64,000 nucleotides of DNA, from positions 35,700,501-35,764,500 of the forward strand of contig CP142452.1 of the NCBI GenBank assembly GCA_038049695.1, given 5' to 3'. The notes under the pieces are model-generated. The model was not told where the DNA came from. It searched no databases and worked only from the letters and a program-made list of their open reading frames with translations. Below, in pieces: positions 1-64,000 of this stretch. Position 1 is the stretch's first letter. Every line of letters begins with the position of its first letter. A program made the position numbers and the translations under genes. Source of the DNA: Cinnamomum chago (Eukaryota > Streptophyta > Magnoliopsida > Laurales > Lauraceae).

Positions 1-655
1 CCAAAAGGTGATTGAAGTCCCTTGGGGGGCACTCCCCCCCAAGAAAGAGCCTTCTCTTATCCTAAACAACATGGCCAAGATGCGGCTCTTCAGCCCGTGT
101 CTTCGTTTCTTATTAGGTATAGGACCTTCCTTTGGTCTTTATCCTCTAAAAAACTGAAGTCCAAGCCAAGCCAAAGAATCAAAGCATCAAGTGTTCTCAT
201 CTGAAGGACGATGGCGAAGTCCATACATGACTTGCGACCGTCGATCTGAACGAGACCCCACAACCTCCTGAGAAGTCAGATTCCCTTTCTTGCTTTTCTA
301 TTGTACTTTGTGTTTTCTTTAAGAGACAAAAAAAATCACAATTCTTGTCTTTCATTTTGATGAGGTTTGTAAATCGCCTTTCACGGCAAACAAAATCTCC
401 TCTAACGGCCTAAAAAAAGTCTCTTTTCTTAAATATATGTGCAATGGAAAGCTAGAAAAAGGTTGATTTCCTTTCTACTTGCGAAGGTGGATCTCCGGAT
501 CATCATTTCTAAATTTCAAGTAGAATAGAAAATCTGACATACCCGTACAAAAATGTTGATACCCTTTTTTCTCCCCCTTTCTTCCCTCCATTCGGCCTTT
601 TCTCGGTGCCCCGGGGACGGATGGGAGAGGAAAGGAAGGAAGATCGGGTCCAACA
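1..655 (+). repeat. Element A1 5' LTR, 3' part only
   Basis: It matches 27508-28185 and 59588-60270 throughout. The LTR end (ccaaca here, ccatca in the others) is set because the third copy diverges exactly after this point into unrelated flank, while the first two continue into the primer-binding site. The upstream part of the LTR lies outside the window. Confidence 0.85.
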
Positions 656-1946
656 AGCTGGCACACCCGGTGGGACACCGTTCATTTGAGAACGTGATGC
701 TTGAATTCGTAGGCTCCTTTCTAGTTGGTGGCCTATGTTGGATCTTGCATCCAAAAAAAAACATGAGATGAGATTTTTGGAAAATTTCTACCTTTGAACT
801 TATTTCCATTCTTTCTCATTTCAAAAAAAAAAAAAAGAAATCTGATTTCTCTTTTTTGGATTCAATTTTGTGAAACTTTGATCCTCTCCTCTTTGAACTT
901 GATAGCTCATAGAAATGTTTGCAGCTATTGTTCTTATCGGGGAATGGGCCATCTTTTCTCTTTGATGAATCTGATAGGGATTTCCAAAAGAAAAAAAAAT
1001 TAAAAAAAAACTCCTTCAAAACAAATATTCTTTTTTTTAATCAAATTTGAGAAAGTTTGGTCCCCTCCTTTTCGGATTTAGCGCTCGCAGAAATGTTTGA
1101 GCCCTTATTCAGATTGGAACACCACTCGTTCTTTTTGATGAATCCATAAAAAAAATAAAAAAAATTCAAAACCCACTAAGGTTGCACCAATTGCGTTCTT
1201 TGACCAAAGTGGATCTAAGAAAAGCCTTGTCCAGAGTGGGGACACAACTAGACTGTTCGAGGCAAGGATCCTCAAAACGGGTTCATTAAGTAATCCTACC
1301 CTTACCTGGGGGCTGATCTATCTACTAAGGTTTCATAAGACCGAATTGAAAACCTTTGTGTTCGTTTAAAAAAAAACAATTTTTTTTTAAAAAAGGAAAC
1401 TTAAAAAAAAAACGTCTTTTTGGGTTTACATTTAAGAAATCTTTGTTCATTCCCCTTCAGATTTAGCGCTCGCAAAAATGTTTGTGCCCTTTTCGGATTG
1501 GAACACCATTTGCTCTCTTTTATGAACCTGATTTTGACCTTTCAAAAAATCCCATCTTGTTTCCATTACAAGGATGCGATTTGCAACATTTGTGCCTAGC
1601 GGTGCTAGTACGCCCTTCCGGGTCTACTTATTCACGACCGACACATCTGTATCTCCAACCTTATATCATCTTACCTCGAGTGAACCTCGTTTCTCGGTAA
1701 TTTGAATTAAGGTCCACAATTGCTTCTAGCAGTCACGGGAACGCTCGCTTTGAGCCTCCTGTACTTGCGTTCAAAACAATTGTATCCTCTATGGATTTTT
1801 GCCTCATTCACCTCGCTTGGACAGGGCCAGGGTCCCTTGAGCGATTTGAAAAGGCAAAACCATAGTTCGTTCCCAATTATGATCACCGTGTTCTTGTGAT
1901 TACTAATGGACGTGGTCTTATTTCAGAAGTTTTCCAAAAACTAACA
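656..1946 (+). other. A1 untranslated leader with three dispersed ~75-bp repeats
   Basis: No coding region is seen here. Three diverged copies of a roughly 75-bp unit lie near 901-976, 1076-1148 and 1460-1537. Each has a tagc or gcgc core, aaatgttt, an attg/ttcgg block and ends with ttttgatgaa or a close variant. They are separated by long A and T runs. Just before the gag start is ttatttcag followed by aag, which has the form of a 3' splice site. I cannot place a matching donor, so a leader intron is only a possibility. The matching leader of A2 is at 28186-29466. Confidence 0.5.
659..676 (+). other. Primer-binding site of A1
   Basis: TGGCACACCCGGTGGGAC begins three bases after the LTR end. 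The layout TGGC-N-CCC-N-GTGGG resembles primer-binding sites of Tat-type plant gypsy elements (TGGCGCCCACCGTGGGG type). The priming tRNA is not determined. Confidence 0.6.
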
Positions 1947-4900
1947 ATGGCGCTTCATTGACCATCACTTTCAATGAGAACAAGTACCAACTCATGCTCA
2001 AGGAGAAGCAGAACAAGCGCACCCATAAGCGCCCTGCTAGCTACCGAAGCGTCACCTCCCTCGGCAAATCTCAAAACACCGGGTCGACCTCTACTCCCCG
2101 GACTATCATCTTCGGGTCGCTGGAACCGTTCCCACTTCCCGTAGAGGAAACCACCCCTGTTAAGAAGCAAAAGATCGCCCCACAACGTGTCACTGCCATG
2201 ACACCAAGGGCAAACACGAAGAAGCCTGAAGCCCGTGGCAACCCCAAGAAGCCTCAACCCGTAGAGAATCAGGTCTACCCTAAGACTTGGTCCCCAAGAC
2301 CTTCACCAAAACAAAGGAGGTCACGAGCATCTGCAAAGCCAGCATACCTGGCCCCTCTCAAAGAAAACCTGTTCTATCCTCTTGCATACATGAAAGAGGA
2401 GAAACCAGCCTCTTGACTGACAAAGAAGGCAACCATCATGAGTCGGCTTGCTCTTACAAGACAAAAATCAAATCATACATCACCAGGCCTCTGCAAGAAC
2501 CTGTCAAGGCCTGAACTCCCGCAGTTCGACCCTTTATCTCAACAAGGGCCGAACTGGCTAAATTCAAAGCTTCGCTACGACAGTTGAAGGACCGAGTCCA
2601 AATCCTGTCCATGCCCAGCTTCAAGGAAGACATGCTCGGCTGCTGCGCTCGAGGGAGTACATCCTTCATTGCTAAAGCCAAGCCAACGACAGAAGATAAA
2701 ATTGCCTGTCGCATACGTCGCCGCATGACATATCAACAAAAGAGACTAGAGAAGCAAAGGACCCAGCATCCTACCCTCTAAGTCTCCCAAAAATGGGTCG
2801 AAAAAGAAAGACCTGATCAAATTGCTGCTGTCCATATGGTTGGCAAAACCAGAAGACGTCAGAAGTCAGCAACCAAAATTCATGTCTGACAACCGGTGAC
2901 TCGTGGTGTCTCCCGGACACGAAGACATTCGGAAGAATCTTCTACTCCTTCAAACCAAGGACAACGGAGTAATCCTTCCTCAAGCTCTTCAAGAATGAGC
3001 CCCAGCTTAGTCACCAGGAAAATCTCCTCATTCGAATCACGGGGGATGAACATCTTGGCTACAAACTCTGAGCAACCTCGCAATCCACCTCCTGATGAAA
3101 CGACCGCACGCATCCAGCAGTTGGACCAAGGTCAGCAGAGGATTGAGGCTCTGATGGAAAATCTTCTTCTCGCTTTTCAGCGTCAAGAAAACAATCAATC
3201 ACCTCCAGATAACGAGGAAAATGCAGAAAATAGTGAGTCCCGCACCCTTACCAAAAAGGACGTTGACGATATCCTCACTAAGACAAAAAAAGAAGATACA
3301 CTGAAGGAGCATGGATCAAGCCACCATATCCCTCATGGATGGACTCGGTCCCACTCCCTATAAAATTCAAACAACCTACTCTCCAAATATATACGGGGAA
3401 AGGTTCAGCCAGACATCACGTCATCTACTTCAAGAATCTGACAGGAGATATCGCGGATCAAGATGCCCTCAAGATCAGTCTCTTTGCAAGTACACTAAAA
3501 GGCACGGCCTTCGATTGGTACTCCACTCTGCCAGAGGACTCCATCCAAAACTGGGTCATGCTAAAGACACGCTTCCTGACTCACTTCAAAGGTGAGGATC
3601 ATCCTGTTACTATGGCACAGCTCTGCAGCCTTAAACATGGAGAGAATAAGTCAACGTATGACTTCATTCACAAGTGGAAGGCGATGGCATATAAATGTTC
3701 AGATGTATTGCCACAAGCGTCGCTCGTCGACATCTGCCGCAACAACATGAGAGCAAGGATCTGCTCCATGATTATCAGCAACAAATCAAAAAACCTGGGA
3801 GAACTCCAAGAAGCAGCTATGGAGGTTGAAACGGTGATCAAAGACCTTAACAGTCAGCAATCATCAAAGATAGAGTCGACTACCATTCCGACCTCAAAGC
3901 CAAAGAAAAAGGAGGTTCTTAATGTGTAAATCAAGTCAGCTTCTCAGCAGCCAAAGAAAACTGAAAATAAAGCTGCAGGTAAGAAACTTGAACCCTCTGA
4001 TGCCTTCAAAGAACGAGTAGAAAAGAAATACCCGTTCGATGAAGATGTTGAAGAAATCTTCGAGGCTCTCGTAGCAAATGGTAAACTCACCTTGCCTGAG
4101 CCCAAAAGACCGGGAGATGTTGGCAAAACCAATGATCCTCGGTATTGTCCCTACCATCAGATGATCACGTATCCTCTCAATCAATGCTTTGTTGTGAGAG
4201 AGAAGATCAACGAGATGTGGAAAAATGGAGTCATCACCTTTGACAAAAACTATGGGTCTGCCTCCGTCAACATGGTGTCGTATGGACAAACTTTAAAATC
4301 ACCAAAGGAGAAGACCACTACTTCCTTTAAGGTGACAAAAATGACCCAGACGTCCCAAGAGTTGGTTCCTTATCTAACATCAGACGGACAATCTTTATGG
4401 GTACATCCCGATCTCCTTGAAGATGAAAATTGGGAGATCGTCAAAACAAGGCCTACCGCTCAACAGCGAAGGCAAGCCAAGAGACAACTCCGCAAGCTCA
4501 AGTAGCAGGAGAAAGCTCAATCAAAGCAAGAAGTTCTGGAAAAGGCAGAGACCTCTTCCACTGCTTCGCTGGGGGCAACGGAAGAATCCAAGGCTTCGAA
4601 GGTGGAAAGAAAATTCATCCTTGGTGATTTCATGCCACCTCAATTCAAAAATGAAACTGCGCAAGGGGCATCATACTCTTGCAATTCGGTGATTGGATAC
4701 TCCATGGATGGATACGAGTCCAGTGACACCGCCAGTGACACCGACGAGTGGGAGGAATCTCTTGAAACAAGAGAATACCTCTCTGACGAAGAATGGATTC
4801 CCGAATCTCACCTTATGTCGGTAATCTGGTATAACCCATATCAGCAACAAGGATCCCGGTCCGATGATGAAGGAGACCAAGAGCCTGTTTAAGAAAATCT

Positions 4901-6084
4901 TATTGACTCAGCACCCTTCAATGCTCCAGTGGAACCCAATAATGTTGAACCACAAGGGGCAAACAAAGAAGAAGATTTGGCTCCCATGCCTGATCTTGAA
5001 GAGTATGTGAGGGTCTTACATCACCTTGCCTTAGAACAAGAGCAAGATCTTCGCAATCAAAATCCGGAACCGGAAGTCCCTAAAAATCAACAGGTACCTC
5101 CTCCCTCAACTCCTGAAAATGAAGAAAATTGTTGGATAGATGATCCTCTCACATCCGATGATGAGTTCGGCTCCCAACGGTCCATTCTGGGGGAATCTCC
5201 CATCAGGGTAACTTGCATTGCGATAGTTCAGGATGATAGCGCCTCTGAAGCATGATCTACCGAAGACACGTACTCTCCGGCTACACCTAATAGTATATCT
5301 TCCGGAGCTACATTTTCTCATGTGACTTCCACTGAGAAAACACCTTCTCGGCCTTCGTCCCCTGAAACCGTGACGTCGCAACTCACAGCCCTTTCGATCG
5401 ATCAGCCCTGAAACGTGGTCAGTTGGTCCCAGATACCTGACCTCATAGGAGATGTCTGAACCGACAAATTACTCAATGAAGGAGAAAAGTTGCTGGTTGC
5501 TGCACAAGACTTGTTCCCGAAAAATGCTCCATGTAACGCAATCACTGAGGATGGTGACTCTGTTTCAGACACATATTTAGTAAATGAGAAGGACTAATCC
5601 ATGGATTCCAAGGACGATTTTCCAAATGAAGACCCTTTTCAAGAAGCTCTTGAAGTTGGTAGAGGTACCCGTTCTGGTTGGGATTACCCCAAAAATTACA
5701 GCCAATCTTCTTCTTCTTCTTATGTAAGTCCTTCGGGAAAAGATATTGTAAACGCCCCAAGTGGCAACAATAATGAACATGCAGGCTCGAAGGAGGCTTT
5801 CAAGTACGACTTGATTGAGCACTTCAAACATATACCTGCACGACTGCACATCCTGAACTTATTACGAATGTCACCACACCCTCGAGATAATCTCATTTCA
5901 GAACTGCAAAGGCTGAATGCAGATGTCGACAAACATGCCCCACAAGTCCTACAAATTGAAATAGACTAAAGGGTCAAAAAATCGAACAGAACTGAGGGAT
6001 CAGGCATTGAATGCCTCTCGGTGCATAAAGCAGCAAGTGCAACCATCGCCTTCGGTAAGGATGACCTCCTGCTAGGCAAGAGAA
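1947..6084 (+). pseudogene. gag: A1 gag, degenerate
   Basis: The start codon at 1947 matches that of A2 at 29467, but one base is missing right after it, so the frame breaks within a few codons. The basic N-terminal part is read at 1958-2416. The best-conserved gag core is 3339-3929, containing the gag-like block YTGKGSARHHVIYF and further on FDWYSTLPEDS, typical of plant Ty3/gypsy capsid proteins. The same frame continues at 4092-4505, 4602-4892, 4929-5255 and 5601-5969, where it becomes acidic and low-complexity. Stops at 3927, 4503 and 4890 replace CAA or CAG codons still seen in A2; the stop at 5253 replaces TCA. The gag/protease boundary is cut by the copia insertion at 6090. The protein would form the virus-like particle; this copy cannot make it. 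Confidence 0.8.
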
Positions 6085-6089
6085 AGCAC
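6085..6089. repeat. Target-site duplication agcac, left of copia element
   Basis: The five bases agcac directly precede the left TG and recur at 14629-14633 directly after the right CA. The uninterrupted site is seen in copy A2 near 35607-35613. Confidence 0.95.
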
Positions 6090-7152
6090 TGAAAGACCAA
6101 GACCGAATCCTAGAGGGGGGGGGTGAATAGGATGAGCTCTAAGAACCTAGACCAATTTGAATTCTTTTAACTTTTAAGTCAATTAAGATTTGGTGAAGAT
6201 TAATTATCTTGTGATAGAAAGAAATCTCTAAGATGAGCATACACAAGTAATCACAACTACAATCTTCATTTAACCAAAAGTAAAACATTCATGTAAAAAG
6301 AGAGCAAAAGAGCAACCACCATGACAAGCACATTTATAGTGGTTCGGCCAAATTGCCTACATCCACTCCCGATACACTTATCGGTATTAACTAACTTCAA
6401 TTAAGGTTTAGGATCACCTCAAACCTTACAATCAACACAATGCTTTTCAAGGCTAAGCATGAACCTTTACACCATATGCTTTTCAAGGCTAAGCATAAAC
6501 CTTTACAACATACAATTTTTCTCTTAAGAAATATGCCTAAGAATGCATGGATTAAGAGAACTATATGAGTGCAAAAGAGTGCCTCTAAATAGGCTCAATA
6601 GAAAGTGAAAATCTCAAGTTCTAGAAAAATGCATGTGAATGACAAAGTTTATGTAAAATGCATTTTCTAGAAATTACTCTTTCTCTTTTTGAAAAGATAC
6701 AATCTTAAATGATTCAAAGATGATAAACATATGTTTGAGAAAGAGTGATTTGTCTAACACATGAATGTAACAAGGTAAACTAACTTGATTTCAAAGAAAA
6801 CAAATTCAAGTCTAACATGTTTATATTGAAACAAGAAAACAACTTCATGTGAAACAATGACAACATGTTGTATTCATAGCATATGAGATTACTAAGATAT
6901 TAGGCATGTTATGAAAGACAACATTTTAAAAGAAAAGCAACTTGTTAATCATGTTTAGAAAGAGATCAAAGATTTGAAACAAAACATGATTTCAAAAAGA
7001 CTAGGATTAAAGAAAGCACACCCATTTGAAGATCAAAGGTTGGTTTAATGGAATGGCTTCATAATCCCCTTAGAAATGCTCTTGAGAAGTTGCAAACAAT
7101 TGGCCTCAAAAGTCCCTCCAAGATCAGCAACTTTCTTCAACCAAAAAGTCAC

Positions 7153-7160
7153 TTTTTATA
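7153..7160 (-). promoter_or_regulatory. Putative TATA box of copia LTR
   Basis: TATAAAAA on the minus strand lies about 30 bp downstream, in element orientation, of the palindrome cluster. The same box is at 14083-14090 in the 5' LTR, where it would drive the genomic RNA. Its position only is inferred; no start site is known. Confidence 0.5.
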
Positions 7161-7184
7161 AAGAAAAAGTTGCCAACGGCTAGT

Positions 7185-7336
7185 CCTCGGTCGACCAGGA
7201 AACAGGCCTCGGTCGACCGAGAAAGCACAACGGTCATATTTCTGACCGTTGGCAAGTTGCAGTTCAAAAACTGCTAACTCGACCGACAGTGGTCCCGGTC
7301 GACCGGGAAGCTGGTCTCGGTCGACCGGCGACACTG
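7185..7336. repeat. Palindrome array with four GGTCGACC sites in copia 3' LTR
   Basis: GGTCGACC occurs at 7189-7196, 7211-7218, 7296-7303 and 7319-7326. An inverted repeat CGGTCA...TGACCG sits at 7231-7248 between the pairs. The second pair lies in a 50-bp unit, 7287-7336, that begins CAGTG and ends ACACTG, so the whole unit can fold back on itself. The array is just upstream of the TATA-like box in element orientation. Confidence 0.9.
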
Positions 7337-7705
7337 GCAAAAACAGCCCAGATTTTAGAAACTTGAACTTTTGAGGGCACCTTCAAGGGGGACTTTGAGA
7401 CACATATCCAAGCAATAAATCATGACTGAAAGAAGATGAAAACTGAGATTTTAAAACCATGAAAACTCCAAATCAAAATAATGATTTTAAAGATAGAACC
7501 ATTGGAAAGCTTGGATAAAAAACTCTATGATCTTAAAAGATAAATCTGAAATGAAAACCATGCATATCAAATGATAAAAACAAAGATTCAAGAAGTAGAA
7601 ATATGCATGATGATCCTATGATTAAATCCAAGAAAGAATGAGAGGACAAGCTTTAAGAAAGTGAATGCATCCTATCAAATTGCAACAAAACAAAAACTCT
7701 AACAA

Positions 7706-8109
7706 TCTCCCCCTTTGCAATTTGATGGAAACTCTTTGAAGCTTGAACTCTCTCTCAATCTCCTCTTAAACTGAACAACAACAACTTTGGATATTTAAGG
7801 AGCTTTGGATATTAAGGAGCTTTGGATATTTGGGAGCATTTGGATCTTTTGGAGATTTGGATTTTCCTTGCGGGAGCGACGACAAAAGACGACCAACCTA
7901 GTAGGTAACACTCTAGCCAAAGCTACTCCCCCTCAATCAAAGCAACCCTTGAAATCTTCTCCCCCTCAATTGGAGAACTCTCTCCCCCTTTGACATCTAA
8001 TTGCAAAGGAGCCTGCCCATCAAAGATAAAACACATAACCTCGTTAGTAGCACCTGCTTATAAGAGATATAAAAATAAGATATGGAACAGGTGATTAGCC
8101 AACAAGAAT
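7706..8109 (-). other. Copia 3' region with multiple polypurine tracts
   Basis: Between the gag-pol stop and the 3' LTR, four purine tracts are seen on the minus strand: AAAGGGGGAGA at 7706-7716 (adjacent to the LTR, the likely plus-strand primer), an identical AAAGGGGGAGA at 7981-7991, and GAGGGGGAG-type tracts near 7925 and 7958. Repeated polypurine tracts are characteristic of Sireviruses. A short open frame on the plus strand here (7805-7993) is not convincing as a gene. Confidence 0.75.
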
Positions 8110-11100
8110 TTAAAACTCAAGGCAAGGGCCAATGCCCAATTGATGTCTCAATTTAATGAAACGATCATTTCCAAGGGGTTTAGTGAACAAATCAGCCAAT
8201 TGGGTATCTGTAGGAACGAACAATAGCTCAATAGTGCCTTGGTCAGCATGATCACGCAAGAAATGATAGCGAATGTTAATGTGCTTGGTGCGTGAGTGCT
8301 GAACAGGATTTTTTGAGATACTGATGGCACTAGAGTTATCACACATAATAGGCATGCATTGTTGTGGAACATTATAATCTAATAAAGTTTGTTTCATCCA
8401 CAACAGCTGGGCACAGCAGCTACCTGCAGCAATATATTCAGCTTCTGCAGTAGACAAGGATACAGAATTTTGCTTTTTGCTATGCCAGGCTACTAAACAG
8501 TTTCCTAAGAAATAGCAGCAGCCACTAGTGCTCTTCCTATCATCTATTGATCCTGCCCAGTCTGCATCACTATATCCAATTAATTGCAGAGTTGAGTCAT
8601 GAGGATACCAGATACCATAATGAGAAGTCCCATTAATATATTTAATGATACGTTTGACAGCTTTAATGTGAGACTCTCGGGGGTCAGATTGATACCTAGC
8701 ACATAATCCAACGCTAAACGAGATATCAGGGCGGCTAGTAGTGAGGTAGAGAAGGCTTCCTATCATGCTCCTATAAAGTTTCTGGTCAGCTTTCTTACCC
8801 TTAAGGTCACTAGATATTTTAGTAGTGGAGCCCATAGGATTGCAACTAGTCTTAGATTCTCCTAAGCCAAACTTTTTCACTATTTCTAGGGCAAACTTGG
8901 ATTGACTAAGGAAGATACCATGGTCAGTTTGACTAACTTGTAATCCTAGAAAGAATTGCAGGGGACCGACCAGACTCATCTCAAAAGTGGAGCTCATTAA
9001 TTCTGAAAATCCTTGAGCTAACTTCTCTGAAGTAGATCCAAATACGATATCATCAACATAGATTTGAGCTATAAGAATGTTTTGATCAATCTTCTTGATA
9101 AACAAGGTCTTATCAACTTTCCCACATTCAAAATCATTTTCAATCAGATGATTCGTAAGTTTTTCATACCAAGCCCGAGGTGCTTGTTTTAATCCATAGA
9201 GAGCTTTCTTGAGCTTATAAACATACTCAGGATGATGAGGGTCTTCAAAGCCTTCAGGTTGAGTAACATAGACATCTTCTTCAATTTCTCCATTCAAGAA
9301 GGCACTTTTGACATCCATCTGAAAAAGTTTGATCCTCATGCTACTAGCATAACTCAATAGAATTCTTATGGACTCCAAACGGGCTACAGGAGCAAAAGTT
9401 TCTTCAAAGTCAATTCCTTCTATTTGAGCATATCCTTTTGCTACAAGTCTAGCTTTGTTTCTCACAACATTTCCAGATTCATCTGACTTGTTCTTGAAAA
9501 TCCATTTAGTGCCTATGGGATTTTTCTCTGCAGGTAATGGGACAAGATCCCAAACATCATTTTTCTTAAATTGATTCAATTCTTCCTGCATAGCTTCCAT
9601 CGATTCAGACTTTGATTCAGCTTCAGTAAAATTCTTAGGTTCGATTTGAGAGACAAAGGAGTAATGAGCACATAGATTTTGAACTTGTCTCCGGGTCATA
9701 ACCCCACTGCTGATATTTCCAATAACATTATCCAAAGTGTGATTTTTCATTAATTTTGTTGGGACAATGGCTTTGCAAGGATTGCTCACATCACTCTCTT
9801 TTGGATTAGATTGATCAATATCCATTTCAATTTCATCATCATCTTGAAGGCTTCTTCCAACTTGATTCGCGTCATCAATGACAACATGAGCTGACTCCAT
9901 AATAGTCATGGTTCTATGATTAAAAACTCTATAAGCTTTGCTCCTTTCAGAATAGCCTAGGAAAATTCCTTCATCAGATTTAGGCTCAAATTTTTCTAAC
10001 TGCTCCCTATCTCTTAGAATGTAACATTTGCTTCCAAACACTTTCAAATACCCCAAATTTGGTTTTCTTTCAAAATAAAGTTCGTAAGGGGTTTTGTTGG
10101 TATTCTTAGTGAGATAGACTCTGTTGATGAGATAACAAGCAGTATTCACAGCTTCAGCCCATAGGTTACGAGAGAGATTCTTTTCATTAAGCAAAGTCCT
10201 AGCCATTTCTTGAATAACTCTATTTCTCCTTTCAGCTACTCCATTTTGTTGAGGAGTTTTAGGAGCAGAATATTGATGATTAATTCCATGGCTCTCACAA
10301 AATTTAGCAAATTTTTCATTTTCAAATTCTCCCCCATGATCACTTCTGATCTTCTGAATTTTGCAGTCCCTTTCTACTTGGATCTTATTACAAATTCTTA
10401 TGATATTGTCCACCGCATCCGATTTTGCATGAAGAAAGGCAACCCATCCAAAACGAGAATAATCATCAACCAAAACCAGGATAAATTTCTTTCCTCCAAT
10501 ACTTTGCACTGGTGCAGGTCCAATTAAGTCCATGTGGATTAGCTCAAGTGGACGAGAAGATGATATATCCTTTAACCCTTTAAAGCTCTTCTTGATTTGT
10601 TTTCCCAGTTGGCAAGCCTTGCAGAGTTCAGCTTTTTCATCACTTAACTTGGGAATCCCTTTCACAATTTCATTCTTTGACAAGGTTTTCATCAATTTGA
10701 AATTTATGTGACCCATCCTTTGGTGCCATAAGTAATTCTCTTGATCTTTAGTTATCAAGCACCTAGATTCATTGTCATCACATTCTTCTATAATGTAAAT
10801 GTTTCCTTTTGTCCTTGATCCAGTAAGAATAACTTGATGGGTTTTATCATTTACCACTTTGCATGATTGACTGTCAAAGACTACCTTGTTTCCTTTGTCA
10901 CATAGTTGGCTAATGCTAAGAAGATTATGTTTCAATCCTCCCACAAGGAATACATCATTTAAAGTTGGTATTTGGTCTCCTTTCACACTTCCCTTGCCAA
11001 TGATTTGAGCTTTACTATTGTCTCCAAATGAAACATTTCCTCCATCATATTCCACTATCGAGCTGAATCTAGATCGGTCTCCCGTCATGTGTTTAGAACA

Positions 11101-12933
11101 ACCACTATCTAAGAACCAAGTAGGGTTTTCCTTTGCTTTTAAAGCGGTTTGAACTAGGAGGCTCTCAAAGTTTGTTCCTTTTACCATCCAAGTGGATAAA
11201 GTAGATTTATAGGGAATGGTTTTGGGTACAAATTTGAAAGGTAATCTAGAGGGATTCTTGAGAGACATCCTAATTTTGTATGGGCAATTTGGGACCAAAT
11301 GTCCACTATGATTGCAAAAGTGACAAGTCCATCTAGGAGTGTAAGTTCTCTCAACTATGGGTTTGTGGAGGCTCTTAGTAGATTTTTGAAAGCTATTCTT
11401 CATGTTACTAAGGGAACCTTCAAAACCTATTCCACTCTTGTCACCATAAATTTTATGCATGCCCAACATTTGATAAAATTTGTCATTTCCCAAGGTGAAT
11501 TTGTCAACAATGAATTTTCCTTTATTAAGTTTTATTTGGAGAGAGCTTGTTTCAAGTTGACTAGATTCAAGTTTGGATTGTAAATTATGAATTTGTTTTT
11601 GAGCATGAGTTAAATCTTCATTAAGAGTGGTGACTTGATGTTCCAAGATGTTTTTCTCATTGATAGTTAATTTCAATTCATCTTTTATGATACTCACTTC
11701 ATTTACAAGCTTTTTGGAATCTTCTTTTAAAATTTTATTTTTCTTAAGTAAGATTTCGCAATTTTCATATAGTTCATTATAAGCTTGTTGGATTCCATTA
11801 TCCTCATCTTCTTCATTAGATTCTTCTTGCCCTAATGTATCATCTATTAATGTATTATGCTCATTAGGATCTTCAATAGAAGAGAGAAGAAGCCAATTAG
11901 GGTAATTTTCATCTTCATCATTAGAGGATTCATTTTGGTCACACTCTTCATCTTCCTCATCCCAAGTTATGTTTAAAGCCTTTTTTCCTTTCTTATCTCC
12001 TTTTTCAAATTCTTTAGGGGTGGAGTAATTTTGAGCAATGTGTCCAAACCCCTTGCAATTGTAACATTGCACATCCCTTTTAATAAACGATCCTTTGAAA
12101 TTTCTTTGGAATCTAGGACTTTTGCTTTCATCAAACTTTCTATTGTTCTTGTTGTTCTTAAAGCAACTTTTAAATTTTTTAACAAATAAAGCATTGTCCT
12201 CATCACTATCAACATCACTTTCATTTTCTTTGGAATGAGAGGAAAGAGCTACTCCTTTCTTTTTATCTTGAATTTCAAAGTCTAATTCATATGTAAGGAG
12301 ATTTCCTCTTAGTTCTTCAATTTTGATTTTGTCAACATCTTTGCTTTCTGTTATGGCAACAATTTTAGGTTTGAATCTTTTTGGGAGAGATCTTAAAATT
12401 TTTCTAACAGCTTTAGATTCATCCATCTTTTCTCCTAGACCTATAAGAGAATTGACAATTTCCATGAACTTAGAATAGAATTCATCAAATGTTTCTTCTT
12501 CAAGCATCTTAATGTCTTCTAATTTAGAGGTTAACATTTGAATTTTGGCTATCTTGACTTGATTTGTGCCTTCATGGGTGATCTCTAGGGTATCCCAAAT
12601 TTCCTTAGCAGTATTGCAATTAACTACTCTATTAAACTCTTCTTGAGATAGAGCACAATATAGAGAATTTTTAGCCTTAGCATTTAAGTTAGCTCTATCA
12701 TTTTCTCCTTGAGTCCAAGTATTTTTGGGTTTGGCTTTTATGGATAAAACATTCCCTTCGGAGTCCTTTTCTATGGTAGTGGGAGGATGATAGCCATCTT
12801 CAGTTATGTTCCACACATCTAAGTTTTGGGATTCTAAGAACACTTGCATTCTAATTTTCCAATAGCGATAGTGTGTTCCATTAAACAGAGGAGGTCTATT
12901 GGTGGCATTTCCTTCACCCAATTGAGATTGCAT
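8110..12933 (-). CDS. gag-pol: Copia gag-pol polyprotein, uninterrupted
   Basis: 1607 residues in one frame from ATG at 12933. Domains in order: copia-type gag from about residue 15 ([15 protein letters not shown]); first zinc knuckle near 288-302 ([14 protein letters not shown]); a Lys/Glu-rich coiled-coil-like stretch about 380-470; second zinc knuckle near 536 ([14 protein letters not shown]); aspartic protease near 605 ([13 protein letters not shown]); GAG-pre-integrase (LWHQRMGHI); integrase core with HMDLIGP near 800, RSDHGGEF and the [11 protein letters not shown] glutamate; reverse transcriptase with [19 protein letters not shown] and YVDDIVFG near 1291; RNase H with SDADWAG near 1457 and STAEAEY near 1498. 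The protein would supply particle, protease, integrase and polymerase. Oddity: the last Cys of the first knuckle is Tyr, a one-base change. All other catalytic residues that I can check are present, so the element may be competent or only recently silenced. Confidence 0.95.
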
Positions 12934-13004
12934 GGGGGCAACAAAAGAAAAACACTCACTAGAATTCTAACTCTAGGTGATAAAACCAAAACAAGAGCAA
13001 CCTT

Positions 13005-13016
13005 TCTCTGATACCA
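13005..13016 (-). other. Copia primer-binding site (initiator tRNA-Met type)
   Basis: On the minus strand TGGTATCAGAG starts two bases inside the 5' LTR end at 13019. This is the usual complement of the 3' end of plant initiator tRNA-Met. Confidence 0.9.
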
Positions 13017-13018
13017 AT

Positions 13019-14628
13019 TGAAAGACCAAGACCGAATCCTAGAGGGGGGGGGGTGAATAGGACGAGCTCTAAGAACCTAGACCAATTTGAATTCTTTTAA
13101 CTTTTAAGTCAATTAAGATTTGGTGAAGATTAATTATCTTGTGATAGAAAGAAATCTCTAAGATGAGCATACACAAGTAATCACAACTACAATCTTCATT
13201 TAACCAAAAGTAAAACATTCATGTAAAAAGAGAGCAAAAGAGCAACCACCATGACAAGCACATTTATAGTGGTTCGGCCAAATTGCCTACATCCACTCCC
13301 GATACACTTATCGGTATTAACTAACTTCAATTAAGGTTTCGGATCACCTCAAACCTTACAATCAACACAATGCTTTTCAAGGCTAAGCATGAACCTTTAC
13401 ACCATATGCTTTTCAAGGCTAAGCATAAACCTTTACAACATACAATTTTTCTCTTAAGAAATATGCCTAAGAATGCATGGATTAAGAGAACTATATGAGT
13501 GCAAAAGAGTGCCTCTAAATAGGCTCAATAGAAAGTGAAAATCTCAAGTTCTAGAAAAATGCATGTGAATGACAAAGTTTATGTAAAATGCATTTTCTAG
13601 AAATTACTCTTTCTCTTTTTGAAAAGATACAATCTTAAATGATTCAAAGATGATAAACATATGTTTGAGAAAGAGTGATTTGTCTAACACATGAATGTAA
13701 CAAGGTAAACTAACTTGATTTCAAAGAAAACAAATTCAAGTCTAACATGTTTATATTGAAACAAGAAAACAACTTCATGTGAAACAATGACAACATGTTG
13801 TATTCATAGCATATGAGATTACTAAGATATTAGGCATGTTATGAAAGACAACATTTTAAAAGAAAAGCAACTTGTTAATCATGTTTAGAAAGAGATCAAA
13901 GATTTGAAACAAAACATGATTTCAAAAAGACTAGGATTAAAGAAAGCACACCCATTTGAAGATCAAATGTTGGTTTAATGGAATGGCTTCATAATCCCCT
14001 TAGAAATGCTCTTGAGAAGTTGCAAACAATTGGCCTCAAAAGTCCCTCCAAGATCAGCAACTTTCTTCAACCAAAAAGTCACTTTTTATAAAGAAAAAGT
14101 TGCCAACGGCTAGTCCTCGGTCGACCAGGAAACAGGCCTCGGTCGACCGAGAAAGCACAACGGTCATATTTCTGACCGTTGGCAAGTTGCAGTTCAAAAA
14201 ATGCTGACTCGACCGACAGTGGTCCCGGTCGACCGGGAAGCTGGTCTCGGTCGATCGGCGACACTGGCAAAAACAGCCCAGATTTTAGAAACTTGAACTT
14301 TTGAGGGCACCTTCAAGGGGGACTTTGAGACACATATCCAAGCAATAAATCATGACTGAAAGAAGATGAAAACTGAGATTTTAAAACCATGAAAACTCCA
14401 AATCAAAATAATGATTTTAAAGATAGAACCATTGGAAAGCTTGGATCAAAAACTCTATGATCTTAAAAGATAAATCTGAAATGAAAACCATGCATATCAA
14501 ATGATAAAAATAAAGATTCAAGAAGTAGAAATATGCATGATGATCCTATGATTAAAACCAAGAAAGAATGAGAGGACAAGCTTTAAGAAAGCATCCTATC
14601 AAATTGCAACAAAACAAAAACTCTAACA
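13019..14628 (-). repeat. Copia 5' LTR (right copy)
   Basis: 1610 bp; the same termini as the left LTR. It holds the palindrome array at 14115-14266, where the last of the four sites has become GGTCGATC, and the TATA-like box at 14083-14090. In element orientation this LTR supplies the promoter. Confidence 0.95.
14115..14266. repeat. Palindrome array in copia 5' LTR
   Basis: Same arrangement as in the left LTR. The 50-bp unit is 14217-14266, from CAGTG to ACACTG. One of the four GGTCGACC sites is GGTCGATC, a CpG-type C-to-T change. Confidence 0.85.
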
Positions 14629-14633
14629 AGCAC
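14629..14633. repeat. Target-site duplication agcac, right of copia element
   Basis: Direct repeat of 6085-6089, followed by the continuation of element A1 (acaaccgacc...), as in A2 at 35612. Confidence 0.95.
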
Positions 14634-17600
14634 AACCGACCTCTGTACTTCACATGGTACATCAAAGAAATGCCGATACACAGAGTCTAGATCGACCCAG
14701 GGTCTGCACTCAACCTCATCTCTACTTTAGCGCTTGAAGAGCTGGGCATCCCACCTAGCAAGCTAAGTCACACGTCTGTATCCATTTTTGGGTACGATGG
14801 GAGTGCTCAAAGGCCTATCAGCAAAATCAGGTTCAAGTTGCAAATCGGTGATCTTATCTCTGAAGTCACTGTGTATGCAATAAGAACCCCTTCATGCTAC
14901 AACATCCTTTTTGGACGTCCCTGGATACACGGGAATGGTGTCGTCCCTTGAACTCTACATCAATGCATCAAGTTCGTCGGAACGATGACTCGATACATCG
15001 AGTGTTTGCAGACAAAAAGCCCTTCAAAGGCAAAGAAGTCCATTTTGTAGATGCTCAGATGTACAAAGATGAAGAAGAAGAAAAGGAGGAAGAAATAACA
15101 CCCTTTGCTGAAAATCTTCAGAAAGATAAAGGCAAGGCTCCTCAGCGATCATCGGAAGAAAGGAAACCTTCCAGTAAATCTGAAGAGAGAGATCCATCTC
15201 CCTTCATTGTCCTTCTCAAATCTTCAAAACCTCTGGTCATAACAACCAAAGCAAATAAGACAAAGCAAAAGTCTGGGGGCAAGCTTGTTGTCTCCTTCGT
15301 GTCTATCATGCAAGACACGGATTCAGAGTTAGAGCCAAAAGACAGCATATTGTCAAGCCAAGCTGACACTCAGCAAGTCCAGCCTGCTCTACCTCAGATA
15401 GAGAAGTCTGCTGACGTCTGCTTCCTTTGTTGTTCCGGCAACTTCAGCAGAAGAGAAGCCAATCTTCTTCCACAGATCAGAAGCTTATTCAAATTCCATG
15501 CTTGAACCTTTCCAAAAAGAAAGTATGCCTCAACTATTTCTATATAGTCCCGTGGCATAAGCCATTATGAAGAATATGGATTATGACACTCAAAACCCAG
15601 TCGGTCTGGGGCAGGGTCGCGGTATTCTCACACCATTGGAGCCTGCCTTAACCAAAAGTCAACTGGAAGATTGGAGACTCTACGGCCATGTAGAAAGATC
15701 TTCACATGGGTTGGGTATGATCCCGATGCTCCCATGAGACAGTCGACACAAATGCTGAGTCGATTTGCCGACCAAGCCTCAACATCTCATGTCCTTAAAG
15801 ACATCGATCTCCCTGGATATCTCTTTGAAGAGTCACCTGTCAAGGATCCAGGAAGCTCTACCAATCGGTATGATTTCTCTGATGATGAAGAGAAATTGTC
15901 CGGTGATAAAGACATGTGGCATTCTTACCCAGAAGAACTATCGTCTCCAAAAGAAGTACCCTACTTCAACCCAATTTCAACAGGCGATTGGGATCACCTT
16001 ATAGCAAGCCTTGAGAAGATCACCAATCCTGAAGACCCATGGCCAGAAACAAAGCCTTGGCCTGAAAATACCTTTGAAACTCCAGAAGGTTTCGTTGAGT
16101 TGGAAGCCTTCGAAAATATTGTGGAGGAACCACCTTCGAACCTTCCAACAGAAGATCCTATTCAAAAGATGGACTTGGGAACACCAGATGACCCACGTCC
16201 TGCATTCATAAGCAAGAATATAAAAGATGACGAGTTACCCGAGTATATCTCTTTTTTCTTCGTGAGTTCGTTGATTGTTTTGCATGGTCTTATGCTGAAA
16301 TGTCTGGCTTAGACCCCAAAATAGCAGTCCACAAACTCAATCTGCAAAAAGATATCAAGCCTGTCAAACAAGGCCAAAGAAGATTTCGTCCAGACGTGAT
16401 GGACAAAATTGAACAAGAAGTTCAAAAACTCAAAGTGCCGGCTTCATCCGTGAGGAACAACATCCTGAATGGTTGGCCAATATCGTCCCCGTGACAAAGA
16501 AAAATGGGCAGATTAGGGTATGTATTGATTATAGAGACCTAAATGGCCTTGCCCCAAAGAAGAGTTCCCGCTCCCCATACCAGAGGTGATGAATGACAAC
16601 ACCTGTGGGTTTGAACGAATGACATTGATGGATGGATTCTCTGGCTACAATCAGATAAAGATGCATCCTGAAGATGAGAAACATACATCATTTCGAACCC
16701 CATTTGGTGTGTATTGCTACACTGTCATGCCATTTGGTCTAAAAAATGTTGGTGCAACATATTAGAGGGCTATATGAAGATATTCCAAGATATGCAGCAC
16801 AAGACGGTTGAATGTTACGTTGATGACCTCGTCGTCAAAAGCAGAAGAAAAGAAGACCATCTGAAAGACCTTCGGGAAGTCTTCCTCTGACTTCACAAAC
16901 ACAAACTGCGAATGAATCCCACGAAATGCTTCTTCGGCGTCTAGTAGAGTAAGTTTCTCAGATTCATAGTCCGGAAAGTTGGAATAGAACTTGACCTCAT
17001 CAAAGTCAAGGCTATTCTAGAAATGCCTTCTCCAAGAACCTTAAGAGAACTGAAAAGACTTCAAGGTAGATTGGCATACATCAGACGGTTCATCTCCAAT
17101 CTCTCGGGGAAATGCAGTCCCATTTGTCGGTTGATGAAGAAAGGTGTGAACTTTGTTTGGGATGCTGAATGTGAAGCGGCATTTCAAGACATCAAATCAT
17201 ACCTGACCAAACCTCCAGTGCTGGCTGCCCCAACCACTGGAAAACCATTCATCTTGTACACAAGAGCTCTGGACCATTCCTTGGGCGCTCTGCTCGCACA
17301 AGAGAATGATGAAGGAAAAGAAACCGCTATATACTACCTCAACCGTTTGTTGGTAGGTGCGGAGCATCGCTACTCTCCAGTCGAGAAAGAATGCCTTGCA
17401 GTGATGTTCGACGTACAAAAGCTACATCACTACCTTCTTTCGAACACAGTCTACCTCATTTTGAGGATCAACCTCTTAAAGGTCCTTGTCACAAAAGCAG
17501 GTTCTCTCAATGCCCGACTGGCAAAATGGTTCATCCTCCTATCACAATTTGATATTAGGTATGTACCACAAAAGGCAATCAAAGGCCAAGCTCTAGCAGA

Positions 17601-18008
17601 CTTTCTTACAGAGCATCCGCTGCCTAAAGATTTCCCACTCAGAGATGATCTCCTAGACGAACCTGTCTACAACGTGGAGACTTTATCACCAAATGCCTCC
17701 TGGGACATGTACTTTGACGGTGCAACCAGGACAAATGAAAAAAGAAAGCTGATCTCGAGAATCGACATCCTCTTTGTTAGCCCCGACAAGCACATGATTC
17801 CACATGCTTTCTCGCTACTGGAACCATGCTAAAAAAATGCAGCTGAGTACCAAGCCCTAATTGTAGGATTGGAACTAGCCCCCGAATCCGGCATCACCAT
17901 GCTGGAAATCTTTGCGGACTCTCAACTGATCGTCAACCAGATGAATCAGAAATTTGAAGTCGGGAAGCCTAATCTGTTGCCTTACTACAACAAGGCACAA
18001 TCGCTTTT
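14634..18008 (+). pseudogene. pol: A1 pol: protease, reverse transcriptase and two RNase H domains, degenerate; integrase lost
   Basis: This continues the frame interrupted by the copia insertion. The protease region is near 14690-14900 (IDPGSALN-type active site in the A2 copy at 35674). An acidic linker spans 14900-16300. Reverse transcriptase is at about 16300-16990, with RVCIDYRDLNG-type, TPFGVYCYTVMPFGL and CYVDDLVVKS motifs, broken by several frameshifts. RNase H is read at 17023-17832 (ILYTRALDHSLGALLAQ; EHRYSPVEKECLAVMF) and is followed by a second RNase H-like domain (WDMYFDGAT...AEYQALIVGLELA...FADSQLIVNQ) to 18006. At about 18008 the sequence jumps to what in A2 is 55797, so the integrase is deleted. 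Dual RNase H is a known Tat-lineage trait. Confidence 0.85.
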
Positions 18009-18535
18009 CCACCCTAGTCCACCCTGACTTTTACAACCAAAAACGGTTTTAAGTCAAAATTTACGACCCTCGTGTCTTAAAAAAAAAGACTTTTTAGAAA
18101 CCACGGGGAAGCGACGCTCAGTCGATACTCGCAAAACCCAAAAATCGGAAGGATACGAACCCCATTCGATACTTCCAAAATTTCAAAATCGCAAGGACGC
18201 GACACTTTGTCGATACTTGTAAAATTTCAAAAATCGTGGAGACGCAACATTCCAGTTGATATCCACAAACCCAAAATTCAAACAAAAACCAAGGTCCAAA
18301 AAAAAAAACCTCAAATTTCAAAAATCGTGGGGAAGCGACATTCAATTGATACCCCCAAAACCAAATTTTTGAAAAAAGCAAGGCAGCGACGCTTAGTCGA
18401 TACTTACGCCCAAATTCGCGAGGAGGCGACATTCCATCGATACTTGCAACCGAATGAGCAAGGAGGCGACATTCCATCGATACTTGCAAGACCATTCAGC
18501 TGGGAGGCGACGTTTAGTCGATACTTGCATTTTTT
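18009..18535 (+). repeat. A1 3' region minisatellite 1 (GCGAC...TCGATACTTGC units)
   Basis: About ten degenerate units of roughly 40-60 bp share a core of the form rAgGCGAC-n-Ynn-TCGATACTTGCa, for example near 18110, 18180, 18240, 18320, 18385, 18425, 18465 and 18505. The matching block in A2 is 55880-56315. No gene is seen. Open frames that cross the block on either strand are by-products of the repetition. Confidence 0.8.
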
Positions 18536-18539
18536 AAAA

Positions 18540-19380
18540 TAAAAAACTCGGCTATAAATGTCACACAAATCGGCTATAAACGCCAAAAACCCGGCTCTCA
18601 TGCCGAAAATCGGCTATCAACGCCACAAAATTGGCTATAAATGCCAAAAACCCAGCTCTCATGCCGAAAATCGACTATCAACACCACAAAATCCGCTATA
18701 AATGCCACAAAACCCGACTCATGCCATTTCAAAATTGGCTTTCACGCCAACAAAATAAAACTCGGTTTTAAAAAATCTGCCCTCATGCCAAAAACCTGGT
18801 TATAAACACCACAACATCGGCTATAAATGCCACAAAAATCGGCTATAAACGCCACAAAATCGGCTATCAATGCCAAAAACAAAATTCGGCTTATATGCCA
18901 ACAAAAACAAATCCCGGCTATCAATGCAGCAAACAAAAGTTTTGGCTCTCATGCCACAAACAAAACCGGCTTTCATGTCATCCCAAACTTCGGCTCCTAT
19001 GCCATCTCAAAATCCGGCTCTCATGCCATTTCAAAATTGGCTTTCACGCCAACAAAACAAACTCGGTTTTCAATAAATCGGCTCTGATGCCAAAAATCAG
19101 CTGTAAATGCCACAAAATCGGCTATTAACGCCACAAAATCGGCTATCAATGGCAAAAACAAATTTCGGCTTTCATGCCTAAAACAAATCCCGACTATCAA
19201 TGCCGCAAACAAAAATTTGGCTCTCATGCCACAAACAAAACCGGCTTCGATGCCATCCATAATTTTGGCTTTTACACCACAACATTCCGGCTTCTATGCC
19301 AACCCAAATTTTGGCTTCCATGCCATCTCAAAATTCGGCTTTCACGCCAAAACAACCATTTGATAAAAGGTTTTTCACAA
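18540..19380 (+). repeat. A1 3' region minisatellite 2 (~21-bp CGGCT-N-GCCA units)
   Basis: Dozens of units of about 20-24 bp follow the form aaaatCGGCTataaatGCCac, with internal variants such as CGGCTctcatGCC. Each unit contains GGC and GCC seven to eight bases apart, so each can form a tiny hairpin. The A2 equivalent is 56320-56980. Tandem repeats in the 3' region of Tat-type elements are known and can seed satellites. Confidence 0.85.
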
Positions 19381-20524
19381 AATGACAAACTTTTGATCAA
19401 ATTTCCAAACAAACATTCCCGTCTAACTATTGCTTGAATTTATCGCAAAAGAATTTGAGTGAAAAAAAAGGGGAATACAAAAAAGGAGTGCTAAAAAAAT
19501 GTGTCCACAAGCACTACAAGAAAAAGAGTACCAAAAAATATGTGTGTGTACACGGGTACCAAAAAAAAAGAAGGAAAAAGTTTGTTCCATGAATTAGGAG
19601 CTCAGTCTCACATGGTCTTCAACCAAAGACTCAACTCCTCAAGCAGACTCTTGGCCTTATCCTCTAAAGCTTCCAGGCCACGCTTCTTCAAGATCTTCCC
19701 ATAGAATGCGGCATAACGCCGCGATCCATCTGCAGCACAAGGAAGCTCTTCCCAAAGAATCTGCCATTGCTCATACTCCTGAGTCTTCCTCCGGAGATTG
19801 CTCTCGGCCTGCTCGACTTGGCGAATTAGAGTCCCTTCTCTGGCACGAGCTTCCACAATGGCAGCCAATTCTGCAGCAGCTTGTTCCTCCAATAGTTCAA
19901 GACGCTGCCTAGTCTCAACAACCTCTCTATCAACATGGCGCAGGTCTTCTGTCAGCCCAATGATAGCCAACTCGGTAACGTTCCTCTCCCGAACGAATTG
20001 GTTCCGAGTCTGTGAGATCTCATCTAGCTCAGACTTGACCTCGCCAGAAGGCTTCAAAAACATCTCATTGAAGAAGTCACCACTTGGGAAGCTCTTAGTT
20101 TCATTCCACTTGCTCCCTAAAGCTATGACTTCATCAACGAAAGCCTTTGCATCTACAATGTCCAAGCCGACTTCTTCGTTATTAGCAAGGATGTCCTATA
20201 CATGCTTAACCATGCCAAAGCCAGCTTCCAAATGGCCAAAAGAAAGAGTTTTGATCCATGAGCTCAAAACGCTCTTCAACACTTTCTTCGCATACTCAAG
20301 AGATGGCCCGGACGAAGGCTAGCCCCTCTCCATTGGTCGACTGCCCGTGTCATGTCATGCTTGAGGAGTGATCATTAAGCTCTTTCTAACCAGAGACACT
20401 GGCGAAGGAATTTGCTCTGCTGCATTAAAACTGGAAGAAGAAGTCCCTACCTCGGGTTCAATTGCAGGCATTCCCTGCTTTGGCACTAAGAAAGACGGAG
20501 GAACTTCTTTTGCAACCTCAAAAT

Positions 20525-20584
20525 CTGCCAGCAAAATAAAACAAAAAAAGAGGTATGAATATGATCCTGTTGAAAAATCATTAC
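20525..20584 (-). other. Candidate 60-bp intron of antisense PMD gene
   Basis: Donor G|gtaatg at 20584 and acceptor ctggcag at 20525. It splits a codon in phase 1 and the joined frame continues (NNLD then FEVAKEVPP). The retained stretch would read as a Phe/Leu/Tyr-rich run, typical of translated T-rich intron sequence. Confidence 0.65.
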
Positions 20585-20719
20585 CATCAAGGTTATTGCT
20601 ATAAATACCTTCTTCGACAATTGGCGGAATACTTATTGCCTCCATGAGTTCATCCGAGGTGTCGTCAAAGGCCGCGTCCATGGATGGCTCAAAATCGTCA
20701 GAATCCTGTGGCAAGTCAG

Positions 20720-20796
20720 CTGAAAAGAAAACAAGCAACATGTTAGCATATGACAACACAGACAAAAAAAGAAAGGAAAATACAAAGAAGTCATAC
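20720..20796 (-). other. Candidate 77-bp intron of antisense PMD gene
   Basis: Donor CCTG|gtatga at 20796 and acceptor cttttcag at 20720, with a T-rich interior. Phase 1 on both sides: the upstream frame (EEEPRDPGVIPESSP) joins ADLPQDSDDFEPSM without a shift. Without splicing the two exons lie in different frames, which is good evidence for a real intron. Confidence 0.75.
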
Positions 20797-20913
20797 CAGG
20801 TGAAGACTCTGGAATCACTCCAGGATCCCTCGGTTCTTCTTCAGATGCTGCAGTCGGATCCGTCACTGCCTCATTGGCTGGAACCTCAGGCATCATCAAG
20901 TCCTCATCTTCCA

Positions 20914-20998
20914 CTGAAAAAGGGAGAGAAGGCAAATCAAAAAAAAGAAAATCTCAAAAAAAGAAACAAAATGGAAATAGAAAGAGGAGGAATCATAC
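20914..20998 (-). other. Candidate 85-bp intron of antisense PMD gene
   Basis: Donor GAAG|gtatgatt at 20998 and acceptor ctttttcag at 20914 with a pyrimidine-rich interior. The upstream frame ends in phase 0 but the next exon needs phase 1, so either a base was lost upstream in this decayed copy or the boundary is wrong. Confidence 0.45.
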
Positions 20999-23459
20999 CT
21001 TCATCAATGGTTTCCTCCTCTCGACTCCTGACATCTCTTCAGTAGTGGTGAGAGGGACTTCTAAATCGGGAGAGTCTTTATGCCGTCTCTTATTACGGCA
21101 CTGCCCTCTTTTCCTCTTGCTCCTATGGATCGGTTTACTTAAAGTAACCGCCCCATTGTCAAAGTCAGGATCTCTGCTTGATGCCTCACCGGATGGTCTA
21201 CCCTTTCCAGTGGACTCCATGGAACTCTTCTTCAGTTCCGCTTGCACCAAGCGTCGATCTCGGCTTCCTCCTCTTTGAGCCGTTTCAAGACCTCACTAGG
21301 TATCTCTTGTACAGCTCCTGCTCTGATGATGTCCTGCTCATTGAGAAAGCCGATCTTGTGCTTCTCTCAGGAAAGGAAAACCAGAACTTCCTCTCGACGA
21401 ACTCCATCTGATCTGCCAAGACCCTTCCCAGGAGATTGCTTGACATCAAGCTCCTTCTTGGAAAGCCCCCGGTACACTGAAAAGCTTTCTGCAAACCATT
21501 TCGTGAAGCCATCAGTCCAAAAAGTGGACAACTCAGGATAGGAAATCATGGCGGTCGTGTCCTCTGGCTGTAAAAGGTTCTTTCCATCGCATAAACCTCC
21601 AAAGCGCTTCACCATCCTCGAAGGCACTCCAACAACGCCTTGAGAGAAGCCCAACTGTAGCGCGAAACGCGAGGGAACATACGGCTGGATATCAACAAAA
21701 AGATGTCTCCGGTACACCATCGTACCAACACGTATGTTAACGAGCCACCCCTTTTCTGCATTGGTCAAGGAGTAATGTCTTCCCGACCTCACTCTGGTGT
21801 AATCATGGGAGGCTCCAAAATCAAAAGCCCTCTTCTGCAAACTTGGAGAAAGCTTCACTGAAGATTGCCCGATCTCGACGTCCCTGAACCATCGGATCCT
21901 CAAACGGGCAAACAAAAGAGATTCAGAAACAGTTGTCCCTCTAGCCACCCGAATCATGAAAGGGTCATCATCCTGTGCAACTCCTAAGCGGTGGAAGCCG
22001 GGACAGTGGTAAACATACCACGAATAAAAAATATGGGCTGAAAATACCCTATCATAGGGAGCCCAAGTCGAACCAGAAAAGCAGCAGCCTGCAATTTGGT
22101 ACACAAGTAGGAGTAAAGAGCTGGCACCAAAGCCAACCGCTCTCCAAACGCCATCTGACAAGCCAAAAAAATACAATGCGGCCTGATGTGTGTTTCTTCT
22201 CCTCCAGCGAAAATAGCCTCACCCAACCAATAAGTGAGTTAAACAGCAAGATCTCTTCGCAGTGCAATATCAGGACAAATGACGTTTGTACTCTCGAAGA
22301 ACTTCTTCAAGTCATCCTGCATAACGTAGATCCTCTTCAAACCTGGGTTCTTGGCCCTAGCATCTTGGGCCATACCTTCCGAAGACTCTCCGCCGTCAAA
22401 GAAGTTGGAGCTAGAATTCTTCCAACTGCTACACCTGACTTTAGAGCCCTCCTTTTCCTTCAAAAAATCATAGAAGGCGACAAGCTGAAAATACAGGAGC
22501 CTGAACTCCTCAGACTACTCCTCAAGAACGCTGTCAATAGGTATGAACTCCTCATAGAGTTTGCCAATGATAGGCAGCCTGGTGATGACGCTTAATTCCT
22601 TCAAAGTAAAACCAATCTCACCGTTCGTCACGATGAAGGTGTTGGTTTGTGGAAGGAATGACTCTAGCATGGCCATGAAGGCCTCATCAGAGAAAACCAT
22701 GGTCTTCCGAAAAGCACAAACTGCGTCAAAGATCCCGGCCTCCTTCAAAATGGCTCCACCAACCTGTAGGGTGTGATCAGTCCATGATTCCCAACTCGAA
22801 TCAACACTGAAACGGTCACGAAGTCGAAAAGGCTTCACCCAACTGCTGCCGTCACCTCGAAAAATGCCAAGACCAACCGGTCTCAAATTGACCGACTGAT
22901 GGTCAGAGCCCTGGTAGCCACTAGAGGGCATCAACATGTTCATACAGACGGGCGACTTCTCCGCATACCCGGAAGGGCCACCAAAAAAAAACCTCGGTCT
23001 TTATCACATTGGTCCTCTTCACCTAGCTTGGAGGATCCTCCCCTTGGGACACGTGGGAGAAAGACTCATGATGGATACAGTCCGATCAAAGGTCGACTGG
23101 GTAGAAATAGTTCTCTCACCACCATCAGCTGTGTAAGAGAACTGAAAACAACCCCTTTGGTACGTCAAGTCGTCAGGGACTGCATCGCCAAAGAAGAAGG
23201 TAGGCTTGAGTACAATGCTCTGATCGTCCATGACCCAAGGACGATTGCTTACCATAATTCTGTAAAACTCCTCATCCTTGAGAGCGATCAATCGCTGTCT
23301 CATCTCATCGCGGTTGAGGGAGTCGCACTCTTCCAAGTTTCTCTACACAAACTGGACCTTCTCCCAGGCCTACTTTACAGCCACATTAGGAGACTTGGTA
23401 GACCGACGAGGTGCATCAGTAACAGGCTCTTTGCCTTTGTTTGTTCTAGAGGAACTACC

Positions 23460-25148
23460 TGTAGAGGATGAAAAGAAAAAAATCAATCATTAAAATGTCA
23501 GAATTTTACTAAAGAAAAATCCTAGCGAAATTTGTGCATGATTCCAGGACAATTCTGAAGAAAAGGGAAACATCCCGAAGAAAATAGGAAGCTTGAAGAT
23601 GAGCTCAACACAGCTGCAAGCTCAATGAAGCATCCTCGAAGAAGGTTTGAACTCAAACGTTGCTGCGAGATCAAACAAATCTCATCAAATCTCTACAAGC
23701 TTGAAGAAGGGCTCAACATCGCTGTGAGCTCCAAACTTCGAAACTTGCAAAGCTCCTCAAAATCCAGCAAGATCAGGAAATGGCTCAACATTGCTGCGAG
23801 CTCCAACTCCCAAAACTTGTAAAAGATTTCTCCGTATGCATCATCATGCTCCCAATCAATTTACTAAAAAGCATGCATCCAAAAAATCATCATGCATTAG
23901 ATGCTAGGAAAACTTTAACCAAAGTTTGATCAATTCCAACCCAACTTGGTCAAAACCAATCAAACTTTGTCAAAGTCAAAATTCATGTTGACTTGACCTA
24001 GAGATTCTAGCCTTTTATCTTGATGCATAAAAAAAAGAAGAGAAAGAATGACAATATGCATGAACATCTTGGAATGCATAAACCTCATCATCATGGTGTA
24101 TAAACCTCATTATCATGGTGTGCAAAAAAAAAAAAAAAAAAAAAAAGAGAAGCAAAAAAAAAAAAAAGGAGAGAGAAGTTTAAAACAAAAAAATCTTTTG
24201 GGCAATAGGTCGTGGCCCACTGCCACGTGGTAGTACGGCCAGGTCCGTACAGCCAAGGAAAAAAAAACGTGCAAAAAAACAAACGTCAGCAAAAAAAAAA
24301 AAAAGCACGTGAAAGAAAAAAGAAAAAGAAAAAACGTGAGAAAAAAGGGGGGAAAAGAAAAAAAAAGAAAGAAAAGAAAAGAAAAGAAAAAGAATTCTAC
24401 ATCTACGTGGAATTTCTTGTGGAGGAAGAAAACTTACTTGAAGCCATTGATGGAGAAGAAGAAGAAAAGCTTGAAGATCTTTGAAGAAGAAGGAGAATTC
24501 TTAATCTTGGAGCACTCTTGCAAAGAAAGAAAGCAATGAAGCAAAGATCCAATCTCCTCTTGCTTTTATAGAAGAGAGCAAATCAAAAGAGGAAACAAGG
24601 AGAAAAGAAAGGAGGTAAGTGCTAAAAATTAGCAACCTTCCAAGAAAAAAAGATTTGAGATATTCTCTCCCAAAGAGAAGATTCCTTGAGAAATTTTCTC
24701 CAAAAAGAAAGGGAATGAGAAATATTCTCTCCCAAAGAGAGATACATTGAGAAAATCTCTCCCAAAAGAAAGGAAACTTGAGAGATTCTTTCTAAGTAAG
24801 AATATTTTTAGATATTCTCTATCCAAAAGAGATATTTTTAGATATTCTTTACAAAATGACACCATGTGAGATCTAAGCCATCTTTAAAAGCTTAAGGTCC
24901 CATGGGCAAGCCCACATGAGTCAGGTTTGACCACCTAGGCACTAAAAGGGACCTCCTTTCAAAAAAATTCCTCTTACCAAGAGCATACAAAATAGTTTCA
25001 TGCCTTTTTTGAGTCGATTGAACCATTCAAAAAAATAAATAGAGAGAGAAAGCCTCATGAGTTTCCAAAAAACCAAACCATCCAACCTCATGAACTAAAT
25101 TAAGCCAAAATCTTGAAATTGACAACCCACAAAAAACCAAACTCTAGT
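23460..25148 (+). other. A1 3' non-coding region: gene-free, low-complexity and short repeats
   Basis: A T-rich stretch ending cctctacag (minus strand) at 23460 suggests a further intron upstream of the antisense gene; I do not see its first exon. Four diverged units with CTCAACA-n-GCTGcGAGCTC lie near 23605, 23650, 23708 and 23785. From 24120 to 24420 there is extreme A/G-rich sequence whose Lys-rich open frames are not genes. From 24640 to 24860 the motif tattctctcccaaagaga recurs every 30-50 bp. The remainder shows nothing recognisable. Confidence 0.6.
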
Positions 25149-25440
25149 CCCCTAACTTGCCACATAAAGCTTGTTAGGTCACAAGGCCAAAACAAAAAAT
25201 CCTAACCCCCTAGCTTGCCACATACAGCTTGTTAGGTCACAAGTTCAAAACCAAATCTGACCCCCAAAATGCCACATACAGTTTGTTAGGTCACAAGGTC
25301 AAAATCCAAAAAAAATTAAACCCCGACCCCCGAACTTGCCACATACAGCTCGTTGCGTCACAAGGTAAAAAAAAACCAAAAATCCTTCTTGATCGCCTAA
25401 TGCGCCACATAAAGCCCTTAGGTTTACAAGGTCAAAAGGA
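25149..25440 (+). repeat. Five ~60-bp tandem units upstream of the A1 polypurine tract
   Basis: Units start near 25149, 25207, 25261, 25321 and 25385. Each holds a C-rich run, TGCCACATAmAGc, tTGTTAGGTCACAAGG or a variant, and an A-rich tail. No coding content. Confidence 0.8.
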
Positions 25441-25658
25441 AAACCCAAAATCCAAAACCTAAATCCAACTCCCTCATGTCATTTTCAAAATTTTGCCTTG
25501 AGATGGTACGTGATCTCTCCCACTACCATAAAATCCCCTTGGAAACTCAAAAGGCTAGTAAAAATAAATGCTCAAAAACTCTTGGTCAAATCAAAAGGCT
25601 CTCCTTTAAGTTTCTCTTCGAGGCACATCGACTCCAAAAGCTACTCGTCACTGTACCT

Positions 25659-25670
25659 CGAGGGGGCATT
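25659..25670 (+). other. Polypurine tract of A1
   Basis: cgagggggcatt ends at the TG of the middle LTR. The G-rich run next to the LTR is the expected plus-strand priming site. Confidence 0.7.
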
Positions 25671-25825
25671 TGTTGACACCAAAAATGTCACTTTACCTCT
25701 TCAAACATCAAAAAGCTACATGAAGCCGCGTACTACTACAAACGGGCAATGCTGCTTCAAGCATCAGAACTTGTCAGAATCAAACAAAAGCTGCAAGATC
25801 CTCCAAGACAACCAAATGAGGAGTT

Positions 25826-26470
25826 CACATGAAGTTTCAGAGCATTCCGACATCATTTGGTCTAATTCACTCCTCCGGCAACCAAACAGGCGCTCCTGGC
25901 GGTGGTGGTGTCAAAGACACTAAAACTTCAATCTGAGCCTACAGATGGTCTCAAAATACCTCCAAAAGGCTCCACGTCAAATTTCATGTCATTCCGGCAA
26001 CGTTTGACCCGACTTTAACACTTCGAAAGAAAATCAAGCCTCTCGACGGCGAGAACGACCGGGACCATTACTCATCAAACGGAGCACATGGACGGCTTCA
26101 ACATGCTTCCAAAGGGCTGCACGTCAAATTTTAGGTCGTTTCAACAACGTTTGACCCTACTTTGACGCTCCGAAAGAAAATCAAGCCTCTCGGCGGCGGA
26201 GCACCTCGGGACCATGACATCCAAATCGGAGCTAATGGATCATCTCAAAATGACTCCAATAGGCTCCCTGTCAAATTTCAAGTCAATCGGACATCAGTTG
26301 ACGGCACATCAAAGCGCGACATCTTCCTCGCGGTAAAATCAAGTCTAGCAGCGACGGGACTCCAAACGGCTTCAAAACTCAAACAAAAGCCCATGGTTGG
26401 TCCTATCTACTGCTCAGGATGCCTCACGTCAAATTTTAGGTCATTCTGACATCGTTTGACCTAGTTCGAC
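25826..26470 (+). repeat. ~150-bp internal repeats in LTR A (U3)
   Basis: Units begin near 25826, 25976, 26130, 26270 and 26430 with CaCGTCAAATTTyAgGTCattc, followed by CAaCGTTTGAC. The two best continue with cgaaagaaaatcaagcctct. In the right LTR (57786-58540) the array has the same type of units plus an extra, rearranged one. Confidence 0.7.
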
Positions 26471-27382
26471 TCTTGACAAAAATCGGCAACTCTACGCGGC
26501 AAAGTCTTCGACTTTTCAAAAAAATAGGAAACTTTGTGCTCTGATTTGCACGACTTCTCGTCTGGTTTTCTACAGGAGAATCAGGCCAAAAAATGAGAAA
26601 AAATGTCAAGGAAAATACAGGAGAAAAAAAGAAACAAAAAGCTCAAAAAACAACCAACAAAGGTGCGACCAAATGGGAGAAAGTCCCCGGCAACCCTGGA
26701 AATCTGGGTTGCCGGATTTCCGTTGGAAGAACCGTTTTCCGTCCTTTCTCATGTTTCAGGAGTTCCAGCCCCTGTGATTTTCTGAAAATCTAATTTTTGA
26801 TGCTCGGAAACGACTGATCTTTGTCTACATCTCGGATCTGCCGTCAAGAGCATGAAATCGTCATTGATCGCTCCAAGATCACCAACTGGCCGATGAAGAA
26901 AGTACACTTTTTGTCTGACCGATCAAGAAATCGACAAGACAGATGGTATTGGCCTGTTGTTAGCAATCTATGACTGAAGTTGCATGATCATCCGACATTG
27001 ATCAACATGAAAATCCATCGTCGATCATCGCAAAAAGAATTCCAAAAGACGCGGCACGGCCCGCGACTCTTCAAATCCCCGGCGACCATGTAATGCTGTT
27101 AATTAACCCAACTAAATGCAGTATTAACTCATTATTTTAGATAGCCTAATCAGATTCAAGGAAATAGGAGTTACAAGTCAAAGCCATATATAGCATTAAA
27201 TCTATGAAACTCCTCTCATCATTGAGATTAAAGGCAATTAAAAGCCCATCATTCTCCATTGGCCAATCAGATTCAAGGAAAAAGGAGTTGCAAAATCAAG
27301 AAATAAAAACTTGTAACTCCTCCCATCATGAAGCTTTAAAGCCATCGATGCTCATAAACCCTCCAAATGGCTACCAAAGGCC

Positions 27383-27390
27383 TATAAATA
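27383..27390 (+). promoter_or_regulatory. TATA box of LTR A
   Basis: TATAAATA within ggcctataaatagg. It is conserved at 59464-59471 in the right LTR, and as TATAAAAG at 60846-60853 in the older fragment. This conservation in three copies supports it as the element promoter. Confidence 0.65.
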
Positions 27391-28185
27391 GGAGATCATT
27401 TCAAGAAGAATGGATCAAGAAATACATCCAGAAAAATCGGAGAGAATTAGCCAGGAAGATCATCCAGAAGCCCTGCTACTCTGAAGAAACTCTGCTGCAA
27501 CAAACACCAAAAGGTGATTGAAGTCCCTTGGGGGCACTCCCCCCCAAGAAAAAGCCTTCTATTCTCCTATTCAAAATGGCCAAGACACGGCTCTTTACCC
27601 CGTCTCTTCATTTTTTATTGGGTATAGGACCTTCCCTTGGTCTTTATCCTCTAAAAAACTGAAGTCCAAGCCAAGTCAAAAAAATCAAAGCATCAAGCGT
27701 TCTAATCTCAAGGACGATGGCGAAGTCCATACATGACTTGCGACCGTCGATCTGAATGAGACCCCACAACCTCCTGAGAAGTCAAATTCTCTTTCTTGCT
27801 TTTCTATTGTACTTTGTATTTTCTTTAAGAGACAAAGAAAATCACAATTCTTGTCTTTCATTTTGATGAGATTTGTAAATCGCCTTTCACGGCAAACAAA
27901 ATCGCCTTTCACGGCAAGCAAAATCGCCTCTAACGGCATCCAAAAAAAAAACTGTCTCTTTTCTTAAATATATGTGCAATGGAAAGTTAGAAAAAGGTTG
28001 ATTTCCTTTCTACTTGCGAAGGTGGATCTCCGGATCACCATTTCTAAATTCCAAGTAGAATATAAAATCTGGCATACCCGTACAAAAATATTGATGCCCT
28101 TTTTTCTCCCCCTTTCTTCCCTCCATTCGGCCTTTCTCGATGACCCCGGAGACAGATGGGAGAGATGGGAAAATCGGGTCCATCA

Positions 28186-29466
28186 AACTGGCATACCCAG
28201 TGGGACCCCGTTCATTTGAGAACGTGATGCTTGAATTCTTAGGCTCTTTTCTAGTTGGTGGCCTATGTTGGATCTTGCATAAAAAAAAAATGAGATTGGA
28301 TTTTTGGAAATTTTCTACCTTTGAACTTATTTCCATTCTTTCTCATTTCAGAAAAAAAAAGAAATTTGATTTCTCTTTTTTGGCACACTTTAAGAAACTT
28401 TAATCCTCTCCTCCTTGAACTTGATAGCTCATAGAAATGTTCGCAGTTATTGTTCTTATCGGGGAATGGGCCATCTTTTCTCTTTGATGAGTCCGATAGG
28501 GATTTCCAAAAAAACACTTCAAAAAAAAAAAAACTCCTTCAAAAAAATTTCTTTTTTTTCTGAATCAAATTTGAGAAAGTTTGGTCCCCCTCCTTTTCGA
28601 ATTTAGCGCTCGCAAAAATGTTTGAGCCCTTATTCAGATTGGGGTTCTCTTTGATGAATCCATTAAAAAAATAAAAAAAAAATTCAAAACCCAATAAGGT
28701 TGCACCAATTGTGTTCTTTGACCAAAGTGGATCTAAGAAAAGCATTGTCCAGAGTGTGGAGACAGCTAGACTGTTCGAGGCAAGGGTCCTCCAAACGGGT
28801 TCATTAAGTAATCCTGCCCTTACCTGGGGGCTGATCTATCTACTAAGGTTTCATTAGACCGAATTGAAAACCTTCGGGTTTCTTTCAAAAAAAAAAAAAC
28901 AAATTTTCGAAAATTTTTTTTTATAAAAATCGTCATTTTTGGGTTTACATCTGAGAAATCTTGGTTCACTCCTTTTCAGATTTAGCGCTCACAGAAATGT
29001 TTGAGCCCTTATTTGGATTGGAACACCATCTGCTCTCTTTTATGAATCCAATTTTGACCTTTCAAAAATCCCATCTCGTGTCTATTCCAAGGAAGCGATT
29101 TGCAACATTTGTGCCTAGCGGTGCTAATACGCCATTTCGGGTCTACTGTATTCACGACCGACACATTTGTATCTCCAACCTTTTATCATCTTACCTCGAG
29201 TGAGCCTCGCTTCTCGGTAATTTGAATTAAGGTCTGCAATTGCTTCTAGCAGTCACTGGAATGCTCGCTCTGAGCCTCCTGTACTTGCGTTCAGAACAAT
29301 TGTATCCTCTATGGCTTTTTGCCTTCTTCACCTCGTTTGGACTGGACCATGTTCCCTTGAGCGATTTGAAAAGACAAAACCATAGTTCTTTCCCATTTAT
29401 GATCACTGTATTCTTGTGATTACTAATGGATGTGGTCTTGTTTCAGAAGTTTTCCAAAAACTAACA
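28186..29466 (+). other. A2 untranslated leader
   Basis: Equivalent to 656-1946, with the same three ~75-bp repeats (near 28427, 28590 and 28980) and the cttgtttcag splice-like site before the gag ATG. No gene seen. Confidence 0.55.
28189..28206 (+). other. Primer-binding site of A2
   Basis: TGGCATACCCAGTGGGAC, three bases after the LTR end, with the same spacing as in A1. It differs from the A1 site at two positions, both C/T or G/A changes. Confidence 0.6.
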
Positions 29467-32156
29467 ATGGCAGCTTCATTAACCATCACTTTTGATGAGA
29501 ACAAGTATCAGCTCATGCTCCAAGAGAAGCAGAACAGGCGCACTCATAAGCGCCCTGCTAGCTGCCGAAGTGTCACCTCCCTCGGCAAATCTTAGAACAC
29601 TAGGTCGACCTTTACTCCCCGGACTATCATCTTCGGGTCACTGGGACCGTTCCCACTTCCCGTAGAGGAAACCGCATCTGCTAAGAAGCAGAAGATCGCC
29701 CCGCAACGTGTCACTGCCATGACACCAAGGGCGAACGCGAAGAAACCTGAATCTCGTGGCAACCCCACGAATCCTCAACCCGCAGAGAACCAGGTCTACG
29801 CTAAGACTTGGTCCCCAAGACCTTCATCAAAACAAAGGAGGTCCCGAACATCTGCAAAGCCAGCATACCTGGCCCCTCTAAAAGAAAACGAGTTCTATCC
29901 TCTTGCATACATGGAGGAGAAACCAGCCTCTTGCTTGACAAAGAAGGCAACCCATCATGAGCAGGATTGCTCCCACAACCCAAAAATCAAATCATACGTC
30001 AGAAGCTCAAATTGCCCGTCGCATACGTCGCCGCATGACGTATCGACAAAAGAGACTAGAGAAGCAAAGGACCCCTCATCCTACCCTCCAAGTCTCCCAA
30101 AAATGGGTTGAAAAAGAAAGACCCGATCAAATTGCTATTGTCCATATGGTTGGCAAAACCAGAAGACGTTAGAAGTCAGCAACCAAAATTCATGTCCGAC
30201 GACCGGTGACTCGTAGCGTCTCTTGGACATCCGGAAGAATCTTCTACTCCTTCAAACCAAGGACAACGGAGTAATCCTTCCTTAAGCTCTTCAAGAATGA
30301 GCCCCAACTCAGTCACCAGGACAATCTCCTCATTCGAATCACGGGGGATGAACTTCTTGGCTACAAACTCTGAGCAACCTCGCAATCCACCTCCTGATGA
30401 AACGACAGCACGCATCCAGTAGTTGGAGCAAGGTCAGCATAGGATTGAGGCTCTGATGGAAAATCTTCTTCTCGCTTTTCAGCGTCAAGAAAACAACCAA
30501 CCTCCTCCAGATAACAAGGAAAATGCAGAAAGCAGTGAGTCAAGCGCCATTGCCAAAAAGGACGTTGACGATATCCTCGCCAAAGCAAAAGAAGAGGATA
30601 CGCTGAAGGAGCATGGGATCAAGCCACCATATCCCTTATGGATGAACTCGGTCCCGTTCCCTGCAAAATTCAAACAACCTACCCTCCAAACATATACGGG
30701 GAAAGGTTCAGTTAGACAACACGTCATCCACTTCAAGTTACTGATGGGAGCTATCGCAGATCAAGATACCCTCAAGATCCGTCTCTTTGCAAGTACCCTA
30801 AAAGGTACAGCCTTCGATTGGTACTCTACTCTCCCGGATGACTCCATCCCAATTTAGAGACACGCTTCCTAACTCACTTCAAAGGTGAGGACCATCCTGT
30901 TACTATGGCACAACTCTGCACCCTAAAACAGGGAGAGAATGAGTCAACTTATGACTTCATTCACAAGTGGAAGGCGATGGCATACAAGTGCTCAGATGTG
31001 CTGCCACAAGCGTCGCTCGTTGACATCTACCGCAACAACATGAGAGTGAGAATCCGCTCCATGATTATCGGCAACAAATAAAAAAACGTGGGAGAACTCC
31101 TTTAAGCAGTTATGGAGGCTGAAACGGTGATCAAAGACCTCAGTAGTCAGCAGTCATCAAAGAAAGAACCTGCTACCATTATGACCTCAAAGCTAAAGAA
31201 AAAGGAGGTTCTTAATGTGCAAACCAAGCCAGCTCCTCGGCAGCCAAAGAAAGCTAAAAATAAAGCTCTAGGTAAGAAACTTGAACCCTCTGATACCTTC
31301 AAAGAACGAGTAAAAAAGAAATACCCGTTCGATGAAGATGTTGAAGAAATCTTCGAGGCCCTCGTAGCAAATGGTAAACTCACCTTGCCTGAGCCCAAAA
31401 GACTGGGAAATGTTGGTAAAACCAATGATCCTTGATATTGTCCATACCATCAGATGATCTCACATCCTCTCAATCAATGCTTCGTTGTGAGAGAGAAGAT
31501 TAACGAGATGTGGAAAAACGGAGTCATCGCCTTTGACAAAAACTATGGGTCTGCCTCCGTCAACATGGTGTCGTATGGACAAACTTCAAAATCACCAAAG
31601 GAGAAGACCACTACTTCCTTTAAGGTGATAAAAATGACCCAGACATCCCAGGAGTTGGTTCCTTATCCAACATCAGACGGACAATCTATATGGCTACATC
31701 CCGATCTCCTTGAAGATGAAAATCACGAGATGGTCAAAACAAAGTCTACCGCTCAACAGCGAAGGCAAGCCAAGAGACAACTCCGCAAGTTCAAGCAGCA
31801 GGGGAAAGCTCAATCAAAGCAAGAAGTACTGGAAAAGGCAGAAACCTCTTCCATTGCTTCGCTGGGGGCAACGGAAGAATCCAAGGCTTCGAAGGTGGAA
31901 AGAAAATTCATCCTTGGTGATTTCATCCCACCTCAAGTCATAAATGAAACATCGCAAAGGGCATCATACTCTTGCAATTCGGTGATTGGATTCTCCATGG
32001 ATGGATATGAGTCCAGTGACACCGACGATTGGGAGGAATCCCTTGAAACAGGAGAATACCTCTCCGACGAAGAATGGATTCCCGAATCTCACCTTATGCC
32101 GATAATCTGGTATAATCCATATCAGCAACAAGGGTCCTGGTCCGATGATGAAGGAG

Positions 32157-32161
32157 ACCAA
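32157..32161. repeat. Target-site duplication accaa, left of B1
   Basis: accaa before the TG of B1, repeated at 34378-34382. The empty site is seen in A1 at about 4877-4881. Confidence 0.95.
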
Positions 32162-34377
32162 TGTAAAGTCCTAGGGATCCGAACCCTAGAGGGGGGGTGA
32201 ATAGGGTGAGCTTCATTTATGACCAATTTAGACCAATTTTAACTTCTTTAAAACAAACTAGTCACATGTGATGATTTATCATACAAGATGTGGAAGCTAC
32301 CAAAAGAATCACCACAAAGCAATCACCATCACACAAGTATTTATAGTGGTTCGGCCTCAATGCCTACGTCCACTACCGGCTTGTGATCCAACACCCCACC
32401 GGATTTCCGTTATTTATGCTTTTCAATAGGCTAAGCAATAACCTTTACAATATGCTTTCCAAGGCTAAGCAATAACCTTTACATTGATGTTTTTCAAGGC
32501 TTAACATCAACCTATACACTATGCTTTTATAGGCTAAGCAATAACCTCTTCAACCACAAGGTTGGTTATCTCTCTAATTTAGTGTCTTTAATACACTTGA
32601 TGGAGATTCAATTAAGCTCATTACAATGCCTCTTAATTAGGCGGATATGGAAGTGAAAAACTAATACACACTCACACTATGAATGCAAAGATGAAAGTAC
32701 ATGAAGTGTGTGTGTGTGGTCCTCAATCATTTTGAAAATGAAAGCTCATAAATGTATGCCTAAGGCTTTTGAAAGTTTTAGCTCAAAAACATTTATGATT
32801 GAGGAAGTAATGCAAGTCACATGTTAAAAGTAACAACTTGTTAATGATGTCAAAGATACACAAGTTGTATGAAATGAATTAGCTCTAAACATGTGGTGCA
32901 TAGGGATGTCAATCAAATCAACAATGAAGCTCAAAGCATAAAAATAGATTTGATTGAAAATAGGGGACAAATCATATGTAATTATAAATACAACTTGAAT
33001 ATGATATACCTATCAAAGTAAGGCAAGTTGTGAAACTTTAAAACAATAATACACATATGATTTGTAAAGATGTTGAATCCAAAACATAAGATACATTTGA
33101 AAGAGATTTTCTTATGATGGAAAAACAACAACCAAAGATTCAACCAAGTATATGGATCATGTTACATCTAATTTCAAAGATGTTTCCATTAACATGATCT
33201 ACTTAGATTTACCAAGGATAAAGTACTACTTGGGTTGAATCAATGGTGATGCATCCAAAACAATAGATCAATTCAAAATATAAAACATGCTAAGGATACA
33301 ACACATCATAGTTTATCATGTTACTAAAGATTTACCAATGATAAAACAAAACATGAAAATATATGATTTGTAAAGAAGTTGAGTCCAAAACATAAGATAG
33401 TTTTGAAAGTGATTTTCTTATGATGGAAAACAACAACCAAAGATTCAACCAAGTATATGGATCATGTTACATATAATTTCAAAGGTTCTTTCATTAACAT
33501 GATCTACTTAGATTTACCAATTCAAGTACTACTTGGATTGAATCATATGGTGTTGTATCCAAAACAATAAATCAACTCAAAACATAAAACATGTTAAGGA
33601 CACAACACAAACATAGTTTAACATGCTAGAAATGATTTACCAAAAATAAAACAAAGCATGAAAACATATGATTAAGGAAAGTAAAGCCTACTTGGAGATT
33701 TAACTTCATTAATCCAAGCTTTAGCTTTCCTAATGCTCCCCTTCATCCTTTGGTTCTTTTCCCTTGAATATGCCTCAAAACCTCTCAAGAAGGGCCTTAA
33801 AATTTCCAACTTTTGGCAAAGGAAAGAACTCATATATATAGCAAAAAGTGCCCAACGGCTAGTCCTCGGTCGACCTGCAAAGAGGTCTCGGTCGACCGGG
33901 ATCACACAACGGTCGGATTTCTGACTGTTGGTGCGCCAGGCCATTTCTGCCTTGCAGTGTTCCCGGTCGACCGGGACCTCTGCGCCGGTCGACCGGTGAC
34001 ACTGCTGGGGCCCCAAAAACCAACTTTTGCATGTTAACAAAGTTTTTCTTGGTGGAACTTTGGGCCATTTAATCAAGCTTAAAAACATGTTTTAAAACAT
34101 TCTAAGGGTTTTAAAACATGGAACATAAAAAGCCTAAAACATTTTGAAAGATTTAAAACTCATAGGCTAGCTTGATTTTCTAAAACTCTTTTCAAATCAA
34201 ATGCATCCAAGACTTAAAAACAAATCATGCATAAATCAAAACTTTTACAACTCTTAAAAACAATGCATGTTTAAAACAAGATTTCAAGATTTCTTAAATC
34301 AATGCATATGTGTGTAAATCAAATGATGCTAGAATGATAATGCATCCATCAAATTGCAATCTACAAAATCCCTAACA
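32162..34377 (-). repeat. Solo LTR B1 (copia, Sirevirus-like)
   Basis: 2216 bp from tgtaaagtcc to ccctaaca on the plus strand with a perfect 5-bp TSD. There is no primer-binding site, coding region or second LTR, so this is a solo LTR left by recombination. Its ends and the block tttatagtggttcggcc are shared with the copia LTR at 6090, so the parent was a related copia on the minus strand. It holds a GGTCGACC array (33860-34004) and a TATATATA at 33833-33840 on the minus strand. The 32162-34377 span has no gene. Confidence 0.9.
33860..34004. repeat. Palindrome array with four GGTCGACC sites in B1
   Basis: Sites at 33868-33875, 33890-33897, 33965-33972 and 33987-33994. The 50-bp unit is 33955-34004, from CAGTGT to ACACTG. 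The outer pair is introduced by caacggctagtcctc, as in the copia LTR. Confidence 0.9.
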
Positions 34378-34382
34378 ACCAA
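34378..34382. repeat. Target-site duplication accaa, right of B1
   Basis: Direct repeat of 32157-32161, followed by the continuation of A2 gag. Confidence 0.95.
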
Positions 34383-35483
34383 AAGCATGTTCAAGAAAAT
34401 CCTGTTGACTCAGCACCCTTCAACGCTCCAGTGGAACCCAATCGTGTTGAACCACAAGGGGCAGACGAAGAAGATGATTTGGCTCTCATGCCTGATCTTG
34501 AAGAGTATGTGAGGGTCTTACAACACCTTGCCTTAGAACAAGAGCAAGATCTTCGCGATCAAAATTCGAAACTGGAAGTCCCTGAAAATCAACAGGTACC
34601 TCCTCCCTCAACTCCTGGAAACGAAGAAAACTGCTGGATAGATGATCCTCTCACATCCGATGATGAGTTCGGCTCCCAATAGTCCACTCTGGGGTAATCT
34701 CCCATCAGGGCAACTTGCAATGCGATAGTTCAGGATGATAGCGCCTCTGAAGCATCATCTACCGAAGACATGTACTCTCCGGCTACATCTAATAGTATAT
34801 CTTCTGGAGCTACAATTTCTCAGGTGACTTCCACTAAGATAACACCTTCTCAGCCTTCGTCCCCTGAAACCGTGACGTCGCAACTCACAGCCCTTCCGAC
34901 CGATCATGCTGAAGAAACTTCAGCCAGTGAAAACCTGGTGAGTTGGTCCCATATACCTGACCTCATAAGAGATGTCTGGACGGACAAATTACTCAATGAA
35001 GGAGAAAAGTTGCTGGATGCTGTTCAGGACTTGTTCCCGGAAAATGCTCCATGTAATGCAATCACTGAGGATGGTGACTCTGCTGCAGACACATCTTCAG
35101 TAAACGAGAAGGACTAACCCTTGGATTCTAAGGACGATCTTCCAAATGAAGACCCTTCTCAAGAAGCTCTTGAAGTTGGTAGAGGTACCCGTTCTGGTCG
35201 GGATTACCACAAAAATTACAACCAATCTTCTTCTTCTTCTTCTTATGTAAATCCTTCGGGAAAAGATATTGTAAACGCCCCAAGTGGCAACAATAATGAA
35301 CATGCAGGCCTGAAAGAAGCTTTCAAGTAGGACTTGATTGAGCACTTCAAACACATACCTGCACGACTGCACATCCTTGACCTATTACGAATGTCTCAAC
35401 ACACTCGTGATAATCTCATTTCAGAACTGCAAAAGCTGAATGCGAATGTCGACAAACATGCCCCACAAGTCCTATAAATTGAA

Positions 35484-38400
35484 ATGGACCCTAGGGTCAA
35501 AAAATCGAACAGAACTAAGGGATCAGGCATTGAATGCCTCTCGGTACAGAAAGCAACAAGTGCAACCATCGCCTTCGGTAAGGATGACCTCCTACTAAGC
35601 GAGACAAAGCACAACCGACCCTTGTACTTCACAGGGTACATCAAAGAAATGCTGATACACGTAGTCCAGATCGACCCAGGGTCTGCACTCAACATCATCT
35701 CTACTTCGGCGCTTGAAGAGCTGGGCATCCCACCTAGCAAGCCGAGTCACACGTCTGTATCCATTTTTGGGTACGATGGGAGCGCTCAAAGGCTTATCGG
35801 CAAAATCATGTTCAAGTTGTAATTCAGTGATCTTATCCCTGAAGTCACTGTGTATGCAATAAGAACCCCTTCATGCTACAACATCCTTCTTAGACGTCCC
35901 TAGATACACGAGAATGGTGTCGTCCCTTCAACTCTACATCAATGCATCAAGTTTGTCGACAACGACGGCTCAATACATCGAGTGTTTGCAGGCAAAAAGC
36001 CCCTCAAAGGCAAAGAAGTCCATTTTGCATATGCTAAGATGTACAAAGATGAAAAAGAAGAAAAGGAGGAAGAAATAGCACCCTTTTGCTAAAAATCGTC
36101 AAAAAGATAAAGGCAAGGCTCCTCAGCGATCATCAGAAGAAAAACAAACATTTGGGTAAATCTGAAGAGAGAGATCCATCTCTCTTCGTTGTCTCTCTCA
36201 AATCTTCAAAACCTCTGGTCATAACAACCAAAGCAAAGAAGACAAAGCAAAAGTCTGGGGGCAAGCTTGTTGTCTCCTTCGTGTCTATCATGCAAGACAC
36301 AGATTCAGAGTCAGAGCCAGAAGACGACATATCATCAAGCCAAGCTGACACTCAGCAAGTTCAGCCTGCTCTACCTCCAATAGAGAAGCCTGCTGTCATA
36401 GAAGATCCTACGTCTGCTTCCTTTGTTGTTCCGGCAACTTCAGCAGAAGAGAAGTCAATCTTCTTCCACAGATCAGAAGCTTATTCAAATTCCATGCTTG
36501 AACCTTACCAAAACGAAGACCCCAAAATAGCAGTCCACAAACTCAATCTGCAAAAAGATATCAAGCCTGTCAAACAAGGCCAAAGAAGATTCCGTCCAGA
36601 CAAGATGGACAAAATTGAACAAGAAGTTCAAAAACTCAAAAGTGACGGCTTCATCCATGAGGAACATCATCCTGAATGGTTGGCCAATTCGTCCCCGTGA
36701 CAAAGAAAAATGGGCAGATCAGGGTCTGTATTGATTATAGAGACCTAAATGGCGCTTGCCCAAAAGATGAGTTCCCGCTCCCCATGCTAGAGGTGATGAT
36801 TGACAACACCTGTGGGTTTGAGCGAATGACATTCATGGATGGATTCTCTGGCTACAGTTAGATAAAGAGGCATCCTGAAGATGAGAAACACACATCATTT
36901 CGGACCCCATTTGGCGTGTATTGCTACACTGTCATGCCATTTGGTCTGAAAAATGCTGGTACAACATATCAGAGGGCTATGATGAAGATATTCTAAGATA
37001 TGCAGCACAAGACGGTTGAATGTTACGTTGATGACCTCGCCGTCAAAAGCAGAAGAAAATAAGACCATCTGAAAGACCTTCGGGAAGTCTTCCTCCGACT
37101 TCGCAAACACAAACTGCGAATGAATCCCCTGAAATGCTTCTTCGACGTTTCGTCGGGTAAGCTTCTCAGATTCATAGTCCGGAAAGCTGGAATAGAACTT
37201 GACCCCATCAAAGTCAAGGCTATTCTAGAAATGCCTTCTCCAAAAACCTTAAGAGAACTGAAAGGACTTCAAGGTAGATTGGCAAACATCAGACAGTTCA
37301 TCTCCAATATCTCGTGGAAATGTCGTTCCTTTTCTCGTTTGATGAAGAAAGGTGTGAACTTTGTTTGTGATGCTGAATGTGAAGCGGCATTTCAAGACAT
37401 CAAATCATACCTGACCAAACCTCCAGTGCTGGCTGCCCCAACCACTGGAAAAACCATTCATCTTGTACACAAGAGCTCTCGACCATTCCTTGGGCGCTAT
37501 GCTCGCACAAGAGAATGACGAAGGAAAAGAAGCTGCTCTATACTACCTCAGTCGTATGCTGGTAGGTGTGGAGCATCGCTACTCTCTAGTCGAGAAAAAA
37601 TATCTTACAGTGATGTTCTTCATACAAAAGCTACGTCACTACCTTCTTTCGAACACAGTTTTCCTGATTTGGAGGATCAACCTCTTAAAGGTCCTTGTCA
37701 CAAAAGCAGGTTCTCTCAATGCCCGATGGCAAAATGGTCCATCCTCCTATCACAATTTGATATCAGGTATGTACCACAAAAGGCAATCAAAGGCCAAGCT
37801 CTAGCAGACTTTCTTACAGAGCATCCGCTGCCTAAAGATTCCCCACTCAGAGATGATCTCCTAGACGAACCTGTCTACAACGTGGAGACTTTCTCACCAA
37901 ATGCCTCCTGGGACATGTACTTTGACGGTGCAACCAGGACAAATGAAAAAAGAAAGCTGATCTCAGGAATCGACATCCTCTTTGTTAGCCTCGACAAGCA
38001 CATGATTCCACATGCTTTCTCGCTACTGTAACCATGCTCAAACAATGTAGCTGAGTACCAAGCCCTGATTGTAGGATTGGAACTAGCCCTCGAATCCGGC
38101 ATCACCATGCTGGAAATCTTTAGGGACTCTCAACTGATCGTCAACCAGATGAATCAGAAATTTGAAGTCAGGAAGCTTGATCTGTTGCCTTAGTACAACA
38201 AGGCACAATGGCTTCGTCAAAGGTTTGACATCTGTCATATCACCCTTTTCCTTAGAGGTGAGAACATTCGTGCAGATGCCCTTGCCGGACTTGCTGCATC
38301 CATGGCGATCCAGGAAGGGGAAAACATGCAAATTACAGTGTGTCAAAAAACAATTCCCCCTCCTCTTAACACACACAAAGCAGTTGTTGAATGCCACCAA

Positions 38401-38593
38401 TTGGCCGGAAGTTGGATCTCTATCCTCAAACCTCCAATCGGCGACTGGAGAGATCTGTTCATTGATTACATCATGTTCGGAATCCTCCCTGAAGATCCAA
38501 AAGAACGGGTAAGCATTCAAAGATGAGCCCCAAACTTTCATTTGGATATACCTTCAAAAATGCTTTATAGAAAATCCTTCGACGGAGTACTTC
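35484..38593 (+). pseudogene. pol: A2 pol, first part: protease, reverse transcriptase, two RNase H domains
   Basis: Protease lies at 35484-35900 with VQIDPGSALNIIS near 35670. An acidic linker follows at 36086-36530. Reverse transcriptase is at 36676-37230 (RVCIDYRDLNGACPKDEFPLP, TPFGVYCYTVMPFGLKNAG, CYVDDLAVKS), with stops at 36859, near 36995 and 37060. RNase H is at 37120-37804 (YTRALDHSLGAMLAQ). The second RNase H-like domain is at 37880-38170 (WDMYFDGAT, NVAEYQALIVGLELA, DSQLIVNQMNQ). The connector toward the integrase zinc finger ends where solo LTR C inserted at 38594. The frame resumes at 54435. This would be the polymerase of element A; it is dead here. Confidence 0.85.
38589..38593. 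repeat. Target-site duplication acttc, left of LTR C
   Basis: acttc before the TG of LTR C; repeated at 41635-41639. Confidence 0.93.
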
Positions 38594-41500
38594 TGTAAGA
38601 CCCCGACCCGAGGGAACCCGAAGTCGTGTGTTAGTGCTAAGCTTGATTAGTGATTTTGGCTAAGTTGGGCTTGGAATAGCTTCTGTGTTAGTTTTGGGCA
38701 ACTTTGAATGCTTTGATAACTAGTGGGGCCCTTTGGGGCTTCCCCTTCTGACTTGGCATTTACTTAGAGGATTTTTCGGAATCTTTGGGAATCGCGTTCT
38801 TATCCCATTTCAATTTAGTGATCTCTACAACTTTCATGTTGATCCCGCTTTCATTTGAGGCCCCGATACCCGATTTACAAGCCCTAAGGGGCAAAACAAT
38901 CCTTTTACATTAAACATGTACCAAAAACTTGATATCCCCGAAACCCGCGAAACATATACTTTTTAGAAACTAGATATTTCGACGATCATTTCTTCCTGCT
39001 TCGTCAAATTCATCCGAGATCCCGAAAGAGGTGATTTCAGCCAAACAAGTTCCTTTAGTTGTGGGACCCAACTCCATTTGTTAACAAAGGGAAACCCACT
39101 CTTCATCTCATTTCATTCTTCATTGTTCCAGCACAAACCAGCAACCTAGGGTTTCTCTTACTTTTCTCTTCTTCTTCTTGCTCTCTCCATCTCCAATCCA
39201 CACTAATCTTGCACCAACATCGAAATGGAGATCGCCATCCTCTGCCTCATCTTGCAAGCTTCCTTTTGATACCTTTTGTAGAGAAATCCATCAACTTTGA
39301 GACTTCCTTTGAGCTAGCTCTTCTCATTTGAAGGTCATCCAAGTAAGTAATCTTCTTCATCTCCTAGATTAGTATTCCTCTAGGCCTTGAGAAGCTTCAT
39401 TTGTATTATTAAAAGTTCTATCCTTTTCAATCTTTGTTTGACCCATTTTAGGGTTTGTTTGTGGGGTTTTTTTTATTGTAGCTTGGAATTGAGCTTAAGA
39501 GGTGATTAGAAGCTTGGTACTGCTAGCTTGGACTTGAGGCAAGTGAATGACTAGGTGTTTTGAGTTTTAAATGGTTTGGTGAAACATTAATGGATTTTCA
39601 TGCTTTTATTGATTTTCATTGTTGAAATAAATGCTCTTGATGCATCTTGCTAGCTTCATTTAATGCATTGGAAACATGGATTTATAGTCTTTATTTCTCT
39701 AGTCTTGTGTGGTTTTATATGTGTTGGAAGGAGGGAAAAGAGGAGGACCAAGGCCACTGCAGAACAGAACCTGGGTTCTGTTCCGCAGTGTCCCCGGTCG
39801 ACCTGGCTGGGGACTGGTCGACCTGGGACACACTGACAAAAAAATACTTTGGCCATTTTAGTTACAACTCTCGGTCGACCTGGCCCATGGCCAGTCGACC
39901 GAGTACACAGGGACCAGGTCGACCTGGCCAACTGGGAAATCCCTGCTGGAATGAATTTTTACCCTGATTTCGAATGGTCTTAGGTGGGACCTTGGCTACC
40001 CTGTTTGGACTCATTGGACTATATATGAGGATGTCTTGAGCCGACACTCCTCATGGTTGGTCCGGTTGCATTGGAGTCCAATCCATTTCAATCTTAAACG
40101 GTATGGGACGACGCGATATCCTCCTTATATCTTTACGTGAAGTCTATTTCTTTGGATATCGCGAATCCTATCTCTTTCGGTGACTGAGTAGGTTGCTCGA
40201 TGCTTCCGGATTAACATCATACTTAGGATGGACTGTTTATAGTCTTGACTTTTCTATCGTAGCATCTAGTACTATCCATAAGCTCATTTTAAGTTTTGAA
40301 AATCGTAAAGTGCATAAGGAGCCCGTAATGTCTTCAAACTCAAGGAGTACCAAGTCTTTATTACAATCGACATACGGGACCCCTATTCACCTTAAATAAA
40401 TCTTGAAACCAATATTTTCCCGAAATTGTAATAGTTCATTTTATTCCTTCATTTCCAAGATTTACGTTACATGATTTGTTTTCCCTAAAGCATGATAGTT
40501 ACACTGGTAACATTTACTTGTCCCGAAGTGTATTGCCCGACATGAAATGAAAGTTATGCATTTGAGTACTCTTGCCCCGTTCATTTATTTACTTGAACTT
40601 GATGTATTTTGCATATGTCTCGATTTGCTATTTGACCTATAAGCCGGCATCACTAAGCTTGGATAACCTTGTCGGTTTGATCCACTGACTTGGAGATCCC
40701 TCTCCCGTCCCGCCAGCTGCAGTTTGGATCCCGATGCCCGGTTTATTACCGTGGTCCCGTCCCGATACCCGGTTCGCTACCGTGGTCCCGTCCCGTATAC
40801 TTATATTGTATATATGCTTTGCGTTAAATCTCCTCACCTTGTGTGACTGAGACCAACGTCCCGTTATACTTTTGTGACTTTGGTGATAGAGGACTTAGCT
40901 TTATGTGATTGCCATTTTGTCAGTTCCCGATTCCTTGGATACCTCACATGTTTTATCTTGTTTATTTGTTTTCTAGTAAATGATTTATCTTCTTTATGAG
41001 AGTTCTTGCTTAAATAGATTTCTATGCTTTTCAAGATATTTCATTATTGTATGTTGTTGTACCTTTTCACTCTCTTGCCAGACCGTCGTGTCTGACCCAT
41101 TTGCTTTGGTACTCAGGTCCCGTTGCCGGTTACCTTGAGGAGGAGCCGGAGGAGGAGGTAGGTGAACCACAGCCCTTAGTTGAGTGGCGTGCTGACGATG
41201 TCATGTAGACATCTGGTTGCTACGAGAGGCGTGACATTTTGGGGAAAACTATTTAACCATTCTTATGGGTTACTGTTTTGTTATATTGGCCTTTGTTGGC
41301 CTCAAATTTTGGGAATGTAACTAAATGATCTTTTGTTAAACTTTAACTAACTTTTGGGAACATGCTAATGATCATTGCTCATTCTGATACAATATTTCAT
41401 ACTTATGTTATTGCCTTCATGACTAGGGATAGTCTGACTATTTGATTTGCTACATGCTTCCACACTTAAAAGAAATATTCATTTATGGTCGTGATATCCT

Positions 41501-41634
41501 CACCGCGGACACCTGTGGGAAATTAAATGAATGTATGGTATTATTAAACTATTGTGGTACATCATCATCATTACATTACATTCATTGGTCCCGATCCCGG
41601 ATTAGTCCTTTGGGCCCGGTCTGGGGTCGTGACA
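38594..41634 (+). repeat. Solo LTR C (Ty3/gypsy, Tekay/Del-like)
   Basis: 3041 bp from TGTAAGACCCCGACCC to GGGGTCGTGACA with a 5-bp TSD. The ends resemble those of element E (TGTTAGACCCCGAC...GGGGTCGCGACA), so the parent was a related Tekay-like gypsy. No coding region, primer-binding site or second LTR is present. It holds a GGTCGACC array at 39786-39930, a TATATATG at 40020-40027, and a roughly 32-bp tandem duplication near 40730-40800 (cccggt...accgtggtcccgtcccg). Its backbone aligns with the partial LTR F at 61822. No gene is seen in this 3-kb stretch. Confidence 0.9.
39786..39930. repeat. Palindrome array with four GGTCGACC sites in gypsy LTR C
   Basis: Sites at 39796-39803, 39816-39823, 39873-39880 and 39917-39924. 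The 50-bp unit 39786-39835 begins CAGTGT and ends ACACTG, with the same length and plan as in the copia LTRs. Bases 39785-39803 match 33954-33972 of B1 at 18 of 19 positions. Confidence 0.9.
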
Positions 41635-41651
41635 ACTTCTACGCTGCTTGT
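41635..41651 (+). other. 17-bp remnant of A2 pol between two insertions
   Basis: acttctacgctgcttgt. It contains the right TSD of LTR C (41635-41639) and the left TSD of B2 (41647-41651). It is the only A2 sequence left between the two solo LTRs. Confidence 0.9.
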
Positions 41652-42023
41652 TGTTAGGAATTTTGTAGATTGCAATTTGATAGATGCACTATCATTCTAG
41701 CTTCATTTGATTTACACACATATGCATTGATTTAAGAATTCTTGAAATCTTGTTTTAAACATGCATTGTTTTTAAGAGTTGTAAAAGTTTCAATTTATGC
41801 ATGATTTGCTTTTAAAACTTGGATGCATTTGTTTTTTAAAAGAGTTTTTAGAAATCAAGCTAGCCTTTGGTTTTAAACTTTTGAATCATTTTAGGCTTTT
41901 TATGGTTCATGTTTTAAAACCCTTAGAATGATTTAAAACATGTTTTTAAGCTTGATTATATGGCCCAAAAAGTTCCACAAAGAAAATCTTTGAAATTTGC
42001 AAAGTTGGAATTTTTTGCCCCAG

Positions 42024-42165
42024 TAGTGTGGCCGGTCGACCGGCCCAGGGGTCCCGGTCGACCGGGAACACTGCAGGCAGAAAGTGGCCCTGATGCACCA
42101 ACGGTCAGAAATATGACCGTTGTGTGTTACCGGTCGACCGAGACCTGTTTCCAGGTCGACCGAGG
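42024..42165. repeat. Palindrome array with four GGTCGACC sites in B2
   Basis: Sites at 42034-42041, 42055-42062, 42132-42139 and 42153-42160. The 50-bp unit ends ACACTG at 42073. The inverted repeat CGGTCAgaaataTGACCG lies between the pairs. Confidence 0.9.
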
Positions 42166-42188
42166 ACTAGCCGTTGGGCACTTTTTGC

Positions 42189-42196
42189 TATAAATA
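42189..42196 (+). promoter_or_regulatory. Putative TATA box of B2
   Basis: TATAAATA about 29 bp downstream of the last GGTCGACC, the same spacing and orientation relative to the array as in B1 and the copia LTR. Confidence 0.5.
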
Positions 42197-43606
42197 TGAG
42201 TTCTTTCCTTTGCCAAAAGTAGGGAATTTTAAGGCCCTCCTTGAGGGGTTTTGAGGCAAATAGAAGGGAAAAGAACTAAGGGATGAAGGGGATCATTAGA
42301 AAAGCTAAAGCTTGGATTAATGAAGTTAAATCTCCAAGTAGGCTCTACTTTCCTTAATCATATGTTTTCATGCTTTGTTTTGTTTTTGGTAAATCATTTG
42401 TAGCATGATAAACTATGTTGTGTTGTATCCTAAACATGTTTTATGTTTTGAATTGATTTATTGTTTTGGATACATCACCATTGATTCAATCCAAGTAGTA
42501 CTTCATCTTTGGTAAATCTAAGTAGATCATGTTAAGGGAAGCATCTTTGAAATTAGATGTAACATGATCCATATACTTGGTTGAATCTTTGGTTGTTGTT
42601 TTCCATCATAAGAAAATCACTTTCAAAACTATCTTATGTTTTGGATTCAACTTCTTTACAAATCATATGTTTTCATGTTTTGTTTTATCTTTGATAAATC
42701 TTTAGTAGCATGTTAACCTATGATGTGTTGTATCCTTAGCATGTTTTATATTTTGAATTGATCTATTGTTTTGGATGCATCACCATTGGTTCAATCCAAG
42801 TAGTACTTTATTTGGTAAATCTAAGTAGATCATGTTAATGAAAGAATCTTTGAAATTATATGTAACATCATTCATATACTTGGTTGAATCTTTGGGTGTT
42901 TTTTTTCATCATAAGAAAGTCTCTTTCAAAATATATCTTATGTTGTGGATTCAACATCTTTACAAATCATATGTGAATTTGTTTTAAAGTTTTACAACTT
43001 GCTTTGCATTGATTGGTATATCATATTCAAGTTGTATTTATAATTACATATGATTTGTCCCCTTGTTTCAATCAAATCTATTTTTATGTTTTATGAGCTA
43101 CATTGTTGATTTGATTGACATCCCTATGCATCACATGTTTAGAGCTAATTAATTTAATACAACTTGTGAATCTTTGACATCATTAACAAGTTGTTACTTT
43201 TTAACATGTGACTTGCATTCTATCCTCAATCATAAATGTTTTTATGAGCTAAAACTTTCAAAAGCCTTAGGCATACATTTATGAGCTTTCATTTTCAAAA
43301 TGATTGAGGACATCACACACACACATCATGTACTTTCATCTTTGCATTCATAGTGTGAGTGTGTATTAGATTTTCATTTTCATATCCGCCTATTTTAGAG
43401 GCAAATGTAATGAGCTAAATAGAATCTCCATCAAGTGTATTATAGACACTAACTTAGTGAGATAACCAACCTTGTGGTTGAAGAGGTTATTGCTTAGCCT
43501 ATAAAAGCATAGTGTATAGGTTGATGTTGAGCCTTGAAAAACATCATTGTAAAGGTTATTGCTAAGCCTTGAAAATCATATTGTAAAGGTCATTGCTTAG
43601 CCTATT

Positions 43607-46458
43607 TGTTAGACCCCGACCCAGACCAGTTCGATTAGTGTGCGATTAGTATGTGTTTAGTCTTAAATGGGTTTAGTTGTGGTTGGGTTAGAAGTGATTA
43701 GCTTTAGTCCTGGACATAGCTTTGGGAATTTTGAGAACGTTTAGTATTGGTTAGACACACTCAAGAAGGCTTGAGTGCACGTGTAAGCTTGGGAAGATCG
43801 TATCGTTTTCCGTGTGAGTGTGGTTTTGATTTCATTTGAATGATCTTTTTATGTGTTACAACTTTCGTATTAAGCCCATTCATGTTTGAAGCCCAAAAAC
43901 CCAAGTTTTGGCCCAAAGAGGGTAAAATTGTCTTTCTTGCACAAATCTGGACACAATTTTCGAGATCTCAAAACCATGTCAAAAATATACTTTTTGGAAA
44001 CTAGATATTTCGACGATCATTTTATCCTTCTTCGTCGAAGTCATCCGAGGCCCACAAGACCATGTTTTAGTCACTTCAACTTCAAGCCAAATGGGGCCCA
44101 TGAGTCATCACTTAATCCCCTTTCCCCTCCCTTTTCATTCATTTCCCAATCTCTGCAACTTTTGAGTCTAGGGCAAGAGAGAAAACCTCTTTTCTCCTTC
44201 ATCTTCCTCACTTGGTTTGATCTAGCTAGAGAGCTCCAAAGGAAATTCTAAGACTACCATTTTCTTCATCTCCTTGCAAGCTCTCCATTGATACAAGTTT
44301 CTTGAGTTTTCAAGTTGGGCAAGAGCTCCTTTTTCTTCCCTCTCTCTTGTTTGACCTTCTCTAGGTAAGAGCTTCAACCCATATTTTTCATGGAGTCATT
44401 TTAGTTTCTTAAGATCATGTTTTTCATGTTTTCAAACCCTATTGGGAAAATGGGTTCCTTGTTTCCATTTTGAGTGAGTTTTGTGTGTTTTCTTGTTTTT
44501 GCTTGTAGTGTGAGATTAGCTTGTGTGAAGAGCTTGGAGGAGAGTGTTTAGCATTTGGGCAAGGCAAGTAATCTCTATAGGACCATCGTGCATGTGTATT
44601 TTAAGCTACATTGTTGTTTTTGGAAATTTTGCATACGAAAATGTTTATAAGCTTCATGATCATGTTTTCCTTGGATTGGATGTTTGGGATTGTGAGAAAT
44701 GTGTATTTTATCCCTTGGAGAGCATGGAGGCTCAGGGAGTGCAGGTGGAATGAAAAACAAGAAGAAGAGAAGAAGGAAATATGGAAAATCTGCACTAAAC
44801 TGTACTTCCCGTGCAGTTTCGGTCAGCTGGCGGTTAGCCGTAATTCCCATTTCGGCTAACCGCGAGCCAACCGAAATCAGCGGTCCCTTTTCCAGTAGCT
44901 GACTTTTGCTTCAGGGTCCTGCGGTCAGCCCTGCGGTTAGCTCACAGCTAGCCACCAGTTCCCTTGCGGCTAACCGTAAGCCAACCGAAATTATTACGGT
45001 TCCTTTTCCAGAGAGCGGCATCAGATCTGGGTTTTCAACGGTCAGCCCTACGGTCAGCTTACGGCTAGCCGCCAGTTTCTAGTTCGGCTAGCCGCCAGCT
45101 GACCGCAAGCTGACCGAAATTGACCAATTCCTAGTTTTGAAGAAGTTTTGCAAGAGTGAAAACTAGAACATGTTAAGTGACCTTTAGCTTGATATTGTGT
45201 ACTCGAAACAAGAGATGTCTTGAACTTCCGGGACACCAACTCTATTCCAAATTCCAACATTTGGGCTTCGAATACACAAAGATCAATCAAAGGTCCTTGC
45301 TTGTGCTTGATAGGCCTTGTGTTCGTGCTTTGGTTTTTGATATGATGCCTATCATCGTGAACTAGTTTTGAAGTGTTAGTACAAGCTTGTTTTGAAGTTT
45401 TGTTAAGAAAAAGGGGATCACTTCCTAAGTGTGTTTTGCATAAATATTATGCCTCGTGCTAGTCGTGCTCGTCGTGTTGTGATAAGTGATTTCCCCCTTT
45501 TTATCTCGACGTGTTTGATCGTGCTTCGCGTGTTTTGTGCATTCATGAATTAAGTAAACACCACTGAGCTTAGACTGCCCTTTCGGTTTGATCCACTGTC
45601 TGGGGGTCTTTAAACATGTGGACTGTCTGCAGACTGGTCGTGTATTTATTACACATCGTGCGTGTCCGGTTCCGCGGCCGGAATTCCCGTCTTTGTGGGA
45701 AATCGTGTCGTGCTTATATTATGTATATCGTGCTTGTCGTGCGTGCTTGCTCTTTTCATTATATAAATGATAGAGAAAGGATGGGCTCTTTGTGGATTGT
45801 AACTTTTCATGACATATTTAGTACTCATGCTAGTTTGTTTTGATACTTCGGCTATTGTGACAGTTCAAATCAAGTATTTGATTTCAAGTGCTTTTCCAAA
45901 GTATTATTGTCATGTTCATGCCTATATTGATTACCTGCCAAACCGTCGTGTTTGACCCTTGCTTGTTGGTGCCCAGGTGCAGGAGACGTTGCCTTTGAGG
46001 AGGAGCGTCAGGAGGAGGCTTGTGAGCCAACTCCCGTGAGAGAGTGGCAGCCCGACGATGTCATCTAGATGTCGGTCTGGTTCTTGAGTTTCGTCACATT
46101 TTGTCTTAGGGTCCTTTTGTTTATGTTGGAGTTGTGTATTGGCCTCTCTTGGGAATTGTAACAAAACTTAATTTACTTTCTTGTTAGACTTGTAACTTGA
46201 ATAATGTTGGGAATGCCTTGTTAACTTATTCCTTTGATACCTTGTCTTGTATATTATTGTGATAGCACCTAAATATTTTACTGGTGCTTATCTAGTTGTG
46301 TTTTGCTACACGCTTCCGCAAATCGTGTACGTGTGAGCCAGATTCCGCGTGTCTTTAGGAATCCTCACCGCGGGAACCTGTGGGAAAATAATGAACCATT
46401 GAGCATAAACATCATCACCAACGTCGCGGGCCCGGGGATCCGTTCTGGGGTCGCGACA
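43607..46458 (+). repeat. E 5' LTR
   Basis: 2852 bp, TGTTAGACCCCGAC to GGGGTCGCGACA. A three-block palindrome array lies at 44815-45120. Short open frames inside it recur identically in the 3' LTR and show no protein-like features. TATA-like atataaat lies at 45761-45768, of uncertain significance. Confidence 0.95.
44815..45120. repeat. Palindrome array (CGGCTAGCCG / CGGCTAACCG type) in E 5' LTR
   Basis: Three blocks of about 75-90 bp start at gcggtcag or cggtcag (44818, 44930, 45049). Each mixes CGGTTAGC, CGGCTAACCG, CGGCTAGCCG and CAGCTGACCG, and the first two end with ttccag. The 3' LTR array is 52520-52820 and lacks 11 bp of the last block. Confidence 0.85.
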
Positions 46459-46462
46459 GGAC

Positions 46463-46478
46463 TGGTATCAGAGCGAGA
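46463..46478 (+). other. E primer-binding site (initiator tRNA-Met type)
   Basis: TGGTATCAGAGCGAGA, four bases after the 5' LTR end. This is the standard site for Tekay-like chromoviruses. Confidence 0.9.
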
Positions 46479-46619
46479 CATGTTTCAGGCACTTAAAAGA
46501 AACTAGAAAGGTCTTAGGAACGTGGCGAGGATTCGTGAGTTCGATAGACTCGTTGGTATAGGACCTTAGAAACCCTTGTACCATGTTTATTGTGTGCTAA
46601 CTACTTGTCTTACAGCAAT

Positions 46620-49600
46620 ATGCCTCCGAGAAAAGCTCCAAATCATCATGCTTCAGGCAGTAATCATAATGAGTCAGATGCATCTGAGACACCTACAGCC
46701 ACACAGTTTCAGGAACTTATGCAAGCCATGATAGCACAGCAAAGGCAGGCTAATGAGAACCAAGCAAGGTTTCAAGAGCAGTTGGCTAAGAAGGATGATG
46801 AGATGGCACAAGTTCAAAGGCAGTTATTGGAAGTCCTTCAGAACAGGAATGTAGCAACACCCGCAGGTCCACAGATTGTTATTCAGAATAGGGATCCTGA
46901 CCCTAATGCTCTATTTGAGAAGTTTAGGAAGAGAGCACCCAAAGAATTTTCGGGCAATGAGGACCCACTAGTGGCAGATGACTGGCTAGTCAATACGGAG
47001 AAGATCTTTGATGTCTTCATGTGCACGGGTATACAGAAGGTCAACCTCACAGCTTCATTATTTTATGGGCTTGCAGACCGGTGGTGGCAAACAGTCAAGG
47101 ACCCATATGCAGTGATGGCAGATGAAGAAGCATGGGCAGCTTTCAAGATACAGTTTCAAGACAAGTACATTCCCTCTCATGTCAAGAGGCAAAAGGCTAT
47201 TGAGTTTCAGCAGCTCAAGCAAGGTAGCATGACAGTGTTGGATTATGTCACCAAATTTGAAAGATTGGCTAGATATGCCACCGAGCTGATTGACACGGAA
47301 AGGAAGAAGATAACCAAGGTTTTGGAAGGGTTGAATCCGATTATCATGAGAGATGTCATAGGTGTAGTACCTCCAGCTACATATGATGAGGCAGTCAAGC
47401 GGGCATGCACCTTTGAAGATATTAATAATATGATTGTTCAGGACAGGAAACAACAGTTTCAGCAGCAGAACCAGAGACAACAACAGGGCAAGAAGCCAAG
47501 GCAAGAGCAAGGCCATGTGAGGCAGGGTTGTGGACATTGTGGCAAGAACCATGAGACCCACGAATGTCGTAAGGCCATGGGCGCCTGTTTCAAGTGTGGG
47601 GCTATGAACCATTCAATCAAGGATTGCCCACTACTCTAGAATCAGGGGAACAGGAACCAGCAACAGAGACAAGTAGCTCCTCAGAATCAAGCACCAGTTC
47701 AGAATCAGATGAGACCACCTCAGCAGCAGCAGCAGGCTAGGCCACCAGTCCAGAATCAGAATGCTCGTCCTCCACAGCAGAACAGACAAGGCCAGGGAAG
47801 GCAGAACCAAGTACCGAACAGACTACAGATGCATGGACGTTTGTACTATCTCAACCGTGCAGATGCTGAAGCTGCAGGAGACGTGGTAGAAGGTAAACTT
47901 CTTGTTTGTGGGGTAGAAGCCCATATTTTGTTTGACCCTGGATCCACGCATTCATTTTCATCCCCTAGTTTTGTTAAGTTGATTGATGCACCATGTAGTG
48001 AGTTGGATTACATTTTAGTAGTGACCACTCCAGTAGGGAAACAAGTTGTGTGTAGAAACCATTACCCTAGTTGTACAGTGTTGTTAGGAGATGTGAACTT
48101 ACCGGCCAACCTCATAGTTTTAGACATGCATGATTTTGATGTTATTTTAGGCATGGATTGGTTAGAAGCATATCATGCCACCATGGATTGTTTTAGTAAG
48201 ACTATCACATTTAGATTCCAAGGACCACAGGCAGAGTTGATATTTCAGGGGAACAGGAGAAAATCTCAGGCAGGGTTTATTTCAGTGTTGAAGGCAAGCA
48301 GATTAGTTCAGAGTGGGTGCCAAGCATTTATTGCGTTTATCACGGAGGATAAACAGTCCCAAGGGGTGGAGGATATCCCCATTGTGTGTGAATTTTCGGA
48401 CGTTTTTCCAGAAGAAATCCCGGGTTTACCACCAATTAGGGAAGTTGAGTTCACAATTGAGCTTCTTCCAGGGACAGCTCCGATCTCGATTGCACCATAC
48501 AGGATGGCTCCAGCAGAAATGGGTGAGCTAAAGCTCCAATTGCAAGATTTGTTGAGCAAAGGTTTTATTAGGCCAAGTGTTTCACCGTGGGGAGCACCGG
48601 TGTTGTTTGTGAAGAAGAAGGATGGAAGCTTGAGAATGTGCATTGACTACAGGAAGTTGAACCATGTGACAGTGAAGAACAAGTACCCTTTGCCAAGGAT
48701 AGACGAATTGTTTGACCAATTGCAAGGAGCAGCCTATTTTTCTAAGATAGACTTGAGGTCAGGGTACCATCAGTTGAGAGTTAGAGACTCAGATGTTCAG
48801 AAAACAGCCTTTAGAACAAGATATGGGCACTATGAGTTCTTAGTGATGCCCTTTGGCTTGACGAATGCACCAGCAGTCTTTATGGCTTTGATGAACAAGG
48901 TCTTTGCACCTTATTTGGATCATTCCACAGTAGTATTTATTGATGATGTCCTGGTATATTCTAAGAGTAAGAAGGAACATGAGGAACATTTGAGGACAGC
49001 GTTGCAGCTCTTGAGGGACAACCAGTTATATGCGAAACTCAGTAAGTGCGAATTCTGGTTAGAGCAAGTTGCTTTTCTAGGCCACATCATATCCAGAGAA
49101 GGTTTAGCAGTTGATCCAGCCAAGATAGAGGCAGTTGTTAGTTGGGTGAGGCCAAGCAGTGTGACAGAGATTAGAAGCTTCTTGGGGTTAGCAGGCTACT
49201 ACAGAAGATTTGTCCAAGGTTTTTCGTCCATCGCAGCCCCTTTGACGAAATTGACTAGGAAGAATGTCCCATTTGTGTGGACCGATCAGTGTGAAACCAG
49301 TTTCCAAGAGTTGAAGGGAAGGTTAACCACAGCCCCGATTCTTACATTACCCTCGAGCAACGGCGGATTTATTGTTTATACAGACGCTTCGAATGTGGGA
49401 CTGGGTTGTGTATTGATGCAAGATGGCAAGGTGATTGCTTATGGCTCGAGGCAGCTGAAGGACCATGAGAAGAATTATGCGACTCACGACTTGGAGTTGG
49501 CAGCAGTTGTTTTCGCATTGAAGATGTGGAGACACTATCTCTATGGAGAGAAATTTGAGGTCCATTCAGATCACAGAAGTTTACAGTATTTGTTCTCGCA

Positions 49601-51275
49601 GAAGGATTTGAACATGAGGCAGAGAAGGTGGATGGAGTATATCAAAGATTATGACTTTCCAATTAAGTATCATCCAGGCAAAGTGAATGTGGTAGCAGAC
49701 GCCTTGAGCAGGAAATCAGTGGTTATGGCTAATTTGAGAGGAATGGGTGTCTTACAGCAGTTTGAAGAGTTGGGTGTAGAAGTGCAAACCCTCAGATTGG
49801 GTGCGATGTTAGCGAACATGACAATTTCAGAACCTACATTCATCCAGAAGATTAAGGAAAATCAGTTACAAGACCCAGACTTGGCCAAGATAGTAGATGT
49901 TATTGCAGAACGCCCCGATTTCAAGATGGTGAATGGGATATTGTATTTCCGTGACCGGTTGTGTGTGCCAAATGTGGATGATTTGAAGGATGAGATAATG
50001 AATGAAGCTCACAGCACGAGGTATTCTATGCATCCGGGTAGCACGAAGATGTACCACAATTTGAAGAATCGATTTTGGTGGAACAACATGAAGAGAGAGA
50101 TAGCAGCTTTTGTGTCTCGTTGTCTAACTTGTCAGTTGATCAAGGCAGAGCATCAGAAGCCTCCAGGTTTGTTACAGCCTTTGGAGATTCCGGAGTGGAA
50201 ATGGGAGCACATTACCATGGATTTCGTTTCCGGTTTGCCTAATACTAAGAAGGGAAATAATGCAATTTGGATCATTGTAGATCGCCTGACAAAGTCTGCT
50301 CACTTCATTCCGATGAAGACAGGGAACATGATGCACATGGCACCACTTGCGAAGTTATTTGTTGATGAGATTGTTAGTAAGCATGGTCAGCCCGTCTCCA
50401 TTACTTCAGATAGAGACAGTAGATTTGTTTCAAAGTTTTGGAAAACTCTTCATGAGTCGATGGGTACCAAGCTCCAGTTCAGCACAGCTTATCATCCTTA
50501 GACCGATGGTCAGTCAGAAAGGACGATACAGACTCTCGAAGACATGTTGCGTGCTTGTGTATTGGATTTCAAGATTCAGTGGGATGAGTGCTTACCTCTT
50601 TGTGAATTTGCTTATAACAATAGTTACCACTCGAGCATTGGTATGGCACCTTTCGAGGCACTTTATGGTAGAAGATGCAGAACTCCGGTTTGCTGGGAAG
50701 AAGTCGGTGAACGTAGTTTCCATGGACCGACGATAGTTGGAGAGACAAGTGAAAAGGTCAAGTTGATTCAGGAAAGGTTGAAGATTGCCCGAAGTAGGCA
50801 GAAGAGTTATGCAGACACTCGCAGAAGAGAATTGCAGTTTCAAGTGGGTGACAAGGTGTTTTTGAAAGTCTCACCAACTAGGGGGACATTGAGATTTGGA
50901 CAGAAGGGCAAATTGTCTAGAAGGTTTATTGGTCCGTATGAGATTTTGAGCAAGATTGGAGATGTAGCTTATAGACTTGCGTTACCGCCGGAATTCTCCG
51001 GGGTACACAATGTTTTTCACGTTTCGATGCCCAAGAAGTATGTCTCTAGTCCTGCACACATTCTACAACATGAGCCTTTAGAGATTCGAGAAGATGCCTC
51101 GTATGTGGAAAGACCGATCAAGATCATTGATACCAAAGAGCAAGAATTGAGAAACCGAACTATTCATTGGGTCAAGGTACTTTGGGAAAATCACGAGCCA
51201 GAGGAAGCCACCTGGGAATTGAGAGAGCAAGTGCAAAGGAAGTATCCACAGCTTTTACCTGAGGTAAATGTTTGA
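46620..51275 (+). pseudogene. gag-pol: E gag-pol with C-terminal chromodomain, two in-frame TAG codons
   Basis: I chose ATG 46620 (MPPRKAP) over the in-frame ATG at 46590 because basic MPPR starts are usual in Tekay gag. The frame has 1551 codons with stops only at codons 340 (47637) and 1294 (50499). Domains: gag with a Gln-rich coiled-coil start (about 30-80) and capsid-like core; two CCHC knuckles, about 304 and 323 (CFKCGAMNHSIKDC); protease FDPGSTHSF near 440; reverse transcriptase with CIDYRKLN and FIDDVLVYS near 773; RNase [11 protein letters not shown] near 920; integrase zinc finger near 1131-1170 (CLTCQ), core residues in TMDF (about 1200), TSDRDSRF (about 1262) and DGQSERT (about 1299); chromodomain about 1490-1540 (VKVLWENHEPEEATWE). 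The second stop falls in the highly conserved YHPxTDGQ motif where Gln is expected. Chromodomains are thought to guide integration to heterochromatin. Confidence 0.93.
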
Positions 51276-51297
51276 TTTATTTGGTGGACCAAATATC

Positions 51298-51312
51298 CAA
51301 AGGGGTGGAGGA
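51298..51312 (+). other. E polypurine tract
   Basis: caaaggggtggagga lies directly before the 3' LTR TG at 51313. Confidence 0.85.
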
Positions 51313-54163
51313 TGTTAGACCCCGAACCAGACCAGTTCGATTAGTGTGCGATTAGTATGTGTTTAGTCTTAAATGGGTTTAGTTGTGGTTGGGTTAGAAG
51401 TGATTAGCTTTAGTCCTGGACATAGCTTTGGGAATTTTGAGAACGTTTAGTATTGGTTAGACACACTCAAGAAGGCTTGAGTGCACGTGTAAGCTTGGGA
51501 AGATCGTATCGTTTTCCGTGTGAGTGTGATTTTGATTTCATTTGAATGATCTTTTTATGTGTTACAACTTTCGTATTAAGCCCATTCATGTTTGAAGCCC
51601 AAAAACCCAAGTTTTGGCCCAAAGAGGGTAAAATTGTATTTCTTGCACAAATCTGGACACAATTTTCGAGATCTCAAAACCATGTCAAAAATATACTTTT
51701 TGGAAACTAGATATTTCGACGATCATTTTATCCTTCTTCATCGAAGTCATCCGAGGCCCACAAGACCATGTTTTAGTCACTTCAACTTCAAGCCAAATGG
51801 GGCCCATGAGTCATCACTTAATCCCCTTTCCCCTCCCTTTTCATTCATTTCCCAATCTCTGCAACTTTTGAGTCTAGGGCAAGAGAGAAAACCTCTTTTC
51901 TCCTTCATCTTCCTCACTTGGTTTGATCTAGCTAGAGAGCTCCAAAGGAAATTCTAAGACTACCATTTTCTTCATCTCCTTGCAAGCTCTCCATTGATAC
52001 AAGTTTCTTGAGTTTTCAAGTTGGGCAAGAGCTCCTTTTTCTTCCCTCTCTCTTGTTTGACCTTCTCTAGGTAAGAGCTTCAACCCATATTTTTCATGGA
52101 GTCATTTTAGTTTCTTAAGATCATGTTTTTCATGTTTTCAAACCCTATTGGGAAAATGGGTTCCTTGTTTCCATTTTGAGTGAGTTTTGTGTGTTTTCTT
52201 GTTTTTGCTTGTAGTGTGAGATTAGCTTGTGTGAAGAGCTTGGAGGAGAGTGTTTAGCATTTGGGCAAGGCAAGTAATCTCTATAGGACCATCGTGCATG
52301 TGTATTTTAAGCTACATTGTTGTTTTTGGAAATTTTGCATACGAAAATGTTTATAAGCTTCATGATCATGTTTTCCTTGGATTGGATGTTTGGGATTGTG
52401 AGAAATGTGTATTTTATCCCTTGGAGAGCATGGAGGCTCAGGGAGTGCAGGTGGAATGAAAAACAAGAAGAAGAGAAGAAGGAAATATGGAAAATCTGCA
52501 CTAAACTGTACTTCCCGTGCAGTTTCGGTCAGCTGGCGGTTAGCCGTAATTCCCATTTCGGCTAACCGCGAGCCAACCGAAATCAGCGGTCCCTTTTCCA
52601 GTAGCTGACTTTTGCTTCAGGGTCCTGCGGTCAGCCCTGCGGTTAGCTCACGGCTAGCCGCCAGTTCCCTTGCGGCTAACCGTAAGCCAACCGAAATTAT
52701 TACGGTTCCTTTTCCAGAGAGCGGCATCAGATCTGGGTTTTCAGCGGTCAGCCCTACGGTCAGCTTACGGCTAGCCGCCAGTTTCTAGTTCGGCTAGCCG
52801 CCAGCTGACCGAAATTGACCAATTCCTAGTTTTGAAGAAGTTTTGCAAGAGTGAAAACTAGAACATGTTAAGTGACCTTTAGCTTGATATTGTGTACTCG
52901 AAACTCGAGATGTCTTGAACTTCCGGGACACCAACTCTATTCCAAATTCCAACATTTGGGCTTCGAATACACAAAGATCAATCAAAGGTCCTTGCTTGTG
53001 CTTGATAGGCCTTGTGCTCGTGCTTTGGTTTTTGATATGATGCCTATCATCGTGAACTAGTTTTGAAGTGTTAGTACAAGCTTGTTTTGAAGTTTTGTTA
53101 AGAAAAAGGGGATCACTTCCTAAGTGTGTTTTGCATAAATATTATGCCTCGTGCTAGTCGTGCTCGTCGTGTTGTGATAAGTGATTTCCCCCTTTTTATC
53201 TCGACGTGTTTGATCGTGCTTCGCGTGTTTTGTGCATTCATGAATTAAGTAAACACCACTGAGCTTAGACTGCCCTTTCGGTTTGATCCACTGTCTGGGG
53301 GTCTTTAAACATGTGGACTGTCTGCAGACTGGTCGTGTATTTATTACACATCGTGCGTGTCCGGTTCCGCGGCCGGAATTCCCGTCTTTGTGGGAAATCG
53401 TGTCGTGCTTATATTATGTATATCGTGCTTGTCGTGCGTGCTTGCTCTTTTCATTATATAAATGATAGAGAAAGGATGGGCTCTTTGTGGATTGTAACTT
53501 TTCATGATATATTTAGTACTCATGCTAGTTTGTTTTGATACTTCGGCTATTGTGACAGTTCAAATCAAGTATTTGATTTCAAATGCTTTTCCAAAGTATT
53601 ATTGTCATGTTCATGCCTATATTGATTACCTGCCAAACCGTCGTGTTTGACCCTTGCTTGTTGGTGCCCAGGTGCAGGAGATGTTGCCTTTGAGGAGGAG
53701 CGTCAGGAGGAGGCTTGTGAGCCAACTCCCGTGAGAGAGTGGCAGCCCGACGATGTCATCTAGATGTCGGTCTGGTTCTTGAGTTTCATCACATTTTGTC
53801 TTAGGGTCCTTTTGTTTATGTTGGAGTTGTGTATTGGCCTCTGTTGGCCTCTCTTGGGAATTGTAACAAAACTTAATTTACTTTCTTGTTAGACTTGTAA
53901 CTTGAATAATGTTGGGAATGCCTTGTTAACTTATTCCTTTGATACTTTGTCTTGTATATTATTGTGATAGCACCTAAATATTTTACTGGTGCTTATCTAG
54001 TTGTGTTTTGCTACACGCTTCCGCAAATCGTGTACGTGTGAGCCAGATTCCGCGTGTCTTTGGGAATCCTCACCGCGGGAACCTGTGGGAAAATAATGAA
54101 CCATTGAGCATAAACATCATCACCAACGTCGCGGGCCCGGGGATCCGTTCTGGGGTCGCGACA
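51313..54163 (+). repeat. E 3' LTR
   Basis: 2851 bp with the same ends as the 5' LTR. It carries an 11-bp deletion in the palindrome array and a 10-bp duplication (ggcctctgtt) relative to the 5' LTR. Confidence 0.95.
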
Positions 54164-54434
54164 CTATTGAAAAGCATAAATAGTGGAAATCCGGTGGGGT
54201 GTTGGTTCACAAGCCGGTAGTGGATGTAGGCATTGAGGCCGAACCACTATAAATCCTTGTGTGATGGTGATTGCTTTGTGGTGATTCTTTTGTTAGCTTC
54301 CGCATCTTGTATGATTAATCATCACATGTGACTAGTTTGTTTTAAAGAAGTTATAATTTGTTATAATTGGTCATAAATGAAGCTCACCCTATTAACCCCC
54401 CTCTAGGGTTCGGATCCCTAGGACTTTCACTTGT

Positions 54435-55531
54435 CACAACAAGAGGCTGAGGAAACCCTCAAAGAAGTTCATGCTGGTCTTTGTGGAGCTCATCAGGCTG
54501 GTCCCAAGCTCTACGATCAGATAAAAAGGTTGGGATATTACTGGCCTACCAAGGTAGCTAACGCCATGCAATTTGCTAACGCTGCCGCCAATGCCAAGTT
54601 CATGGAGACTATGTTCATATGCCTCCAGAATGGCTACACCCCACAGCATTCTCATGGTCGTTCGAAGCTTGGGGTATGGACATCATAGGTCCTATCTCTC
54701 CCCCATCAAGCAAAGGCCATCGCTTCATCTTCGTCGCTATGGATTATTTCTCCAAATGGTCAGAAGCATTTACGCTCAGCGAAATGAAGGCCTCATCAAT
54801 CATTCAATTCTTGCGCATCAACATTATTTGTCGCTTCGGCATACCTAAAAGATTCGTTCATGATAACGGACCGCAATTCCAGGATCACCGATTCTACAGG
54901 TTTTTTGACAAGTACAAAATCCAAAGTTGTCCTTCGACTCCGTACAATCCGGCAGCAAACGGACTAGCAGAAGCCTTCAACAAGACACTCTGTAAATTTC
55001 TCTAGAAAATGGTCTCTAGTCACAAAAGAGACTGGGGCGACAAACTTCATGAAGCTTTGTGGGCTTATCGAACCACCGTTCGAGGACCAACCCATAGCAC
55101 ACCATTCTCTTTGGTCTATGGATGCGAAGCTGTTGTCCCTTTGGAAGTACAAATTCCTTCCTTAAGGGTATCTCTGCAAAATGACATGGCGCAAGAAAGC
55201 AATGTCAAATTGAGACTCCAAGAACTGGACAATCTCGACGAAAGACGGCTTAAAGCCTTACAAAGCATTGAGTTGTACCAAGCACGCATGGCAGGATCTT
55301 TCGACAAAAGGGTTCGGCAACGTGCCTACAAAAAAGGGTGACTTGGTTCTTGCAGTAAAAAGGCCAATGGTTTTTTCCCACAAATCCAAAGGCAAACTCA
55401 AACCAAAATGGGAGGGACCCTTCGTCATTGACAAAGTCTTCTCCAACGGCGTATACACACTTCTAAACATGGAGGGCGACAGAAGTATATTGCCCATCAA
55501 CGGCAAGTTCTTGAAGCGGTACTACCCTTGA
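54435..55531 (+). pseudogene. pol: A2 pol, integrase part
   Basis: Continues A2 pol after the nested insertions. The zinc-finger region (QQEAEETLKEVHAGLCGAHQ) is read from 54431 and its Cys pair appears lost. The catalytic core has GMDIIGP near 54672, VHDNGPQF near 54864 and NGLAEAFNKTL near 54958, the D-D-E triad. TAG at 55003 interrupts it. The C-terminal part is at 55009-55341, then a frameshift leads into 55268-55531 (KPKWEGPFVIDKVFSNGVY), ending in a normal stop. No chromodomain is seen, as expected for Tat-type elements. This domain is absent from A1. Confidence 0.85.
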
Positions 55532-57223
55532 AGACTTACGCCATTGGGTCAGAGCAGTGCTTGCATGGCCAAAAGCCTATTCTCAGGTACTCGCTCGTCA
55601 AACCCGCCTCTTTTAGATTCTTCATCCTTATGTTGAGATTTCTAAAATTTCAAAACAATGATTACTTTCATAGTTTCATTGTTAAAAAAAAATCCAAAAA
55701 TCCAAGTTTAGGAGCCTCTTCCCGGACTTGACAAAATTTTCGATCATTGAACCCAAAATTCATGGTTTGAAACAAAATCAAGACTCAGGAATTTCCACCC
55801 TAGTCCACCCTGACTTTTACAACAAAAAACGGTTTTAAGTCAAAATTTACGACCCTCGTGTCTTTAAAAAAAAGACTTTTTAGAAACCGCGGGGGAGCGA
55901 CGCTCAGTCGATACTCGCAAAACCCAAAAATCGAAAGGATACGAACCCTATTCGATACTTCCAAAATTTCAAAATCGCAAGGAAGCAACACTTGGTTGAT
56001 ACTTGCAGAATTTCAAAAATCGTGGAGACGCAACGTTCCAGTTGATATCCACAAACCCAAAATTCAAACAAAAACCAAGGTAAAAAAAAAACCTCAAATT
56101 TCAAAAATCGTGGGGGAGCGACATTCAATCGATACCCACAAAACCAAATTTTTGAAAAAAGCAAGGAAGCGACGCTTAGTCGATACTTGCACCCAAATTC
56201 AAGAGGATGCGACATTCCATCGATACTCGTAACCGAATGAGCAAGGAGGCGACATTCTTTCGATACTTGCAAGACCATTCAGCAGGGAGGCAACTTTTAG
56301 TCGATACGTGCATTTTTGAAAACCAAAAACCCAGCTCTCATGCCAAAAATCGGCTGTCAACACCACAAAATCGGCTATAAATGCCACAAACCCAGCTCTC
56401 ATGCCAAAAATCGGCTATCAGCGCCACAAAATCGGCTATAAATGCCAAAAACCCTGCTCTCATGCCAAAAATCGGCTATCAACGCCACAAAATCGGCTAT
56501 AAATGCCACAAAACCCGGCTCATGCCATTTCAAAATTGGCTTTCACGCAAACAAAACAAAAATCGATTTTCGAAAAATCGGCTCTCATGCCAAAAATCGG
56601 CTATAAACGCCACAAAAATCAGCTATAAATGCCACAAAATCGGCTATCAATGCCAAAAACAAATCCCGGCTTTCATGCCAAAAACAAATCCCGGCTATCA
56701 ATGCCACAAACAAAAATTTTGGCTCCCTTGCCACAAACAAAACCGGCTTCCATGCCATCCCAAACTTCGGCTCCTATGCCATCTCAAAATTCGGCTCTCA
56801 TGCCATTTCAAAATTGTCTTTCACACCATCTCAAAATTCTTGGTTCCCATGCCACAAACAAAACCGGCTTCCATACCATCCCAAATTTTGGCTTTTACAC
56901 CACAAAATTCCGGCTTCCATGCCAACCCAAATTTTGGCTTCCCTGCCATCTCAAAATTCGGTTTTCACGCCAAAACAACCATTTGATAAAAGTTTTTTCA
57001 CAAAATGACAAACTTTTGATCAAATTTTCAATCTAACATTCCCGTCTAACTATTGCTTGAATTTATCACAAAAGGATTTGAGTGAAAAAAAGGGAATACA
57101 AAAAAGGAGTGCTAAAAAAAATGTGTCCACAAGCATTACAAGAAAAAGAGTACAAAAAAATATGTGTGTATACACGGGTACCAAAAATAAAAAGAGTTTG
57201 TTACACGAATTAGGAGCTCAGTC
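55532..57223 (+). repeat. A2 3' region: minisatellites 1 and 2
   Basis: 55532-55880 is non-repetitive and shows no gene. 55880-56315 holds the GCGAC...TCGATACTTGC units and 56320-56980 the CGGCT-N-GCCA units seen in A1 at 18090-19380. 56981-57223 matches A1 19381-19607 and has no gene. Confidence 0.8.
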
Positions 57224-57783
57224 TCACATGGTCTTCAACAAAAGACTCAATTCCTCAAGCAGACTCTTGGCCTTAGCCTCTAAAGCTTCCAGGCCACGCT
57301 TCTTCAAGATCTTCCCATAGAATGCGGCGGAACGCCACGATCCATCTGCAGTACGGGGAAGCTCTTCCCAAAGAATCTGCCATTGCTCATACTCTTGAGT
57401 CTTCCTCCGGAGATTGCTCTCGGCCTCCTCGACTTAGCGAATCAGAGTCCCTTCCCTGGCACGAGCTTCCACAATGGCAGCCCATTTTGCAGCAGCTTGT
57501 TCCTCCAATAGCTTAAGACGCTGCCTGGTCTCAACGACCTCTCTATCAACACGCCGCAGGTCTTTTGTCAGCCCAATGATAGCCAACTCGATAACGTTCC
57601 TCTCCCGAACGAATTGGTTCCGAGTCCACGAGATCTCGTCTAGCTCAGACTTGACCTCGCCAGAAGGCTTCAAAAACATCTCATTGAAGAAGTCACCACT
57701 TGGGAAGCTCTTGGTTTCATTCCACCTGCTCCCTAAAGCTATGACTTCATCAACGAAAGCCTTCGCATCTGCAATGTCCATTT
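57224..57783 (-). pseudogene. A2 remnant of antisense PMD gene, C-terminal coiled coil only
   Basis: Equivalent to 19608-20165 of A1. It reads the same coiled coil (VKSELDEISWTRNQFVRERN...) and ends at the TGA at 57224; a TAG near 57435 interrupts it. At about 57783 the gene stops abruptly and the sequence changes to the inside of LTR A, so the PMD domain, introns and 3' spacer are deleted. The open frame running on to 57898 is an artefact of this fusion. Confidence 0.8.
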
Positions 57784-60270
57784 CAACATCATTTGACCCA
57801 ACTTCACTCCTCCAACAGCTGAGCAGGCGCTCCCGGCGGCGGTGAAGCCAGAGAACCTGACGCATAAAATAAAGTACACAGCTGGGCCCAAGATGCAACC
57901 AGGAGGCTCTACATCAAGTTTCAGGCCATTGCGACTTCACTCCTCCGGCAGCCAAACAAGCGCTCCTGGCATCGGCAGCGTCGAAGACACTAAAACTTCA
58001 ATATGAGCCTACGGATGGTCTCAAAATACCTTCAAAAGGCTCCACGTCAAATTTCAGGTCATTCCGGCAACGTTTGACCCGACTTTGACGCTTCAAAAGA
58101 AAATCAAGCCTCTCAGCGGCGAGAACCACCGGGACCATTACTCATCAAACGGAGCACACAGACGGCTTCAACACGCTTCCAAAGGGTTGCACGTCAAATT
58201 TCAGGTCGTTCTGACAACATTTGACCCTACTTTGACGCTCCGAAAGAAAATCAAGCCTCTCGGCGGCGGAGCACCCCGGGACCATGACATCCAAATTGGA
58301 GCTAATGGATCATCTCAAAATGACTTCAATAGGCTCCCTGTCAAATTTCAAGTCAATCGGACATCGGTTGACCGCACATCAAAGCGCGACATCTTCCTCG
58401 CGGCAAAATCAAGCCTAGCAGCGACGGGACTCTAAAAGGCTTCAAAACTCAAACAAAAGCCCATGGTTGCTCCTATCTATTGCTCAGGAGGCCTCACGTC
58501 AAATTTCAGGTCATTCCGACATCGTTTGACCTAGTTTCGACTCTTGACAAAAATCGGCAACACTGCACGACAAAGTTTTCGGCTTTTCCAAAAAATAGGA
58601 AACTTTGTGCTTTGAATTGCACGACTTTGCGTCGGGTTTTCTTTAGGAGAATCAAGCCAAAAAATGAGGACAAATGTCAAGAGAAAAACAGGAGAAAAAA
58701 AGAAACAAAAAGCTCAAAAAACGGCCAATAAAGCGGTGACCAAAAGGGAGAAATTCCCCCATGGTCGCCGGCGACCCTGGAAATCCGGGTCGCCGGATTT
58801 CTGCCGAAAGACCTGTTTTCCATCCTTTCTCGCGTTTCGAGAGTTCCAACCCCTGTGATTTCCTGAAAATCTGATTTTTGATCCTCGGAAATGACTGATC
58901 TTTGTCTACATCTCGGATCTGCCGTCAAGAGCATGAAATTGTCATTGATCGCTCCAAGATCACCAACCGGCCGACTAAAAAAGTATGCTTTCTGTCCGAC
59001 CGATCGAGAAATCGACAAGACAAATGGTACCGGCCTGCTGTTAGGAATCTATGACTGAAGTTGCATGATCATCCGACATTGATCAACGTGAAGATCCATC
59101 ATCGATCATCGCAAGAAGAATTCTAAAAGACGCGGCAAGGCTCGTGACTAGTCAAATCCCCGGCAACCACAAAATGTTGTTAATTGACCCAACTAAATGC
59201 GGTCATTAACTCATTATTTTGGACAGCCCAATCAGATTCAAGGAAATGGGAGTTACAAGTCAAAGCCATCATGGCATTAAATCTTTGAAACTCCTCTCAT
59301 CATGGAGATTAAAGGCGATTAAAAGCCCATCATTCTTCATCGGCCAATCAGATTCAAGGAAAAAGGAGTTACAAAATCAAGAAATAAAAACTTGTAACTC
59401 CTCCCATCGTGAAGCTTTAAAGCCATCAATGCTCATAAACCCTCCTAATGGCTACCAAAGGCCTATAAATAGGAGATCATTTTAAGAAGAACGGATCAAG
59501 AAATACATCCAGAAAAATCGGAAAGAATTAGTAAGGAAGATCATCCAGAAGCCCTGCTACTCTGAAGAAACTCTGCCGCAACAAATACCAAAAAGTGATT
59601 GAAGTCCCTTGGGGGGCACTCCTCCCCAAGAAAAAAGCCTTCTCTTCTCCTATTCAACATTGCCAAGACGCGGCTCTTCAGCCCGTCTCTTTGTTTTTTA
59701 TTGGGTATAGGACCTTCCCTTGGTCCTTATCCTCTAAAAAACTGAAGTCCAAGCCAAGCCAAAGAATCAAAGCATCAAGCGTTCTCATCTGAAGGACGAT
59801 GGCGAAGTCCATACATGACTTGCGACCGTCGATCTGAACGAGACCCCACAGCCTCCTGAGAAGTCAGATTCTCTTTCTTGCTTTTCTATTGTACTTTGTA
59901 TTTTCTTTAAGAGACAAAAAAATCACAATTCTTGTCTTTCATTTTGATGAGATTTGTAAATCGCCTTTTACGGCAAACAAAATTGCCTTTCACGGCAAGC
60001 AAAATCGCATCTAACGGCATCCAAAAAAAAACTGTCTCTTTTCTTAAATATATGTGCAATGGAAAGTGAGAAAAAGGTTGTTTTCCTTTCTACTCGTGAA
60101 GGTGGATCTCCGGATCACCATTTCTAAATTCCAAGTAGAATAGAAAATCTGGCATACCCGTACAAAAATGTTGATACCCTTTTTCTCCCCCTTTCTTCCC
60201 TTCTTTCGGCCTTTTCTTGGTGACCTCGGGGACGGATGGGAGAGGAAAGGAAGGAAAATCGGGTCCATCA
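57784..60270 (+). repeat. Element A2 3' LTR, 5' end deleted and internally rearranged
   Basis: It begins inside the U3 repeats (equivalent to about 25849 of the middle LTR) at the fusion point. An extra partial copy of the gcgctcctggc...cgg block is present (57820-57990), so the repeat array has been rearranged. It has a TATA box at 59464-59471 and ends ccatca at 60270. Confidence 0.85.
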
Positions 60271-61435
60271 GAATCCGTCGATCTTCATCAACATCACGAA
60301 TCCGCCGTCAAGAGCATTAAATCATCATTAATTGCTTCGAAATCGCCAATCGGCCGGCCAAAATAGCACACTTTTTGCCCAATCGATCGAGAAATTGACC
60401 GAACAGATGGCACCGGCCCACTGGTAGCAATCAATGTCTGAAGTTGCATGGTCATCCGACATCGGTCAATATGAAGATCCATCAACGACCATCCCAAAAA
60501 GAATTCCAAAAGATGCGGCACAGCCCGCGACTCTTCAAGCACCGCAAAGACCACTTAATGCAGTTAAATGACCAGATTTATGACAATTGAATACGGTCAT
60601 TAACTTATTATTTTGGACAGCCTAATCAGAAGTGAGCAAATGAGAGTTACAAACCCGGCATTAAACCGTGTAACTCCTTCCATCATGGAACTTAAAGGCG
60701 ATTAAAGGCTCTTAATTCTCCATCAGCCAATTAGAAGCCAAGGAGAAAGGGTTGCAAAAATAATGAATTAAATCACGTAAATCCTCTCATTATGTGACTT
60801 TAATGCATTAAAAGCCAATAAACGCACCTAATGGCTACCAAAGGCCTATAAAAGGGGGGTCATTCCAAAGAAAACGGATCTAGAAAAATCAATCCCCGAT
60901 CCTGAATGCCATACGAAAATTTCCTACACGAGAGAAAACTCTGCAACAAGTTCACCTCTATTGAAGAACTTCTACCTCAACCACCACCACAAGGTGACTG
61001 AAAGTCCTTTGGGAGGGGGGGGGCACTCCCCTAAGGTCCTTCTCCTTCTCCTCCTCTATGGCTTAGACGTTGCTTTTCAGCCCGTCTACTCGGCTTTTTA
61101 TTAGACATAGGACCTCCTCTTGGTCTTTGTCCTCTAAAAATCTGAGGTTTAAGCCGAGTCAAGCGAATGAAAAGCACTCTTTGTTCTCATCTGAAGGATG
61201 ATGGCGAAGTCCACACATGGCTTGCGACCGTCAATCTAAACGAGTCCCCACAATCTCCTAAGAAGTTACATCCATTTTTCTTTATTTTTCATTATAGTTT
61301 GTATTTTTCTGAAGAGACATAAAAAATCACATCTCTTGTCTTTCATTATTGATAAGAATTGTAAATCGCCTTTCACGGCAAAAAAACTGCCTTTCACGGC
61401 AAACATTGTAAATCGCCTTTCACGGCAAAAATCAA
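60271..61435 (+). repeat. Older, diverged fragment of an LTR A-related LTR
   Basis: It starts in mid-LTR (ccgccgtcaagagcat, compare 26840) directly after the A2 3' LTR. It continues through a TATAAAAG box (60846-60853), a caaggtgactgaaag...cactcccc block (compare 27510) and three cgcctttcacggca-like units (61365-61430). It is more diverged than the other A LTRs. Confidence 0.75.
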
Positions 61436-61821
61436 CTTAGTGTACAATCATGTTAAGCATCGATTGATTCAATTCCATACACATTCGGTTACACCATACG
61501 TAATAGACAAATACCTAGACAAATCATCAAAGCACTCCAAGCCACGTGCTTCGATTTCAATCCCCATTAATGGTTATGTGAGAGTAGGTTCATGGTTTCA
61601 AACATCTAAGGCCCAAACCTAGGTTAACAGCTTCATTTCCAATGAAACATGAACCGGATCATTAATCCGATTAATTATTCTGCTTCCCGATCTTTGATCG
61701 TAACAAAACTAGAACCATTGGATTCTACATCTCAAGGGCTTTCCAACGGTATATAGCCTGCAAAATTTTGACTAACGAATTAAAAGTTATGGGCGTTCCA
61801 AAATGGTCCGTTTTACATGTC
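61436..61821. other. Unassigned 386-bp stretch
   Basis: No match to the other repeats in the window and no convincing coding frame. The 60-codon frame at 61440 shows no protein features. Confidence 0.4.
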
Positions 61822-62310
61822 TGTAAGGCCATGACATGAGTGACCTCGATTAATACTTTTTAAACGTGATTAGTGATTTTGGTTAAGTTGGGAATAAAAT
61901 AGCTTATGATATAGCTTTGGGGAATTTTGAGTGCCTTTGTGCTTAGTGGGGCCCTTTAGGGGTTCCTTTTTTGTAACTTTACATGTACTTAGGGGATTAC
62001 TCGAGATTCTAATGATTGGTGTTTTAATCCTGTTTTACTTATCTCGTTGATCCCTACAACTTTCATGTTGATCCCGTACCTGTTCGAGATCCCAAGACCC
62101 GACCTTCCTAGCTTCGTGGGCAAAACAGTCATTTTACACTAAATCTGTACCCAAATTTTGATATCCCCGAAACCAGCGAAACATATACTTTTTGGAAACT
62201 AGAAATTTCGACGAACGTTTCTCCCTTCTTCGTTGATTGCAATCGAGGCCCCGAAAGTCATCATTTCAGCCTAGCTAGTTTGTTTAGTAGTGGGACCCAA
62301 CTCCACTTCT

Positions 62311-62318
62311 TATAAAAG
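62311..62318 (+). promoter_or_regulatory. Putative TATA box of LTR F
   Basis: TATAAAAG in the context gggacccaactccac-n-TATAAAAGGagaaccc. The same context in LTR C (about 39060-39100) reads gttaacaaaggg, so the box is degenerate there. Confidence 0.4.
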
Positions 62319-63155
62319 GAGAACCCATCTTCATTCTTCTCCATTTCCACCACAAACACACAAACCTAGGGTTTTTTCTCATTCCTCTCCTCCTTGCTCG
62401 TTCATCACCCAATCCACTACCAAACCTTTGCTAATGGAGTAGTGTTTGTCATTATCTCATCCCTCACTTTTAGAGCTCTCTCTTGATACCATTTGTGGAG
62501 GAAACCTCCCATTCCAAGATCTTCATTGAGCTACTCTTCCCCATTTAGAGATTCTACAAGTAAGTAATCCTTTCCATCTTCTAGATTTGTGTTCTTATGG
62601 CCCTAGAGGAGCTCCATCTCTATTATTGGAAGTTTTCTATTTCTATTCCTTGTTTTAACCCATTTAGGGTTTGTTTTTGGGGGTTTTTGTGTGTTTCTTT
62701 GGATTTTATCTTGGATGTGTGATTAATTCTTGTTTTTGGCTAAGCTTGGACCTAAGGCAAGTGGATGAAATGATATTTGAAGATTATTTGGTTTTATGAG
62801 AAATGTGTTAATTTTGTTGTTACTATTCATACTCTTTTTTATTTTCATGACTTTGAAATAAATGCTCATTAGAGAGTTTTTCTAACTCATCTATTGTTAT
62901 GGAAATGTGATTGATAGTTTGTCATTTATCTCTTGTTCATAGCTCAAAGAACTTTTGTGATTGTGAGTATCTTCTTCTATCTTGTGTTTGAATGTGGATG
63001 GAAAGGAAGTGAAAGGAGAAATTGTAGAAGTGTTGAATGATGAATTGGAGGAGCGTTTAGCTCATTATATTGTAGGAAATGAACAGGAAGTTAGGAGAAT
63101 GGTTTTGAGGAGGAAAAGGGCTCAAATTTGAACACAGTAGGAGTTTCCCGCACCT

Positions 63156-63460
63156 AGCGGTCAGCTGGCGGTCACATGTCGGCTAGCCGCTTGGTAACTG
63201 GCCGCTAACCGCCAGCTAACTGAACTGTCGCGGTTACAATTCTAGAGAACATTCTTTTCTTCCTGAAGAAGCGGTCAGCTTCACGGTTAGCCAGTGGCTA
63301 ACCACCGAACTCATTGGCGGGTAACAGCCAGCTAGCCGAACCCATTTCGGTTACATTTCCAGTGTTTTGTATCCAAATTGGCAAATCCGCGGTTAGCCTC
63401 GTGGTTAGCCTACGGCTAACCGCTGAGCCCATTGGCGGCTAACCGCCATGTGGCCAAAAT
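63156..63460. repeat. Palindrome array (CGGCTAACCG type) in LTR F
   Basis: Three blocks start near 63160, 63271 and 63388. They mix CGGTCAGC, CGGCTAGCCGC, CGGTTAGCC and GGCTAACCGCC; the first two end in tctag or tccag, as the E array blocks end in ttccag. Confidence 0.8.
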
Positions 63461-64000
63461 TACCCACGAAATTTGAATTGAAGAGAAATGAAAGGGGTTT
63501 CCATCCCAATCATTTGTAAACCCTTTTAGAAAATGATAGGACTGTTCACCTGGAGATATGTATGGAGCCCGTTTGAGAAAGAAACCACGTCATAAGGATT
63601 CATTGAGGTCTTGATTTCCCAAGGTGTGTAAGGAGCCTAGAATGTCTTCAAACTCAAAGAGTACCAAGTCAATATCGAAATCGACATACAGGACCCCTAT
63701 TCACCTTGAACTAGTTTTGAACCCCAATACTTGTCCCGTAATTTCGAAAGTTCAATTGTGTTTTCAGTTATCACGAATTGTTACATGTGTTCCCGTAAAT
63801 TTATGAATTATGATTTATCATTCCCGACAGTATTGAAATTGTATTTTAGCATTTTGCTAGCCCGGTTATACATTGCCCGAATTGAAAGGATACTTGTGCC
63901 TTGACCACCCCCGTCCCGCCAGGTTATATACTTGTACTTGATGTCTTTTATACATGTCTTGATTTTTGTTATTTGGCCTATGAGTCAGCATTACTAAGCC

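Follow-up and report, generated by a model that had tools for sequence, protein, structure and literature searches.

The closest described counterparts of the sequence analysed here are the repeated motif (RM) boxes of Sireviruses, palindromic motifs with a CGG-CCG signature that lie in the LTRs of these elements shortly upstream of the TATA box (Bousios et al. 2010, PMC2829016). The accessible parts of that paper term the boxes Sirevirus specific by comparison with other Ty1/copia elements. In maize, a different Sirevirus palindrome, CACCGGACNNNGTCCGGTG, forms strongly folding clusters in LTR regulatory regions (PMC10760457, PMC5311732), and since it is also the top motif of Helitron structured regions, sharing beyond Copia has already been reported (PMC10760457). 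Two other systems are instructive in part. The anti-silencing VANC proteins and the Arabidopsis VANDAL elements illustrate how a sequence-specific factor acts on mobile elements via fast-evolving noncoding sequence, although VANDALs are DNA transposons (PMC5735166, PMC10398659). Template switching among Triticeae LTR retrotransposons supplies a route by which LTR pieces can move between elements, but a copia-gypsy LTR cassette is not among the content reported in the accessible parts of that work (PMC1950507).

The window considered here is the whole 64,000-nucleotide stretch of the Cinnamomum chago genome that was analysed (C2:35,700,501-35,764,500; genome of 1.06 Gb in 14 contigs), and its content is nested plant LTR retrotransposons. 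A preliminary description of it had reported a palindromic module common to copia and gypsy LTRs and had considered it undescribed. That last point does not stand for the copia half, which is the known Sirevirus "repeated motif": several CGG-CCG palindromes per LTR precede the TATA box, and a box of sequence CGGTCGACCG is listed for a Vitis Sirevirus (PMC2829016). What differs from the RM boxes as set out in the accessible parts of that paper is the presence of the module in gypsy LTRs as well and its CAGTGT/ACACTG arms at a fixed gap. Relative to the maize palindrome, both the core and the partner superfamily are different, and sharing with gypsy elements is not among the cases reported in the accessible parts of the sources (PMC10760457, PMC5311732). 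What is new is that gypsy LTRs carry palindromic boxes whose arms and spacing are those of the Sirevirus boxes; no report of gypsy LTRs with such boxes, or of CAGTG arms, was found in the open-access literature searched, as far as its accessible parts go.

Elements of the window and geometry of the unit

Element A (6090 to 14628, minus strand, AGCAC on both sides) has LTRs at 6090 to 7704 and 13019 to 14628 that are 99% identical, enclosing a single open gag-pol frame (8110 to 12966, 1,618 codons) with copia-type domains (RVT_2, copia gag). Its 5' LTR-PBS junction reads CA-ATTGG-TATCAGAG, one base off the junction looked for, CA / ATTGG / TATCAGAGC (CAATTGGTATCAGAG is followed by A, not C), the 407-bp linker before the 3' LTR contains four AGGGGGAG polypurine tracts, and the element has an AT/TG end. 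On sequence grounds A is a Sirevirus, and the rest of the Sirevirus group is counted as such by LTR homology to A. This homology includes two solo LTRs, B1 (32162 to 34377, minus strand, ACCAA on both sides) and B2 (41652 to 54429, plus strand, CTTGT on both sides), the latter split into two parts (41652 to 43606 and 54164 to 54429) by the gypsy element T. Element T (43607 to 54163, plus strand) has LTRs at 43607 to 46458 and 51313 to 54163, gag at 46548, and pol at 47640; its reading frame is interrupted by in-frame stops, and its integrase end (50502) gives a weak chromodomain match (PF00385, E = 1.6e-4, 21.9 bits against a curated cut-off of 25.1). The remaining array-bearing LTR, C (38594 to 41634, plus strand), is a solo gypsy LTR of 3,041 bp with TG..CA ends and the target-site duplication ACTTC on both sides. 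Its lineage is one that we take to be the Tekay type, with T serving as the Tekay yardstick.

The window also contains other repeats. B1 carries a direct tandem duplication of about 305 bp (33053 to 33673, 88% alike) that is also present in B2 (42356 to 42974), and 147-bp tandem repeats at 25949 to 26293 and 58019 to 58373 belong to two copies of a host gypsy element that also bears AAATCGCC-type minisatellites.

All five 50-bp units of the preliminary description were recovered. They lie in the left (3') LTR of A (7287 to 7336, minus strand, with a second core pair at 7189 and 7211), the right (5') LTR of A (14217 to 14266, minus strand, where one core reads GGTCGATC), B1 (33955 to 34004, minus strand, second core pair at 33868 and 33890), B2 (42024 to 42073, plus strand, second core pair at 42132 and 42154, followed by a TATA-like box), and C (39786 to 39835, plus strand, cores at 39796 and 39816). 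The array of C has a second part (39873 to 39924, plus strand) with cores at 39873 and 39917 and AGTCGACC at 39893. The unit reads CAGTGT-NNYC-GGTCGACC, 11 to 17 bp, GGTCGACC-GRNN-ACACTG; some units have a single core and span about 28 bp, and arrays comprise one to several units. Allowing up to one mismatch, GGTCGACC occurs 34 times in the window, compared with a mean of 9.7 and a maximum of 17 in dinucleotide shuffles, none of 100 of which reached 34.

The regularities claimed for these units needed some adjustment. B2 reads TAGTG rather than CAGTG at one end, and in A, B1, and B2 just one of the two units per LTR carries the CAGTG/CACTG arms. Four cores per LTR is an approximation as well: in the right LTR of A only three of the four cores are exact, the other being mismatched, and C adds a fifth, mismatched core to its four exact ones. 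The identity of 18 of 19 bases between B1 (33954 to 33972) and C (39785 to 39803) is correct but represents the best stretch; ungapped, the whole units agree at 28 of 50 positions, since core spacing is 22 bp in the copia LTRs but 20 bp in C.

Placement relative to the promoter was as described for the copia LTRs, where an array about 30 bp upstream of a TATA-like box had been claimed: 27 to 28 bp separate the end of the last core from the box in each of A, B1, and B2, with boxes placed from sequence and distances computed from coordinates. The TATA-like box of C (40019 to 40029, plus strand) lies about 95 bp downstream of its array, and the majority sequence derived from 19 C-family segments has it too. 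Elsewhere among the gypsy LTRs, the T2, V, and D TATA-like boxes sit well upstream, either of the array itself or of the corresponding position, and group U has no TATA-like box near the array.

Two gypsy LTRs of the window have another palindrome class where C has GGTCGACC. In the T LTR (44780 to 45150) and in LTR D at the end of the window, the 5' part of which is 71% alike to C, the motifs are CGGCTAGCCG and GCGGTTAGC/GCTAACCGC; in D, the palindrome-rich stretch (63120 to 63480, plus strand) occupies the position of the C array, with CGGCTAGCCG / GCGGTTAGC instead. A box reported for a Citrus Sirevirus has a core similar to these T and D palindromes (PMC2829016).

Extent and ownership of the arrays

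The observation is far larger than one locus. The pair GGTCGACC-N5-30-GGTCGACC occurs at 36,582 places genome-wide, against 30 for the reversed control. The arm and its 5-bp spacing belong to the unit, since CAGTG-N5-GGTCGACC occurs 28,638 times (5 reversed) and the same arm at 7 bp, CAGTG-N7-GGTCGACC, only 366 times (7 reversed). Two variant cores are found with the same arm, GGTTAACC at 1,013 places (control, 29) and the one-sided GGTTGACC at 1,151 (control, 9).

To assign arrays to elements, groups were defined from flank homology with the arrays masked. A first sample, made up of 20 stretches of 10 kb that contain most of the 50 listed core-pair places in the first 3 Mb of C1, together with four neighbours, gave 25 arrays outside the window, 8 of them in Sirevirus LTRs and 17 in gypsy LTRs of groups V, T2, and U; two of the 25 are second copies (the other LTR of the same element and a segmental duplicate). 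With the window included, there are 30 arrays with at least two exact cores: 12 Sirevirus, 9 V, 4 T2, 4 U, and 1 C. A second sample of 20 further arrays, taken from 28 uncovered places found by the arm search and including two with a single exact core (L050 and L060), added 7 Sirevirus, 7 V (one of them, L066, weakly assigned), and 6 T2; having been picked by arm, it was kept out of arm-position statistics. Every one of the 45 sampled arrays outside the window is therefore flanked by a Sirevirus or gypsy LTR group (L066 weakly), which is not what a generic satellite would give. Flanks of different groups matched in three cases: C and U are homologous, C and B2 physically overlap in the window, and a single V-T2 match falls within a neighbouring gypsy element. 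The flanks show no cross-superfamily homology apart from that overlap, in keeping with the earlier view that the two kinds of LTR are otherwise unalike.

Several assignments deserve comment. The L010 array was initially assigned to a second gypsy lineage because a gag-RT element adjoins it; that neighbour's LTR is about 0.76 kb long and ends before the array, which flank homology places in T2. Two more arrays near gypsy gag-RT sequence (L024 and L008) had no owning LTR pair within the 20 kb searched and are group V by flank homology. Assignment of group U to copia, suggested by a copia RT about 3.5 kb away, was ruled out by the U LTR ends and a TCTGA duplication. These two features, together with 258 to 291 bp of homology with C, are the only link of U to gypsy. 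Separately, L014 is a segmental duplicate of L017 and preserves the empty site (a single CAATG) of the T2 solo LTR in L017.

Ownership by gypsy elements is most fully documented for C, T2, and V. With the initial 1,147 bp of the C LTR as query, 40 matches were scored from 10,144 candidates, with 85 to 100% identity and spread over 11 contigs, including the window's own. Among 20 copies retrieved, 18 retain one or more exact cores at the position of the array, and the other 2 diverge from C there. On C7, two LTR 5' parts of this family, similarly oriented and separated by 8.0 kb, each carry an array (L040 and L041), and 1.4 kb of the sequence between them encodes pol that is 80% identical in amino acids to residues 159 to 588 of T pol. 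C is accordingly no chimera or assembly artefact, as had been considered, because a two-LTR copy of its family encloses gypsy pol. The corresponding T2 element has LTR 5' parts 7.2 kb apart, with sequence between them (L070) that is 78% identical in amino acids to T pol 218 to 549, and the array is present in L071, the one LTR of that element inspected. For V, the copy in L013 has a Retrotrans_gag/Ty3_capsid gag and a PBS at 1398 adjoining an LTR end; its V LTR, which was aligned except for its middle, starts near 6055 and contains the array at 5029 to 5155. The RM box thus does not hold as a Sirevirus-only feature, being found in C, T2, and V gypsy LTRs, and the claim that the module is common to copia and gypsy LTRs is sustained by these three families alongside the Sirevirus group.

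A structure of another kind lies at C2:42,104,833-42,224,799. This tandem array (G000), with a period of about 2,666 bp, contains in each repeat CAGTGTATACCAGGTCGACC, which is one degraded unit; the satellite seems to have captured it.

Likeness across superfamilies and signs of constraint

Among units not selected by arm, CAGTG stands at a gap of 5 bp in 14 of the 34 arms from Sireviruses and in 31 of the 106 from gypsy elements, and all other gaps within 30 bp together account for 1 Sirevirus and 9 gypsy occurrences. Group U has no exact arm (0 of 10), and 9 of 17 Sirevirus units lack any arm matching at 4 of 5 bases. The pooled arm consensus, with the arm-chosen sample included, is the same in both superfamilies: CAGTGT, one free base, CCC, and the core. 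Mean unit scores for Sirevirus against V, T2, and C are 19.8, 21.4, and 17.6, compared with 21.7 and 17.5 for V against T2 and C within gypsy, 24.4 within Sirevirus, and 22.1 within V. By these scores the unit is about as similar between superfamilies as between gypsy families. Most units (69 of 84) find their best match in their own group; for the other 15, the best own-group unit at another locus is equalled or outscored by one from the other superfamily.

Likeness in detail was assessed with shuffles. With cores and 10-bp arms held fixed, 485 cross-superfamily matches reach 40 bits, compared with at most 288 in 20 shuffles, and there are close individual pairs, 54 bp at 89% (L007/L059) and 44 bp at 95% (L057 and a V array at C1:1334279). 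The 14-bp interiors are shared across superfamilies above column shuffles (22 of 500 reach the observed value); at lengths 12 and 13, with just 2 and 1 distinct Sirevirus interiors, the test fails. Spacers and near flanks gave seven cross matches of at least 28 bits, whereas none of 20 shuffles gave more than two; leftover motif accounts for two of the seven, and the strongest of the others equals the best shuffle. The unit is thus shared, and its surroundings are at most weakly alike.

Further regularities concern the core and its spacing. Neighbouring cores no more than 130 bp apart gave 171 spacings, with related copies counted; 61 of these equal 20 or 22 bp, and 90 fall between 19 and 25 bp. 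Outside the core, dyad symmetry shows covariation at offsets 2 to 4 (z of 6.5, 4.1, and 3.7 over 226 distinct sites, values that related copies inflate); past offset 4 it is absent, and pairing at offset 7 is below that of shuffles (z of -5.3). Across 19 C-family segments, differences affect 16 of 408 cells at non-CpG core positions (3.9%), versus 637 of 8,449 (7.5%) elsewhere (Fisher P = 0.005), and CpG core positions show the same trend without significance (P = 0.08). The symmetric variant GGTTAACC is about 20 times as frequent as independent decay would predict, assuming that the other one-sided form is as common as GGTTGACC, and part of this excess can come from amplification of one lineage. 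In one V copy, a run of five GGTTAACC cores gives way to two GGTTGACC cores, and another V copy mixes cores. In L072, a T2 copy, the unit that comes after a GGTTAACC unit contains two direct, nonpalindromic GGTCAACC cores. L072 and the gypsy copy L026 (1900 to 2180) both combine GGTTAACC cores with the same arms.

Explanations for the shared unit

The same unit occurs in the LTRs of the Sirevirus (copia) group and of several otherwise unrelated gypsy families, which suggests that two unrelated retrotransposon groups are recognised by the same cellular machinery. Our preferred reading, to which we give a probability of roughly 0.4, is that the module is a cis-regulatory palindrome cassette of LTRs read by one dimeric trans-acting factor. 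This putative factor would recognise the unit as DNA, bind cores about two helical turns apart, and set LTR transcription, and LTRs would keep or acquire the unit because the factor is shared. It would more probably be encoded by the host than by an element, since unrelated elements share the address. It is possible that an element encodes it, as in the case of VANC proteins, whose bound motifs in VANDAL elements are nonpalindromic. RNA hairpins arising from the same symmetry would be a cost, a side effect inviting small-RNA silencing. This reading is supported by the core-pair excess, the fixed 5-bp arm, the 20/22-bp spacing, the symmetry, and the low divergence of the cores, as well as by the short distance (27 to 28 bp) from array to downstream TATA-like box in the LTRs of A, B1, and B2 and the likeness of the unit across superfamilies; a DNA address read by a dimeric factor would be the most economical account of them. 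Counting against it are the TATA-like boxes upstream of the array in T2 and V and their absence in U, unlike in Sireviruses; the lack of exact arms in U and the many armless Sirevirus units; and the end of symmetry at offset 4 and the direct GGTCAACC cores of one gypsy copy. Since the T and D gypsy LTRs use another palindrome, such a factor would not be needed by all elements of this kind. We are more doubtful about the fuller version of this idea, in which a common cis-regulatory address (28 to 50 bp, fixed arms) read by one factor moves or converges as a unit of its own, its core having been recoded symmetrically from TCGA to TTAA in some lineages, as in a recognition arms race.

Sharing could instead reflect descent, if units had moved between copia and gypsy elements, recently or recurrently, by template switching or gene conversion, with no common factor needed. 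The close cross-superfamily pairs, the excess of 40-bit matches, the 15 units matching the other superfamily equally well or better, the shared 14-bp interiors, and the spacer matches are what such exchange would leave; yet the top scores fall within the shuffle range once leftover motif is removed, the interior test fails at lengths 12 and 13, 69 of 84 units match best within their own group, and the LTR flanks do not match across superfamilies beyond physical overlap, so that we regard exchange as a rather unlikely explanation. Folding bears on another account, unlikely in our estimation, in which the unit is an RNA hairpin cassette kept or tolerated for transcript folding, for feeding or escaping small RNAs, or for RNA dimerisation or packaging. 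Hairpins do form in silico: all five two-core units fold better than each of 200 shuffles (z from -4.5 to -6.0: B1 -5.49, A -6.0, B2 -4.6, C -4.46, T2 -5.6), longer stretches give strong values too (147-nt array of B1, z of -10.82; C array, -5.9; a 106-nt V stretch, -7.3), and the palindrome regions of maize Sireviruses are small-RNA hotspots (PMC5311732, PMC10760457). Folding cannot separate a DNA function from an RNA function, because any strong palindrome folds in this way, and the dyad symmetry of single cores with complementary consensus arms already gives such folding. Covariation of the outer linkers is weaker than the local signal (z of 3.5 at offset 2 and 1.6 to 2.3 at offsets 1, 4, 5, 6, and 10), and in 4 of 18 C-family copies (L035, L038, L043, and L045) the place of two-core units is taken by one-core units. 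Furthermore, the array of A, B1, and B2 would be missing from the 5' end of the RNA because it is upstream of the TATA-like box.

Two other explanations fare worse. Pure convergence on a common palindrome under a CpG-rich, CGG-CCG-type constraint, with no shared factor, could draw on the fact that Sirevirus motifs of unrelated sequence share the CGG-CCG signature across plants (PMC2829016) and on the other CGG-CCG palindrome of T and D; generic composition does not yield CAGTGT arms at an exact 5-bp gap in both superfamilies, and we consider convergence of this kind very unlikely. Even harder to credit is that the arrays are copies of one satellite or nested mobile sequence inserted into LTRs. 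The 2,666-bp-period array on C2, at about 42.1 to 42.2 Mb, is the kind of structure that this would produce, but all 45 sampled arrays outside the window are in LTR groups with no clearly shared spacer, and array position is kept in 18 of the 20 C-family copies, the other two departing from C there. Exchange and hairpin silencing are the live rivals to a shared factor, and both could act together with it.

The sharing of a long unit by unrelated superfamilies would tie the motif more closely to the host genome than to the lineage of the element. If the shared-factor reading is true, a single factor would act on tens of thousands of LTR sites in two superfamilies, and the reader of the boxes would become testable. 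It would also follow that LTR promoters can exchange regulatory modules, or converge on them, between superfamilies.
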